From contig JANQMF010000072.1 in NCBI GenBank assembly GCA_028280225.1, positions 1 to 48,118 on the forward strand: 48,118 nucleotides of DNA, written 5' to 3'. Position 1 is the stretch's first letter, and every line of letters starts with the position of its first letter. The notes below the pieces were generated by a model. That model was not told where the DNA came from, did no database searches, and saw only the letters and a program-made list of their open reading frames with translations. The translations under genes were made by a program, and so were the position numbers. Below are positions 1 to 48,118 of this stretch, piece by piece. This DNA comes from Pseudomonadales bacterium (GTDB lineage Bacteria; Pseudomonadota; Gammaproteobacteria; Pseudomonadales; Azotimanducaceae).

Positions 1-105
1 CATGTCTTTAAAAACACTTTCCAGGCGCTGCACAAGTTCCAGCAAACAATCCTTACAGCAATAAACTGGGGACACCACTGAAAAATCAACACTATTGGAG
101 GTCAT
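1..105 (-). CDS. Partial GtrB/DPM1-like family 2 glycosyltransferase (N-terminus only)
   Basis: Only the first 35 codons are in the window. Reading the minus strand from the ATG at 105 gives a protein starting MTSNSVDFSVVSPVYCCKDC. The SVVSPVY segment followed by a helix is the usual first strand of GT2 enzymes of the dolichol-phosphate-mannose synthase/GtrB type, which move a sugar from a nucleotide to polyprenyl phosphate on the cytoplasmic face of the inner membrane. Its ATG overlaps the stop of the upstream GtrA-like gene by four bases (ATGA), so the two are probably translationally coupled. GtrA and GtrB partners commonly sit together, which supports the call. The rest of the gene lies beyond the left edge, so catalytic residues cannot be checked. 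Confidence 0.7.
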   Translation of the reverse strand, partial: MTSNSVDFSVVSPVYCCKDCLLELVQRLESVFKDM

Positions 106-506
106 GATCTAAACACCCAGTACTTTTGCAAAGCAAACATGCAGCCTGCTACAAAGACGATGGTTGCCCCCATCACCAGTTGATGAGGCAAATTCAGCAG
201 ATCGACAAATAGAATCAACAGCCCGACGCTTATAAAATATCCCAATCCGTATGCCGCAACATAACGGACCAAGACAGAAGAATTGTTACTATCGTTTCGA
301 AATGTCCATCGTTTGTTTAAAACAAAGGTTTGCAGCACCCCAACAACATAGACAATTGTCATGGCCAGCTTGTGTCCGGTTTCCAAACCGGTAAGCAATA
401 AATACATCCCGTACAGCACAAAATTCGACACAATACCGACCAGCGCAAACTTATTCAGCTGGAAAAAAAACCGCCCGGACGATGTCATTGCCCTAACAAC
501 ACTCAC
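102..506 (-). CDS. GtrA-like four-helix membrane protein
   Basis: A protein of 134 residues with four predicted membrane helices. The stretch FVLNKRWTFRN after the second helix is the typical GtrA-family signature. GtrA proteins are small inner-membrane proteins proposed to flip polyprenyl-phosphate-linked sugars made by GtrB. The reading frame overlaps the end of the aminotransferase gene by 14 bases if the first ATG is used. An internal ATG six codons later, giving MTSSGRFFFQ, would remove the overlap, and the start is not settled. The next gene downstream is a GtrB/DPM1-like enzyme cut by the window edge. Together they suggest side-chain sugar decoration of a surface glycan. Family assignment is firm; the sugar is unknown. 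Confidence 0.85.
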   Translation of the reverse strand: MSVVRAMTSSGRFFFQLNKFALVGIVSNFVLYGMYLLLTGLETGHKLAMTIVYVVGVLQTFVLNKRWTFRNDSNNSSVLVRYVAAYGLGYFISVGLLILFVDLLNLPHQLVMGATIVFVAGCMFALQKYWVFRS

Positions 507-1614
507 GCAAATTGTCCAATACGATATCTGCCTTGTGGCCCATTTCAGGGAACAGCGGGAGGCGCAGAAGTGTTTCGCTCACTTCGTTGGTCACCTGCAG
601 ATCGCCCGAGACTCTACCAAAACGCTTTCCTGCTGGAGATGAGTGGAGCGGTATGTAGTGAAACGCTGCACCAATACCTTGCTTATTAAGTTGTTCCATA
701 ACGTGCCTGCGCCTTTCGGCGTTTTCCAACCTGACGTAGTAAATGTGACCGTTGTGTAAACACTCTGCAGGCACCGACATTCTACGCAATCGACCTGCAC
801 GCTCCATGTCTTCCAGTTGACTATGATAGTTTTGCCAATGCCGCAGCCTTGCTCTGGTCAGGTCCTCTGCTTCTTGTAACTGGGCATATAGTAGTGCCGC
901 CAACAAATCACTGAGAAGAAAGGATGAACCCTTGTCGACCCAAGTATACTTGTCAACCTGACCCTCTAAAAACCGGTGTCGGTTGGTGCCTTTGTCGCGG
1001 ATTATTCGCGCTCGATCTTCAAGAGCTGGGTCGTTTACGATCAAAGCACCTCCCTCACCTGAAATCACATTCTTGGTCTCATGAAAGCTGAAACAGGCAA
1101 GATCCGATAGAGCACCAGCAGGAACCCCCTTATAGCTTGACATGAGCGCCTGAGCTGCATCTTCTACTACAAGGAGCTTATATCGTGTGGCGACATTCCG
1201 AATGGTATCCATATTGCAGCAAATCCCTGCATAGTGAACCACAATAATCGCCTTAGTTTTTTCTGTAATCGCCGCCTCAATCAAATGCTCGTTTAAATTG
1301 CAGGTATCCGCGCGAATGTCCACAAAAACCGGCACTGCGCCGCAACTTACAACCGCCGTAGCTGTGGATACAAAGGTAAAAGAAGGGAGGATGACCTCAT
1401 CTCCCACCTCTAAATCCGCCAGGAGCATTGCCATTTCCAAAGCACCCGTACAAGAGTGTGTTAACAGTGGGAGGCCACCAATATACTCACTTAGCCACTG
1501 CTGAGCGCGTTCCGTAAATTCACCATTGCCTTGAACACGACCACCTTGCAGAACCTTCTCTACGTAGCGTTGCGCAAGGTCTCCTATTTTTGGTTCGTTC
1601 AGGGGAATTTTCAC
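493..1614 (-). CDS. wecE: WecE-type dTDP-4-amino-4,6-dideoxygalactose transaminase
   Basis: A 373-residue PLP-dependent sugar aminotransferase of the DegT/DnrJ/EryC1 fold type I family. It resembles E. coli WecE/RffA along its whole length and is nearly the same size (376). Visible blocks are GDEVILPSFTFVST (71-84), VEDAAQ (150-155, with Asp152 contacting the PLP ring nitrogen) and CFSFHETKN (174-182, with Lys181 as the Schiff-base lysine). WecE converts dTDP-4-keto-6-deoxy-D-glucose to dTDP-4-amino-4,6-dideoxy-D-galactose (dTDP-Fuc4N), the precursor of Fuc4NAc. The divergent neighbour is the matching N-acetyltransferase type. No rmlA or rmlB is in the window, so the substrate must come from elsewhere. 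The stereochemistry of the product is inferred from similarity to WecE. Confidence 0.88.
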   Translation of the reverse strand: MKIPLNEPKIGDLAQRYVEKVLQGGRVQGNGEFTERAQQWLSEYIGGLPLLTHSCTGALEMAMLLADLEVGDEVILPSFTFVSTATAVVSCGAVPVFVDIRADTCNLNEHLIEAAITEKTKAIIVVHYAGICCNMDTIRNVATRYKLLVVEDAAQALMSSYKGVPAGALSDLACFSFHETKNVISGEGGALIVNDPALEDRARIIRDKGTNRHRFLEGQVDKYTWVDKGSSFLLSDLLAALLYAQLQEAEDLTRARLRHWQNYHSQLEDMERAGRLRRMSVPAECLHNGHIYYVRLENAERRRHVMEQLNKQGIGAAFHYIPLHSSPAGKRFGRVSGDLQVTNEVSETLLRLPLFPEMGHKADIVLDNLRECC

Positions 1615-1795
1615 AGAGTTAATAACACCACCGCTTAGGCGCCACGCCCATCTATTCCAACATAGCAGGTGAGGCTTCGTATCGAGGCGGGCAGTTTAGC
1701 AAAGCCGCTTGAGTCGGTCGAACTCCGTGCATAGAGAAAGCACGGCGGCTTGGTTGGTGTTACCATCGACCCAAGCGAAAGTGAGACGGGCCACG

Positions 1796-2536
1796 ATGAC
1801 CAATCAACAGACTCGCCAAGATACCAGCCAAGAAACTCGCTGGGATATCCTGTCCTGGGACTCAAATTTTTTCGGTGTGTGTGTTGCAAGAATTTACGCA
1901 ACAAATTTAGACCAAGATAAACTGGCCGAACTCATTCATGGACTTAAAAGAAGGTCCGTCAGACTAGTCTATTGGAATCCGTCTTCCATTCCTAACTACG
2001 ATCTCGCTGATTTTGGCGGGGTGCTGGTTGACGAGAAAACTGTTTATTGCATTAAACCCAGGCAAACTGAAAAAACCCTGACATCATTCCGCAACAGTTT
2101 CCCCATCAAGCTATGTTCCCCGGACGTTGAACGCCTAGGTATCGCTTGTGGCAAGTTTTCTCGTTTTAACATCGACCCTAACATTACAGACGAGCAATTC
2201 AAAAATTTATATCGAACATGGATCATACGCTCAGTCTCAAAAGAACTTGCCTTGGAGGTTCTGGGTATAAACGATAAAAAGCAGTTGGCCGGCCTTATTA
2301 CACTAGGCAGGAAAGGGACCCGCGGAGATATAGGGTTAGTTGGAGTCGGCGAGGACTTTCGTGGAAATCGTTATGGGGAGCACCTGGTGAACGCTGCAAT
2401 CCATTGGTTTAGCGACCAAGGATTTGAGGAAGTTCAAGTAGTCACTCAAGGCGCAAACAACCCTGCATGCCATCTGTATGAAAAGTGCGGCTTTTTCAAA
2501 GAATCCAAAACACCATATTACCATTTCTGGCTGTAA
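1796..2536 (+). CDS. wecD: WecD-like GNAT N-acetyltransferase
   Basis: A 246-residue protein from the ATG at 1796; a longer in-frame opening from 1709 looks like non-conserved leader. The N-terminal WDSNFFG (21-27) is typical of WecD/RffC-type enzymes. The C-terminal GNAT domain shows acetyl-CoA-binding motif A around 182-198 (VGEDFRGNRYGEHLV) and the closing YEKCGFF (228-234). WecD acetylates dTDP-Fuc4N to dTDP-Fuc4NAc, so the divergently placed WecE-type aminotransferase provides the likely substrate. In enterobacteria wecD and wecE are adjacent on one strand; here they diverge from a 181-base spacer. The symbol rests on domain type plus context, and another amino-sugar acetyltransferase is possible. 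Confidence 0.72.
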   Translation: MTNQQTRQDTSQETRWDILSWDSNFFGVCVARIYATNLDQDKLAELIHGLKRRSVRLVYWNPSSIPNYDLADFGGVLVDEKTVYCIKPRQTEKTLTSFRNSFPIKLCSPDVERLGIACGKFSRFNIDPNITDEQFKNLYRTWIIRSVSKELALEVLGINDKKQLAGLITLGRKGTRGDIGLVGVGEDFRGNRYGEHLVNAAIHWFSDQGFEEVQVVTQGANNPACHLYEKCGFFKESKTPYYHFWL

Positions 2537-2593
2537 AAAATTGTGCCACAATGGGCATGTTAACAAACCACATAAGTTAGTCGCAGGACACAT

Positions 2594-3301
2594 ATGCTGA
2601 GTTTTATTACGAAGGCGCAGTATTGGAAATTGGTCGACGAAGGTATAGAAGACCTTCTACGGAAAGGTGTTTTCGACTGGCACCTTAAATCCGTCCAAGA
2701 TACTGTGGCGTTTTCGCTCGTCAGAGACAAACGGAATCAGAATATTGCGGAAATAGGCGGTGGTGACAGCAGAATACTACCTGTCCTCGCCAAAGAGAAT
2801 ATTTGTACAAATATTGAAAAATTTGAAGGTCAAGACGGTGGTCCAAAGGGAGAAATTTCCTTTTCCAATGTTGCTAATGTACATGCCTTTGTTGGCGAAT
2901 ACTCTGACTTACTAGCGGAAAATTCATTCGATACCATTTTTTCAGTCTCCGTGGTCGAACACATACCCAACGATCAGATGCCGGCATTTATAGACGACTG
3001 CCATCGCATTCTTAGGCCGGGTGGGACCATGATTCACCTTGTCGACATGTATCTAATGCCGGATCGCTCACACTACAACGATTCTAGAATGCAGATTTAC
3101 GGATCCTCGTTTAATCACCTTTTTAGGCCAATGGAGCCCGTGACTTTCCCGGAAGATCGTAGCTGGCCCTTCATGGAGTGCTACTGTTCAAATCCTGACA
3201 ACACCATGTACGGCTGGAATAGCGTAAATCCTCAACTTCGCCAGGTGCGGGAGAACAGCCAGTCCGTAGCCATTGCCTGGGCTGGGATCGCACAAAAGTA
3301 G
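2594..3301 (+). CDS. Class I SAM-dependent methyltransferase, probably glycan-related
   Basis: A 235-residue protein with a Methyltransf_11-like Rossmann core. The SAM-binding motif I is IAEIGGGD (51-58), the post-motif II block is FSVSVVEHIP (116-125) and motif III is RILRPGG (138-144). The ATG at 2594 is preceded by AGGA at a good distance. It follows the WecD-like gene by 57 bases on the same strand and ends 9 bases before the convergent end of a membrane-protein gene. The acceptor cannot be read from the sequence. The setting suggests O- or N-methylation of a sugar in the same glycan. Confidence 0.75.
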   Translation: MLSFITKAQYWKLVDEGIEDLLRKGVFDWHLKSVQDTVAFSLVRDKRNQNIAEIGGGDSRILPVLAKENICTNIEKFEGQDGGPKGEISFSNVANVHAFVGEYSDLLAENSFDTIFSVSVVEHIPNDQMPAFIDDCHRILRPGGTMIHLVDMYLMPDRSHYNDSRMQIYGSSFNHLFRPMEPVTFPEDRSWPFMECYCSNPDNTMYGWNSVNPQLRQVRENSQSVAIAWAGIAQK

Positions 3302-3310
3302 ACTCGTCAT

Positions 3311-5023
3311 CTAGTGTGTGTATTTAAACTTCATCCTGTATAGCCTGGGTAACGCTTCAACTTCCTCTAATGCCAAACGCATTCCGTAACGTTCTTTGTA
3401 GAATTGCTTTAAGATATCGAATTGCCTTTTTCGCGGAATTTTTCGTTTTACCACATAGGCATGCGATCTGGATGCTAACGTTAAGAAAAAGTCAGTTTCA
3501 TCGCCTAACATCCTAACCATCTCGCGCTGGACGGGTGATTGGTTCATAAAACTACCTCCTATAAAACCAGCCACGTTTATTGGCGAATCCAGAGGCGATA
3601 AGGGCAGGTAGTGTTCATACGGAAAGGTAGACCCCATCGCATATATGACAGCGCCTTCCGGTAAATTAATTGCCCAAGTCTGAATGTCCTGGTGAAACGC
3701 GGCCGCCTGTGAAAGCCTCCACTGCACAAATTGCTGTGTGTGCCAAAGATTAAGTGTAAAGAACCCGAGAACAGTTAAACCCGCAACGGACCATACGTAC
3801 CTGGCTTTCGAATCAGATACCTTTGCACCCACAGCATATATCAACAACAGGCACCAAAACATGCCAAAGCCCAAGGTTAACCAAAGCCGCAACGGTGCTC
3901 TATACAGTACCCCACACAGGTACCCTAGAATTACGATCAAGGTTACCACCAAAATAATTGCCGCAATTCTGGACTGGGCATCTCGAACAAGAAGCGCAAT
4001 TACCAGCACTCCAATAACGATCAGCATGGCTGAAAATCTGGGTAAGAATCTTATCAATCCAGATTCCACTTGCCGAAACATTTCATCAACACCAAGGAGA
4101 GGTCTACCCCGAAATGCATCTTCTATGACACTCAGCTTTTCCACCGAAAAGTGAAACGGATCGACATATTGCCATGACAGAATCATGTTGAAATCAGTGG
4201 CTGACATTCCGGCAGCATCGAATTTCGCTGCACTCTCGGCTGTAAAACTTACCCCGCGATAATCGATATACTCCGATTTGAGTTCGTTTATTTTACTCCA
4301 ATTTTGCCACTCCGCAGAGCGTTCATAGTAACTGGTGTGACTAACCGGTATCAGGATTAATCCAATCACCAACAAAAAGCCCGCCACCATCAACCTTCGA
4401 TCAGCTAGTTTCTGCCGATGGCAGACCATCACCCAAACAGCAAAAGGCAGTATCAATGCGGTGATCATCAAAAAAGACTCAAACCGCAAGAGTGCACTTG
4501 CAATTAATAAGCCAAGCGTCACTAATACGCCTCGGTGGGAAATACGCTCACGCTCAGTTAACAAGCTCAGAAAAAAGACAAACCCAGCAACGGCACATAC
4601 CCCAGATACCACCGTAAACTGCAGGTGCCAAAACAACGGAAATGCCACTACCCAGCAACCTATTGTCAAGGAGCAGGCAAAAGGCTTGTCCCGGCGTTTA
4701 ATGAGCACGCTGTAACAAAGCACACACAGACTAAGTACAATCAACGCGCACAAGATCAGTCCATACCAGGCGACCTGTGGCGAGCTCTGATAAAGCATGC
4801 TTATGAAGTCGCCCAAAAGAAAATGAACAAACAGAAGATCACCTGAGGGGTTGGCTGCAACGAGAAAACCGGCCGCAATCATCGACATGACGATATCGTC
4901 ATTTGTTCCCCAAATCGGCTCCCCACATATCAACCAATAGAGAAGAACTGCAGAGCCTGCGACTAGTCCGGACAGAGATAAAGTTCCCCGCTGATCATGC
5001 GGCAAACGTGGGACTTGGCACAT
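3311..5023 (-). CDS. Polytopic membrane protein, possible GT-C-like glycosyltransferase
   Basis: About 570 residues with roughly eleven hydrophobic segments and a soluble C-terminal tail of about 130 residues. After the first membrane segment comes GTNDDIVMSM. An acidic pair in the first periplasmic loop is the usual place for the catalytic carboxylates of GT-C enzymes, which use polyprenyl-phosphate sugars on the periplasmic side. That function is inference from topology only, since no family signature was recognised. A TTG lies just before the ATG at 5023, and I prefer the ATG. It starts 11 bases after the stop of the dehydrogenase gene and is the last gene of the eleven-gene minus-strand unit, ending tail to tail with the methyltransferase gene. 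Confidence 0.5.
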   Translation of the reverse strand: MCQVPRLPHDQRGTLSLSGLVAGSAVLLYWLICGEPIWGTNDDIVMSMIAAGFLVAANPSGDLLFVHFLLGDFISMLYQSSPQVAWYGLILCALIVLSLCVLCYSVLIKRRDKPFACSLTIGCWVVAFPLFWHLQFTVVSGVCAVAGFVFFLSLLTERERISHRGVLVTLGLLIASALLRFESFLMITALILPFAVWVMVCHRQKLADRRLMVAGFLLVIGLILIPVSHTSYYERSAEWQNWSKINELKSEYIDYRGVSFTAESAAKFDAAGMSATDFNMILSWQYVDPFHFSVEKLSVIEDAFRGRPLLGVDEMFRQVESGLIRFLPRFSAMLIVIGVLVIALLVRDAQSRIAAIILVVTLIVILGYLCGVLYRAPLRLWLTLGFGMFWCLLLIYAVGAKVSDSKARYVWSVAGLTVLGFFTLNLWHTQQFVQWRLSQAAAFHQDIQTWAINLPEGAVIYAMGSTFPYEHYLPLSPLDSPINVAGFIGGSFMNQSPVQREMVRMLGDETDFFLTLASRSHAYVVKRKIPRKRQFDILKQFYKERYGMRLALEEVEALPRLYRMKFKYTH

Positions 5024-5034
5024 CAACCAGACCG

Positions 5035-5958
5035 TTAGTTAACGAGCATCTCAGCTATCAAACGTACCGCTTTTATATTGGTTGCCTGCACAGCTTCTCG
5101 TGTATTGGAAGCATTGTGAGCACCCAGAATAACGTTCTGCATCGTCGTTAACGGAGATTCTTCCGGTAGCGGTTCTACCTCAAAAACATCTAAAGCCGCA
5201 CCACCAACCCGTCCCGACAACAAAGCTTGTTCGAGTGCTCCTTGGTCAATCAACGGTCCGCGAGATACATTTACCACATAGCAACCGGGCTTTGCTAAAT
5301 CTATCGTATCCTCATTCAACATATGCCAGTTATCTGCCACTAGGGCACAACTGAATAGCAGAAAATCACACTCGCTCAGACGATCAGGCCAGGTACACAT
5401 TTCCGCGACTTCGTGAGATTCGACAACCGGATCGTAACCTAGCGTTTTAACCCCAGCCACATTGAGCCTCTTGATGATTTGGCGACCGATATTGCCCAAC
5501 CCAACCACACCGGCCGTCTTCCCAAACAAGCTCACTCCCTGAGGTTTGATCCAGTCACCTTGCCGAACCGCACGATCAACCAGCCCAATCTTTCTTGTCA
5601 GTCCTACCAGGTAAGCCATAGCCAGATCAGCTACCTCATGGGAAAACATTCCCGGCGTGTTGGCAAACCGTATCCCCAAATCGCCAACCGCTTCACCGTC
5701 TATGTTATCCACGCCAATACCCCACTTAACGATGGCCCGCAGTTTTCCCTCACTTGCTCTGGTCAACACTTTGCGATTTGCGACATCGTCACCCGCGATC
5801 CATCCGTCGAATTGTGGCAGCGTTTCTAATAGTTGTTCTTCAGAAAGCGTCTGCAGTACATCCCCACATACCAGGTCGAGGCCGGTCTGACTGGCGAGTT
5901 CCGAAATTTGAGCTTTTTCCCCCAACATCGGCGGACAGGATATAAACACCTTTTTCAT
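5035..5958 (-). CDS. D-isomer-specific 2-hydroxyacid dehydrogenase
   Basis: A 307-residue NAD-dependent dehydrogenase of the SerA/GyaR family. It has the dinucleotide motif GLGNIG (153-158) and the Arg-Glu-His triad: Arg233 in NVSRG, Glu262 in DVFEVEP and His281 in GAHNAS. The ATG at 5958 shares one base with the stop of the cytidylyltransferase gene (TGATG), so a longer start is unlikely. It lacks the C-terminal ACT domain of long SerA proteins. Its position between a CMP-sugar-type activating enzyme and a membrane protein suggests that it makes or trims an acidic precursor used by this locus. The substrate is unknown, and nothing here points to serine biosynthesis. Confidence 0.82.
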   Translation of the reverse strand: MKKVFISCPPMLGEKAQISELASQTGLDLVCGDVLQTLSEEQLLETLPQFDGWIAGDDVANRKVLTRASEGKLRAIVKWGIGVDNIDGEAVGDLGIRFANTPGMFSHEVADLAMAYLVGLTRKIGLVDRAVRQGDWIKPQGVSLFGKTAGVVGLGNIGRQIIKRLNVAGVKTLGYDPVVESHEVAEMCTWPDRLSECDFLLFSCALVADNWHMLNEDTIDLAKPGCYVVNVSRGPLIDQGALEQALLSGRVGGAALDVFEVEPLPEESPLTTMQNVILGAHNASNTREAVQATNIKAVRLIAEMLVN

Positions 5959-6641
5959 CAGTCTTTTCTCATTGCGCCAGCTAAACTCTCCGCATGAATC
6001 CAATCTTCCGGCTCATCAATGTCTATCGATTCAAGTTTAGGGGTTTCAAATAGCAGCGGGGACAAACCAATCCGGGCGTTCGTTTTGGCAAAGCTCTCTT
6101 TGGTAAACAGATACAAACACGAATTCTCTTCGTACCATGGCTCCAAGTCCTGAGTCCGAAGCAGATTCGCAGGATCGTGATTGATTGGTGATCCGTCTTC
6201 CCTGTAGAACCTCGTTTGGAATCTATTCACCGCAAATAACGAATCATTTTCATCAGATGCTCGAAGTGCGCGGATGGCATCGGTAATCGTTAACGTACTA
6301 ATAAAGGGATTTGTAACGTGAGTCATTAAGTATAACTGCGCATCTACTGCCAGAATGTCGTCTTCAATGATCTTGTTCATGCTGACAAAATCACCTACAA
6401 GTTCAGGCCTTCTTTGTCTGAGAACAACTTTTTTAAACTCGGAAGAATGCATATCCAACCCATTGGTTCTTAGTAAGTCAGTCGCATCCGTGTTTATTAC
6501 AACAACATCTATCTCCTGAGCGGCAATCAGCGAATCCAGCATCCACCGGAAAAGCGGCTTATGTCCCAGTTGTTTGAAATTTTTGCCGGGAACACGCTCA
6601 CTATTTGCCTTCATCGGCAACAGAGCAGCAACTTTGGTCAT
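5958..6641 (-). CDS. Acylneuraminate-type cytidylyltransferase
   Basis: A 227-residue CTP_transf_3 family nucleotidyltransferase. The N-terminal LPMKANSERVPGKN (8-21) matches the CTP-binding loop of NeuA/PseF/KdsB-like enzymes. These activate a 2-keto acid sugar such as sialic, pseudaminic or legionaminic acid as the CMP-sugar. I take the ATG at 6641, which overlaps the glycosyltransferase stop by one base (TGATG); one codon upstream is a TTG. No nonulosonate synthase (NeuB/PseI type), epimerase or aminotransferase for such a sugar is in the window. Either the acid is made elsewhere, or this enzyme activates something else, possibly linked to the adjacent 2-hydroxyacid dehydrogenase. Confidence 0.8.
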   Translation of the reverse strand: MTKVAALLPMKANSERVPGKNFKQLGHKPLFRWMLDSLIAAQEIDVVVINTDATDLLRTNGLDMHSSEFKKVVLRQRRPELVGDFVSMNKIIEDDILAVDAQLYLMTHVTNPFISTLTITDAIRALRASDENDSLFAVNRFQTRFYREDGSPINHDPANLLRTQDLEPWYEENSCLYLFTKESFAKTNARIGLSPLLFETPKLESIDIDEPEDWIHAESLAGAMRKD

Positions 6642-7537
6642 CAACCCACCCTTTGTGTTGGATAAAAATACCGGCGTTTAGTGGCCTCACTAAGCTGCCT
6701 GGATGCCCGCGAGCCTTTGTAACTGCCCCAATATTGACAACACCTGAATGCCAAAATACCAGCAAATTCCGACAGAAAAACACCAAGATCAAAAGCAACC
6801 CGAGAGTCATGTACAACACTGGACACAATACACCTGACCAGGTCTCTGCGTGACATGTGCAACGCTGGGTCAATTTCTCTCAATGCCAGCGCTTCCCTTT
6901 CATACCGCCATACCACCTGTTGCCAAGACTCATCATGGATGTGGAATACCGTCGCATCTTCAACAAACGAAGTACGCTCACCCCTAGCCAACAACTGTTT
7001 AGCTAGATGCATATCCTCTAAGCCGGTGATTTCCTCATTAAACTTAAGTGTTGTCCAAGTACTAGCCAACAAAGCCGCATTGGCATTATTCACAAAATAG
7101 TCGGGTTGGGGAGTGCGCTTTGTTGGATGAAAATATTTGTCGAATACTCGGTGTTCACTGAACTTTGTTGTATCACGGCCCATCTGGCCGCCAAATACAT
7201 ATGACGCTTGCCCCTTCTTAAGCGGGGCAGTCAGATTCATCAGCCAATTGTCATCACTTGGAACACAGTGTCCACTGACAAATACAAGATAATCACCCTG
7301 TGCATGAGCACACCCTATATTCAGCGATCGCCCAAAGGTAAATGTCTCTTTTTCGATATGCACAATGCGGCAATTGTGCTGCTCCGCAATTTTGAGCGTA
7401 CTATCAGTAGAACCTGAATCGACCAGCACCACTTCGACGGAGTCATTCTCCAATTGCTGGCGGAATACTGCACTTAGGAGCTCATCAAGATAACGTTCTT
7501 CGTTGAAGGTCCTGATGATCACTGAAATATTGCTCAT
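6641..7537 (-). CDS. Family 2 glycosyltransferase
   Basis: A 298-residue GT-A fold transferase. It has ISVIIRTFNEERYL at the N-terminus, the nucleotide-binding VDSGSTDST (39-47), and a GDYLVFVSGHCVP block where GT2 enzymes normally show a DxD. Here the metal-binding pair is replaced by GHC, a variant seen in some rhamnosyltransferase-like members. The acceptor-site acidic motif is probably ITGLEDMHLAKQL. A weak hydrophobic segment near the C-terminus may dock it to the membrane. The ATG at 7537 overlaps the stop of the large fusion gene by one base (TGATG). It probably adds one sugar of the polymer exported by the ABC transporter; donor and linkage are unknown. Confidence 0.85.
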   Translation of the reverse strand: MSNISVIIRTFNEERYLDELLSAVFRQQLENDSVEVVLVDSGSTDSTLKIAEQHNCRIVHIEKETFTFGRSLNIGCAHAQGDYLVFVSGHCVPSDDNWLMNLTAPLKKGQASYVFGGQMGRDTTKFSEHRVFDKYFHPTKRTPQPDYFVNNANAALLASTWTTLKFNEEITGLEDMHLAKQLLARGERTSFVEDATVFHIHDESWQQVVWRYEREALALREIDPALHMSRRDLVRCIVSSVVHDSRVAFDLGVFLSEFAGILAFRCCQYWGSYKGSRASRQLSEATKRRYFYPTQRVG

Positions 7538-10500
7538 CAAGATTTCCGAACAATAATGCTATGCGCATCCTCGTATAGCACCTGGCTCTGAATCCTCTCA
7601 AATAGTGCCATTCCAGTTTTTGAAATCCAGCCTCCTTCGCCCGTGACCACCGGCTCAACAACTGCCGCTATTCCATCCTTTGCCAGGATTTTCGAATAGT
7701 CATTCATCAACCTTTGCGCCATAGACCCATCGGTTGCGTTTACAGTGATCATATGAAATTTAGACTTTCTCGTTTGCGCCAGCACGTCCTGGTCAAACGC
7801 TGAAGAAAAAGTTGCACTTAACTTTCGCTTGTCCATGCCGACCCGTTGGAGATTTTGTTTTACAATGGATTCGGCGGGGGTAAATGGATTGTTACGCCGG
7901 TATTCACTAACCGTATTCAATAGCGGGTCGACTAGCGCTGTGCGTAAACTCTTGTATCTGTGTCGCAGGCTGTCCCAAGCGTAGGCTGTAAAAATGCCGC
8001 TTCGACAACCGATTTCCAAAACGGACAGATGAGAACTTTCAAAGCTCAATATGCACAGACTGCGAGCAACAAGCGTACATGCGTTACTGGGAACCTCTCC
8101 AATGCAAAAATCCTCGACCTTCGCAAATCGGCTCGCCAACCGCTGCAGATCTGCAGAATCTACATCAATTGCAAGTCTACGGGCCAGTTGCGTCAATATG
8201 CCTATTTCGTTGTCATCAAGTGTACGCTTGAATTGGGGTATGTATAGTCCATCTACTTTATCCGCCAGCTTACTATACTTGTCTTCAATATCCTGGACAT
8301 TCTCCAGTGTTTTTTCATGCAACCCTTGGCTCTTCACCTGCCATGTTGTTACGGTGTTGTGCAAATCATCTGCGGCCATTTTTGACTCAACGCGCATTGT
8401 CCTGATTTGCGTCTCAACTTCCGAGCCTTCAACGCGCTCGAACAATGTATGGCATTGGTTCTGTAGATGATTTATTTCCCGCTGCAACGCACTCAGTGTT
8501 TTGGAGGATAGTCCGTCATCAACCAACTCCCCTAAACGCCGCTGGCTTTCCTGTAGCTGACGGATATCCGATAGCACTTCATTGTGGTGGGACATCATCT
8601 GCTGAGTTTGCTCGGCCCCTTTTTCGACCTGTCTGACCAACCGTTTATTAGATTTTTCAAATCTTGAAATCGTCCCCCTGAGTTTTTCGTTTTCAGCTAA
8701 CGATTTTTCCAGCCTGTCATGCGTCCGCGCTAGCTGTTCCTCTCCGCTCCTAAGAGCTTCGTCCATGCGTACCAGAAGCGTGGTCTGATCCGTCACACGC
8801 CGCTGCAGTTTATTCAACGTATCGGCATACCGACTGGAGCGGAAAACCCCTTTTTTAACCTCAAATGCCAGGTCTAACAATGCTTCTTCGAGATTATCAT
8901 TCACTTCTACTTCTTCAAGCCAGGTGGTATTCGCGACTAGCGTTGATGAGCGAACAACTGGAATAATCAGCTGTGGGGCATTCTGCCTAGTGCTATTAGC
9001 AACTTCCTGGCTCGAAGCTTGGATCTCAAAATTGTCTGCTTGAGAGATGTCTGCAAGAAGCTCAACGTCTTCTTGTTGAACCAAATCCTGTAATACAACT
9101 TGCACATGAAAGCGGCTTTCACCGAAAACCTCATACATAACCCTGACCGTTTCAATATTGCCGAATCTTTGCGCTAAACTAATATCTAGTCGGCTTAACT
9201 CCAATTGTGTCATGAGTTGTTGCAAACTCTTGGCAAATTGCCCTGTGTCCTTGGACAAAATAGCAAGATCACCTGGGGAGCCTCGAGGCGTAACCAATGT
9301 CACCTCTTTCTCATCATAGCCATGGAATTCTTTAGCCTCTGCCATGTTCTCTTGCTTTAACAAGGGCTCGATGGCAACCCTAGCGCCATCAGACTCAAAC
9401 CGCGCACATATATGTTCTCGCGACTTGATCGCCGGAATATAAGAAGGCGTGAGGGCATAAAAGCGCTTACCTAGTCTCTCTCCGACGGAAAAGTACTGTT
9501 CAACCTTGTCACAATGGCGCAGGTAGTAGTCATCATAGTCAACGGTGAAGAACGTCGGGTGGACCTGCTGAATATTGTCCATCTGACTTACAAATTGGGT
9601 TTTTTCGTTGTGTTTCCAAAAATAGTTATTCTGATCCACCGGCCTTCCGTCACAGCCAAGCAAATAGATTTCATTCGCTAATGAAGAACCAATCGGCAAC
9701 ATCAAAAACGTAAGAATATTGTCAGTCGTGTGCAGTGCATACTTATCCGAAAGTTGAAGATTAATGTCAATTTTCAGATCAAAGGGAACGGCTATTGTCA
9801 CATCAGCCAACTCGGGCTGCCAATAGACAAACAAATTGTAATACTTGATCGGTATCAGGTTAACAAACCCGTACTCGGCCTGGGTCTGAGCTAGGCGTTT
9901 CCTGAACTCGTGGGCATACACAGAGCAGCCGAAGTGAAATATGGGATCCCCGAAAATCTGTATGTCCGGATTAATCTCACGGATCAGCTCCTCGTCGTTA
10001 ATAACACTGTTGCAAATGATGTTGATACCGGAATCAAACCGATAGTTTTTATACCGACGGACTTCCGGACCCGAACAAAAAAGAAAGGCACGATCAACAT
10101 GTTCGAACTTCTTTTCTAACAACTTGAATTTAATGTGAGATTCTTCAGTTACCTCTTCGTCGTTAGCAAAATATCGATGGCTAATGTCGATATAGCGCGA
10201 ACCTTCGACCCGACTCTTGTGATCAACATCAAATATCGAGATTCCTGCCTTACGTAAACGCTGTTCGGCACCTTCACCCAAGTTTTCAAGTACTTGCAAC
10301 CCATCCCAGCATATCAATACGTCGCAATTTAAAAGGTCTCCCATAGTAGGAGTGGTATTGGCAACCCGGATCCAATCGGGTACATCAGCCGAAAATTGAT
10401 CAACAATCTCAGGTGTGTAGATGTCGCTAAGAAGGCAGCTAACGTCACAGGCCACAGGCATGATAATCTGTTCAGGAGAAAGGGGTGCTAAGTACCACGC

Positions 10501-10581
10501 AGCCCGTGCAAGTTGTTGTTCAAAAACTGCCGAATCTTCGAATTCGGGAAAATATAGAATTCGGGGCGAGACTTTGCTCAC
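7537..10581 (-). CDS. 1014-residue fusion: transferase-like domain, long coiled coil, SAM methyltransferase domain
   Basis: Three regions are visible. Residues about 1-400 look like a Rossmann-type transferase of the DUF115/MptE/GT42-like group: AFLFCSGPEV (165-174) followed by ICNSV, then LLGCDGRP (307-314) and FWKHN. Residues about 580-780 are heptad-rich coiled coil. Residues about 850-1014 form a methyltransferase-like domain with motif I LEIGCRSG (855-862) and a C-terminal beta-hairpin. The GTG start at 10581 overlaps the upstream stop by four bases (GTGA). In ABC-transporter O-antigen systems the WbdD protein uses a methyltransferase plus coiled coil to terminate chains and set their length. 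This protein has the same ingredients in a different order, so a chain-terminator/ruler role is a testable inference, not a homology call. I do not recognise the complete architecture. Confidence 0.7.
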   Translation of the reverse strand: MSKVSPRILYFPEFEDSAVFEQQLARAAWYLAPLSPEQIIMPVACDVSCLLSDIYTPEIVDQFSADVPDWIRVANTTPTMGDLLNCDVLICWDGLQVLENLGEGAEQRLRKAGISIFDVDHKSRVEGSRYIDISHRYFANDEEVTEESHIKFKLLEKKFEHVDRAFLFCSGPEVRRYKNYRFDSGINIICNSVINDEELIREINPDIQIFGDPIFHFGCSVYAHEFRKRLAQTQAEYGFVNLIPIKYYNLFVYWQPELADVTIAVPFDLKIDINLQLSDKYALHTTDNILTFLMLPIGSSLANEIYLLGCDGRPVDQNNYFWKHNEKTQFVSQMDNIQQVHPTFFTVDYDDYYLRHCDKVEQYFSVGERLGKRFYALTPSYIPAIKSREHICARFESDGARVAIEPLLKQENMAEAKEFHGYDEKEVTLVTPRGSPGDLAILSKDTGQFAKSLQQLMTQLELSRLDISLAQRFGNIETVRVMYEVFGESRFHVQVVLQDLVQQEDVELLADISQADNFEIQASSQEVANSTRQNAPQLIIPVVRSSTLVANTTWLEEVEVNDNLEEALLDLAFEVKKGVFRSSRYADTLNKLQRRVTDQTTLLVRMDEALRSGEEQLARTHDRLEKSLAENEKLRGTISRFEKSNKRLVRQVEKGAEQTQQMMSHHNEVLSDIRQLQESQRRLGELVDDGLSSKTLSALQREINHLQNQCHTLFERVEGSEVETQIRTMRVESKMAADDLHNTVTTWQVKSQGLHEKTLENVQDIEDKYSKLADKVDGLYIPQFKRTLDDNEIGILTQLARRLAIDVDSADLQRLASRFAKVEDFCIGEVPSNACTLVARSLCILSFESSHLSVLEIGCRSGIFTAYAWDSLRHRYKSLRTALVDPLLNTVSEYRRNNPFTPAESIVKQNLQRVGMDKRKLSATFSSAFDQDVLAQTRKSKFHMITVNATDGSMAQRLMNDYSKILAKDGIAAVVEPVVTGEGGWISKTGMALFERIQSQVLYEDAHSIIVRKS

Positions 10582-13061
10582 TGATTTGAATCATCAAATT
10601 TTGCGCTTGATATCATCTCTACAATCTCAGGGAGCTTACGTTTGATATCAAGGTTCTGTTTGCGGATCTCCGCGAGACTTTTTTCAATATCTTGCTGGTT
10701 TATCCGATTGTTCAAATCCGCCTCTAACTTCCCCACCCTTTTTCTAAGGTAATTAACATCACCCTCTAGCGGCCCTCCGCTTCCCGCCTCAAAGCGCGCT
10801 CTTTCTAACAGGTACGCAAGTGTGTGAACAAGTGCTATCCAACTAACACCTATGGCTGCTAACGGAACCCATGTGGGCTGAATCAGATTCGCCAACGTAA
10901 TTAGAACCATGGGTGGCGCAATAACCAGACCAAGCAAAATACCACATATTGCTCCTGTTGTAGATGAGAGAAACGAGGAAAATATTCGAAAATGATTCCT
11001 AACTGGGCCCATCGTAGATCCTGTGTGTTGTCTTTTAGTTTTTGTCGGCCCGTTTGCTTTAGCAACCCCTGCGCCATTTGCGGTCACCGTCTCCGCTCCG
11101 TTAGCCCTGCTGGATACGGCTGATGATTGGGTTGCTTGTGTTACTGAACGGGAAATCGAACTTTTGGTTTTCTTGGTCGGCGCAACCGACATCTCGTTCT
11201 CAAAAAGCCGGTTCAATTCGGCTATGGAAATTGGTTGTTTGAAAGCAAGAAAATTCCCCCAGGCGGTTTCGGATATGTCCGAAGCGGGATAGTTGCTTAA
11301 CCTGCGCCACTGATGACGAATGCCGTAGCGGACAATAGGATGCCATTCGCTTACAAATACAGTATAGCCTTGTTCAATCAGGAATTGCGCAAGATCATGG
11401 AGGTTGTAGCCGATTTTGGTCGTTTTAGCATCCTCGAATTCACATTCAACTACCAACGGTCCCCGCCTACTCCAACGAAAACCTTTCAGCACATTAAGGT
11501 CGAAGCCTTCTGTATCAATCTTGAGAAAGTCGACGTCGGTAAGTCCCTTGTCTTCCAGATATTCGTCAAGCCTAATAGTTTCCACCACAGCCACCTCCTT
11601 GTGACCTTCATGAAAAGGTATAAGGCTGGAGATACCCGTACTTTGTTCACTGGCATAAAAGCTCAGCTTTTGACCGCTTTGATCTCCCACGGCAAAAGAA
11701 TTTAGAACAAGAGATTCCTCGCCACCAAATCGTTCCTGAATATAGGATCTATTCGCTGGGTCTGGCTCAAAAGCATGTACCGTCCAACCATCGTCCAAGA
11801 AAGGTTTAAACGCAGCCCCATGATGTGCCCCCACATCAACCATAACCCCCGTTAGCTGAGGCATATAATTTCTAAAATAACTGTGGACAACCTTCGTTTC
11901 GTCTACAGATACGTCATCTCCACGCGCGTAAGAAGTGGACGTCATAACAGAGTTAGCCGCTTGCACAAGAATACTGCGGAGTTTCCCACGGATTAGCGTA
12001 TTATTGAAATGTTCAAAAGTATGTTGTTGAGCCCAACAACCAACTTTTTGTGCATCTTCACGGTTATTAACAATTCCACCAATTGTATCCGCCAATTGTC
12101 CAATGTCCCTTTTTGTAACAGGGAAACCTACCTCATTTTTTACGATGTGGTTGATAGTCGGAATCTCTAGCGGACCATACGCCAAGACCGGCGAGCCCGA
12201 AGCAAGGCATTCTGGTGTCTTGTTGGCAAACGATAACTTGGTATAAGCGAAAGAATGTTCGTCAAAATTGTAGGCAAGAACCAAGCCGTCTGCACCTGCG
12301 AGCAGCTTTGGGTAGTCTTCGTGCTTCACAAGCTTATGAACGGAGATTGCTGGACTGGACGCTGCGATCCTTTGCGCAGCCTCTTGAAACCAGGCCATGG
12401 TATAGATTTCAAAACGCAAATCAAACCCAGATGCGGCCAATTCGGCCACTGCGGACCCCACATCTGCAATACTTTGGTATTGCATATCATCGGCAAGCGC
12501 ACCGCTATAACGCAGGCAAAAAGTACCTGATCTGGGAGAAAGCCCAACTTGCTTCCAGACATGCCGATCTACCCCATTGGCAACGGTAGCGAAAGGACTG
12601 TTGTACCGTCGAGAATATTCCTCAGCCATTTCTTGGCAGATTGCAATATTCGTATGTGCTTTGGCGATAAAGCCAGCCAACATTTCAATGAGCTCGGGAC
12701 CCGGGTCCTGATGACCCACCCGCGCCGGCCAATCATCCATAACGTGATTGACTAGTGGCACATTAAAATGATCAACAATACGCTGCGTAATTCGGGAATA
12801 CTCCAGGTGATTGTCTGCCGGGCGAATATAAATTACTTCAGGCGCAAACTTCTCAATGTCCTGGAAGATCTTGCGGCTACTGTTGTTTGCAGCATCTATC
12901 CGTAATACTTTACTAACCGGATGCAAACCCCAATAAACTTGCATAATCTGTTGCTTGGGCCACCCACGAAACAGGCTATCGATAAGCTGGCCGGTTGCAT
13001 TCAGACTACCCAGTCCCGAATACGACAACACCAACACTTTGGGGAAGGTGGGATCAATCAT
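10578..13061 (-). CDS. 827-residue fusion: GT4-like glycosyltransferase, FkbM methyltransferase, membrane hairpin, coiled coil
   Basis: Residues 1-365 are a GT-B glycosyltransferase: glycine-rich YSGLGSL near the start, then RYSGAL (184-189) and the C-terminal nucleotide-site region around KTPECLASGSPVLAYGP (281-297). Residues about 405-608 are an FkbM-type methyltransferase: VDVGAHHG (408-415), HAFEPDP (429-435), FLKIDTEGFD (512-521). A Ser/Ala/Asn/Gly-rich linker (630-680) leads to two membrane helices (about 699-725 and 731-752) and a C-terminal coiled coil (about 765-815). The protein is therefore probably held on the cytoplasmic face of the inner membrane by a hairpin. The ATG at 13061 overlaps the upstream gene by 8 bases. 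It likely adds a sugar and O-methylates it or the chain. Substrates are unknown. Confidence 0.82.
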   Translation of the reverse strand: MIDPTFPKVLVLSYSGLGSLNATGQLIDSLFRGWPKQQIMQVYWGLHPVSKVLRIDAANNSSRKIFQDIEKFAPEVIYIRPADNHLEYSRITQRIVDHFNVPLVNHVMDDWPARVGHQDPGPELIEMLAGFIAKAHTNIAICQEMAEEYSRRYNSPFATVANGVDRHVWKQVGLSPRSGTFCLRYSGALADDMQYQSIADVGSAVAELAASGFDLRFEIYTMAWFQEAAQRIAASSPAISVHKLVKHEDYPKLLAGADGLVLAYNFDEHSFAYTKLSFANKTPECLASGSPVLAYGPLEIPTINHIVKNEVGFPVTKRDIGQLADTIGGIVNNREDAQKVGCWAQQHTFEHFNNTLIRGKLRSILVQAANSVMTSTSYARGDDVSVDETKVVHSYFRNYMPQLTGVMVDVGAHHGAAFKPFLDDGWTVHAFEPDPANRSYIQERFGGEESLVLNSFAVGDQSGQKLSFYASEQSTGISSLIPFHEGHKEVAVVETIRLDEYLEDKGLTDVDFLKIDTEGFDLNVLKGFRWSRRGPLVVECEFEDAKTTKIGYNLHDLAQFLIEQGYTVFVSEWHPIVRYGIRHQWRRLSNYPASDISETAWGNFLAFKQPISIAELNRLFENEMSVAPTKKTKSSISRSVTQATQSSAVSSRANGAETVTANGAGVAKANGPTKTKRQHTGSTMGPVRNHFRIFSSFLSSTTGAICGILLGLVIAPPMVLITLANLIQPTWVPLAAIGVSWIALVHTLAYLLERARFEAGSGGPLEGDVNYLRKRVGKLEADLNNRINQQDIEKSLAEIRKQNLDIKRKLPEIVEMISSAKFDDSNQ

Positions 13062-14268
13062 TTGTCGATGTCCGCAGATCGTTTTCCGCCTTGGATACTT
13101 GACCAGATTGAGGATAGGAAGACCTTGAGTTAAACAGCAGGTCTAATTGACGCTCACTTTCAGCCAGTAGGTTTCGTTTATGGAGTAAAGTGATACTGGT
13201 ACCAATCGAAGTGAGTACGACCGCTGCAAAAATCGCCAGCAAGAACTTTGGCCAGTAAACGATTGCACAGCATAGCGCCAGAGCTGTCACGAAAAACAAT
13301 AGAGCCCATTTCCTCTCACCCGTCATGTTTTCAACAGAGTGCATAAAGTCAAAACCGCGCGCTGATCGCCCACCTCCACTCATCTCTGGCTTGACCTCGG
13401 ATTCGGGATCCAACCGCTTCGTGGCCCTCGCGTCCAACGCTGTCGCAAGCGGCTGTTTTTCAAAAACCTCAAGTTTACTATCCAATCCGCAATTTACTAT
13501 TTCAACCTGATGCCGGCGAAAGTCATCTTTTGCCAAAGAATAAGCAAACTCCATGCGCCTTGTATCTGCCGCCTGCCAAATTTTGCCGCGAAAATACTCT
13601 TCGGAAAAGTGATTGGGATCCCCCACCTCACATTTTAGCAAGTCACCCTCAACCGCTCGTTCAGGCTGCTGATAGTTGTGATCAAACCCCACTAAAATCA
13701 CTTTGCGATAGCCAAGACACAAGGCAAGTTGCATATTGAAATAACTGACCGAGGAGCGTGTAGAAAATCTATCCGACGGTCCTTTAGCACCTTGATAGCC
13801 GAAGTGTGTATCCAACAATAAATGCCTATTCTTGGCACCGATCCAATAAGACAAATAGAACGGCAGAAAGAGCCATCCCCCAAAGCGATCAAAGGATTCT
13901 TGGTCCTGACTCACCACCCATGGGTTTACGACAGATAGATAAGTCATGTGATCGCGCAATCCCTCGTGCAAATGACCGTAGTTGCTGGCAAAAATATCGA
14001 CCCCTTTAAAGCTATCCCAATCTACCTGGTTAAGCGAAGGCCCGTTGCCCGCAATCACGCACACCGTACCTCGCTTCGATTTTCGAATAGTTGCCATTTG
14101 CCGTCGGGTTCGCCTGAATTCCCTATACAGCCAAGCTCTTGAAAAACCAAGCCGCTTGTCCTCCACACGCACGGCTCGATGGGTCAGGAGGTGCAAAACC
14201 GAAGGTTCGACTTGGACATATTTCGATTGGGTTAGGGAGTCAGGGAGTATTGAATTACCTTGTGTCAA
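13054..14268 (-). CDS. DUF115/MptE-like Rossmann protein with C-terminal membrane hairpin
   Basis: A 404-residue protein. VCVIAGNGPSL (69-79) followed by FASNYGHL and later VILVGFDHNY (190-199) is the two-part pattern of DUF115, MptE-like and GT42 sialyltransferase-like proteins, which bind CMP- or other nucleotide substrates. Two membrane helices follow at about 321-338 and 341-362, then a short charged tail, so it is probably tethered to the inner membrane. A TTG start at 14268 is supported by AGAGGA about 6 bases upstream. The gap to the preceding FkbM gene is 126 bases, the largest within the operon. With a cytidylyltransferase in the same operon, a CMP-sugar transferase is a reasonable guess, but enzymatic activity is not shown by the sequence. 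Confidence 0.65.
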   Translation of the reverse strand: MTQGNSILPDSLTQSKYVQVEPSVLHLLTHRAVRVEDKRLGFSRAWLYREFRRTRRQMATIRKSKRGTVCVIAGNGPSLNQVDWDSFKGVDIFASNYGHLHEGLRDHMTYLSVVNPWVVSQDQESFDRFGGWLFLPFYLSYWIGAKNRHLLLDTHFGYQGAKGPSDRFSTRSSVSYFNMQLALCLGYRKVILVGFDHNYQQPERAVEGDLLKCEVGDPNHFSEEYFRGKIWQAADTRRMEFAYSLAKDDFRRHQVEIVNCGLDSKLEVFEKQPLATALDARATKRLDPESEVKPEMSGGGRSARGFDFMHSVENMTGERKWALLFFVTALALCCAIVYWPKFLLAIFAAVVLTSIGTSITLLHKRNLLAESERQLDLLFNSRSSYPQSGQVSKAENDLRTSTND

Positions 14269-14394
14269 GAGTTTCCTCTTTTTCTAATCTGAACCAACAT
14301 CCCATAAGTGTTCGACGAGCCCCTGAGTCTCGCAGCCCGAATTATAAGGCAAGTGTACCCTATAACGAAGAGCACCCTATAAAGAGGTTGGTCA

Positions 14395-15585
14395 TCAGGC
14401 AGATGGTTTGTAAAACCAGTCGTCCCATTTAACTGATTCGAAGACATATCCAGCATCACTCAGGAGGCGTCTGATGGGTTCTCGATTAACTCCGTTGTTG
14501 TGCTCTACCGTAATGCAGTGAATTGTCCAATCACTGATGGGAAAGTTACGCAGAATTTCAAACTCACTACCTTCCGTATCCATGCTCAAATAATCGATCT
14601 CACGAGGGGCATCGTTAGATAACAAAAAGTCCTCTAGAGACGTGGTTTGCAATTGGATGATTTTCCCTTCGTCCGCATAAGCCTGACGACGAGCCGCATG
14701 TTTGTCCTTGTACATGTGATCGCGAATACCGCCATATTCTTTTGCCAGGACAAAATCTACGATCTCGCCCGAACACCCGCTGATACAAGCGCTAGAAATT
14801 GTACAACTCCGATAGTTCTTTAAAGATTCAAAGTATTGAGGATTGGGTTCTGCTAATAGCCCCCGCCATCCATATTCCTGCTCAAGTACCAGGGTGTTGC
14901 TCAGTAGTACCCCATCAGAGGCGCCAAACTCCACAAAATACCCACCCCGCTTATCCTTCAACTTTTCCAATACCCAACGATCTTGGCCCAATTGCGAATA
15001 CGACGCAGTCTTGGGTTTGCCATTAACACGCCGCAATAGAGATTGGGTACCCAATTGATTGACCAGCACGGCTTCCAGAGTCGCAATCTCACTTTCCAGC
15101 ATGCTGATGCGCCTATCCATTTTTACCGATGGCCCATGGCCTCTTAACGAAACAATATTTGCCCGCAACTGCTTACCAGCTTCTTCCAACAGCCCAAGCG
15201 AGGATAGCTCGCGGACACATCTGGTCTGAAGTTTCTCGCTCACTTTGGCTCTTTTGCACCCGGCGATCCTTAACGCTTGTTCAAATTGATGCCTGGCGGT
15301 GTCTAGATCACCTTTTAACGCAAAGATTCGACCTAATGCACTATGTGCACCGCTAGTCAGGACCCGAGCAATATCCAGCTGAGTACATCCACAATTCTTC
15401 GCTATCTGAAAGTACTTTCTAGCCCCCAAAACATCTCCCGCATAGGCAAGGCTTGCACCCTTCAAAAGCGCTCGCTCACCTGTGGTGTCCGAAATTGCCA
15501 ATTTATCGCTAAACGCGGCAAGGACATCCCACTCACCCTTTAACCAATGCTGTCCCACTGGACTATCCAGGTTAATTTTACTCAC
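14395..15585 (-). CDS. TPR-like domain fused to FkbM methyltransferase
   Basis: 396 residues. The N-terminal 145 residues are helical repeats of TPR type, for example GASLAYAGDVLGARKYFQIA and the GRIFALKGDLDTARHQFEQA pair, followed by a short coiled coil (about 155-180). The C-terminal half is a Methyltransf_21/FkbM domain: YSQLGQDRWVLEKL (196-209), FVEFGASDGVLLSNT (217-231), LLAEPNP (243-249) and YLSMDTEGSEFEIL (332-345). FkbM enzymes make O-methyl ethers on sugars or polyketides. The GTG start directly follows the TGA of the upstream coiled-coil gene, with GAGG in the right place. This is one of several methyltransferase domains in this operon, so the glycan is probably heavily methylated. 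Confidence 0.83.
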   Translation of the reverse strand: MSKINLDSPVGQHWLKGEWDVLAAFSDKLAISDTTGERALLKGASLAYAGDVLGARKYFQIAKNCGCTQLDIARVLTSGAHSALGRIFALKGDLDTARHQFEQALRIAGCKRAKVSEKLQTRCVRELSSLGLLEEAGKQLRANIVSLRGHGPSVKMDRRISMLESEIATLEAVLVNQLGTQSLLRRVNGKPKTASYSQLGQDRWVLEKLKDKRGGYFVEFGASDGVLLSNTLVLEQEYGWRGLLAEPNPQYFESLKNYRSCTISSACISGCSGEIVDFVLAKEYGGIRDHMYKDKHAARRQAYADEGKIIQLQTTSLEDFLLSNDAPREIDYLSMDTEGSEFEILRNFPISDWTIHCITVEHNNGVNREPIRRLLSDAGYVFESVKWDDWFYKPSA

Positions 15586-16089
15586 TCAGTAAACCTCTTC
15601 CCGCAACAAGAGTTCCTTCAGCAGGTCCAAGTGAATCGTCAGTCGTTCAACTTCCTTGTCCACCAGGTAACGGCGATTTTCAACCAAATCCTGATCCAAC
15701 AACTTTGCCTTAAGTTCAGAAATTTGCGCTTGGGAGTCATTCTGCAACTGAGCAAGTTCTCGTTTGAGCTCATCACATTGTGCCTCTTGATCCAATAAAC
15801 CGTCATACGCCTGCCGTATTCTGGTCGATTCCGCTTCAAGCATGGCGTATTGTCGCTTCATATCGTCAAGCTGTGTTTGGAGTTCGCCAAGCAACACGTT
15901 TTTTTGCTCAGCTTCCTCAGTTCGACTGAGCACATCGCGGTCTAGTGCTTTTGGGTCGTTTGCTTCACTTCCTTTTGCCAATCCCCTGACCGCCCGTAAT
16001 TGAGCTTCTGCCTCCCGTAGCGCAATCTTGCTTTGCACAAGCTCAGCTGCAATATCGTGTTCTTCATTCGACTTATTCGTTTGTGTCAT
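15586..16089 (-). CDS. Small coiled-coil protein of unknown function
   Basis: 167 residues, almost all charged and Leu/Gln-rich heptads from residue 12 to the C-terminus, with no signal peptide, membrane helix or enzymatic motif. It lies between the ABC ATPase gene (18 bases upstream) and the TPR-FkbM gene (immediately adjacent). Coiled coils also occur in the 827- and 1014-residue proteins of this operon. A scaffolding role that joins the transferases to the exporter is therefore a fair inference. I do not recognise a family. Confidence 0.65.
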   Translation of the reverse strand: MTQTNKSNEEHDIAAELVQSKIALREAEAQLRAVRGLAKGSEANDPKALDRDVLSRTEEAEQKNVLLGELQTQLDDMKRQYAMLEAESTRIRQAYDGLLDQEAQCDELKRELAQLQNDSQAQISELKAKLLDQDLVENRRYLVDKEVERLTIHLDLLKELLLREEVY

Positions 16090-16107
16090 AATCAGTTTGG
16101 CCCCCTG

Positions 16108-16821
16108 TCAAACCACCAGATTTTTCGACTGGTCTATAAAACTATGGTAATTATCCAGTACCGTGTACGTGTCCCCGAATTCCATTACCTTACCCTTTTC
16201 CAACCACAAGACCTTGTCACAAAGTGCATCTACCTGATATTTCGAGTGTGAAACAAAGACCACACTTTGGTTGCTGGTAACACGTTCGGTCATGGTATGC
16301 ATCGCCTTACTGCGAAACTGTTCGTCTCCAACACCCAGAACCTCGTCAATCAATAACAGCTCAGCGTCCATGGTGACTGCTACTGAGAACCCAAGGCGCG
16401 CCCGCATCCCTGCTGAATAGGTTCGCAAAGGCTCATCGATAAAGGCGCCCAATTCCGAGAAGTTGATAATATCACCCAGCTTACGAATCACTTCTTTTCT
16501 GGAATTGCCCATTAACATGCCACTAATTAGCGCGTTATCACGTCCGCTCAGATTTTGGTCAAAACCCAAAGTCAAAGACAACAAAGAAACGCTGGCACAT
16601 CGCCTGATCAGTACCCCGGAATCAGGCTGATAGATCCCTGCCAATAGACGGAGCAGTGATGATTTTCCACATCCATTACGTCCAACCACACCCAACGTCT
16701 CACCTCGGTTGAGGGTGAAAGATACATTGCTGAGGACTTGAAAGCGCTCACGCCCAAAAACACGACGCCTTTTGGCAAAGCTTAGATCTACGGCGTCGGC
16801 CTTGACAATAAGGTTCCCCAC
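16108..16821 (-). CDS. Polysaccharide ABC exporter ATPase (Wzt/KpsT-like, short form)
   Basis: A 237-residue nucleotide-binding domain with Walker A GRNGCGKS (47-54), signature YSAGM (135-139), Walker B LLLIDE (155-160) and the switch histidine in SHS (191-193). The RTYSAGMRARLGFSVA block is typical of ATPases that export O-antigen, teichoic acid or capsule. It ends soon after the core, lacking the C-terminal carbohydrate-binding domain that chain-end-specific Wzt proteins use to recognise capped O-antigen. It starts at GTG and overlaps the permease stop by one base (TAGTG). Together with the permease it moves a lipid-linked polymer across the inner membrane. Confidence 0.92.
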   Translation of the reverse strand: MGNLIVKADAVDLSFAKRRRVFGRERFQVLSNVSFTLNRGETLGVVGRNGCGKSSLLRLLAGIYQPDSGVLIRRCASVSLLSLTLGFDQNLSGRDNALISGMLMGNSRKEVIRKLGDIINFSELGAFIDEPLRTYSAGMRARLGFSVAVTMDAELLLIDEVLGVGDEQFRSKAMHTMTERVTSNQSVVFVSHSKYQVDALCDKVLWLEKGKVMEFGDTYTVLDNYHSFIDQSKNLVV

Positions 16822-17597
16822 TACTGAATGACCAAGCGAGAATAGGTGGAGTCAAACCTATTCAGCACAATAAGTATTAAACCTGTACAAGCCAAGGAAC
16901 CCAGCATAATGAAAAACAATGCCGCCCAATCCGGACTGAATCCATCAAGTAGAACCAGGCGGTAATTGTTAATCAGATTTGCCATTGGATTAAGCAGAAA
17001 CGTATCCCAGTGATGTTCGGGAATGACTACCCGATAGCTGTAAAACAGCCCTGAACCAAACATCAATAGCAATGTGCCGGTCGGCACCACAAATTTGAAG
17101 TCTGGAAAAAATGGAGTAATTGCAGCCACAAGAACCGAAATCGACATAATGAGGAGGAACTGGGCAAAAATTACCGGAATCAAGTACAACCAATGTGGAC
17201 TGGGCGAGACTCCATAAGCAACCAAAAAGAGTAAGAAAAGAACAAATACAAAGGTTTGCTTAACCGCATCCTGGAATACAACCACCATTGGGAAAAATAC
17301 TTTGGGAATGGGCATAGCACTGATTAGACCATAGCCATCCAAAATAGAGCTTGCGGCATTCGCAATCGTCTTCGAAAACCACAAGAATGGAATGGTCCCG
17401 CAAAGCAAAAAGACCACAAAGTCTTCTGTACCCCTGTCTATTAGAACTCCGAATACCAGATATAACACCAGCACGTACAGAGCTGGTTCTAAAATCCACC
17501 AGACGTACCCAAGATAAGTCCGCGCGGCTTCCGCTTTTAGGTTAAATAGAACCTTGGCGAAAAACACCTCGTAAATGAAGACTTTGCTTAACTGCAT
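16821..17597 (-). CDS. Polysaccharide ABC exporter permease (Wzm/KpsM-like)
   Basis: 258 residues with six membrane helices of the ABC2_membrane family. The N-terminal amphipathic stretch with RTYLGYVWWILEP and the later LLCGTIPFLWFSKTI and NPMANLINNYRLVLLDG blocks are typical of Wzm/TagG-type permeases. It forms the membrane half of the exporter with the ATPase encoded directly downstream. It is the first gene of the eleven-gene minus-strand unit, and the 267-base divergent spacer upstream is the likely promoter region. Family is clear. Whether the cargo is O-antigen, capsule or another polymer is not. Confidence 0.92.
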   Translation of the reverse strand: MQLSKVFIYEVFFAKVLFNLKAEAARTYLGYVWWILEPALYVLVLYLVFGVLIDRGTEDFVVFLLCGTIPFLWFSKTIANAASSILDGYGLISAMPIPKVFFPMVVVFQDAVKQTFVFVLFLLFLVAYGVSPSPHWLYLIPVIFAQFLLIMSISVLVAAITPFFPDFKFVVPTGTLLLMFGSGLFYSYRVVIPEHHWDTFLLNPMANLINNYRLVLLDGFSPDWAALFFIMLGSLACTGLILIVLNRFDSTYSRLVIQ

Positions 17598-17864
17598 ACT
17601 AGCCCGAGTAGGTACTTAACGAGAATATGGGCAACAATCAGTGGCGGCATGCCAGGGGCGTTCTCTCTCAATTTTTATGAACATTCTAAAACCCCTACCC
17701 AGCTGGGCGCCGAACAAAGGGGTTCGCGCGCCATCTTAACAGAGCAAGAAAGGGCGCACACAGAAAATCCGGTATATCGATCATGACTTTCTCGATACTA
17801 TGCGTTAACACGCATTAAAAACCGCCTATTGCATCCTTGAGAAAGAAGATACGGTACTAACAAA
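17598..17864. promoter_or_regulatory. Divergent intergenic region upstream of the glycan operon
   Basis: 267 bases between the divergent permease and membrane-protein genes, so it should hold promoters for both. An imperfect inverted repeat, GGCGCCGAAC paired with GTTCGCGCGCC, lies at about 17706-17732. I could not identify a JUMPstart/ops element or a convincing -35/-10 pair. Confidence 0.35.
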
Positions 17865-19019
17865 TTGTTCGCAGGAAAGTTCATCTATCAAATTTCCGAA
17901 CGGCCACTTCTGATTTATACAGCGATTGTGCTAGCCGGCTCTTTGGCCCTATTCGGCTATATTCTGTACAACAACATCTCAACCGATATTCAAGCACACA
18001 TAAGGATTGTTCAGGATGCTACTAACGGGCGTTACCCTCTGCCAGCGAATATTCTGTACTATCTGGTTGTTTACCTGTTGGCTGGACTAAGCGGCAGTGA
18101 ACACGCACTAAAGCTCTCTTCTCTGTTGGTACTAACGATATCTGTAGGTGCGAAGTACGTTCTCGGCATCCACATAGCCAAGGAAATTCTGGGCAATCAG
18201 AATATCAAACTCAGCTATACCGGCTTGGTTGTCATCGCGACCTTGATCGCCTTTAGCTTTCCTGGGGGAAATCCGTATCTGGGCCAGATTCCTCCAAACG
18301 TCTGGCACAATTCCACAACCATTTTTCTAATGCCGTTTGCATTGGCCCTGTTCTACACATCGTTCTTGCAACTATCAAATCCCATCCCCAACCGAATTCC
18401 CATTCTTATCGGTCTCTGCATGATCAATGTGCTGATCAAACCCAGTTACTTTGTTGTTTTGGCTATCGTATACCCCGCTATGTTTTTGCGTATGCATGGA
18501 TGGGGTAAAACACTGTTAGTCAATTTAGCGCCGATTGCCATTGGTGTGGCGTTGACGTTGATCCTGTATTTTCTGATTTACTTACATTCTGATGGTTACA
18601 TAACAAAGGGTGAGGCTGGAATAGATGTTATGCCATTTCACGTATGGTCAGAATTTTCTAACAATATCCCGTGGTCTTTTATCGCTTCATTCGCGTTCCC
18701 AATAATCTATCTGGCTTTCCATTGGGAAAAGCAAAATCTTATTGTTAATTACTCGGCTTTTTCAACAATCGTTAGCTTGGGAATGTTTGTGCTGCTTGCG
18801 GAAACCGGCTATCGCGAGTTTCACGGTAACTTCTTGTGGCAAGTTGTTATCTGCAACTACTTTTTGTTCTTGGTTTGCGCAGTCCTGCTCCTGGAAAAAG
18901 CCAGCTCAAAAAAAATGCGCTCACCAGCTATAATGATTCCGGGCGTGTTGTTCTTGGGCCATTGTCTTTTTGGAGTTCTCTACATACAAGGGCTTTTGCA
19001 AAGCGGGGATTTTCTCTAA
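17865..19019 (+). CDS. Polytopic membrane protein of unknown function
   Basis: 384 residues with about ten hydrophobic helices and short loops. The first extracytoplasmic loop contains NNISTDIQAHIRIVQDATNG, which could be a GT-C-style acidic loop, but no family signature was recognised. The start is a TTG at 17865 with only a weak upstream purine stretch, so the N-terminus may be different. The gene is divergent from the ABC exporter operon and overlaps the end of the convergent PglL-like gene by four bases. It may be a membrane glycosyltransferase or polymer-processing protein of the same glycan region; that is context only. Confidence 0.5.
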   Translation: MFAGKFIYQISERPLLIYTAIVLAGSLALFGYILYNNISTDIQAHIRIVQDATNGRYPLPANILYYLVVYLLAGLSGSEHALKLSSLLVLTISVGAKYVLGIHIAKEILGNQNIKLSYTGLVVIATLIAFSFPGGNPYLGQIPPNVWHNSTTIFLMPFALALFYTSFLQLSNPIPNRIPILIGLCMINVLIKPSYFVVLAIVYPAMFLRMHGWGKTLLVNLAPIAIGVALTLILYFLIYLHSDGYITKGEAGIDVMPFHVWSEFSNNIPWSFIASFAFPIIYLAFHWEKQNLIVNYSAFSTIVSLGMFVLLAETGYREFHGNFLWQVVICNYFLFLVCAVLLLEKASSKKMRSPAIMIPGVLFLGHCLFGVLYIQGLLQSGDFL

Positions 19020-20950
19020 CCATCTCTTAAATAGCGCATCAAAATTGTGGGCCGACGTCCAGCCGAGTTCAATTGCCCGCGAACCGCCCCACATTGCTCA
19101 ATTTCTTCCCGCAGCTGGGGCGTATCGGCTAAGAAATTTGCATTTCCGAAACGGTGGAGTAGATCAGCAAATTGGTCAGACTCAGTGCGATGCAAGATTT
19201 CACACCATGGCAGGAGGTTGCGCACTTGGGCCATGGCTGAGGCGGTGTCACCCTCCCCAAGATAATAATCTATAAACAAAGCTGTCGCTGTGAGATCCCG
19301 TGGATTCAGCCGTTGAGCCTCACGCAGCAGATTTGTATGTTCAAATTTCGCTAAGAGTTTATAACGCGTCAAAAACTGATAATAGTTGGTATAAGCGGAC
19401 GGATTCCATGGATCAACGACTATGGCGCGCTGATAAGCTGCTTCTGCCTGGGCAACCAAGTCCGGCGAGGCGGCTGACCTTTGCATCTTGTATTCCAGCA
19501 GTTTTGCCTCGCCGAGGATGGGCACCCCCCGGTCAGGGTTCATGTTTTGTGCAAATCCAACATAAGCACTAAGACTGTCAGGATTTGCCCTCATACGCTC
19601 AACCAGGGGTATATTCGAACGGGGAGCAAAAGCATCGTAGGTCACCGAATCCAAAAGCAGATACGCCACATTCAGAGTCAGACCCAGCCCCATAACCAGC
19701 CAAACCAACCAGCCAACCCGACGCACCACAGCCCCATCCATGCCAGGTTTGTCAGCATCACGGCGAAATACATTTGCAACCAGAACCCCCAACACTATCG
19801 TCAGCGGCAAAACATAAAGGACGAAGTTAACCAGAGCATGCAGCAGCGCAACCCCTACACCGATGGCATACGCCACCCTAGGGTCCCACTGCTGACGGAA
19901 AAATACGCCACGTAAACATACATAGGATATACAACCAAACAGGACTACAAGTGGAATGCTCAGCCACACTCCACCCTCCAGAGCCACCTGCAGGTAGTCG
20001 TTGTGAACAAATTGCCCTCCGGTTTCTTGTTCAGCCAGGGGTCTGAACATGGGGTACAACATCGCGTAATTGTACAGCCCAATGCCGCTCAACCCCCCAT
20101 ATTGCTCCAACATCTGCCAGGCGGCTTCCACCATTAGCCACCTTGCTTGTGCACTACCTTGTTCAGACGACGCAGCCACCATATCCGTAACGACATTCCC
20201 AGCACCACCCGAGGTCAACCACACATAAAGTCCCGCCGCCAACCCCGCAGCACCCAGAATCCAGGTGGTATGACGGACACCGAAGTCCTGCCGCCAGCAT
20301 AGAAAAACCAGCAACAGACAACACCCCGCAACCACCAGAAAGGCAAATCTCGAATGTGTTGCAAACATGGCAGTGCACACAATCAATGTAATCAGTGCAG
20401 AAAGGATGTGCTGAGCTGGTTGGGCGTCCGCTGCTGCTCGTGTCAGAACCCAAGGCAGCCAGGCCAGGTACAACAGGGTGACATAGTTGTTCGGTTCAAA
20501 AAGCGGTGTGTGGGCGCGCAGTCCCCAGAATGTAAACTCCACCGCTGATATTGCCGCAAATAGAAAAACAATCCAGGCGATGCCGGTAAATACCAAGGCA
20601 GGGTTGGTGAGCAGACCTAACAACGCCATCAGGGGCAGCATGGCTGCAATCCAGCTTGGTGCAAAACTGGTGTCTACGCTGATGGAAAAGAGGCTGTGAT
20701 GCAACACAATCAAAATCAGGGCACTGATACATACCCCCGACAACCAAGGGTTGTCTGCCAGCACCACCCCCAACCGTAGAGGTCCTTGCCACCACCATAT
20801 GAAAACCCCAATCAAGGCTACCAGACCTAAAAAGGAAAGATTGAAGCCAATGCCGTAAAAGAAGCAGGCAACGACAAACGCCCCTGCCAGGCAACCTACC
20901 GGAAACAGGTTGGATGCCTGGAATATGCGGTTAGCGTCTGGTCTGTGCAA
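19016..20950 (-). CDS. PglL/PilO-like O-oligosaccharyltransferase (Wzy_C family) with TPR tail
   Basis: About 644 residues: eleven or twelve membrane helices, then a soluble C-terminal region (about 440-620) with TPR-like helices such as AEAAYQRAIVVDPWNPSAY. The Wzy_C hallmark is FVHNDYLQVALEGG (315-327), with His316 and an upstream HSRFAFL (199-205), as in O-antigen ligases, PglL and PilO. These enzymes transfer a glycan from undecaprenyl pyrophosphate to lipid A core or to pilin on the periplasmic side. The large C-terminal domain and the nearby pilin genes favour protein glycosylation over LPS ligation, but neither substrate is proved. The TTG start at 20950 is weakly supported. Base composition is closer to the core genes than to the glycan operon. 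Confidence 0.8.
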   Translation of the reverse strand: MHRPDANRIFQASNLFPVGCLAGAFVVACFFYGIGFNLSFLGLVALIGVFIWWWQGPLRLGVVLADNPWLSGVCISALILIVLHHSLFSISVDTSFAPSWIAAMLPLMALLGLLTNPALVFTGIAWIVFLFAAISAVEFTFWGLRAHTPLFEPNNYVTLLYLAWLPWVLTRAAADAQPAQHILSALITLIVCTAMFATHSRFAFLVVAGCCLLLVFLCWRQDFGVRHTTWILGAAGLAAGLYVWLTSGGAGNVVTDMVAASSEQGSAQARWLMVEAAWQMLEQYGGLSGIGLYNYAMLYPMFRPLAEQETGGQFVHNDYLQVALEGGVWLSIPLVVLFGCISYVCLRGVFFRQQWDPRVAYAIGVGVALLHALVNFVLYVLPLTIVLGVLVANVFRRDADKPGMDGAVVRRVGWLVWLVMGLGLTLNVAYLLLDSVTYDAFAPRSNIPLVERMRANPDSLSAYVGFAQNMNPDRGVPILGEAKLLEYKMQRSAASPDLVAQAEAAYQRAIVVDPWNPSAYTNYYQFLTRYKLLAKFEHTNLLREAQRLNPRDLTATALFIDYYLGEGDTASAMAQVRNLLPWCEILHRTESDQFADLLHRFGNANFLADTPQLREEIEQCGAVRGQLNSAGRRPTILMRYLRDG

Positions 20951-21118
20951 AACGATTCGATATGGGAATAATATTTGGTAATTGCGCGCGGCGGTGAATT
21001 ATGCAGGCTCAGCATTTACATTGCACGAGCTCAGTGTTTGTGGAGTCAATTGCAGGCATACGCCCGTTCACCGGTGGTTGAAACAAGCAGGCCACTATTT
21101 TGTTCCTGCAAGCCCGGA

Positions 21119-22567
21119 TTAGTTGTACCGATCATCTAAATATCTTCTTTCAGTGCGCTGGGCTATACGAAACACCTCCCGAGGTGGGTCGACTTGTCTT
21201 TGAAAAGCTGCCCTTTCTATAGGATCGGGGATTGTGGACACAGGTTTTTGTTGATCAGAAATCAAACTGGTCTCTTCATAATCACGGGGTTCTTTAGTCA
21301 CCTTCGGTTTCCACTCCCTTAATCGTTCAGACACAACCTCATAAAATCTAGGTACAGCGCCGGTTACATCGTCTACGAATGTACTTCTACCCTTGAACCG
21401 GCCTCCCAAGTCTATAACCCATGCGACCTCAAAAGATGTAGGAAGTGTTTTTTTGCGAGCCTCAGAGATGAGAATGTTGATTCCCCCTAGCTCTATTTCG
21501 GACAATTTGCAATTGGAGGGGTTGGAGCTTCTTGGCCAGTAAACTCGCACTAAAGGATCCAACTCTTGTGCTTCCCGCAGTTGACGCACAAACCAATTGA
21601 TGCAACTTTGCGGGCGCGATCTGTCCGTGGGTGCCAAAAGTCTGGAACTCAGTTCAAACGTTCTCCTAACCAAATCTGCCCTCAAGAATATCCGCGACGA
21701 CGACCCAGGAACCTCAAATTCTGCAGTAAGCACATTCTTCTTTACCAGTTGGTCAACGTCTTCACTAAAGTTAAAATCTGGATCTCGTCTACGCTGTCGC
21801 GTTAAGACTAGATTCACAAGCCTTCCTGTTTCAATCGTTAGCTGAATAGAAACAAATCGAAGAAGCTGGTGCCAACTTCCAACTACTTCTTCCACTTCAA
21901 CATTCCTGCGAAGTGTTTGACTCATCTGGACCTGTGCAACTACTTCTGACCAACTCCCGGCCATTTTTACGTTTTTCCCAACACCGGAAGACTCATGTTC
22001 CAAGAACCTTATCAACTCCCTCAACATAAAAGTCTGTTCAACATCAGCCACCCACTTCTCGCTGATCGAAAGCAATGACTGGGAAATGATGGAGAGCCAA
22101 GAGAAGTGTGCGACATCAATGTACCGAAGGTGTTTGCGCGGAATAAGTAACGGATGGTGGTCCGGGCGCAGGGCGAACTGATTGCTAATTGTAATTAGCG
22201 CATCAGCACCAACTTCACGACAAAGAATGACATAATCATCCAGTTGTTCCTGTTTAAGATTCGCACCCCCTATTTTTGCTTCCACCAGCGCAGACCAGGT
22301 TTTTGAGCCATTCCGAACAATTACCAATCCGTCAGGGCGAAGTTTTTTTGAGACATCACGAAATACCACCTCTGTGTAACAGGTTATCTCCGATCTCCTG
22401 CTGATTGATACACCAACTTGTCCAAGCAATGCCTTCGCAAAGTCAGGCACCACCGACATGATCGACAATAATACCGAAGTTGCCCTTTCTTCTCTTTTCG
22501 AATCCGCTACGTTGGGAATGAGCCTAGCTGGCACACCGCTCATTAACCGATCTAATATTCTATTCAC
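21119..22567 (-). CDS. Orphan PD-(D/E)XK nuclease-like protein
   Basis: 482 residues. The N-terminal third shows a PD-(D/E)XK core: Glu66 in CYTEVVF, Asp79 in RPDGLVIV, then Glu96 and Lys98 in SALVEAKIG, followed by a Gln/Tyr helix KQEQLDDYVI (105-114) and the strand ADALITISNQF (121-131). This fold is shared by restriction endonucleases, repair nucleases and phage-defence effectors. The remaining 350 residues, including many Arg/Glu-rich segments, match nothing I recognise. No methyltransferase or specificity subunit is adjacent, so a classical restriction-modification pair is unlikely. It stands alone between the PglL-like gene and tRNA-Thr, a known insertion site in pilin loci, and its composition differs from its neighbours. 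A stand-alone defence or DNA-processing role is inference. Confidence 0.68.
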   Translation of the reverse strand: MNRILDRLMSGVPARLIPNVADSKREERATSVLLSIMSVVPDFAKALLGQVGVSISRRSEITCYTEVVFRDVSKKLRPDGLVIVRNGSKTWSALVEAKIGGANLKQEQLDDYVILCREVGADALITISNQFALRPDHHPLLIPRKHLRYIDVAHFSWLSIISQSLLSISEKWVADVEQTFMLRELIRFLEHESSGVGKNVKMAGSWSEVVAQVQMSQTLRRNVEVEEVVGSWHQLLRFVSIQLTIETGRLVNLVLTRQRRRDPDFNFSEDVDQLVKKNVLTAEFEVPGSSSRIFLRADLVRRTFELSSRLLAPTDRSRPQSCINWFVRQLREAQELDPLVRVYWPRSSNPSNCKLSEIELGGINILISEARKKTLPTSFEVAWVIDLGGRFKGRSTFVDDVTGAVPRFYEVVSERLREWKPKVTKEPRDYEETSLISDQQKPVSTIPDPIERAAFQRQVDPPREVFRIAQRTERRYLDDRYN

Positions 22568-23010
22568 TGATCTTTCCTTAGTAGTGAAGACATTGACTCG
22601 ATGCCAATACTGTATAACACATTCACAGCGCTAATAAGAAATCCTGGGGCAATCGGCCGTTCGGATGATCGTGGTCGACATATCTAAGATCTGGCGCGCA
22701 CGCGGACTAACCTCAGGCATCATCGTTAGCCCGCCAACATTTTCTGAAAGTCAGGCAGCTGAACAATCCAGAAGGTCAAGGAAACTGGTCTACTAAGTCT
22801 GATGTGTAGTCATGATTGGCATTGAACCAACGAGACAACTGGAATCAACCCTTAAGTGACTATGAGTAAAAAATCATAGCAATCAACTTTTCCGTACCCG
22901 GGCATCTAGTCTCAAAGATAACGGCAAGCAAAAGAAATGACATGCTTTCCAAAGGAGATGGGGTACAGAGAATCTGCCCGTTACGTGCTTAGACTCTACA
23001 TTTGGCAGAA
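22568..23010. other. Gene-free stretch next to tRNA-Thr
   Basis: 443 bases between the nuclease-like gene and the 3' end of tRNA-Thr. I see no convincing gene, no second copy of the tRNA 3' end and no integrase remnant. A separated inverted repeat (TCTGCC ... GGCAGA) flanks the tRNA end at about 22974-23008 and might help tRNA termination. The stretch may be a scar from past insertions at this site; that is inference from position only. Confidence 0.4.
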
Positions 23011-23086
<76 letters not shown>

Positions 23087-23158
23087 ACGGTGGAGGCCAC
23101 TGCCTCGGCCGCGCCAAGGATACTCAATTTGTGGCCCGGATAAAACCGGACCCATAAC

Positions 23159-23539
23159 TTAACAACGGACTTTATCCGGCATCGTCATGCAGATGACTAA
23201 CCCATCCGGGTGGGTTGCTGTGACGTCGTAATCAGAAGCATCACCACTGGGACCGTCAGCGATAGCATACAAAATGCCGTCATCCGCCTGGGGCTCCCAT
23301 CCAATGGCACCCTCAATGGCTGCTATGTCCGCCAGACCAACAGCGTAGTTACCATTGCGCAGGAAAAAATCTTCCTGGAAGACTTCAATTGTATTGATGT
23401 TATTAACTAATACAGCCTGTTCAGCTGTGTCCACATAGCTGAGATAACTGGGCACCGCAAATACAAGCAACACAGACAATATGGTTATGGTGATCATCAA
23501 TTCAATCAGAGTAAACCCCTGGGAATAATACTTTTTCAT
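23159..23539 (-). CDS. Second type IV prepilin (PilE/PilA-like)
   Basis: A 126-residue prepilin from the ATG at 23539, which has AAGGAG ten bases upstream; an earlier in-frame start adds an implausible leader. The class III signal MKKYYSQG is followed by [13 protein letters not shown], with the cleavage Gly and Glu+5 in place. The mature protein has a short C-terminal Cys loop, from the Cys in VICM to the terminal Cys, eight residues apart, as in many pilin D-regions. The Gly/Asp-rich middle (DGPSGDASDYD) resembles minor or secondary pilins. It lies 90 bases after the first pilin and has no obvious promoter of its own, so expression probably depends on readthrough of the hairpins between them. 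It could be a minor pilin or an alternative major subunit. Confidence 0.88.
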   Translation of the reverse strand: MKKYYSQGFTLIELMITITILSVLLVFAVPSYLSYVDTAEQAVLVNNINTIEVFQEDFFLRNGNYAVGLADIAAIEGAIGWEPQADDGILYAIADGPSGDASDYDVTATHPDGLVICMTMPDKVRC

Positions 23540-23578
23540 TACCCGTGTACTCCTTAGAATAATCTGGTCCAACGGCAA

Positions 23579-23601
23579 AAAGGGCAGTAGAACTGCCCTT
23601 T
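23579..23601 (-). terminator. Rho-independent terminator/attenuator between the pilin genes
   Basis: On the minus strand a perfect 10-base stem AAAGGGCAGT / ACTGCCCTTT with a 3-base loop runs into a T run and TTGCCG. It lies after the stop of the first pilin and before the ribosome binding site of the second, so it should limit transcription of the second pilin or stabilise the first mRNA. Confidence 0.75.
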
Positions 23602-23611
23602 CACCGTATAA

Positions 23612-23627
23612 CTATCTCAACAGATAG
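23612..23627 (-). terminator. Small hairpin directly after the first pilin stop codon
   Basis: CTATCT / AGATAG with a 4-base loop, two bases beyond the stop codon and upstream of the stronger terminator. It has no T run. With the next hairpin it may protect the 3' end of the abundant pilin mRNA. Confidence 0.4.
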
Positions 23628-23629
23628 GA

Positions 23630-24103
23630 CTACCAGGCGAGCGTGGTAGACTGAGTGGTTCCAAACTGCCGGTAGATAGGTCGCTCAACAACCACCTCCA
23701 AGTCGTTACCCGCAATGCTCCCAGTTGCAGAAAAACCAATAGAAGCATCGGCTGTACTACCTACGCCAGCTGTATAGGCAGGTGCACCTTCAGGTGAAGC
23801 ACGACCGTGTTTTTCGACACCAACCTCTTCTGCAATGCGGTCAACCCAATCTTGAGAGCTATCCAGATCGTCACTTGCATCTGCACGAAGAACCGCACCA
23901 ATCTGGATATCCGCGCGAACGCGCTGCATTTCAGAATTGACGAAGTCGATACCTTCTTCATAGTGAGAGTTCAACTTGGCCATATTGGCAGTCTCGATAT
24001 AAGACTGATACGCGGGAAGCGCCACTGCGGCCAAAATACCAATGATCGCCACAACGATCATTAATTCAATCAGGGTAAAACCCTTGTTCATAGCGTTTTT
24101 CAT
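23630..24103 (-). CDS. pilA: Type IV major prepilin (PilA)
   Basis: 157 residues from the ATG at 24103 (GGAG about ten bases upstream); the longer in-frame start precedes the class III leader and is rejected. The leader MKNAMNKG is followed by [16 protein letters not shown], with Glu+5 and the hydrophobic alpha-1 helix, so it should be cut and N-methylated by PilD, encoded in the same locus. The mature domain contains no cysteine, so the usual C-terminal disulfide loop is absent. The protein ends in TTQSTTLAW, a Thr/Ser-rich tail. A consensus sigma-54 promoter lies about 90 bases upstream and two hairpins follow the gene, as expected for a highly expressed pilin. Major-subunit status is inferred from promoter and position. 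Confidence 0.9.
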
Positions 24104-24193
24104 TTCGAAACAAACTCCGTTACTCAAATATGTCAAAACGTGTCAGCCTGCGACAGTCCTGTCCCTGTGGCTAATTCCGTCTGTGTATACAAA

Positions 24194-24208
24194 GCAAACC
24201 TTGTGCCA
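24194..24208 (-). promoter_or_regulatory. Sigma-54 (RpoN) -24/-12 promoter of pilA
   Basis: The minus strand reads TGGCAC AAGGT TTGC, an exact match to the sigma-54 consensus TGGCAC-N5-TTGC with correct spacing. It leaves a leader of about 80 bases before the pilA ATG. In Pseudomonas pilA is transcribed by RpoN under the PilS-PilR two-component system, so the same control is likely here. pilS/pilR are not in the window. Confidence 0.9.
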
Positions 24209-24600
24209 ATCTCGGCCCTACAGCCTTAGTGGCGTTATATTTGTTTATATTTCAAGAGCTTAGCATCATAAAAACTACTTCTTGCTGAGTTTAGGGGTAC
24301 TCCGCCCTACCAGCTACCCGCCATTGCTACCGCGACATCAGGTCAAAAGCTGACCCTCGTGGTCACTCCCACGTGTATTCTACATATTATCCACCGATTA
24401 ACAGCACAATGTATGCCTTCTCTTCCTTTGCGTCGCTTTATACCTGCGACCAACACCCTAATTACCCACACACCCGGTATGTAAAATTGTGATGCAATTA
24501 TCGACAGTGAGGTGATGCAGGCATACACTTGTTTGGCTATAGCTGGGTATTGTACAAAGCTCAAGTTAACTTAATCGGTTGAAAAGGATCTCAGCGCTGT
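24209..24600. promoter_or_regulatory. Divergent pilA/pilB control region
   Basis: Gene-free spacer upstream of the pilA promoter and of pilB. It should contain PilR activator sites for pilA and a separate promoter for pilB. I could not single out either with confidence. AAGGA lies 12 bases before the pilB ATG. Confidence 0.5.
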
Positions 24601-26328
24601 ATGGCAACCGAACCTATCCCAATTAGCGGTTTAGCAAGAAGGCTCGTCGACGACGGTATTTTAGAAGCTGAATCTGCTTTAAAAGCCACCGAAGAAGCAC
24701 GTAACGCAGCGGTGCCGCTAGTCAGCTATCTGGTGCAAAACAAGGTAGCAGACGCAAAAACCATCGCGGCAAGCGCCGCGGAAGAGTTTGGTGTGCCCAT
24801 TATGGATCTGAGTGTTTTCGACGTCGAAAGCATTCCCAAGGATCTGGTTAAAGAACAACTGATTCAGCAACATAATGCCTTACCTCTGGTGCGCCGGGGG
24901 GTGCGCCTGTTTGTTGCCGTATCAGACCCCACCAACCTGCAAGCCCTGGATGAAATCAAATTCCACACCGGTGTCAACACCGAGCCGGTGCTGGTGGAAG
25001 AGGACAAACTCGCCGTTCTTATTGAGCAGTTTCTGCACGCTCAGGAAGACGATGGTCTGGGTGATCTTGAAGGGGACGACCTCGAAGATCTGGACATGGA
25101 GGCTTTCGACGGCAACGAAGCTGCTGACGAAGAAGAATCCGGTACCGCCACTGACGATACCCCCATTGTCCGTTTCGTCAACAAAATGCTGCTGGATGCC
25201 ATTAAAACCGGCGCCTCGGACATCCACTTTGAGCCTTACGAAAAATCTTACCGGGTAAGGTTTCGCACGGACGGTGTGCTGAATGTGGTTACGACCCCGC
25301 CGCCTAACCTGGGTACCCGTCTGGCTGCCCGTCTGAAGGTGATGTCGGAAATGGATATTTCCGAACGGCGGGTTCCCCAGGACGGCCGCATTAAGATGAA
25401 GTTGTCCAAAACCCGGGCCATCGACTTCCGGGTAAATACCTTACCCACCCTGTGGGGCGAAAAGGTGGTGCTGCGGATTCTGGATCCCTCTACGGCAAAA
25501 ATGGGCATCGAGGCGTTGGGGTTTGAAGAAGTCCAACAGGAAATGTTCTTAGACGCGTTGCATCAGCCCCAGGGCATGATTCTTGTCACCGGACCTACCG
25601 GGAGCGGCAAAACCGTATCTTTGTACACCGGCCTTAACATTCTGAACACCCAGGAACGCAACATTGCCACCGCGGAGGATCCGGTGGAGATTAACCTGGA
25701 AGGTATTAACCAGGTCCATGTGAATCACAAGGTGGGGTTGGACTTTGCCCAGGCCCTGCGGTCTTTCCTGCGTCAGGACCCGGACGTGGTGATGGTGGGG
25801 GAGATACGCGACCTGGAAACTGCTGAAATTGCCATCAAGGCTGCCCAAACCGGTCACATGGTACTGTCCACCCTGCATACCAACTCTGCCCCGGAAACCC
25901 TCACCCGGATGAGAAATATGGGCGTACCGTCATTTAACTTGGCAACATCCGTAAATCTCATTATTGCTCAGCGTTTGGCCCGGCGCCTGTGCAACGAATG
26001 TAAACAAGAACTCGACGTACCCAAAGAAAGCCTGGTGGAAGAGGGTTTTACCGAAGAAGACATAAAATCCGGTTTTAAAGTCTTCGAAGCTAACCCTGAC
26101 GGTTGTGATAAATGTAACTCCGGATATAAGGGTCGCGTCGGAATATATGAAGTAGTTAAAATTACTCCAGAGATGTCTCGTATTATCATGGAAGATGGCA
26201 ACAGCTTACAGTTGGCAGAACAAGCCAAGGCCCACGGGTTCAACGACCTGCGGCGCTCGGGCTTGTTAAAGGTTATGCAGGGTGTCACCAGCCTGGCAGA
26301 GACAAACCGTGTCACCACAGGACATTAA
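24601..26328 (+). CDS. pilB: Type IV pilus assembly ATPase PilB
   Basis: 575 residues, the usual length for PilB (Pseudomonas about 566). An N-terminal MshEN-like domain (about 1-145) is followed by an acidic linker (150-185) and the secretion ATPase core. Walker A is GPTGSGKT (331-338), Walker B is VMVGEIRD (397-404), with His-box residues in LSTLHTN (422-428). A zinc site is formed by Cys464, Cys467, Cys502 and Cys505. PilB is the cytoplasmic hexamer that powers pilus extension through PilC. It heads the pilB-pilC-pilD-coaE-yacG run and is divergent from the pilins. Confidence 0.97.
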   Translation: MATEPIPISGLARRLVDDGILEAESALKATEEARNAAVPLVSYLVQNKVADAKTIAASAAEEFGVPIMDLSVFDVESIPKDLVKEQLIQQHNALPLVRRGVRLFVAVSDPTNLQALDEIKFHTGVNTEPVLVEEDKLAVLIEQFLHAQEDDGLGDLEGDDLEDLDMEAFDGNEAADEEESGTATDDTPIVRFVNKMLLDAIKTGASDIHFEPYEKSYRVRFRTDGVLNVVTTPPPNLGTRLAARLKVMSEMDISERRVPQDGRIKMKLSKTRAIDFRVNTLPTLWGEKVVLRILDPSTAKMGIEALGFEEVQQEMFLDALHQPQGMILVTGPTGSGKTVSLYTGLNILNTQERNIATAEDPVEINLEGINQVHVNHKVGLDFAQALRSFLRQDPDVVMVGEIRDLETAEIAIKAAQTGHMVLSTLHTNSAPETLTRMRNMGVPSFNLATSVNLIIAQRLARRLCNECKQELDVPKESLVEEGFTEEDIKSGFKVFEANPDGCDKCNSGYKGRVGIYEVVKITPEMSRIIMEDGNSLQLAEQAKAHGFNDLRRSGLLKVMQGVTSLAETNRVTTGH

Positions 26329-26362
26329 GCGCCAAACCGGGTTTTTAGAGGGTATTTAGCAA

Positions 26363-27574
26363 ATGGCTGAAAGCGCAATATTCGTTTGGGAAGGTAAAGA
26401 CAAGCAGGGCAGAAAAAGCAAAGGAGAAATTTCCTCCTCCACCCCTGCCATCGCCAAGGCTGAGCTGCGTCGCCAGGGTATTGTTGCCACCAAGGTGAAA
26501 AAGAAGAGCGCCGGCTTATCCTTAAGCCGCGGCGGCAAGGTCAAACCCGCTGATATTGCCCTGTTTACCCGGCAAATGGCTACCATGATGCGCGCCGGGG
26601 TGCCCCTCGTGCAGTCTTTTGACATTGTTGCCGATGGTGTAGACAAACCTAAGCTGGCTGAACTGGTCCGGGAAGTCCGCACCGACGTGGCCGGCGGTAA
26701 CTCATTTTCCTCAGCAATCCGCAAGCACCCGGACCACTTTGACGAACTTTTCTGCAACCTGGTAGACGCCGGTGAACAGTCCGGTGCCCTTGAATCCATG
26801 CTGGATCGCATTGCCACCTACAAGGAAAAAACCGAATCGCTCAAGGCAAAGGTTCGCAAAGCCATGACCTACCCCATAGCGGTGTTGGTGGTGGCCTTTA
26901 TTGTGGCCGGGATTCTGCTGGTTAAAGTCGTGCCCCAGTTTGAACAAGTGTTTGCCGGATTTGGCGCTGAACTGCCCGCCTTTACCATGATGGTGATCGG
27001 CTTCTCGGAATTTGCCCAGGCTTATTGGCTTGCCATTATATTTGCCATTGTCGCCGTGGGTTTCATATTTTCCGAGGTCCACAAACGCTCGCTTAAATTT
27101 CGCGAAGGGCTGGACAAGCTGATTCTCAAAATGCCCGTGGCCGGAGAGATTGTAGAAAAATCCGCCGTGGCCCGTTTTGCCCGCACCTTGTCCACCACCT
27201 TTGCCGCCGGGGTACCCCTGGTGGATGCGCTGAATTCCGTGGCAGGCGCCACGGGCAACACCGTTTTTGTTTATGCCGTCCAACAAGTCCGCGATGACGT
27301 ATCTACCGGTCAGCAACTTAACTTCTCCATGCGCAGCACCGGGGTATTTCCCAACATGGTGGTGCAAATGGTTGCCATTGGTGAAGAAGCCGGGGCCCTG
27401 GACGACATGCTCGACAAGTCCGCAACCTACTACGAAGAGCAGGTCGACAATGCTGTAGACAACCTGACCAGCCTCATGGAACCCATTATCATGTCTGTTC
27501 TGGGTGTTCTGGTGGGTGGCCTGATCATCGCCATGTACCTGCCAATATTCCAACTCGGCGCTGTTGTTGGCTAA
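26363..27574 (+). CDS. pilC: Type IV pilus inner-membrane platform protein PilC
   Basis: 403 residues with two GspF/T2SSF domains (about 70-190 and 275-395), each ending in membrane helices; a third hydrophobic stretch lies near 215-240. FTRQMATMMRAGVPLVQSFDI and its echo FARTLSTTFAAGVPLVDALNS mark the internal duplication. It is the rotor-like platform that PilB turns to insert pilin. It starts 34 bases after pilB and is followed closely by pilD. Confidence 0.97.
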   Translation: MAESAIFVWEGKDKQGRKSKGEISSSTPAIAKAELRRQGIVATKVKKKSAGLSLSRGGKVKPADIALFTRQMATMMRAGVPLVQSFDIVADGVDKPKLAELVREVRTDVAGGNSFSSAIRKHPDHFDELFCNLVDAGEQSGALESMLDRIATYKEKTESLKAKVRKAMTYPIAVLVVAFIVAGILLVKVVPQFEQVFAGFGAELPAFTMMVIGFSEFAQAYWLAIIFAIVAVGFIFSEVHKRSLKFREGLDKLILKMPVAGEIVEKSAVARFARTLSTTFAAGVPLVDALNSVAGATGNTVFVYAVQQVRDDVSTGQQLNFSMRSTGVFPNMVVQMVAIGEEAGALDDMLDKSATYYEEQVDNAVDNLTSLMEPIIMSVLGVLVGGLIIAMYLPIFQLGAVVG

Positions 27575-27589
27575 ACCATCACCGTCCCA

Positions 27590-28495
27590 TTGGCCATTCG
27601 GCCCGTGTCGTTAGACGTTCTGACAACCTACGGCTGGATGGGGGTGGCCATTCTGTTATGGCTGGGTTTATCCATCGGCAGTTTTTTAAACGTGGTGATC
27701 TACCGGCTGCCGGTCATGTTAAACCGGGAGTGGCTGGCCCAGGCCAACGCCTTTATTAACGAAAACACCGGTGCTGAGACGGACAACACGTCCGGTGAAG
27801 CTACCCCGGAACCCACCTTTAATCTGATGGTACCCCGATCACGGTGCCCACACTGCAATCATCAGATCACCGCCCTGGAGAATATCCCCGTGGTCAGTTG
27901 GATTGTTCTGGGTGCCAAGTGCAGTCAGTGCCATAGCCCGATATCCGCCCGATATCCCGGTATCGAAATATTGACCGGCATGGCTACCCTGGCGGTGGTT
28001 GCCCTGTTTGGTTTTACCCCCCTTGCGGTGGCTGCCTGCTTATTCACCTGGTTGTTGATTGCCGCCATATTTATCGACTACGACACACAACTGCTGCCCG
28101 ATCAGATCACCTACCCTCTGCTGTGGCTGGGGCTTTTAACCAATACATTCACAGCGGGCATTGTCCCTTTAAGTGACGCCGTGGTGGGTGCCGCCGCCGG
28201 TTACCTGTTTTTGTGGTCAACTTATTGGATATTCAAGCTGCTTACCGGCAAAGAAGGTATGGGTTACGGTGACTTTAAGCTGCTGGCCGCCCTGGGCGCC
28301 TGGATGGGCTGGCAGGCGCTGCCGAGTATTATTTTACTGTCTGCCGTCGCTGGTCTGCTGTATGCCGTTGCACGGATCGTCAGCCGCCGCCAGTCCCGGG
28401 CAGATACCATCCCCTTTGGTCCCTTCCTCGGCACAGCCGGCTGGTTTGCGCTGATGTTTCGCAATGAAATTTTAAGCCTGTTCCAACTCACCTGA
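27590..28495 (+). CDS. pilD: Prepilin peptidase / N-methyltransferase PilD
   Basis: A 301-residue inner-membrane aspartic protease. The N-terminal A24_N domain carries two CxxC pairs (Cys86/Cys89 and Cys111/Cys114) that bind zinc. The catalytic aspartates lie in FIDYDTQLLPD (161-171) and GYGD (225-228). It cuts the class III leaders of the two pilins across the pilA/pilB spacer and methylates the new N-terminal Phe. The frame opens at a TTG at 27590, 15 bases after pilC, and a slightly later start is possible. The loop between helix 1 and the first CxxC is long and acidic. Confidence 0.95.
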   Translation: MAIRPVSLDVLTTYGWMGVAILLWLGLSIGSFLNVVIYRLPVMLNREWLAQANAFINENTGAETDNTSGEATPEPTFNLMVPRSRCPHCNHQITALENIPVVSWIVLGAKCSQCHSPISARYPGIEILTGMATLAVVALFGFTPLAVAACLFTWLLIAAIFIDYDTQLLPDQITYPLLWLGLLTNTFTAGIVPLSDAVVGAAAGYLFLWSTYWIFKLLTGKEGMGYGDFKLLAALGAWMGWQALPSIILLSAVAGLLYAVARIVSRRQSRADTIPFGPFLGTAGWFALMFRNEILSLFQLT

Positions 28496-28580
28496 AGTTT
28501 TTTTGTACCGGCAGTTTTATCTGCCCGGTCATTTTGGTTTACTGCCCGTTCTTATCAGGAACACCCAACAAGACTTGCAG

Positions 28581-29213
28581 ATGTCACAAGTAGTTATTGG
28601 ACTTACCGGAGGTATCGGCAGCGGTAAGTCTGCCGCAGCGGATCGTTTTGCCAGCCACGGGATTGATATTGTTGACGCGGACATCGCCAGCCGCAAGGTG
28701 GTAGAACCGGGCCAACCGGCATTGGCTGAAATTGCGGACCACTTTGGGCACCACATCCTGCTGGCTGATGGTCAACTGGACCGTGCAGGCTTACGGCAGC
28801 GGATTTTCAGCGAGCCTGACCAACGCCACTGGCTGCAAAGTCTTTTACACCCCAAAATTAATCAATATCTGCGGGAACATATTCACAACGCCCATTCCGC
28901 CTACGTGATGCTGGTTAACCCCCTGCTCATCGAAACCCAACAGCACCTCTGGTGCCAACGGGTGCTGGTCATCGACGCCCCGGAAGCGCTGCAACTATCC
29001 CGCACCATGGCCAGAGATAACAACAGCCAGGCCCAGGTTGAAAACATTATGCGTGCCCAGGCGGAACGGCAACAACGGTTGCGGTATGCTGACGACACTA
29101 TTGTGAACGATCGGGACTTATCCTACCTGCATCAGCAGGTGGACAAACTGCATGAGGTGTACATGAGCCAATTGGCGGTCCTTGGGCAAACAGAAGATAC
29201 TCAGCATGGATAG
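28581..29213 (+). CDS. coaE: Dephospho-CoA kinase CoaE
   Basis: A 210-residue P-loop kinase. Starting at the ATG at 28581 places GLTGGIGSGKS at residues 7-17 as in other CoaE proteins, and the longer in-frame opening from 28503 is not conserved. DADIASRKVVEPG matches the substrate-binding block. It catalyses the last step of coenzyme A synthesis. The order pilD-coaE-yacG is conserved in Pseudomonas and relatives. Its TAG overlaps the yacG start. Confidence 0.95.
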   Translation: MSQVVIGLTGGIGSGKSAAADRFASHGIDIVDADIASRKVVEPGQPALAEIADHFGHHILLADGQLDRAGLRQRIFSEPDQRHWLQSLLHPKINQYLREHIHNAHSAYVMLVNPLLIETQQHLWCQRVLVIDAPEALQLSRTMARDNNSQAQVENIMRAQAERQQRLRYADDTIVNDRDLSYLHQQVDKLHEVYMSQLAVLGQTEDTQHG

Positions 29214-29415
29214 TGCAAAGGAATCCGTCACACGTATTGTACCCTGCCCCACCTGCCATACCCGGGTGAAATGGACCGCCCAGAATCGTAACCGCCCCTT
29301 TTGTTCCGAACGCTGCAAACTGATCGACTTTGGCGCCTGGGTGGACGAAGCCCACACCATTCCGGGGGACGGTGAACATCAGGACGTGAGCAGCAAAGAC
29401 CTGGGCACGGACTGA
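29206..29415 (+). CDS. yacG: DNA gyrase inhibitor YacG (zinc-ribbon protein)
   Basis: 69 residues from the ATG at 29206, which overlaps the end of coaE by 8 bases; an upstream in-frame start at 29182 lies deeper inside coaE and is not needed. Zinc ligands are Cys14/Cys17 (CPTC) and Cys33/Cys37 (CSERC), followed by the family motif CKLIDFGAWVDE. E. coli YacG binds GyrB and inhibits supercoiling. It is the last gene of the pilBCD-coaE-yacG run and converges on argJ. Confidence 0.93.
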   Translation: MDSAKESVTRIVPCPTCHTRVKWTAQNRNRPFCSERCKLIDFGAWVDEAHTIPGDGEHQDVSSKDLGTD

Positions 29416-29490
29416 CCCGCAATCCTGTAGTTTGCCGAAAAGCAGACTGGACCCCTTTTCCGTGCCAGAACTGCCTGGGATGGCAGACGC

Positions 29491-30705
29491 TTAAGTGCGG
29501 TATTCCGCATTGATGCGGATATACTCGTAACTTAAATCCGTGGTCCATACGGTTTCTTCAGCCTCACCCAGACCCAGATCCACGGTAACCGTATATTCAT
29601 CCTGAGCCAGCACCCGGGCACCTTGTTCATCGGTATATGAATTGCTCATTAAACCGTTTTTGGCCACCTGCACATCGTCCAGCCACAGTTGTACCCGAGC
29701 CGGATCTACGTTTGGGGTCGGCGCACGCCCAATAGCCATACAAAAGCGCCCCCAATTGGCGTCACCGGCAAATAAGGCGGTTTTTACCAGGGGTGATTCG
29801 GCAATGGTATAAGCCACCGCCAGACAGTCTTCAGCCTGCAGCCCGCCGGTCACCCGAACCGTCACAAACTTGGTGGCACCCTCACCGTCCCGGGCCAGAC
29901 ACTGGGCCAGCCAGCGAGCCACCTCGGTAATCCCGGTGAGCAGGCTTGGGTATAAAGGATGTGTTGTACTGTCAATTTCCGCGTTTTCCGCCCGCCCGGT
30001 ACAGGCCAACATAAAACAATCGTTGGTTGAGGTGTCGCCATCCACGGTCACCCGGTTAAAGGTATGACGAGCCGCGTCTTGAATCAGCTGCTTCACCACA
30101 GACCCGCAAACCTTGGCATCACAGGCCACATAGGCCAGCATGGTTGCCATATCCGGCTTGATCATGCCGCTGCCCTTGGCAATACCGGTGATGGTCACCT
30201 GCCGGCCGTCCAACTCAACTTGAAGCGACTTTCCCTTGGCCACGGTATCGGTGGTCATAATGGCCTGCGCCGCCGCCAGCCAACCGTCTTCGCTTAAAGT
30301 TTCGTAACAGGTGGCCAAGGCATTCTGCATCTTGGCCACCGGCAAGCGCTCGCCAATCACCCCGGTGGAAAAGGGCTGAACCTCGGTATCCGGTATCTGT
30401 AGCAGGCGCCCGGCGGTGGCGCAAACCGATTCAGCATCACTCAATCCGGGGGCCCCCGTGGCAGCATTGGCGTTGCCGCTATTCACCACCCAGGACCGGC
30501 ATTGATCTTCTCTGGCCCGTGCCAGTTGTACCGGTGCTGCGGCAAAGTGGGATTGGGTATATACCCCGGCAATCCGGGTGCCTTCGCAAAATTCAAAAAG
30601 GGCTAGATCGTTGCGCTCACCCTGGTTAATTTCCGCACAAGCGCTGCCGACCCGCGCGCCGGGAACGGCTAACAGCGACGCGGGCGGTTGCAGGTTAACC
30701 GCCAC
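29491..30705 (-). CDS. argJ: Bifunctional ornithine acetyltransferase / N-acetylglutamate synthase ArgJ
   Basis: 404 residues of the OAT family. The autocleavage site is in KGSGMIKPDMATML (177-190), with Thr188 becoming the N-terminal nucleophile of the beta chain. It transfers the acetyl group from N-acetylornithine to glutamate, recycling acetyl in arginine synthesis. The start is GTG at 30705, one base after the secA stop, so the two are co-transcribed, as in Pseudomonas. Confidence 0.96.
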   Translation of the reverse strand: MAVNLQPPASLLAVPGARVGSACAEINQGERNDLALFEFCEGTRIAGVYTQSHFAAAPVQLARAREDQCRSWVVNSGNANAATGAPGLSDAESVCATAGRLLQIPDTEVQPFSTGVIGERLPVAKMQNALATCYETLSEDGWLAAAQAIMTTDTVAKGKSLQVELDGRQVTITGIAKGSGMIKPDMATMLAYVACDAKVCGSVVKQLIQDAARHTFNRVTVDGDTSTNDCFMLACTGRAENAEIDSTTHPLYPSLLTGITEVARWLAQCLARDGEGATKFVTVRVTGGLQAEDCLAVAYTIAESPLVKTALFAGDANWGRFCMAIGRAPTPNVDPARVQLWLDDVQVAKNGLMSNSYTDEQGARVLAQDEYTVTVDLGLGEAEETVWTTDLSYEYIRINAEYRT

Positions 30706-30706
30706 G

Positions 30707-33472
30707 TTAGTTTACTTTGCCGTGACATTGTTTGTACTTCTTCCCCGATCCACACGGGCAGGGTTCGTTACGGCCAACCTTGCGCTCCTCGCGGACGATG
30801 GTCTCCACTCTTTCCGGTGCTGCTTGGCCTTCGGGCATGCCGGACTGGTCTATTCCACCCGTGGGATTCGTTAACGCCGCCGACTCGGCGTGTTGAAAAT
30901 TCATCCTTTCCGCCTCAGCCGCCCGGCGTTGCCGCTCCTGTTTTTCAACTTCCTCCGGGTTTTCAATTTGAATACGCGACAACATGCGTACAACGTCCAG
31001 CTTAATGTTGTACAAAAGCTCCTGGAACAGCTCAAAAGACTCCCGTTTGTATTCTTGTTTGGGCTGCTTTTGCGCATAAGCCCGCAAGTGTATTCCCTGG
31101 CGCAGATGATCCATGGTGGCCAGATGCTCCTTCCACCGCTGGTCGAGAATTTGCAGCATAATCTGCTTTTCCACAACCCGCATGTCGATCCCTACGTTCA
31201 GCCAGTCGGTCTCCTTGGCCTTGTACTCTTCTTCCACCTGGACCAGCACCCGGTCCCGTAATTTTTCTTCATCCAGATCATCATCGTCTTTCAGCCACTG
31301 GGCAATGGGTTGATCCGAGGCAAACTCCGTCAACAACGCCTGCTGCAAGCCTTCGGGATCCCATTGCTCCTCCAGACTCTGGGGTGGGATATATTGCGCA
31401 AACAGGTCATAAACTATTTCCTCCCGCAGGCCTTCGATAGTTTCGGAAATATCGTCCGCGGCCATCAGATCCCGGCGCTGCTGGTAGATGACCTGGCGCT
31501 GGTCGTTGGATACATCGTCGTATTCCAACAGGTTTTTACGGATATCAAAGTTGTGTCCTTCAACCTTGCGCTGGGCATTTTCAATGGAACGATTGACAAT
31601 GCGGTGCTCTATCGCCTCACCCTTTTCCATACCCAGCGATTTCATCATGTTGCGCACCCGGTCCGTGGCAAAGATACGCATCAGGTTATCTTCCATGGAC
31701 AAATAGAAGCGGCTGGAACCCGGGTCACCCTGCCGTCCGGAACGTCCCCGTAGCTGGTTATCGATACGCCGGGATTCATGCCGCTCGGTGCCGATAATAT
31801 GCAGGCCACCCGCCTGAATCACCTGCTCATGCCGGGTTTCCCAATCCTTGGTCAGCGTCGCCTGCTGGGTGGATGAAACCTCTCCGGCCCGGAAAATTTC
31901 CGCCTCCAGATTACCACCCAGAACAATATCCGTACCCCGCCCGGCCATGTTCGTGGCGATGGTGACCACCCCGGGACGCCCCGCGTCAGCAATGATGTCC
32001 GCCTCGCGCTCGTGCTGCTTGGCGTTCAAGACACTGTGCTCAATTTTGCGGCGATTCAGCTCCTTGGAGAGAATTTCAGACGACTCAATGGATGCGGTCC
32101 CCACCAATACCGGCTGCCCCCGGCTGATGCGTTCCGTGATGTCTTCAACAATGGCATCAAACTTATCCATCATGGTCAGGTAAATCAGATCGTTTGCGTC
32201 ATCGCGCACCATGGGTTTGTGCGTGGGGATCACCACCACATCCAGACCATAAATCTGACGGAATTCAAAAGCTTCGGTATCTGCCGTGCCGGTCATGCCG
32301 GACAGCTTGTTGTACATACGGAAATAATTCTGGAAGGTTGTGGAAGCCAGGGTTTGGCTTTCGTTTTGTATGGTCACCCCCTCCTTGGCTTCCACCGCCT
32401 GGTGAATGCCTTCGGACCAGCGGCGTCCGGGCATGGCACGCCCGGTGTGTTCGTCAACAATCACCACCTCATTATTGGTGACCATGTAGTCCACATCACG
32501 CTTGAACAGAAAGTGCGCCTTCAACGCAGCCTGCATGTGATGCAGCATACTCAAGTTGGCAGAGGAATACAGACTGTCCCCATCATCCAGCAAACCCAGC
32601 TTGATCAGCTCCTCTTCTACCTTCTGGTGACCAAGCTCGGTCAATTCAATCTGGCGATTCTTCTCATCCACCATAAAGTCGCCGGTGGGCTCGGGTTCCT
32701 CTTCACCAAAAACCCGATTCTGCTCGCGAAATTCCTGCTGCTTCAATTTGGGGGCAAGCTTGTTCATGGTGGCATAAAGCTGAGTACTTTCTTCAGCCGT
32801 ACCGGAGATAATCAGGGGGGTGCGGGCCTCGTCAATAAGGATAGAGTCCACTTCATCCACAATGGCAAAGTTCAGGCCGCGTTGAAACCGGTCTTCCAGG
32901 GTGAAGGCCATGTTGTCCCGCAGATAGTCAAAACCAAATTCATTGTTGGTGCCATACGTCACATCGGCAGCATAGGCTGCCCGTTTTTCCATGGGGTCCT
33001 GATTTGATTGCACCACCCCCACGGACATGCCCAGAGCTTCGTAAATTGGACCCATCCAGGTGGCGTCACGTTTTGCCAAATAGTCATTAACCGTCACCAC
33101 ATGCACCCCACCGCCGCTTAAGGCGTTGAGGTAGGCAGGAAGGGTGGCCATCAACGTTTTGCCCTCGCCGGTCCGCATTTCGGCAATGCGACCCTCGTGC
33201 AGGGTAATGCCACCGATGATCTGTACATCAAAATGGCGCATGTCCTTGGTACGTTTAGCGGCTTCCCGGACCGCGGCAAACGCCTCGGGCAACAGCTGAT
33301 CCAGGGATGTCCCCTCTGCCACCTGCTGGCGTAAACGGGTGGTACACGCCGGCAGATCTGTGGCGGCATCAAAATCCGCCTCCAGACGATTAACTCGGGC
33401 AACAACCTTGCCCATCCTGCGGAGCTCGCGGCTATTCTTAGTGCCAAAAAGCCGGGTAAAAATGTTGGCCAT
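30707..33472 (-). CDS. secA: Preprotein translocase ATPase SecA
   Basis: A 921-residue full-length SecA. The P-loop is TGEGKTL (101-107), the DEAD-like box is in [13 protein letters not shown], and the PPXD, helical scaffold and C-terminal linker regions are in the expected order. The C-terminal zinc/SecB-binding motif is [14 protein letters not shown] (Cys905, Cys907, Cys916, His917). It drives Sec-dependent export across the inner membrane. No SecM-like arrest gene precedes it; the gene upstream is an M23 peptidase, 111 bases away. Confidence 0.98.
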
Positions 33473-33583
33473 TAGATTTTATTGGAACCTATATCAGCGT
33501 GGCGGCATTGTACCGATTGAACGGCTGCCTTTGAAAAAATATTAGGACAAAATACCCACAAGGGCTGGTGAGGAATTACGTGC

Positions 33584-34492
33584 TCAGCGATTTTTCGCAA
33601 TATAAGCTGCGGGGTCGACATTGCGTCCATGTTTCAGCACTTCAAAGTGCACGTGAGGCCCCGTCGACCGCCCGGTACTGCCCATCACACCAATCTGTTC
33701 GCCTTTCTTCACCACGTCGCCAACTTCCACCAGCAACGATTTGTGATGACCGTAACGGGTGACCAGTCCATTTCTATGCGTAATTTCCACCAGTTGTCCA
33801 TAACCGGACCGGTGACCCGCATAGGTGACCACACCGCTGGCCACCGCAATAACCTCCGAACCGTCGCGGCCGGCAAAATCAACACCGGAGTGCCACGCGA
33901 TTTTGCCGGTAATGGGGTCCACTCTTTTCCCGTAGGCAGAAGACAACCAACCCCAGGTCACAGGCCGGCCTTTGACCTGGGAGGCCTCGTGAATATCTTC
34001 ATTCAATATGACTTCATCAAGAATGTTGAGTTCCGCCTCACGGCGGCGAAGCTGAGCGGACAGCGCCGCCAGTTCGGTGCTTAACTCACCCCAACCCAAC
34101 GTATCCTGGGCGCCGCTTACCGGTCCGCCCTGGGCGGGTAAACTATTGAAGTCAAATTCTTCTGCCTGAATTTGCGCCGCGCTGGTCATATGGGCACCCA
34201 GGGCCTCCATGCGCAGCAGGCGTGCCTGCATTTGTGCCAGTTGACGCCCAACCGCCGCACTTTGCGCCTGGTTCTTTTTTGTCAGCTCAACAACCAGAGC
34301 CTCCTGTTCCGCAAGCTTGGCCCGCCATTGGGCAATGGCCTGGGTGTGCACCTGTTCCATACTGGCATGATGCAGGTAGAAACCCAGTCCCGTTACCGCT
34401 GCCACCAGCACCACACTCAAGCCTGCCAGCAGGTGCCGTGTGACGTGCACGGATAAATTAGAACCGGATTCTCTAACTAGAATTATCTTCAT
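33584..34492 (-). CDS. Membrane-anchored M23 (LytM-type) peptidase
   Basis: 302 residues: one N-terminal membrane helix (about 20-41), a coiled coil (about 45-110, plus 135-165), then a complete M23 domain. Zinc ligands are His201 and Asp205 (HSGVD) and His282 of HVH; His249 and His280 complete the active site, so unlike EnvC or NlpD it should be catalytic. It probably cuts peptidoglycan cross-bridges in the periplasm, like MepM. A gene of this type sits in the same place between secA and lpxC in Pseudomonas. It is divergent from the DciA-like gene. Its exact bond specificity is not shown. Confidence 0.9.
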   Translation of the reverse strand: MKIILVRESGSNLSVHVTRHLLAGLSVVLVAAVTGLGFYLHHASMEQVHTQAIAQWRAKLAEQEALVVELTKKNQAQSAAVGRQLAQMQARLLRMEALGAHMTSAAQIQAEEFDFNSLPAQGGPVSGAQDTLGWGELSTELAALSAQLRRREAELNILDEVILNEDIHEASQVKGRPVTWGWLSSAYGKRVDPITGKIAWHSGVDFAGRDGSEVIAVASGVVTYAGHRSGYGQLVEITHRNGLVTRYGHHKSLLVEVGDVVKKGEQIGVMGSTGRSTGPHVHFEVLKHGRNVDPAAYIAKNR

Positions 34493-34601
34493 TAACTTTT
34501 GTTATATCGGGTTATATATGCTGTCTTAACGGTTCCGCATCAATTTCCGCATCATCTAGGGATTGCGAAACACTTTTACCCATTCTACGCTAACGGTAGC
34601 T

Positions 34602-34946
34602 ATGACTAACCGACTTTCAAGTGACCATTCCGGCACCGATAAGATAGTAGATCTTCTTGACGAAGACCACCGCCGATTTTCGCCACTGCAGCGCCTGCTA
34701 AAGACCTCGGCCAACCAGAAACAATGGACACAACAATTTCGTGCCATGCTTGATCAACTCGATCCCGCCCTACACCACCAGGTGGAAATCACCCAGGTGG
34801 CCGGACCTAATCTGACGGTGCTCTGTCATAACGCCGCAACCGCCACGCGCCTGCGCTTTCTGCTGCCCGGCATTCTGCCTGAATTGCGCAAATTGCAGGG
34901 TTTTGCCGGCGTGCAAACCGCACAAATACGGGTCGCCAACCGTTAG
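34602..34946 (+). CDS. Short DciA-like (DUF721) protein
   Basis: 114 residues from the ATG at 34602; an earlier in-frame start is poorly supported. SPLQRLLKTS near the N-terminus, then VEITQVAGPNLTVLCHNAATATRLRFLLPGIL, is the DUF721 pattern (strand-rich, KH-like). DciA family proteins load the replicative helicase DnaB in bacteria lacking DnaC. A DUF721 gene near secA/lpxC is conserved in Pseudomonas-like genomes. This one is short and has no C-terminal extension, so loader activity is inferred. Confidence 0.75.
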   Translation: MTNRLSSDHSGTDKIVDLLDEDHRRFSPLQRLLKTSANQKQWTQQFRAMLDQLDPALHHQVEITQVAGPNLTVLCHNAATATRLRFLLPGILPELRKLQGFAGVQTAQIRVANR

Positions 34947-34992
34947 CACATCATAAATGTGATGGGCTACAAGTGTATCCTAGATGATGTGC
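34946..34992. repeat. Separated inverted repeat between dciA-like and lpxC ends
   Basis: GCACATCAT at 34946-34954 and its exact reverse complement ATGATGTGC at 34984-34992, 29 bases apart, starting at the last base of the dciA-like stop codon. It lies between two convergent genes, so a bidirectional terminator is possible. There is no T run, so it might equally be a binding site or chance. Confidence 0.35.
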
Positions 34993-35076
34993 GCAAAGTT
35001 ACCGCGACCCGGCGCAAGTTCTACAATTTAGTCACAAACCGGCTGCACAGGATTTTGACCGACCAGACTGAATAAA

Positions 35077-36006
35077 TCAGGCGTTGACCAATATCGGGCT
35101 GGCATATCCGGAGGGCGCAACCTCCAAATCTTCCAGCGTCACCACGTCATAAGCCGTTTCATCTGCAAGCACCCGCCGCAACAGACCATTGTTGAGGCCG
35201 TGCCCGGATTTGTGGCCGGTAAACTGGCCAATAACGCTATGTCCCAACAGATAAAGGTCACCAATAGCGTCAAGAATCTTGTGCTTTACGAACTCATCAT
35301 CCAGCCGCAGACCTTCTTCGTTGAGAATTCGGAATTCATCCACCACAACCGCATTGTCTAAACTGCCACCCTTGGCCAGATTCATTTCACGCAACTTTTC
35401 ATAGTCGGCCAGAAAACCAAAGGTACGCGCACGGCTGACTTCTTTGACGTAAGACGTACTGGAAAAATCAACGGTGACGGAATGTTCGTGTTTTTTAAAC
35501 ACCGGATGGTCGTATTCCAGATTGTAGTTCAGCCTAAACCCGTCAAATGGCGCCAGTTCAGCAAAGGCATCATCTTGCTGATAACGAACCGTTTTAAGGA
35601 TACGGACAAACTTTTTGGCCGCCGCCTGCTCGGTTATCCCCGCAGATTGCAACAGGAATACAAAGGGTGCGGCGCTGCCGTCCATGATCGGCAGTTCCGG
35701 TGCGCTGACCTCTACCCGGGCATTGTCTATACCCAGACCGGCAAAAGCAGACATCAGATGTTCAACAGTGGAGATCTCCACCTCACCATTGGTGAGGGAG
35801 GTTGCCATGGTGGTGGCACCCACGTGCACGGCTTGAGCAGGTAAAATCACCGGTGACGGAGTATCTGTGCGCACAAAGGTAATGCCGCTGTCCACCGGAG
35901 CCGGTTTCAGGGTGACATAGACTTTTTCGCCGGTATGCAGCCCTACACCGGTTGCCCGGATGGAGTGCTTTAAGGTGCGTTGTTGTAATGATTCTGTCAT
36001 GGACAT
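35077..36006 (-). CDS. lpxC: UDP-3-O-acyl-N-acetylglucosamine deacetylase LpxC
   Basis: 307-309 residues, depending on which of two close ATGs is used (36006 or 36000); the second gives [10 protein letters not shown]. Numbering from the second, zinc ligands are His81 in [10 protein letters not shown], and His240 and Asp244 in [10 protein letters not shown]. The general acid is His267 in [10 protein letters not shown]. LpxC performs the first committed step of lipid A synthesis. It lies downstream of ftsZ on the same strand, separated by 384-390 bases, as is usual at the end of gammaproteobacterial dcw clusters. Confidence 0.97.
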
Positions 36007-36390
36007 AAGTCGCGCATACTATCAATCCCTAGGGTTTTGCTCTATGCGCCACACCTCACTTTTTGTTTCATTTTGTATCACTAAAGTGGAGTCGTCTGGG
36101 CCAATTGGGCCTGCCTGACAAAATCTACACGCGTGACTGTCCGTTCGATTAGGTTGCACACCAAAACAGATACGGTAGAACACTCACTTTTCCCAGGTTC
36201 AGTTTGTCGCAACAACTCTGTACGGATGCTGAATCAATCCGAAACATAAGCACGCCCGGGCAAACGCAAGCCCAGACACAAGCAGACCCGGAAATAATCG
36301 GGCAAGGGTATAAGCAAGGCCGGCGTGCCCCCGGAAGGCTTGGGGGCGCCGGCTGCTGGAGACGCTTTCGTCCTGAAAACGTGTGCGGTG
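36007..36390. promoter_or_regulatory. ftsZ-lpxC spacer with GC-rich hairpin
   Basis: A 384-base gene-free spacer. Just downstream of ftsZ, at 36319-36353, GCCGGCGTGCCCCC pairs with GGGGGCGCCGGC (one bulge, 9-base loop). This is a strong hairpin without a clear T run and may terminate or stabilise the ftsZ mRNA. The rest should contain the lpxC promoter, which I could not assign. Confidence 0.5.
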
Positions 36391-37539
36391 TTAGTCCGCT
36401 TGTCGGCGTAAAAAGGCCGGAATGTCCAGATAATCCATATCCTGATTTTCCGGTTCTTCCGCCACACTTTCCCGCGCGCTGTTAACCGCGTTGCGCGCAA
36501 ATGCCGGTCGATCCAACTTGTTGTAATCTACCGAACCGTCCAAAGCCTGTTGGGTGATGGTGTTGTCCACAACCACGTTCGGGATTTCCATTTCACCCAG
36601 TCCCGTGGCAACAACCGTCACTTTAAGTTCTTCACCCATTTCCGGTTCAATCACCGTCCCCACCACAACGGTGGCTGCGGATGAAGCAAACTCCTCAACT
36701 ATGTTGCCCACATCGGTGAACTCACCAATGTTCAATTCTGGGCCTGCGGTGACGTTGACCAGAATACCCCTGGCCCCGTGCAAATCCACGTCTTCCAGCA
36801 GGGGTGAGCGAATAGCCGCTTCCGCCGCGTCCCGGGCGCGATTTTCACCCGACGCCCGACCGGTGCCCATCATGGCCATGCCCATTTCGGACATCACGGT
36901 GCGTACATCAGCAAAGTCCACGTTAATCATTCCGGGCCGGATAATCAGATCCGCAATACCCTGCACCGCCCCCAAAAGCACATCGTTTGCCGCGGCAAAA
37001 GCATCCAGCATGCTGGTTCGCTCACCCAGTACCGCCAACAGCTTTTCATTGGGGATGGTAATCAGCGAATCCACATGCTGGGACAGCTCAACAATTCCCT
37101 GCTCGGCAACATCCGAGCGCTTCTCGAAGTTAAAGGGTTTGGTCACAACCGCCACCGTCAGTATGCCCACTTCCTTGGCCACCTCGGCAACAATGGGTGC
37201 TGCACCGGTCCCTGTACCGCCGCCCATACCCGCGGTGATAAAGACCATGTCCGCCCCTGACAATACCTCTGCAATGCGGTCCCGATCCTCCATTGCCGCA
37301 GCCCGCCCCACTTCAGGGTTGGCACCCGCGCCCAGTCCCTTAGTGATGCCGCTGCCTATCTGCAGCGTGGTCTGCGTATCCAAACTTTTCAGCGCCTGAG
37401 CGTCAGTATTGGCGGTAATAAAATCCACCCCATCCACATTCTTGGCCACCATGTGTTGCACCGCGTTGCCGCCGCCTCCACCCACGCCGATGACCTTAAT
37501 TACTGCGCTTTGTGGCGCGCTATCTACCAATTCAAACAT
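36391..37539 (-). CDS. ftsZ: Cell division GTPase FtsZ
   Basis: 382 residues from the ATG at 37539 (MFELVDSAPQ), which has GGAG six bases upstream and matches family length; another ATG six codons earlier is also open. The tubulin signature is GGGTGTG (107-113), with the T7-loop region NVDFADVRTVM. The C-terminal peptide DYLDIPAFLRRQ binds FtsA and ZipA. FtsZ forms the ring that positions the divisome. It starts 55 bases after ftsA. Confidence 0.98.
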   Translation of the reverse strand: MFELVDSAPQSAVIKVIGVGGGGGNAVQHMVAKNVDGVDFITANTDAQALKSLDTQTTLQIGSGITKGLGAGANPEVGRAAAMEDRDRIAEVLSGADMVFITAGMGGGTGTGAAPIVAEVAKEVGILTVAVVTKPFNFEKRSDVAEQGIVELSQHVDSLITIPNEKLLAVLGERTSMLDAFAAANDVLLGAVQGIADLIIRPGMINVDFADVRTVMSEMGMAMMGTGRASGENRARDAAEAAIRSPLLEDVDLHGARGILVNVTAGPELNIGEFTDVGNIVEEFASSAATVVVGTVIEPEMGEELKVTVVATGLGEMEIPNVVVDNTITQQALDGSVDYNKLDRPAFARNAVNSARESVAEEPENQDMDYLDIPAFLRRQAD

Positions 37540-37594
37540 CGCTATCTCCAGCTTCATTCATCCTAATGATTATCGTCATAAGCTCCTGCAGAGC

Positions 37595-38824
37595 CTAAAA
37601 GTTCTCAGCCCACCATTTTTTTACCCGGCTAAACACGCTGCCTTGATTGACAGCACGCTTTCTGGGCATTTCTTTTTCGCGTTCCAGCCCGTATTGCAGC
37701 AAGCCGACACCTGTTGCATATATGGGATTTCTGACGATGTCCTTCAAACCCGCCACATTATGTGGCGCCCCAAGGCTCACTGGCATATGGAAAATTTCCT
37801 CCGCCAGATCGATCACACCCTCCATCTTTGCCGCACCACCGGTCAATACAATGCCGGCGGCTAACAAATCTTCAAACCCGCTACGCCGCAACTCTGCCTG
37901 AATCAGGGTAAACAGCTCGTCGTATCGAGGTTCCACAACTTCCGCCAAGGACTGGCGTGAAAGCTCCCGGGAGGGTTTATCACCCACTCCCGGCACTTTA
38001 ATTATTTCGTCCGCCTTGGCTAACTGTGTCAGCGCACAGGCGTATTTGATCTTCAAGTCTTCAGCATTCTGGGTGGGTGTGCGCAGCGCCATGGCTATGT
38101 CGTTGGTTACCTGATCTCCGGCGATGGGGATCACCGCCGTATGACGAATGGCGCCGCCGGTGAATACTGCAATATCCGTGGTGCCGCCACCGATATCAAC
38201 CAGGCAAACACCCAGATCCCGCTCGTCTTCACTCAAAATCGAATAACTGGATGCCAGTTGCTCCAGAATGACATCGTTTACAATCAAGCCGCAACGCTCG
38301 ATACACTTCTCTATGTTCTGGGCGGCATTCACCGCACAGGTCACCATATGGACCTTGGCCTCCAGACGTACGCCGGACATACCCAACGGTTCCTTTACAC
38401 CTTCCTGGGCATCAATCACATATTCCTGAGGCAACACGTGAAGGATTTTCTGATCCGCCGGAATGGCCATGGCCTGGGCAGCATCGATCACGCGTTCAAC
38501 ATCCTGGCTGTAAACTTCCCGGTCCCTGATGGCAACGATGCCATGTGAGTTCAGGGAGCGGATATGGCTGCCGGCAATGCCCGCATAAACGCTGTCGATG
38601 GTACAGCCCGCCATTAACTCAGCTTCCTCCACCGCCCGCTGGATGGACTGTACGGTGGATTCGATATTGACCACCACCCCCTTCTTTAACCCCCGCGAGT
38701 GATGTGTGCCGATACCTATAATTTCGAGTTCACCCTCGGTGTTCACCTCGGCAACGATGGCCGCAACCTTGTTGGTGCCGATATCCAAGCCGACAATTTT
38801 CTGTACTTGCGACTCAGCCGCCAT
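37595..38824 (-). CDS. ftsA: Cell division protein FtsA
   Basis: A 409-residue actin-like ATPase. LDIGTNKVAAIVAE near the N-terminus is the phosphate 1 loop, VDIGGGTTDIAVFTGG is phosphate 2, and LTGGAAKMEG is the adenosine motif. The C-terminal RVKKWWAENF is the amphipathic membrane helix. It tethers FtsZ to the membrane. Its ATG shares one base with the ftsQ stop (TAATG). Confidence 0.97.
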   Translation of the reverse strand: MAAESQVQKIVGLDIGTNKVAAIVAEVNTEGELEIIGIGTHHSRGLKKGVVVNIESTVQSIQRAVEEAELMAGCTIDSVYAGIAGSHIRSLNSHGIVAIRDREVYSQDVERVIDAAQAMAIPADQKILHVLPQEYVIDAQEGVKEPLGMSGVRLEAKVHMVTCAVNAAQNIEKCIERCGLIVNDVILEQLASSYSILSEDERDLGVCLVDIGGGTTDIAVFTGGAIRHTAVIPIAGDQVTNDIAMALRTPTQNAEDLKIKYACALTQLAKADEIIKVPGVGDKPSRELSRQSLAEVVEPRYDELFTLIQAELRRSGFEDLLAAGIVLTGGAAKMEGVIDLAEEIFHMPVSLGAPHNVAGLKDIVRNPIYATGVGLLQYGLEREKEMPRKRAVNQGSVFSRVKKWWAENF

Positions 38825-39579
38825 TAGTCTGTTCCTCCAGCTAGTTGTTGATGCGCAGCCGCTGCGGCATCCCCCGGTGCCCCGGTGTCCTCACCACTCG
38901 GCTGATAACGCACCGCCAGGCCGCTGGCATAGCGCGCATCAACATAGTCAACTTGTTGGGCCGCATCCACCAGAACCTGTCTTTGCAAACGCAGGTATCG
39001 ATGCGCACGTTCATTAAGCTGCTCGGCGCCCAACAGTATTTTTGTCGTCTGATGACTGCCCGGATTTTTCACCAGTACAGTCCATTCACCCTGACCATTC
39101 TGGATCAACTCGCTGATACGCAGGTTTTCCCGTACAAAAACCTGCTCCAGCAACCGGTAAACACCCATGGTGGAGGCGGGATCATCAAGGGCCACGGTAA
39201 ATTGCGGCAGACCAAGGTAACTGTCCGGCAGCGCCATTAGCTCCCCGGCGGCAGAGACGTATTGATGTTCGCCCCATCGGGCAATGGGATTTGCCCTTTT
39301 GAGGGTTATGACAAGCGCATGCGGCCATTGCCGGCGAACCGATACCCCCCGGGCCCAGGGCAGATGCAACAAGGTTGCTGAAATGTCCCCAAGAGAGGTC
39401 GAGAGAATACCCCCGGCGTTCAGCCCAGCCAGAAGGTTGTCTACCTGCTTCTGCTCCTGGGTGGAAAGCTCCCCTTGAACCACAAATTTTTGAATGGGGG
39501 TGTCCAGGACCATCCAGATGCCGTATACACTACCCGCCGCTATGCTCAACACGGCTGCAATCAAGATTCGATTAAGCAT
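38824..39579 (-). CDS. ftsQ: Cell division protein FtsQ
   Basis: 251 residues from the ATG at 39579 ([10 protein letters not shown]), which has GGAGG five bases upstream inside the end of murC. A much longer in-frame opening, to 39711, is murC shadow sequence with a Cys/Arg-rich, non-conserved N-terminus. One membrane helix (about 5-24) is followed by the periplasmic POTRA domain (about 30-100) and the FtsQ beta domain. It links the early ring to FtsB/FtsL. It overlaps murC by 8 bases, leaving no room for ddlB, which usually lies here. Confidence 0.92.
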
Positions 39580-41023
39580 GCCGGCCTCCATCATTGTCAC
39601 GCAATTGATTGGAGATACTGCTGACGTTGCCCGCCCCCTGGACCAGCAACACCGGGGCGTCCGGCGCAAAGTGCTCCAGCAATTGCAGCGCTTCCGCCGG
39701 GTCTTGGGCAAACACCGGGCTTATCGAACCCCTTTGCCGGATAGCCTGACACAGCGCCTTGCCATCCGCTCCGGCAATGGGTGCCTCACCCGCCGCATAA
39801 ACATCCAACAACAACAGTTGATCCACCTGGGAGAGGACCCTGACAAAGTCTTCGAACAACTCCTGGGTTCGACTGTAGCGGTGGGGCTGATAAACCATGG
39901 CCAACTGTTCTTCGGGCCACAATTGCCTGGCGGTTTTGATCACCGCAGCAACTTCGGTGGGATGGTGACCATAGTCGTCCACCAGCGTCACCTGGCGCGA
40001 ACCCACCGGCACGTCCGGTGTAACCTGGAAGCGTCTGTCCACACCCCCAAAACCGCTTAAACCTTGAATAATGGCGGCATCGTCAATCCCTTCCTCCGTT
40101 GCCACCGCTACCGCCGCCAGCGCGTTAAGCACATTGTGCTGGCCGGGGATGGCCAGACTGATGGATAATTCCGGACCCAACTCACCGCGGTCCACATCAA
40201 ACAACCAGCGGGACTGTTCCTGCCGCAAATTATGAGCCCGAAACTGGGCCTGTTCGGACAATCCGTAAGTCAACACCGGCCGGGCTAAGCGGTCCAGAAT
40301 ATCAACCACTTCCGCATCGTCGATACACAGGGCAACCGACCCATAAAAGGGCAGGCGGTGCACAAACTCGACAAAGGTATCCTTTAGCCGGGCAAAATCG
40401 TTGCCATAGGTCCCCATATGGTCGTGGTCGATATTGGTAATTACCGCAGACATGGGCTGCAGGTGCAAAAAGGAGGCGTCGGATTCATCAGCTTCCGCAA
40501 TTAAATAGCGGCCGCCGCCCAGTTCCGCATTGGTACCCGCACTTTTTAGCAGGCCGCCAATGACAAACGTTGGGGACAGGTCGGCACAACGGAAAATTTC
40601 GGTAATTAAACTGGTAGTGGTGGTTTTGCCATGGGTCCCGGCTACCGCTATGCCGTGCCGGTAACGCATCAATTCCCCCAGCATCTCCGCCCGGGCCACT
40701 ACCGGCAGGTGTTTAGCCCGGGCAGCAACCAGTTCCGGATTGTCGTCACTGATTGCACTGGAAATAACCACAACATCCGTATTTTCAATCCAACGGGCGT
40801 CATGCCCAAGATAAACCCGGGCTCCCTTGGACTGGAGCCTTGCCGTGTTTTCAGACGCCTTGGCGTCGGACCCGGACACCCGGTAACCCTGATTGAGCAG
40901 CACCTCGGCGATGCCGCACATCCCGGCACCGCCGATACCCACAAAATGAATCGATCGTATGCGGCCCATCTCCGGTATTTGGTAGAAGGGTGATACGGAT
41001 ACATTTGACAACAAATCCGTCAT
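39572..41023 (-). CDS. murC: UDP-N-acetylmuramate-L-alanine ligase MurC
   Basis: 483 residues, standard length. The N-terminal nucleotide-sugar loop is [15 protein letters not shown] (28-42) and the ATP loop is GTHGKTT (129-135). It adds L-Ala to UDP-MurNAc in the cytoplasm. The ATG at 41023 overlaps the ftsW stop by four bases (ATGA). murG, which normally separates ftsW and murC, is absent. Confidence 0.97.
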
Positions 41024-42141
41024 CTTGCCCCCCTGCTCCGTTTCCCGCTGGAATCCGATTTGTCCAGGCCGGTGCGCAACACCAGACCAAGCAGGGCACA
41101 GCTCACCATCAGGCTATTGCCGCCGTAGCTGACAAAGGGCAACGTCAGCCCCTTGGTGGGCAACATCCCGGTATTTACCCCAAGATTGACGAGAAACTGA
41201 AAACCCAGCAATAACCCAACAAAGTAACTGACAAAACCCGCAAAATGGGCACCACGGTCAAGATTGTGTTTACCCACCCGGAAGATCTGGACTACAAAAA
41301 AAGCCAGCACCAGGGCCAACAGGATAGCGCCAACCGCGCCTAACTCTTCAGCAACAACGGCAAAGATAAAATCGTTGTGCGCCTCCGGCAGGTAATACAG
41401 CTTTTGCACCCCTTCACCCAGCCCAAGGCCCAGCAGTTCACCGCGGCCAAACGCAATCAGCGCCTGGGTGAGCTGATAGCCGCTGCCAAAGGCCACAGAC
41501 CAAGGGTCTAAGAATGCTACCAGCCGCTGCATCCGGTACGGCGCCACTTCAATCAACAGGGCCAGCGCAAGCCCGCCCAGAATAAGACACAACAGGAAGT
41601 AACGCAGCCGTGCCCCGGCAAGATATAACAGCACAGCGGTAGTGCTCATCAGGACCACCGCAGATCCCAGGTCCGGTTCAGCAACCAGCAGAATGCCCAC
41701 CACCAGGACCATCCCCAGGGGCACAAACATGACCCCAGGATGACTGGCCAGTTTTTCGTAGTGCCGGGCCAGATAGCCGGACAGGTAAATGCACAAGCCG
41801 AATTTGGCCACCTCAGCCGCCTGGAGGGTAAAACCGGACAGACGCACCCAACGTTTGGCACCGTTCACCTCGTGCCCTATGCCGGGCAGCAGAACCAGTA
41901 TCGCCAACACCACCGCCAACAGCCAGCCTAAGAGATAAAACCGGCGCCACCACCCTGGTGGAGTCGCAAAGGCGACAACAAAGGCCAGCAGCGACAGAGC
42001 CACATACAGCAGGTGGCGGTACAGGAATTGATCACCCAACGCTACCGCCGCTGAGCCCACCATAACCGTGCCAAAAGCCAACAGGGCAATCCAGGGGACT
42101 AACAGGTAACTCACGCGGATTGGGGGCGCCAGGTTCACCAT
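41020..42141 (-). CDS. ftsW: Septal peptidoglycan glycosyltransferase FtsW (SEDS family)
   Basis: 373 residues with ten membrane helices. The long periplasmic loop and blocks [32 protein letters not shown] and [18 protein letters not shown] are the SEDS signature. With FtsI (PBP3) it polymerises septal glycan from lipid II. The ATG shares one base with the murD stop (TAATG). Confidence 0.97.
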
Positions 42142-43523
42142 TACCTTAACCCCCGGTCTTGATTTTCCGGCCCGTGGCCTACCTGGGCATCAATCTGCGC
42201 CCGCGCTGCTTGCGCAAATTGCTCACCACGGTCGGCAAAACTCGTAAACATATCCAAACTTGAACAGGCCGGGGATAACAGCACAACATCCCCGGGACCG
42301 GCTGCCCGGGTTGCCAGCGCCACCGCCTCCGGCATGTCCGCCACCACGTCAACGGGTATCTTAGCCGCTTCGCCAATGGCGCTTAGCTGCCCGGCGGCAG
42401 CCCCCAAAACTACCAGGTGTTTAACCCGCCCGGCAAATTCTGCGGTTAACGGGCGCAAATCCACACCCTTGGCATCCCCACCGGCAATCAGCACAACCTG
42501 GTTGGCTTTGTCCATCCCGTGCAGCGCAGCCTGGGTTGCACCCAGGTTGGTGGCTTTTGAATCATTTATAAACCGTACACCCTGATGATCAGCCACCTGT
42601 TCAAACCGGTGGGCTAAGCCCCGGAAAGCGGGCAGCAGTTCCGCCAGCTTTTGCACAACATCCGCCTCATCAAGGTGTGCACTGGCAAGATCGTAAATCA
42701 GGGCACACGCCGCCAACACATTTTCCGTATTGTGCCGCCCGGTCAACGCCACGCTGCGCACCGGGCAGATTGGTAAAGCGCCGCGGCTCAGCCAGTCTTC
42801 TCCGGCATGCCCGCACACACCCCAGTCTTTATCCCCCGGGGGACTGTCCAGGCCGTAGCTGACCAAGGATGCGGGGGCTGTCCCTTCAGGGTTTAACGGT
42901 TGGGCTCTATTAATCACACAGCCTGCTGCCTGCTGATAAATCATCTGCTTGGCCCGCAGGTAACTGTCCAGGTCACCATGCTGATCCAGGTGGTCTTCGC
43001 TGATATTGAGGATGACAGAGCGGAAATAGGGGTGCAGTTGCGAACGTTCCAGCTGAAAACTGGACAACTCCAGTACGTAACAGTTGTGTTCCGGGGCAAC
43101 AATGTCCATGGCCGCCTCACCCAAATTCCCGCCCACACCGGGCAACAGCCCAAGGCCGCGCAAAAGAAAGCCGGCCAATGTGGTGACCGTGCTTTTACCG
43201 TTGGTACCGGTAATACCCAACACCGGCTGATCTACAACCGCAAAAAACAGATCAATATCGCTCCACAGGGTGACTCCCGCCGCCTGAGCGCTGCGCACCA
43301 GACAATGGTTCATGTTCAAACCGGGACTGATCACCGCCCAATCAACATCCATATCCGGCCACTCAGCCACCTGCCAGCGAATATCAAGCGACTCATCAAC
43401 ATCCCCGGCTGCCCGGGTATCCAAAATTACCGGGTGGCCACCACATTGCCGGGCATACCGCGCCACCGAACGCCCGGTTATCCCGGCGCCCAAAATGACA
43501 ACTTGCTGCCCTGCTTTTATCAT
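42141..43523 (-). CDS. murD: UDP-MurNAc-L-Ala-D-glutamate ligase MurD
   Basis: 460 residues. The N-terminal Rossmann loop is VILGAGITGRSVARY and the ATP loop is GITGTNGKST. NISEDHLDQH and RFINDSKATN are the central and C-terminal ligase blocks. It adds D-Glu to UDP-MurNAc-L-Ala. It follows mraY by 23 bases. Confidence 0.96.
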   Translation of the reverse strand: MIKAGQQVVILGAGITGRSVARYARQCGGHPVILDTRAAGDVDESLDIRWQVAEWPDMDVDWAVISPGLNMNHCLVRSAQAAGVTLWSDIDLFFAVVDQPVLGITGTNGKSTVTTLAGFLLRGLGLLPGVGGNLGEAAMDIVAPEHNCYVLELSSFQLERSQLHPYFRSVILNISEDHLDQHGDLDSYLRAKQMIYQQAAGCVINRAQPLNPEGTAPASLVSYGLDSPPGDKDWGVCGHAGEDWLSRGALPICPVRSVALTGRHNTENVLAACALIYDLASAHLDEADVVQKLAELLPAFRGLAHRFEQVADHQGVRFINDSKATNLGATQAALHGMDKANQVVLIAGGDAKGVDLRPLTAEFAGRVKHLVVLGAAAGQLSAIGEAAKIPVDVVADMPEAVALATRAAGPGDVVLLSPACSSLDMFTSFADRGEQFAQAARAQIDAQVGHGPENQDRGLR

Positions 43524-43546
43524 TTACCGCTCTCTCGGCCAGGCCA

Positions 43547-44629
43547 TCAACGTAACTTCAACGTGGACAGGCCAATGGTGACCAGCACCAGGGTGACAAT
43601 CCAGAAACGCACAATCACCTTGGGTTCAGGCCAGCCTTTCAGCTCAAAATGGTGGTGGATCGGTGCCATACGAAAGATACGTTTGCCGGTCAGGCGATAA
43701 GAAGCCACTTGAATAATGACACTGGCCGTCTCCAGGACAAACAGGCCACCCATAATCAACAAGACAATTTCGTGGCGGACGATGATGGCCACAATGCCCA
43801 GGGCCGCACCCAGGGCCAAGGCACCAACGTCCCCCATAAACACCTGCGCGGGGTAGGTATTGAACCAGAGAAAGCCTAACCCCGCACCAATCAGCGCCCC
43901 GCAGAATACCGCCAACTCCCCGGCACCGGGAATGTAGGGAATCTGTAGATAACCGGAAAATTCAACATTACCCGCCACATAGGCAATTAATCCCAGCGCT
44001 GCCCCAACCATAACCGTGGGCAATATGGCCAGGCCATCCAGCCCATCCGTTAGGTTCACCGCATTGCTCATGCCCACAATCATCAGATAACTGAGGACAA
44101 TAAACCCCACCCCCATGGGAATGGCCACCTGTTTGAAGAATGGCACAATCAGATCCGTTTCCGCGGGGATTTGTGCACTGGTATACAGGAATACCGCTGC
44201 CGCCAGGCCCACTACGGACTGCCAGAGGTACTTCCAGCGGGCCAACAGACCGGCGCTGTTTTTGCGGGTGATTTTCAGGTAGTCATCTACCCAGCCAATC
44301 AGCCCAAAGGCCATGGTCACGCACAAGACAACCCAGACATGCTTCGAGCCCAGGTCGCCCCATAACAGGGTGGTAATCAGAATAACAATCAGAATCAGCG
44401 CCCCCCCCATGGTTGGCGTGCCCGCCTTGCTCAGATGGGTTTGAGGCCCGTCATCACGGATCGTCTGTCCAATCTGCAAATCCGCCAGCTTGGCAATCAC
44501 ATATGGTCCGATAAGTAAGGACATCAGCAAGGCTGTCATCACACTGACCATGGTCCGAAAGGTCAGATACTGGAAAACTGCAAAGGCCCTGACATATTCA
44601 GCCAATATTTCGGTCAACCACAGCAGCAT
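43547..44629 (-). CDS. mraY: Phospho-MurNAc-pentapeptide transferase MraY
   Basis: 360 residues, ten membrane helices. The active-site blocks [21 protein letters not shown] and [12 protein letters not shown] are present, along with the HHHFE motif in [13 protein letters not shown]. It makes lipid I. The ATG shares one base with the murE stop (TGATG), so no murF lies between them. Confidence 0.98.
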
Positions 44630-46083
44630 CAGTGCAAACCCTCCAACACCTGGCGGGCGATTACCCGGTCGTCAAATTTCAGACGTTTTCCAGCCACTTC
44701 CTGATAGGGTTCATGTCCCTTGCCGGCCACCAGCACAACATCATCAGCAGATGCGGCAAGAATGGCCTCAGCAATGGCTGCACCCCGATCCGCTTGTATA
44801 TGAATTTCACTCAACCCAACCATGCCGTGCTGCATCTGTTCAATAATCTGCAGCGGTTCTTCGCTGCGCGGGTTGTCCGCAGTCAACCAAACCCGGTCCG
44901 CCAACCGGTCTGCAATGGCACCCATCTGGGGGCGTTTACCCTGATCCCGGTCTCCCCCACATCCCACCACGCAAATGACCCGGCCGGCTGAGACAGTAGC
45001 CAGGGCCGCCAATACTTTCTCCAGCGCATCCGGGGTGTGGGCATAGTCAACAACCACCATCGGCGCCCGCGGACCGGCTTTCAGCACTTCCATGCGGCCG
45101 GGTACGCCGGCTAACCGTTCCGCCTGACTCATCACCTGCCCAGGGGGCAGACCCACTTCAACCGCGGTGGCCAACGCCGCGGTAATGTTGGCCACGGCAT
45201 AATCCGCGGCCACGTTTACGGCCCCGTCAAATACGCCATGCGGGGTTGTCCAACGTACCTGGCTGACCTCACCGGCGGGTGGTGTTTCAAGCTCCCATTG
45301 CCAGTCGCCACCCCGGCCAAAGGTCACCACGGTACCGGGACATAAATCAGCCAGGGTTTGACCAAATTTGTCCCCCACGTTGATCACCGCGGCCTTTAAA
45401 GACCAGTCTGTGAACAACCGGCTTTTAGCCTGTTTATAAGCGGCCATGCTGCCGTGATAATCCAAGTGATCTCGGGACAGGTTGGTGAAAATCCCATAGT
45501 CAAATTGAACATCGTGGGCACGCTTTTGATCCAGGGCATGAGAACTCACCTCAACCGCCGCGGCCACCGACCCGCCACACTTCTGTTCAGCCAGGTATCT
45601 CTGCAGGGCAACCGGATTTGGCGTGGTCATCTTAAGTTCCCGGACCGCATTTATTTGCCCCACCCCAAGGGTGCCAATGTAGGCACAGGGTAGCCCCAAT
45701 ATGCTGAACAAATCCGCAACGTGGTAAGCCGTGGAGGTTTTGCCATTGGTGCCGGTCACCCCAACACAGGTCATGGCCGCGCTGGGATTTGCATAAAAAC
45801 GCGCGGCAATTTGGCCCCGCCGCCGGGCAAGCTGAGATACCTCCACACAGGTCACCGCGGTTCGCTCAAACTCCTTGGCCACCACTGGCGCAACCCCGGG
45901 TTGGAGCAACAGCACCGTGGCACCCTTGTCCCGGGCGTCGCGGCAATAGATTTGCGCTGTGCGCGGATCTTCAGACACTGCGCAAAAAGCGTAACCGGGT
46001 TGAACTTCATCCGTATGTTCACACAAGCCGACAATATCCACATCGGGCACCTGGGGGTCGTTGAGCAAGGTCCGCAAGTTCAA
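44629..46083 (-). CDS. murE: UDP-MurNAc-tripeptide ligase MurE (meso-DAP adding)
   Basis: 484 residues. The ATP loop is TGTNGKTS (110-117). The C-terminal ADNPRSEEP contains DNPR, the signature of meso-diaminopimelate-specific MurE. The TTG start at 46083 has GGAGG seven bases upstream and overlaps the ftsI stop by four bases (TTGA). It makes UDP-MurNAc-tripeptide. The next ligase, MurF, is not encoded in this cluster. Confidence 0.97.
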
Positions 46084-47771
46084 CTCCGGACCCTCCTGTG
46101 CTGTTGTGGATTGCCATCAGCAATATAGTTTTGACCATCCGGCTTAACACCCAGCAAACGTAAACTGCGTTGGGCAACCCGGCCAAAAACCGGCGCGGAT
46201 ACTGTCCCGCCGCCAATCAGACCGGCCTTGGGCTCATTGATCACCACAACCATGACAATTCGCGGCTCACTGACCGGCGCCACGCCGGCGAACCACGCCA
46301 CGTGACGCTCATCGTCATAACCCTGGGGACCAACCACGCGGGCGGTGCCTGTTTTCCCCGCAACCCGGTAACCACTCACCGCCGCACCCGGGCCGGTGCC
46401 CTCCGGCTGCGTGACTAATTCCATCATGGCCAAGACCTGCGCCGCGTGATCAGCCGCAAATACCCGCTCCCCCTGCACCGGCACCGTAACTTTCTGCAGG
46501 GTCACCGGTAGCCGCCGGCCCAGGGAACCCAGGGACAAATAAGCCTGGGCCAACTGGAGTGGCGACAGGGATAAGCCATACCCGTAGGACAGACTGGTCC
46601 GCACCACCGGATAACGCAGTTGGCTGTCGTCAAAAAAACCCACCGCCTCACCGGGCAACCCCGTGCCGACGTAGTCACCTAACCCGGCGCGCTGCAATAC
46701 ATCAAAGACCGCACGCTCTTCCAATTCCAACGCCACCTTGGCAATGGCAACCTGGCTGGACTTTTGAATGGCCTGTGCCAACGATATAGTTTTGCGGTTA
46801 AGCGGATCCTGAATCAATTTGCGGCCAACTTTAAAGTAACCCGGCGCGGTATCGATAGGACTGTCCATCTCGAACTCGCCGGATTCCAGGGCAGCCAGAG
46901 CGGTAAAGGGTTTGATGGTGGAGCCGGGCTCATAAATGTCCGTAATGGCCCGGTTGCGCATGCCGCTCATGTGCCGCAGCACATCATTGGGGTTGTAGGA
47001 TGGCTGGTTAACCAGGGCAAGTACCTCACCGGTTCGGGCGTCCAACATAACCACCGAACCGGACTTGGCATCGTGACTGCTGACCGCAGATTTCAGCTCC
47101 CGGTAAGCAATAAACTGTAAGCGCAGATCAATACTCAGAATCAGATCCTGGCCGTAGACCGGAGCACCCAGATAGTCCAGATCCCGTATGGTATTGCCCC
47201 GGCGGTCTTTTAACACTGTCTTGCCGCCCGGCGCGCCGTGTAAGGCGGTTTCAAATGCTTTTTCCGAACCTTCGATACCCTGGTCATCAATATTGGTCAC
47301 CCCAACCAGGTGGGCGGTTGTTTCAGCAGCAGGATAGTAACGCCGATACTCGGGTTGCAGATAAATATGATCCAGTTCCAGCTGTTTTAAATTCTGCGCC
47401 ATTTGCCAGGAAGCGCGGCGCTTCAAATAAACAAATTCTTTGTGCCGCGCCTGTGTCAACCGCTGTGCCAGGGTTGATCCGGGCACATTGATCTGCCGGC
47501 CAATGCGGTTGAGCTGCGCGGCGGTGAAGTCCGCCTTGCTGGGATCGGTCCATACCGCAAACACCGGAGTGCTGACCGCCAGAGGCTCTCCCTGACGATC
47601 GTAAATCATGCCACGCATGGCCGGGATGGTTTCTGTGCGGACCGAGCGCATATCCCCCTGATGTTGCAGAAAGTCACGCTCGGTGACACTCAAATAGGTC
47701 ACCCGACCGCACAACGCCAGCACCGCCGCCACAAACAGACCCACCACGGAGTAGTGTCGCCAGGCGCTCAC
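46080..47771 (-). CDS. ftsI: Septal transpeptidase FtsI (PBP3)
   Basis: 563 residues: one N-terminal membrane helix (about 8-28), a pedestal domain (45-215), then the transpeptidase domain. The catalytic motif is STIK (Ser284-Lys287) and the third motif is KTGT (473-476). The second motif reads SSQ (338-340) where FtsI proteins normally have SSN. The GTG start overlaps the ftsL stop by four bases (GTGA). It cross-links septal peptidoglycan with FtsW. Confidence 0.97.
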   Translation of the reverse strand: MSAWRHYSVVGLFVAAVLALCGRVTYLSVTERDFLQHQGDMRSVRTETIPAMRGMIYDRQGEPLAVSTPVFAVWTDPSKADFTAAQLNRIGRQINVPGSTLAQRLTQARHKEFVYLKRRASWQMAQNLKQLELDHIYLQPEYRRYYPAAETTAHLVGVTNIDDQGIEGSEKAFETALHGAPGGKTVLKDRRGNTIRDLDYLGAPVYGQDLILSIDLRLQFIAYRELKSAVSSHDAKSGSVVMLDARTGEVLALVNQPSYNPNDVLRHMSGMRNRAITDIYEPGSTIKPFTALAALESGEFEMDSPIDTAPGYFKVGRKLIQDPLNRKTISLAQAIQKSSQVAIAKVALELEERAVFDVLQRAGLGDYVGTGLPGEAVGFFDDSQLRYPVVRTSLSYGYGLSLSPLQLAQAYLSLGSLGRRLPVTLQKVTVPVQGERVFAADHAAQVLAMMELVTQPEGTGPGAAVSGYRVAGKTGTARVVGPQGYDDERHVAWFAGVAPVSEPRIVMVVVINEPKAGLIGGGTVSAPVFGRVAQRSLRLLGVKPDGQNYIADGNPQQHRRVRS

Positions 47772-48118
47772 TGCAACACCTCGCCAATCTCTTCCGGAAA
47801 CTCCATGTGCAGTTCGCTCTGGGCAATCTGTTCAATATTCTGCAGACTCGACAACGCGGCCCGTTCAAGCAGCAACCGGCTGTGTTCCGCCAGCAGTGCA
47901 TCCTGTTGCCGTTGGGTTTCGCTGAGTTGCTGATACCCCAGGCGCATGTCTTCAGCACTGTTCACCCGTCCCAGGCCGCTGAAGACAATACCCAGAATGA
48001 GGGTGACAAATATCCCGACCCACATGGCACCCCGCACCATGGACCTTTGCGGCAGAACCAGGGAGGGTTGACGCGTCTTTGCACCCTTGGGTCGTTTTGC
48101 GCCCTTGGGCTTGGTACT
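47768..48118 (-). CDS. ftsL: Cell division protein FtsL (runs off the right edge)
   Basis: The 90-residue frame from the ATG at 48040 covers the membrane helix (WVGIFVTLILGIVFSGLG) and the periplasmic coiled coil. The frame stays open for another 26 codons to the window edge and reads a Lys/Arg-rich segment (KPKGAKRPKGAKTRQP), typical of the FtsL cytoplasmic tail. The real start therefore probably lies beyond 48118. FtsL forms the FtsQLB complex that activates FtsWI. The gene overlaps ftsI by four bases; mraW/mraZ would be expected upstream. Confidence 0.88.
   Translation of the reverse strand, partial: STKPKGAKRPKGAKTRQPSLVLPQRSMVRGAMWVGIFVTLILGIVFSGLGRVNSAEDMRLGYQQLSETQRQQDALLAEHSRLLLERAALSSLQNIEQIAQSELHMEFPEEIGEVLQ

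Follow-up and report, generated by a model that had tools for sequence, protein, structure and literature searches.

The window, a 48,118-nucleotide stretch of DNA from a Pseudomonadales bacterium, contains an operon of eleven genes in which modules carried on a single chain in two relatives (G174 and L062) and reshuffled in two others (L066 and G903) are split over three neighboring genes. Because fused, reshuffled and split forms exist naturally around one core, comparing them can tell apart what coil, anchor and cap each contribute. We lean by a small measure towards the reading that the operon directs the synthesis of a methylated glycan exported via Wzm/Wzt, that g7, g6 and g5 together represent a split giant enzyme, that the coil of the fused forms is a ruler, and that capping has been changed or lost in the window.

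Organization of the operon

Eleven open reading frames lie on the minus strand between 3311 and 17597 and are transcribed in the order g11 to g1 (Table 1). Judged by coordinates, six of the ten junctions overlap, five of them by 1, 8, 4, 4, and 4 bases; the sixth, g3/g2, overlaps by 46 bases with the longest reading frame of g2, and by 1 base when g2 starts at the ATG at 5958, possibly its true start. The other four comprise gaps of 18 (g10/g9), 126 (g8/g7) and 8 bases (g2/g1), and the 0-base junction g9/g8, where the GTG start of g8 abuts the TGA stop of g9. Programmed read-through from g9 into g8 was considered on account of the shared frame and zero gap, but was rejected: a GAGG-type site precedes the GTG, so that plain coupled translation is enough. 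The gene content agrees with the preliminary description, which listed co-directional and mostly overlapping genes, an ABC exporter (here g11 and g10, by Pfam profiles), at least three transferase-type domains (here GT2 in g4, GT4 in g6, GT42-like in g7) and three methyltransferase domains (here FkbM in g6 and g8, and a Methyltransf_24-like domain at the C-terminus of g5, whose match is weak when taken alone, E 0.013).

GC content is lower in the operon region (0.46-0.50) than in the half of the window that is conserved (0.51-0.58). The methyltransferase encoded on the plus strand beside the operon has a homolog (E 8e-33) within a Methylobacillus caricis locus.

Table 1. Operon genes and other candidate genes in the window.
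Gene	Coordinates	Strand	Length (aa)	Assignment	Profile match
g11	16821..17597	-	258	Wzm-type ABC-2 exporter permease	Pfam ABC2_membrane, E 8e-7
g10	16108..16821	-	237	Wzt-type ATPase	ABC_tran, E 4e-20
g9	15586..16089	-	167	Stand-alone coil-like protein	Pfam Rod_CreS, E 1e-4, far below cut-off
g8	14395..15585	-	396	TPR region, FkbM methyltransferase	FkbM, E 1e-18
g7	13054..14268	-	404	GT42-like (MptE-like) transferase with hairpin (321-361)	Profile match to GT42
g6	10578..13061	-	827	GT4, FkbM, hairpin (705-752), short coil	FkbM, E 5e-23; GT4, E 0.016
g5	7537..10581	-	1014	Putative transferase-type N-terminal domain (about 1-390), intervening region, coil (547-781), altered Methyltransf_24-like domain	
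g4	6641..7540	-	299	GT2 glycosyltransferase, first cassette gene	Glycos_transf_2, E 3e-26
g3	5958..6644	-	228	CMP-sugar synthetase-type cytidylyltransferase	CTP_transf_3, E 4.5e-15
g2	5035..6003	-	322	D-2-hydroxyacid dehydrogenase-type	2-Hacid_dh_C, E 3.6e-47
g1	3311..5026	-	571	Polytopic membrane protein, about 10 TM	No family match
	2594..3301	+		Class-I methyltransferase, possible accessory gene	Methyltransf_11, E 8e-9
	1709..2536	+		GNAT acetyltransferase, possibly supplying a precursor for this glycan	Best NCBIfam model of WecD type, below cut-off
	493..1614	-		DegT-type sugar aminotransferase, possibly supplying a precursor for this glycan	
	19016..20950			Wzy_C-domain ORF	

Hairpins were called by a hydropathy scan, and coils by heptad z-scores in 28-residue windows together with a stricter 42-residue scan. 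Two hairpins, the number proposed earlier, were recovered, in g6 and g7; that of g6 is not strictly C-terminal as had been claimed, because a coil comes after it. Coil-like runs are found in three proteins, again the number proposed: g5, g6 (765-810) and g9 (a polar helical run, 47-165), with best 28-residue z-scores of 3.5, 3.1, and 2.8, respectively, against 0.4 for the tail of g7 and a background in which presumed non-coil stretches reach 2.0-2.5 and g8 reaches 3.1. The g6 value is only 1.8 under sparser 28-residue sampling. In the 42-residue scan g5 passes (z 4.6) and the short coil of g6 and that of g9 fail, while g7 43-87 and g8 82-123 are flagged as well. The coil call is thus firm for g5 and less secure for g6 and g9. 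An AlphaFold2 model of g5 560-1014 (overall mean pLDDT 57.9), used for the long helix only, contains a single 107-residue helix (g5 about 582-688) with a 10-residue mean pLDDT of up to 90; the model of g5 1-600 (mean pLDDT 36) was unusable. The hydropathy scan found no membrane anchor in g5.

A giant enzyme probably divided over three genes

In G174, a genome of the same order, one protein of 1732 residues has the layout GT2, GT42-like, GT4, FkbM, hairpin, coil, and Methyltransf_24. Its GT2 (6-129), MptE-like (445-496, below cut-off) and FkbM (1005-1163) regions are followed by two transmembrane segments (1280-1330), a coil (1345-1419) and the Methyltransf_24 domain (1566-1691), with homology to g7 and g6 in between. 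A Pseudomonadales MAG (L062) encodes a 1691-residue protein of the same layout, which likewise includes the g7 module. Both giants adjoin Wzm and Wzt genes, with one FkbM gene intervening in L062. The order g7-g6-g5 equals the module order of these giants, split within the coil: g6 ends with hairpin and coil, and g5 ends with coil and methyltransferase. The g6 protein is 38% identical to the corresponding G174 segment, and the C-terminus of g5 has matches in three fused relatives (G174, L062, and L066), at the end that carries Methyltransf_24. The preliminary description had imagined the enzymes of the operon as one complex. This gains real support from the fusion, near the exporter, of the g7, g6 and C-terminal g5 modules in order, and the same-order fusion in two relatives suggests that the enzymes probably act together in a single machine whose type is partly known.

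Two further proteins, of L066 (Chloroflexota, 1726 residues) and G903 (1401 residues), have their modules shuffled around a core of membrane part, coil and Methyltransf_24 domain, so that this core recurs in four giant proteins with different modules in front. Hairpin and coil share one chain in G174, L062, and L066; the G903 protein has just one transmembrane segment above threshold. No ABC exporter match was found in the 16 kb examined around L066. A 903-residue protein of G464 (GT4, FkbM, hairpin, coil) has the layout of g6, to which it is 32% identical; Wzm/Wzt and the cassette lie on the opposite strand of its contig at a distance of about 8 kb. Relatives of g6 also occur at four loci in viral contigs, matching the FkbM region only. 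The 22 loci found with two peptide patterns only are a lower bound; 13 of these (L071-L083), with a match in the GT4 region only, were set aside.

Glycan loci frequently exchange modules, and the operon differs in GC content from the conserved half of the window, as would be expected if this were an ordinary O-antigen locus in which the fusions arose by chance rearrangement and no physical machine exists. We regard this as very improbable, given that the module order is repeated in two giants and the core of membrane part, coil and methyltransferase in four.

Exporter and capping

Both the KpsM and the Wzm model of NCBIfam match g11, far below cut-off, with KpsM best. Relatives 37-42% identical to g11 are present in G464, G003, G659, and G013. 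The loci of the latter three (L054-L056) share Wzm, and L054-L055 also Wzt, with no match to g5-g7 in the homology comparison; L057 matches only the g6 FkbM region and DegT. The g10 ATPase has no C-terminal carbohydrate-binding domain, the Wzt_C profile being without a match, as is the case for the Wzt of G464, whereas Wzt_C is present in the Wzt of G174 (E 1e-7) and L062 (E 1e-8). A short ATPase without binding domain and the KpsM match, far below cut-off as it is, resemble group 2 capsule systems (KpsMT with KpsC/KpsS); unlike these, the genome of the window (G000) has no family match to the KpsC/KpsS Kdo transferases.

The methyltransferase-like domain of g5 has VNATDG where all four relatives compared have IDGDH, and for their FDDY it offers MNDY as a partial match across a deletion of 16 residues, one Asp-Tyr still being aligned. 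With IDGDH missing and FDDY only partly matched, a capping role of this domain in the window is doubtful. A strict link between an intact cap and Wzt_C was considered as well and dropped: G903 combines intact Methyltransf_24 motifs with an ATPase of only 223 residues, so cap and binding domain are not strictly coupled. A phmmer comparison of the G174 Methyltransf_24 region with the PDB gave nothing up to E 0.01.

Comparison with known systems

The preliminary description recognized no such layout, a view that does not hold, since multimodule and split coiled-coil proteins of ABC-exporter-dependent glycan assembly are on record in the accessible text of PMC11231755. Among the matches listed in full-text searches of mainly open-access literature, no described locus with this exact gene set was recognized. 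The accessible parts of PMC11231755 and PMC3482155 give precedents for coil rulers, for methyl capping and for modules distributed over one or several proteins, and the locus appears to fit this published kind while differing in several features. As far as that text goes, the systems of K. pneumoniae O7/O12/O4 and E. coli O9a/O8 (WbdD, WbbB, ORF6-O7, ORF7-O4) share an ABC exporter, glycosyltransferase modules in one or several proteins and a coiled-coil protein, and place at the far end of the coil a terminator that is a methyltransferase (with or without kinase) or a CMP-Kdo transferase. In contrast to these systems as described there, the giants of G174 and L062 begin with polymerase modules and end in the methyltransferase. 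GT42-like and FkbM modules participate, a two-helix hairpin replaces the amphipathic helix of WbdD as the membrane part, and the window version is split and has an altered-looking methyltransferase.

Our favored reading may be pictured as follows. A surface glycan that carries methyl groups and resembles an O-antigen or a capsule would be made in the cytoplasm and exported by Wzm/Wzt. Its chain would be built by g4, g6, g7 and perhaps the N-terminal domain of g5, with a CMP-activated sugar supplied by g3 and g2 and O-methylation by g8 and g6. In the giant enzymes the N-terminal polymerase modules would be followed by the hairpin at the membrane, with the coil extending into the cytoplasm and the methyltransferase at its far end. 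There the coil is most likely a ruler that keeps the capping methyltransferase off the membrane, such that only long chains are capped. For the window, the g6 and g5 coils, with g9 as a possible further partner, are predicted to bring the halves back together at the exporter, and capping has probably been changed or lost.

The altered motifs of g5 and the missing Wzt_C of g10 would also be expected if hairpins and coils merely gather the enzymes at the exporter, with chain length unmeasured, the methyltransferases decorating repeats and a cap lost or never there. The same is suggested by G464, whose hairpin-coil protein bears no Methyltransf_24 domain, and by G174, L062, and L066, where the FkbM domains sit on the hairpin's membrane side. 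However, the distal end of the coil still bears an apparently intact methyltransferase in four fused relatives, and it is there that the published systems, in the accessible text, carry their terminator; we rate such a scaffold without a ruler as a tentative possibility.

Transfer of a short glycan onto a type IV pilin or another protein by the Wzy_C-type protein was also weighed. The Wzy_C-domain ORF sits between pilin genes and the operon, and MptE-like proteins also serve in flagellin glycosylation (Maf). Against this, polymers are the normal cargo of Wzm/Wzt exporters, the G903 locus adjoins a KpsC-type capsule gene, and the Wzy_C domain would suit an ordinary O-antigen ligase too; glycosylation of a protein or pilin is therefore improbable.

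The sugar cassette and the donor

Homologs of g4-g3-g2 are contiguous in eight of the 12 related genomes compared, a tally that leaves out L068, L070 and the GT4-only loci, some of which have weak g3 or g2 matches. In relatives the cassette often includes an SDR, and the best NCBIfam model for g3 is PseF, below cut-off. This points to a CMP-sugar cassette composed of a cytidylyltransferase, a 2-hydroxyacid dehydrogenase and often an SDR.

Compared with the PDB, the profile of the g7 family (A4) matches GT42 sialyltransferases (best E 1.7e-5), suggesting a GT42-like family, which suits a CMP-sugar donor; unlike GT42 sialyltransferases (CstII type) and MptE-like proteins, g7 has a membrane hairpin attached. 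The N-terminal domain of g5 matches a GT42-like profile weakly (hhalign probability 28.7%, E 6e-4), and its own profile gave nothing in the PDB up to E 10. Since G000, which is 96.7% complete, has no match to NeuB, ordinary nonulosonic acids such as sialic, legionaminic or pseudaminic acid are improbable as the donor. A sialic-type donor is thereby made unlikely, but the relatives supply counter-evidence: NeuB is present in G174, G464, G903, M. arboreus, and L067, with weak matches in L066 and L069, and in Azospirillum a relative of the g5 N-terminus adjoins neuB.

A bolder proposal, which we advance only tentatively, is that the giants form a mega-enzyme family of reversed polarity using a NeuB-independent CMP-sugar, of which the window holds a split form that rejoins via coils and has lost its cap. 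If true, the window would be a natural test of a ruler without a terminator.

Gene content and layout of the operon

The eleven co-directional genes of the preliminary description were found as minus-strand reading frames (17597 down to 3311, g11 to g1 in transcription order), and domain searches of all eleven proteins recovered the exporter and the transferase and methyltransferase domains. The junctions, described as mostly overlapping, do overlap in 6 of 10 cases by the listed coordinates, but g8 and g7 are separated by a 126-base gap. The membrane hairpins expected in two proteins are seen as helix pairs in g6 and g7. Coil-like runs are present in three proteins (g5, g6 and g9), the number proposed to carry coiled coils; since a stricter 42-residue scan, which also flagged stretches of g7 and g8, retained g5 alone of the three, there is less certainty about coils in g6 and g9. 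In an AF2 model of g5 residues 560-1014, one helix extends over 107 residues, and pLDDT averaged over 10 residues reaches 90.

Features of the glycan operon, its surroundings and related loci (nucleotide positions unless residues are stated)
Feature	Position	Strand	Assignment
g11, g10		minus	Wzm and Wzt (Pfam/NCBIfam)
g9	residues 47-165	minus	coil-like run
g8		minus	TPR-FkbM (Pfam/NCBIfam)
g7	residues 321-361	minus	MptE-like, weak match (Pfam/NCBIfam); two membrane helices (hydropathy scan)
g6	residues 705-752; 765-810	minus	GT4 (weak) and FkbM (Pfam/NCBIfam); two membrane helices (hydropathy scan); coil-like run
g5	residues 547-781	minus	weak matches only, coil-type and methyltransferase (Pfam/NCBIfam); coil-like run
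g4		minus	GT2 (Pfam/NCBIfam)
g3		minus	CTP_transf_3 cytidylyltransferase, CMP-sugar synthetase type (Pfam/NCBIfam)
g2		minus	2-hydroxyacid dehydrogenase (Pfam/NCBIfam)
g1		minus	no family match (Pfam/NCBIfam)
DegT and WecD-like GNAT	within 493-2536
Methyltransferase	2594-3301	plus	homologue (E 8e-33) at L064:13686-14399, Methylobacillus caricis
Three ORFs	3311-5026 (g1); 17865-19019; 21119-22567		no significant Pfam match; one (482 aa) has no predicted TM, the other two are membrane proteins
Wzy_C ORF (O-antigen ligase type)	19016-20950		upstream, between pilin genes and operon; weak C-terminal TPR match
Conserved chromosomal genes	23011-48118		tRNA-Thr, two pilin-like ORFs, PilB/PilC/PilD types, CoaE, ArgJ, SecA, M23 peptidase, LpxC, FtsZ, Mur ligase, among others
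g6 homologues, Methylobacillus	L063:10001-12784; L064:9986-12760		two FkbM matches each
Two large adjoining proteins, Chloroflexota MAG	L066:2-2752; L066:3021-8201		each matches the g6 FkbM region
Distant relative of the g5 N-terminal domain, Azospirillum lipoferum 4B plasmid	L113:9479-10744		25% identity; flanked by a CmcI-type methyltransferase gene and a gene group including neuB

A proposed split form of a fused machine

The simplest reading of the gene order and homologies is that the window encodes one machine in a state that is split, or in which fusion has yet to occur. Homologue searches found related loci beside exporter genes (G174, L062). Among 293 genomes of the order, g6 had some match in 52 and, the window's own genome aside, matched beyond a single domain only in the genome G174 (E 5e-152 with 40% identity across residues 2-659; the next best hit had E 4e-12). 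This match lies within a 1732-residue protein comprising GT2, g7-like (MptE-like/GT42-like), GT4 and FkbM domains, two membrane helices, a coil and Methyltransf_24. Its gene neighbours encode the exporter pair Wzm and Wzt (441 aa), a protein of 417 residues resembling the N-terminal domain of g5 (g5-N, about residues 1-390), GT2, cytidylyltransferase, 2-hydroxyacid dehydrogenase and an SDR. Scanning 84,980 species genomes with two peptide patterns gave at least 22 loci. The same giant protein (1691 aa) is encoded in L062, a Pseudomonadales MAG, where genes for Wzm, Wzt (410 aa) and an FkbM protein precede it and the g4-g3-g2 cassette is found on the same contig, 10-12 kb from the giant gene. 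An extra membrane segment called by the hydropathy scan inside the methyltransferase of both giants was taken as false.

Along transcription, g7, g6 and g5 follow the N-to-C order of these giants (GT42-like; GT4-FkbM-hairpin-coil; coil-methyltransferase); compared with them, the window has its break within the coil, and g5-N precedes the second half. The two halves would meet through the coils of g6 and g5, as fusion and order suggest. The same-order fusions support the proposal that the enzymes form one complex, which is predicted to sit at the exporter.

Other relatives carry some of the same modules. A 1726-aa protein of L066 combines g5-N-like, GT2, FkbM, hairpin, coil and Methyltransf_24 parts. 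In the genome G903, GT2, an unassigned part, a membrane segment, a coil and Methyltransf_24 make up, in that order, one protein of 1401 aa; an 817-aa g5-N-like-GT2 protein and the cassette are also encoded. G464 (same contig as L065), found via the C-terminal part of g6, encodes a 903-aa GT4-FkbM-hairpin-coil protein; its Wzm/Wzt genes and cassette lie on the opposite strand at a distance of about 8 kb. The Methylobacillus g6 homologues show neither hairpin pair nor coil, and the fetched L063 and L064 stretches gave no Wzm/Wzt match. A g5-N profile matched 2 of 398 phylum genomes (G903 and the window's own), and the domain occurs in 3 of the 13 genomes behind the related loci (G174, L066, G903). 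Of 369 class genomes, 4 were matched by a profile of the Methyltransf_24 end with E 1e-10 or below, the frame being >300 aa in the window's own genome only. Within the sample drawn, the membrane part-coil-Methyltransf_24 core is rare.

Chain termination

The preliminary description did not recognise the layout; ABC-exporter-dependent glycan assembly with coil and terminator is a known kind (PMC11231755). The reversed, hairpin-anchored, GT42/FkbM variant and its natural division into separate genes were not recognised in the literature searched, whose partial coverage allows no claim of priority. In published systems the coil keeps the terminator at its distal end, away from the polymerizing modules (PMC11231755). 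The Methyltransf_24 domains of G174, L062, L066 and G903 likewise occupy the coil end distal to the membrane part, the place expected of a terminator; in O8 the terminator, WbdD, is a plain methyltransferase (PMC3482155). Relative to WbdD, WbbB and ORF6-O7, whose terminators are N-terminal (PMC11231755), polarity is reversed in the fused relatives.

The g5 methyltransferase keeps the EIGxxxG and DP segments but has VNATDG where all four compared relatives (G174, L062, L066, G903) have IDGDH, and their FDDY aligns only with MNDY, across a 16-residue deletion. Wzt_C was not matched in g10 or in the G464 Wzt; it was found in the Wzt of G174 and L062, both of which also have a fused, intact-looking cap. 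A strict pairing of intact cap with Wzt_C is broken by G903 (intact-looking motifs, 223-aa ATPase). The altered g5 motifs and the missing Wzt_C match of g10 speak against a complete coil ruler with cap in the window, and capping there has probably been changed or lost. As a guess, the TPR-FkbM protein g8, coupled to the coil-like g9, might serve as a substitute cap.

Sugar donor and cassette

Against the PDB, the g7 family profile matched GT42 sialyltransferases (best E 1.7e-5). Together with g3, which is of CMP-sugar synthetase type, this makes a CMP-activated sugar acid the likely donor. NeuB was not matched in the window's genome (96.7% complete), whereas G174 and G464 have it. Of 7 further genomes, those of L062 and Methylobacillus caricis (L064), both with the cassette, gave no NeuB match; G903, M. 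arboreus and L067 have NeuB, and the matches in L066 and L069 are weak. Since NeuB was not found in the window's genome, L062 or L064, the product is probably made without it.

In 8 of the 12 genomes compared, the three cassette genes lie side by side (G174, G464, L062, L063, L064, L067, G903 and Sulfitobacter sp. D7), a non-random sample chosen by match to g5, g6 or the G174 protein. L066 and L069 have g3 and g2 homologues with g4 not contiguous, and the fetched Acuticoccus and Azospirillum stretches contain neither g3 nor g2 homologues. Five of the 12 (G174, G464, L063, L064, L067) have an SDR directly after the cassette genes; none was found in the window's operon.

Glycan class and genomic context

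KpsC/KpsS are present in G903 and had no match in G000 (the window's own genome), G174, G464, L062 or L066; the window therefore does not resemble a KpsC/KpsS capsule locus. The Wzy_C ORF may encode either an O-antigen ligase or a transferase of pilin type. If serving the same glycan, DegT and the WecD-like GNAT would suggest an acylated amino-deoxy sugar. The pilin/tRNA-Thr side of the conserved block faces the glycan region. The glycan half (1-24000) has a GC of 0.46-0.50, against 0.51-0.58 for the conserved half (24001-48000), a difference consistent with a glycan region that is variable and perhaps acquired.
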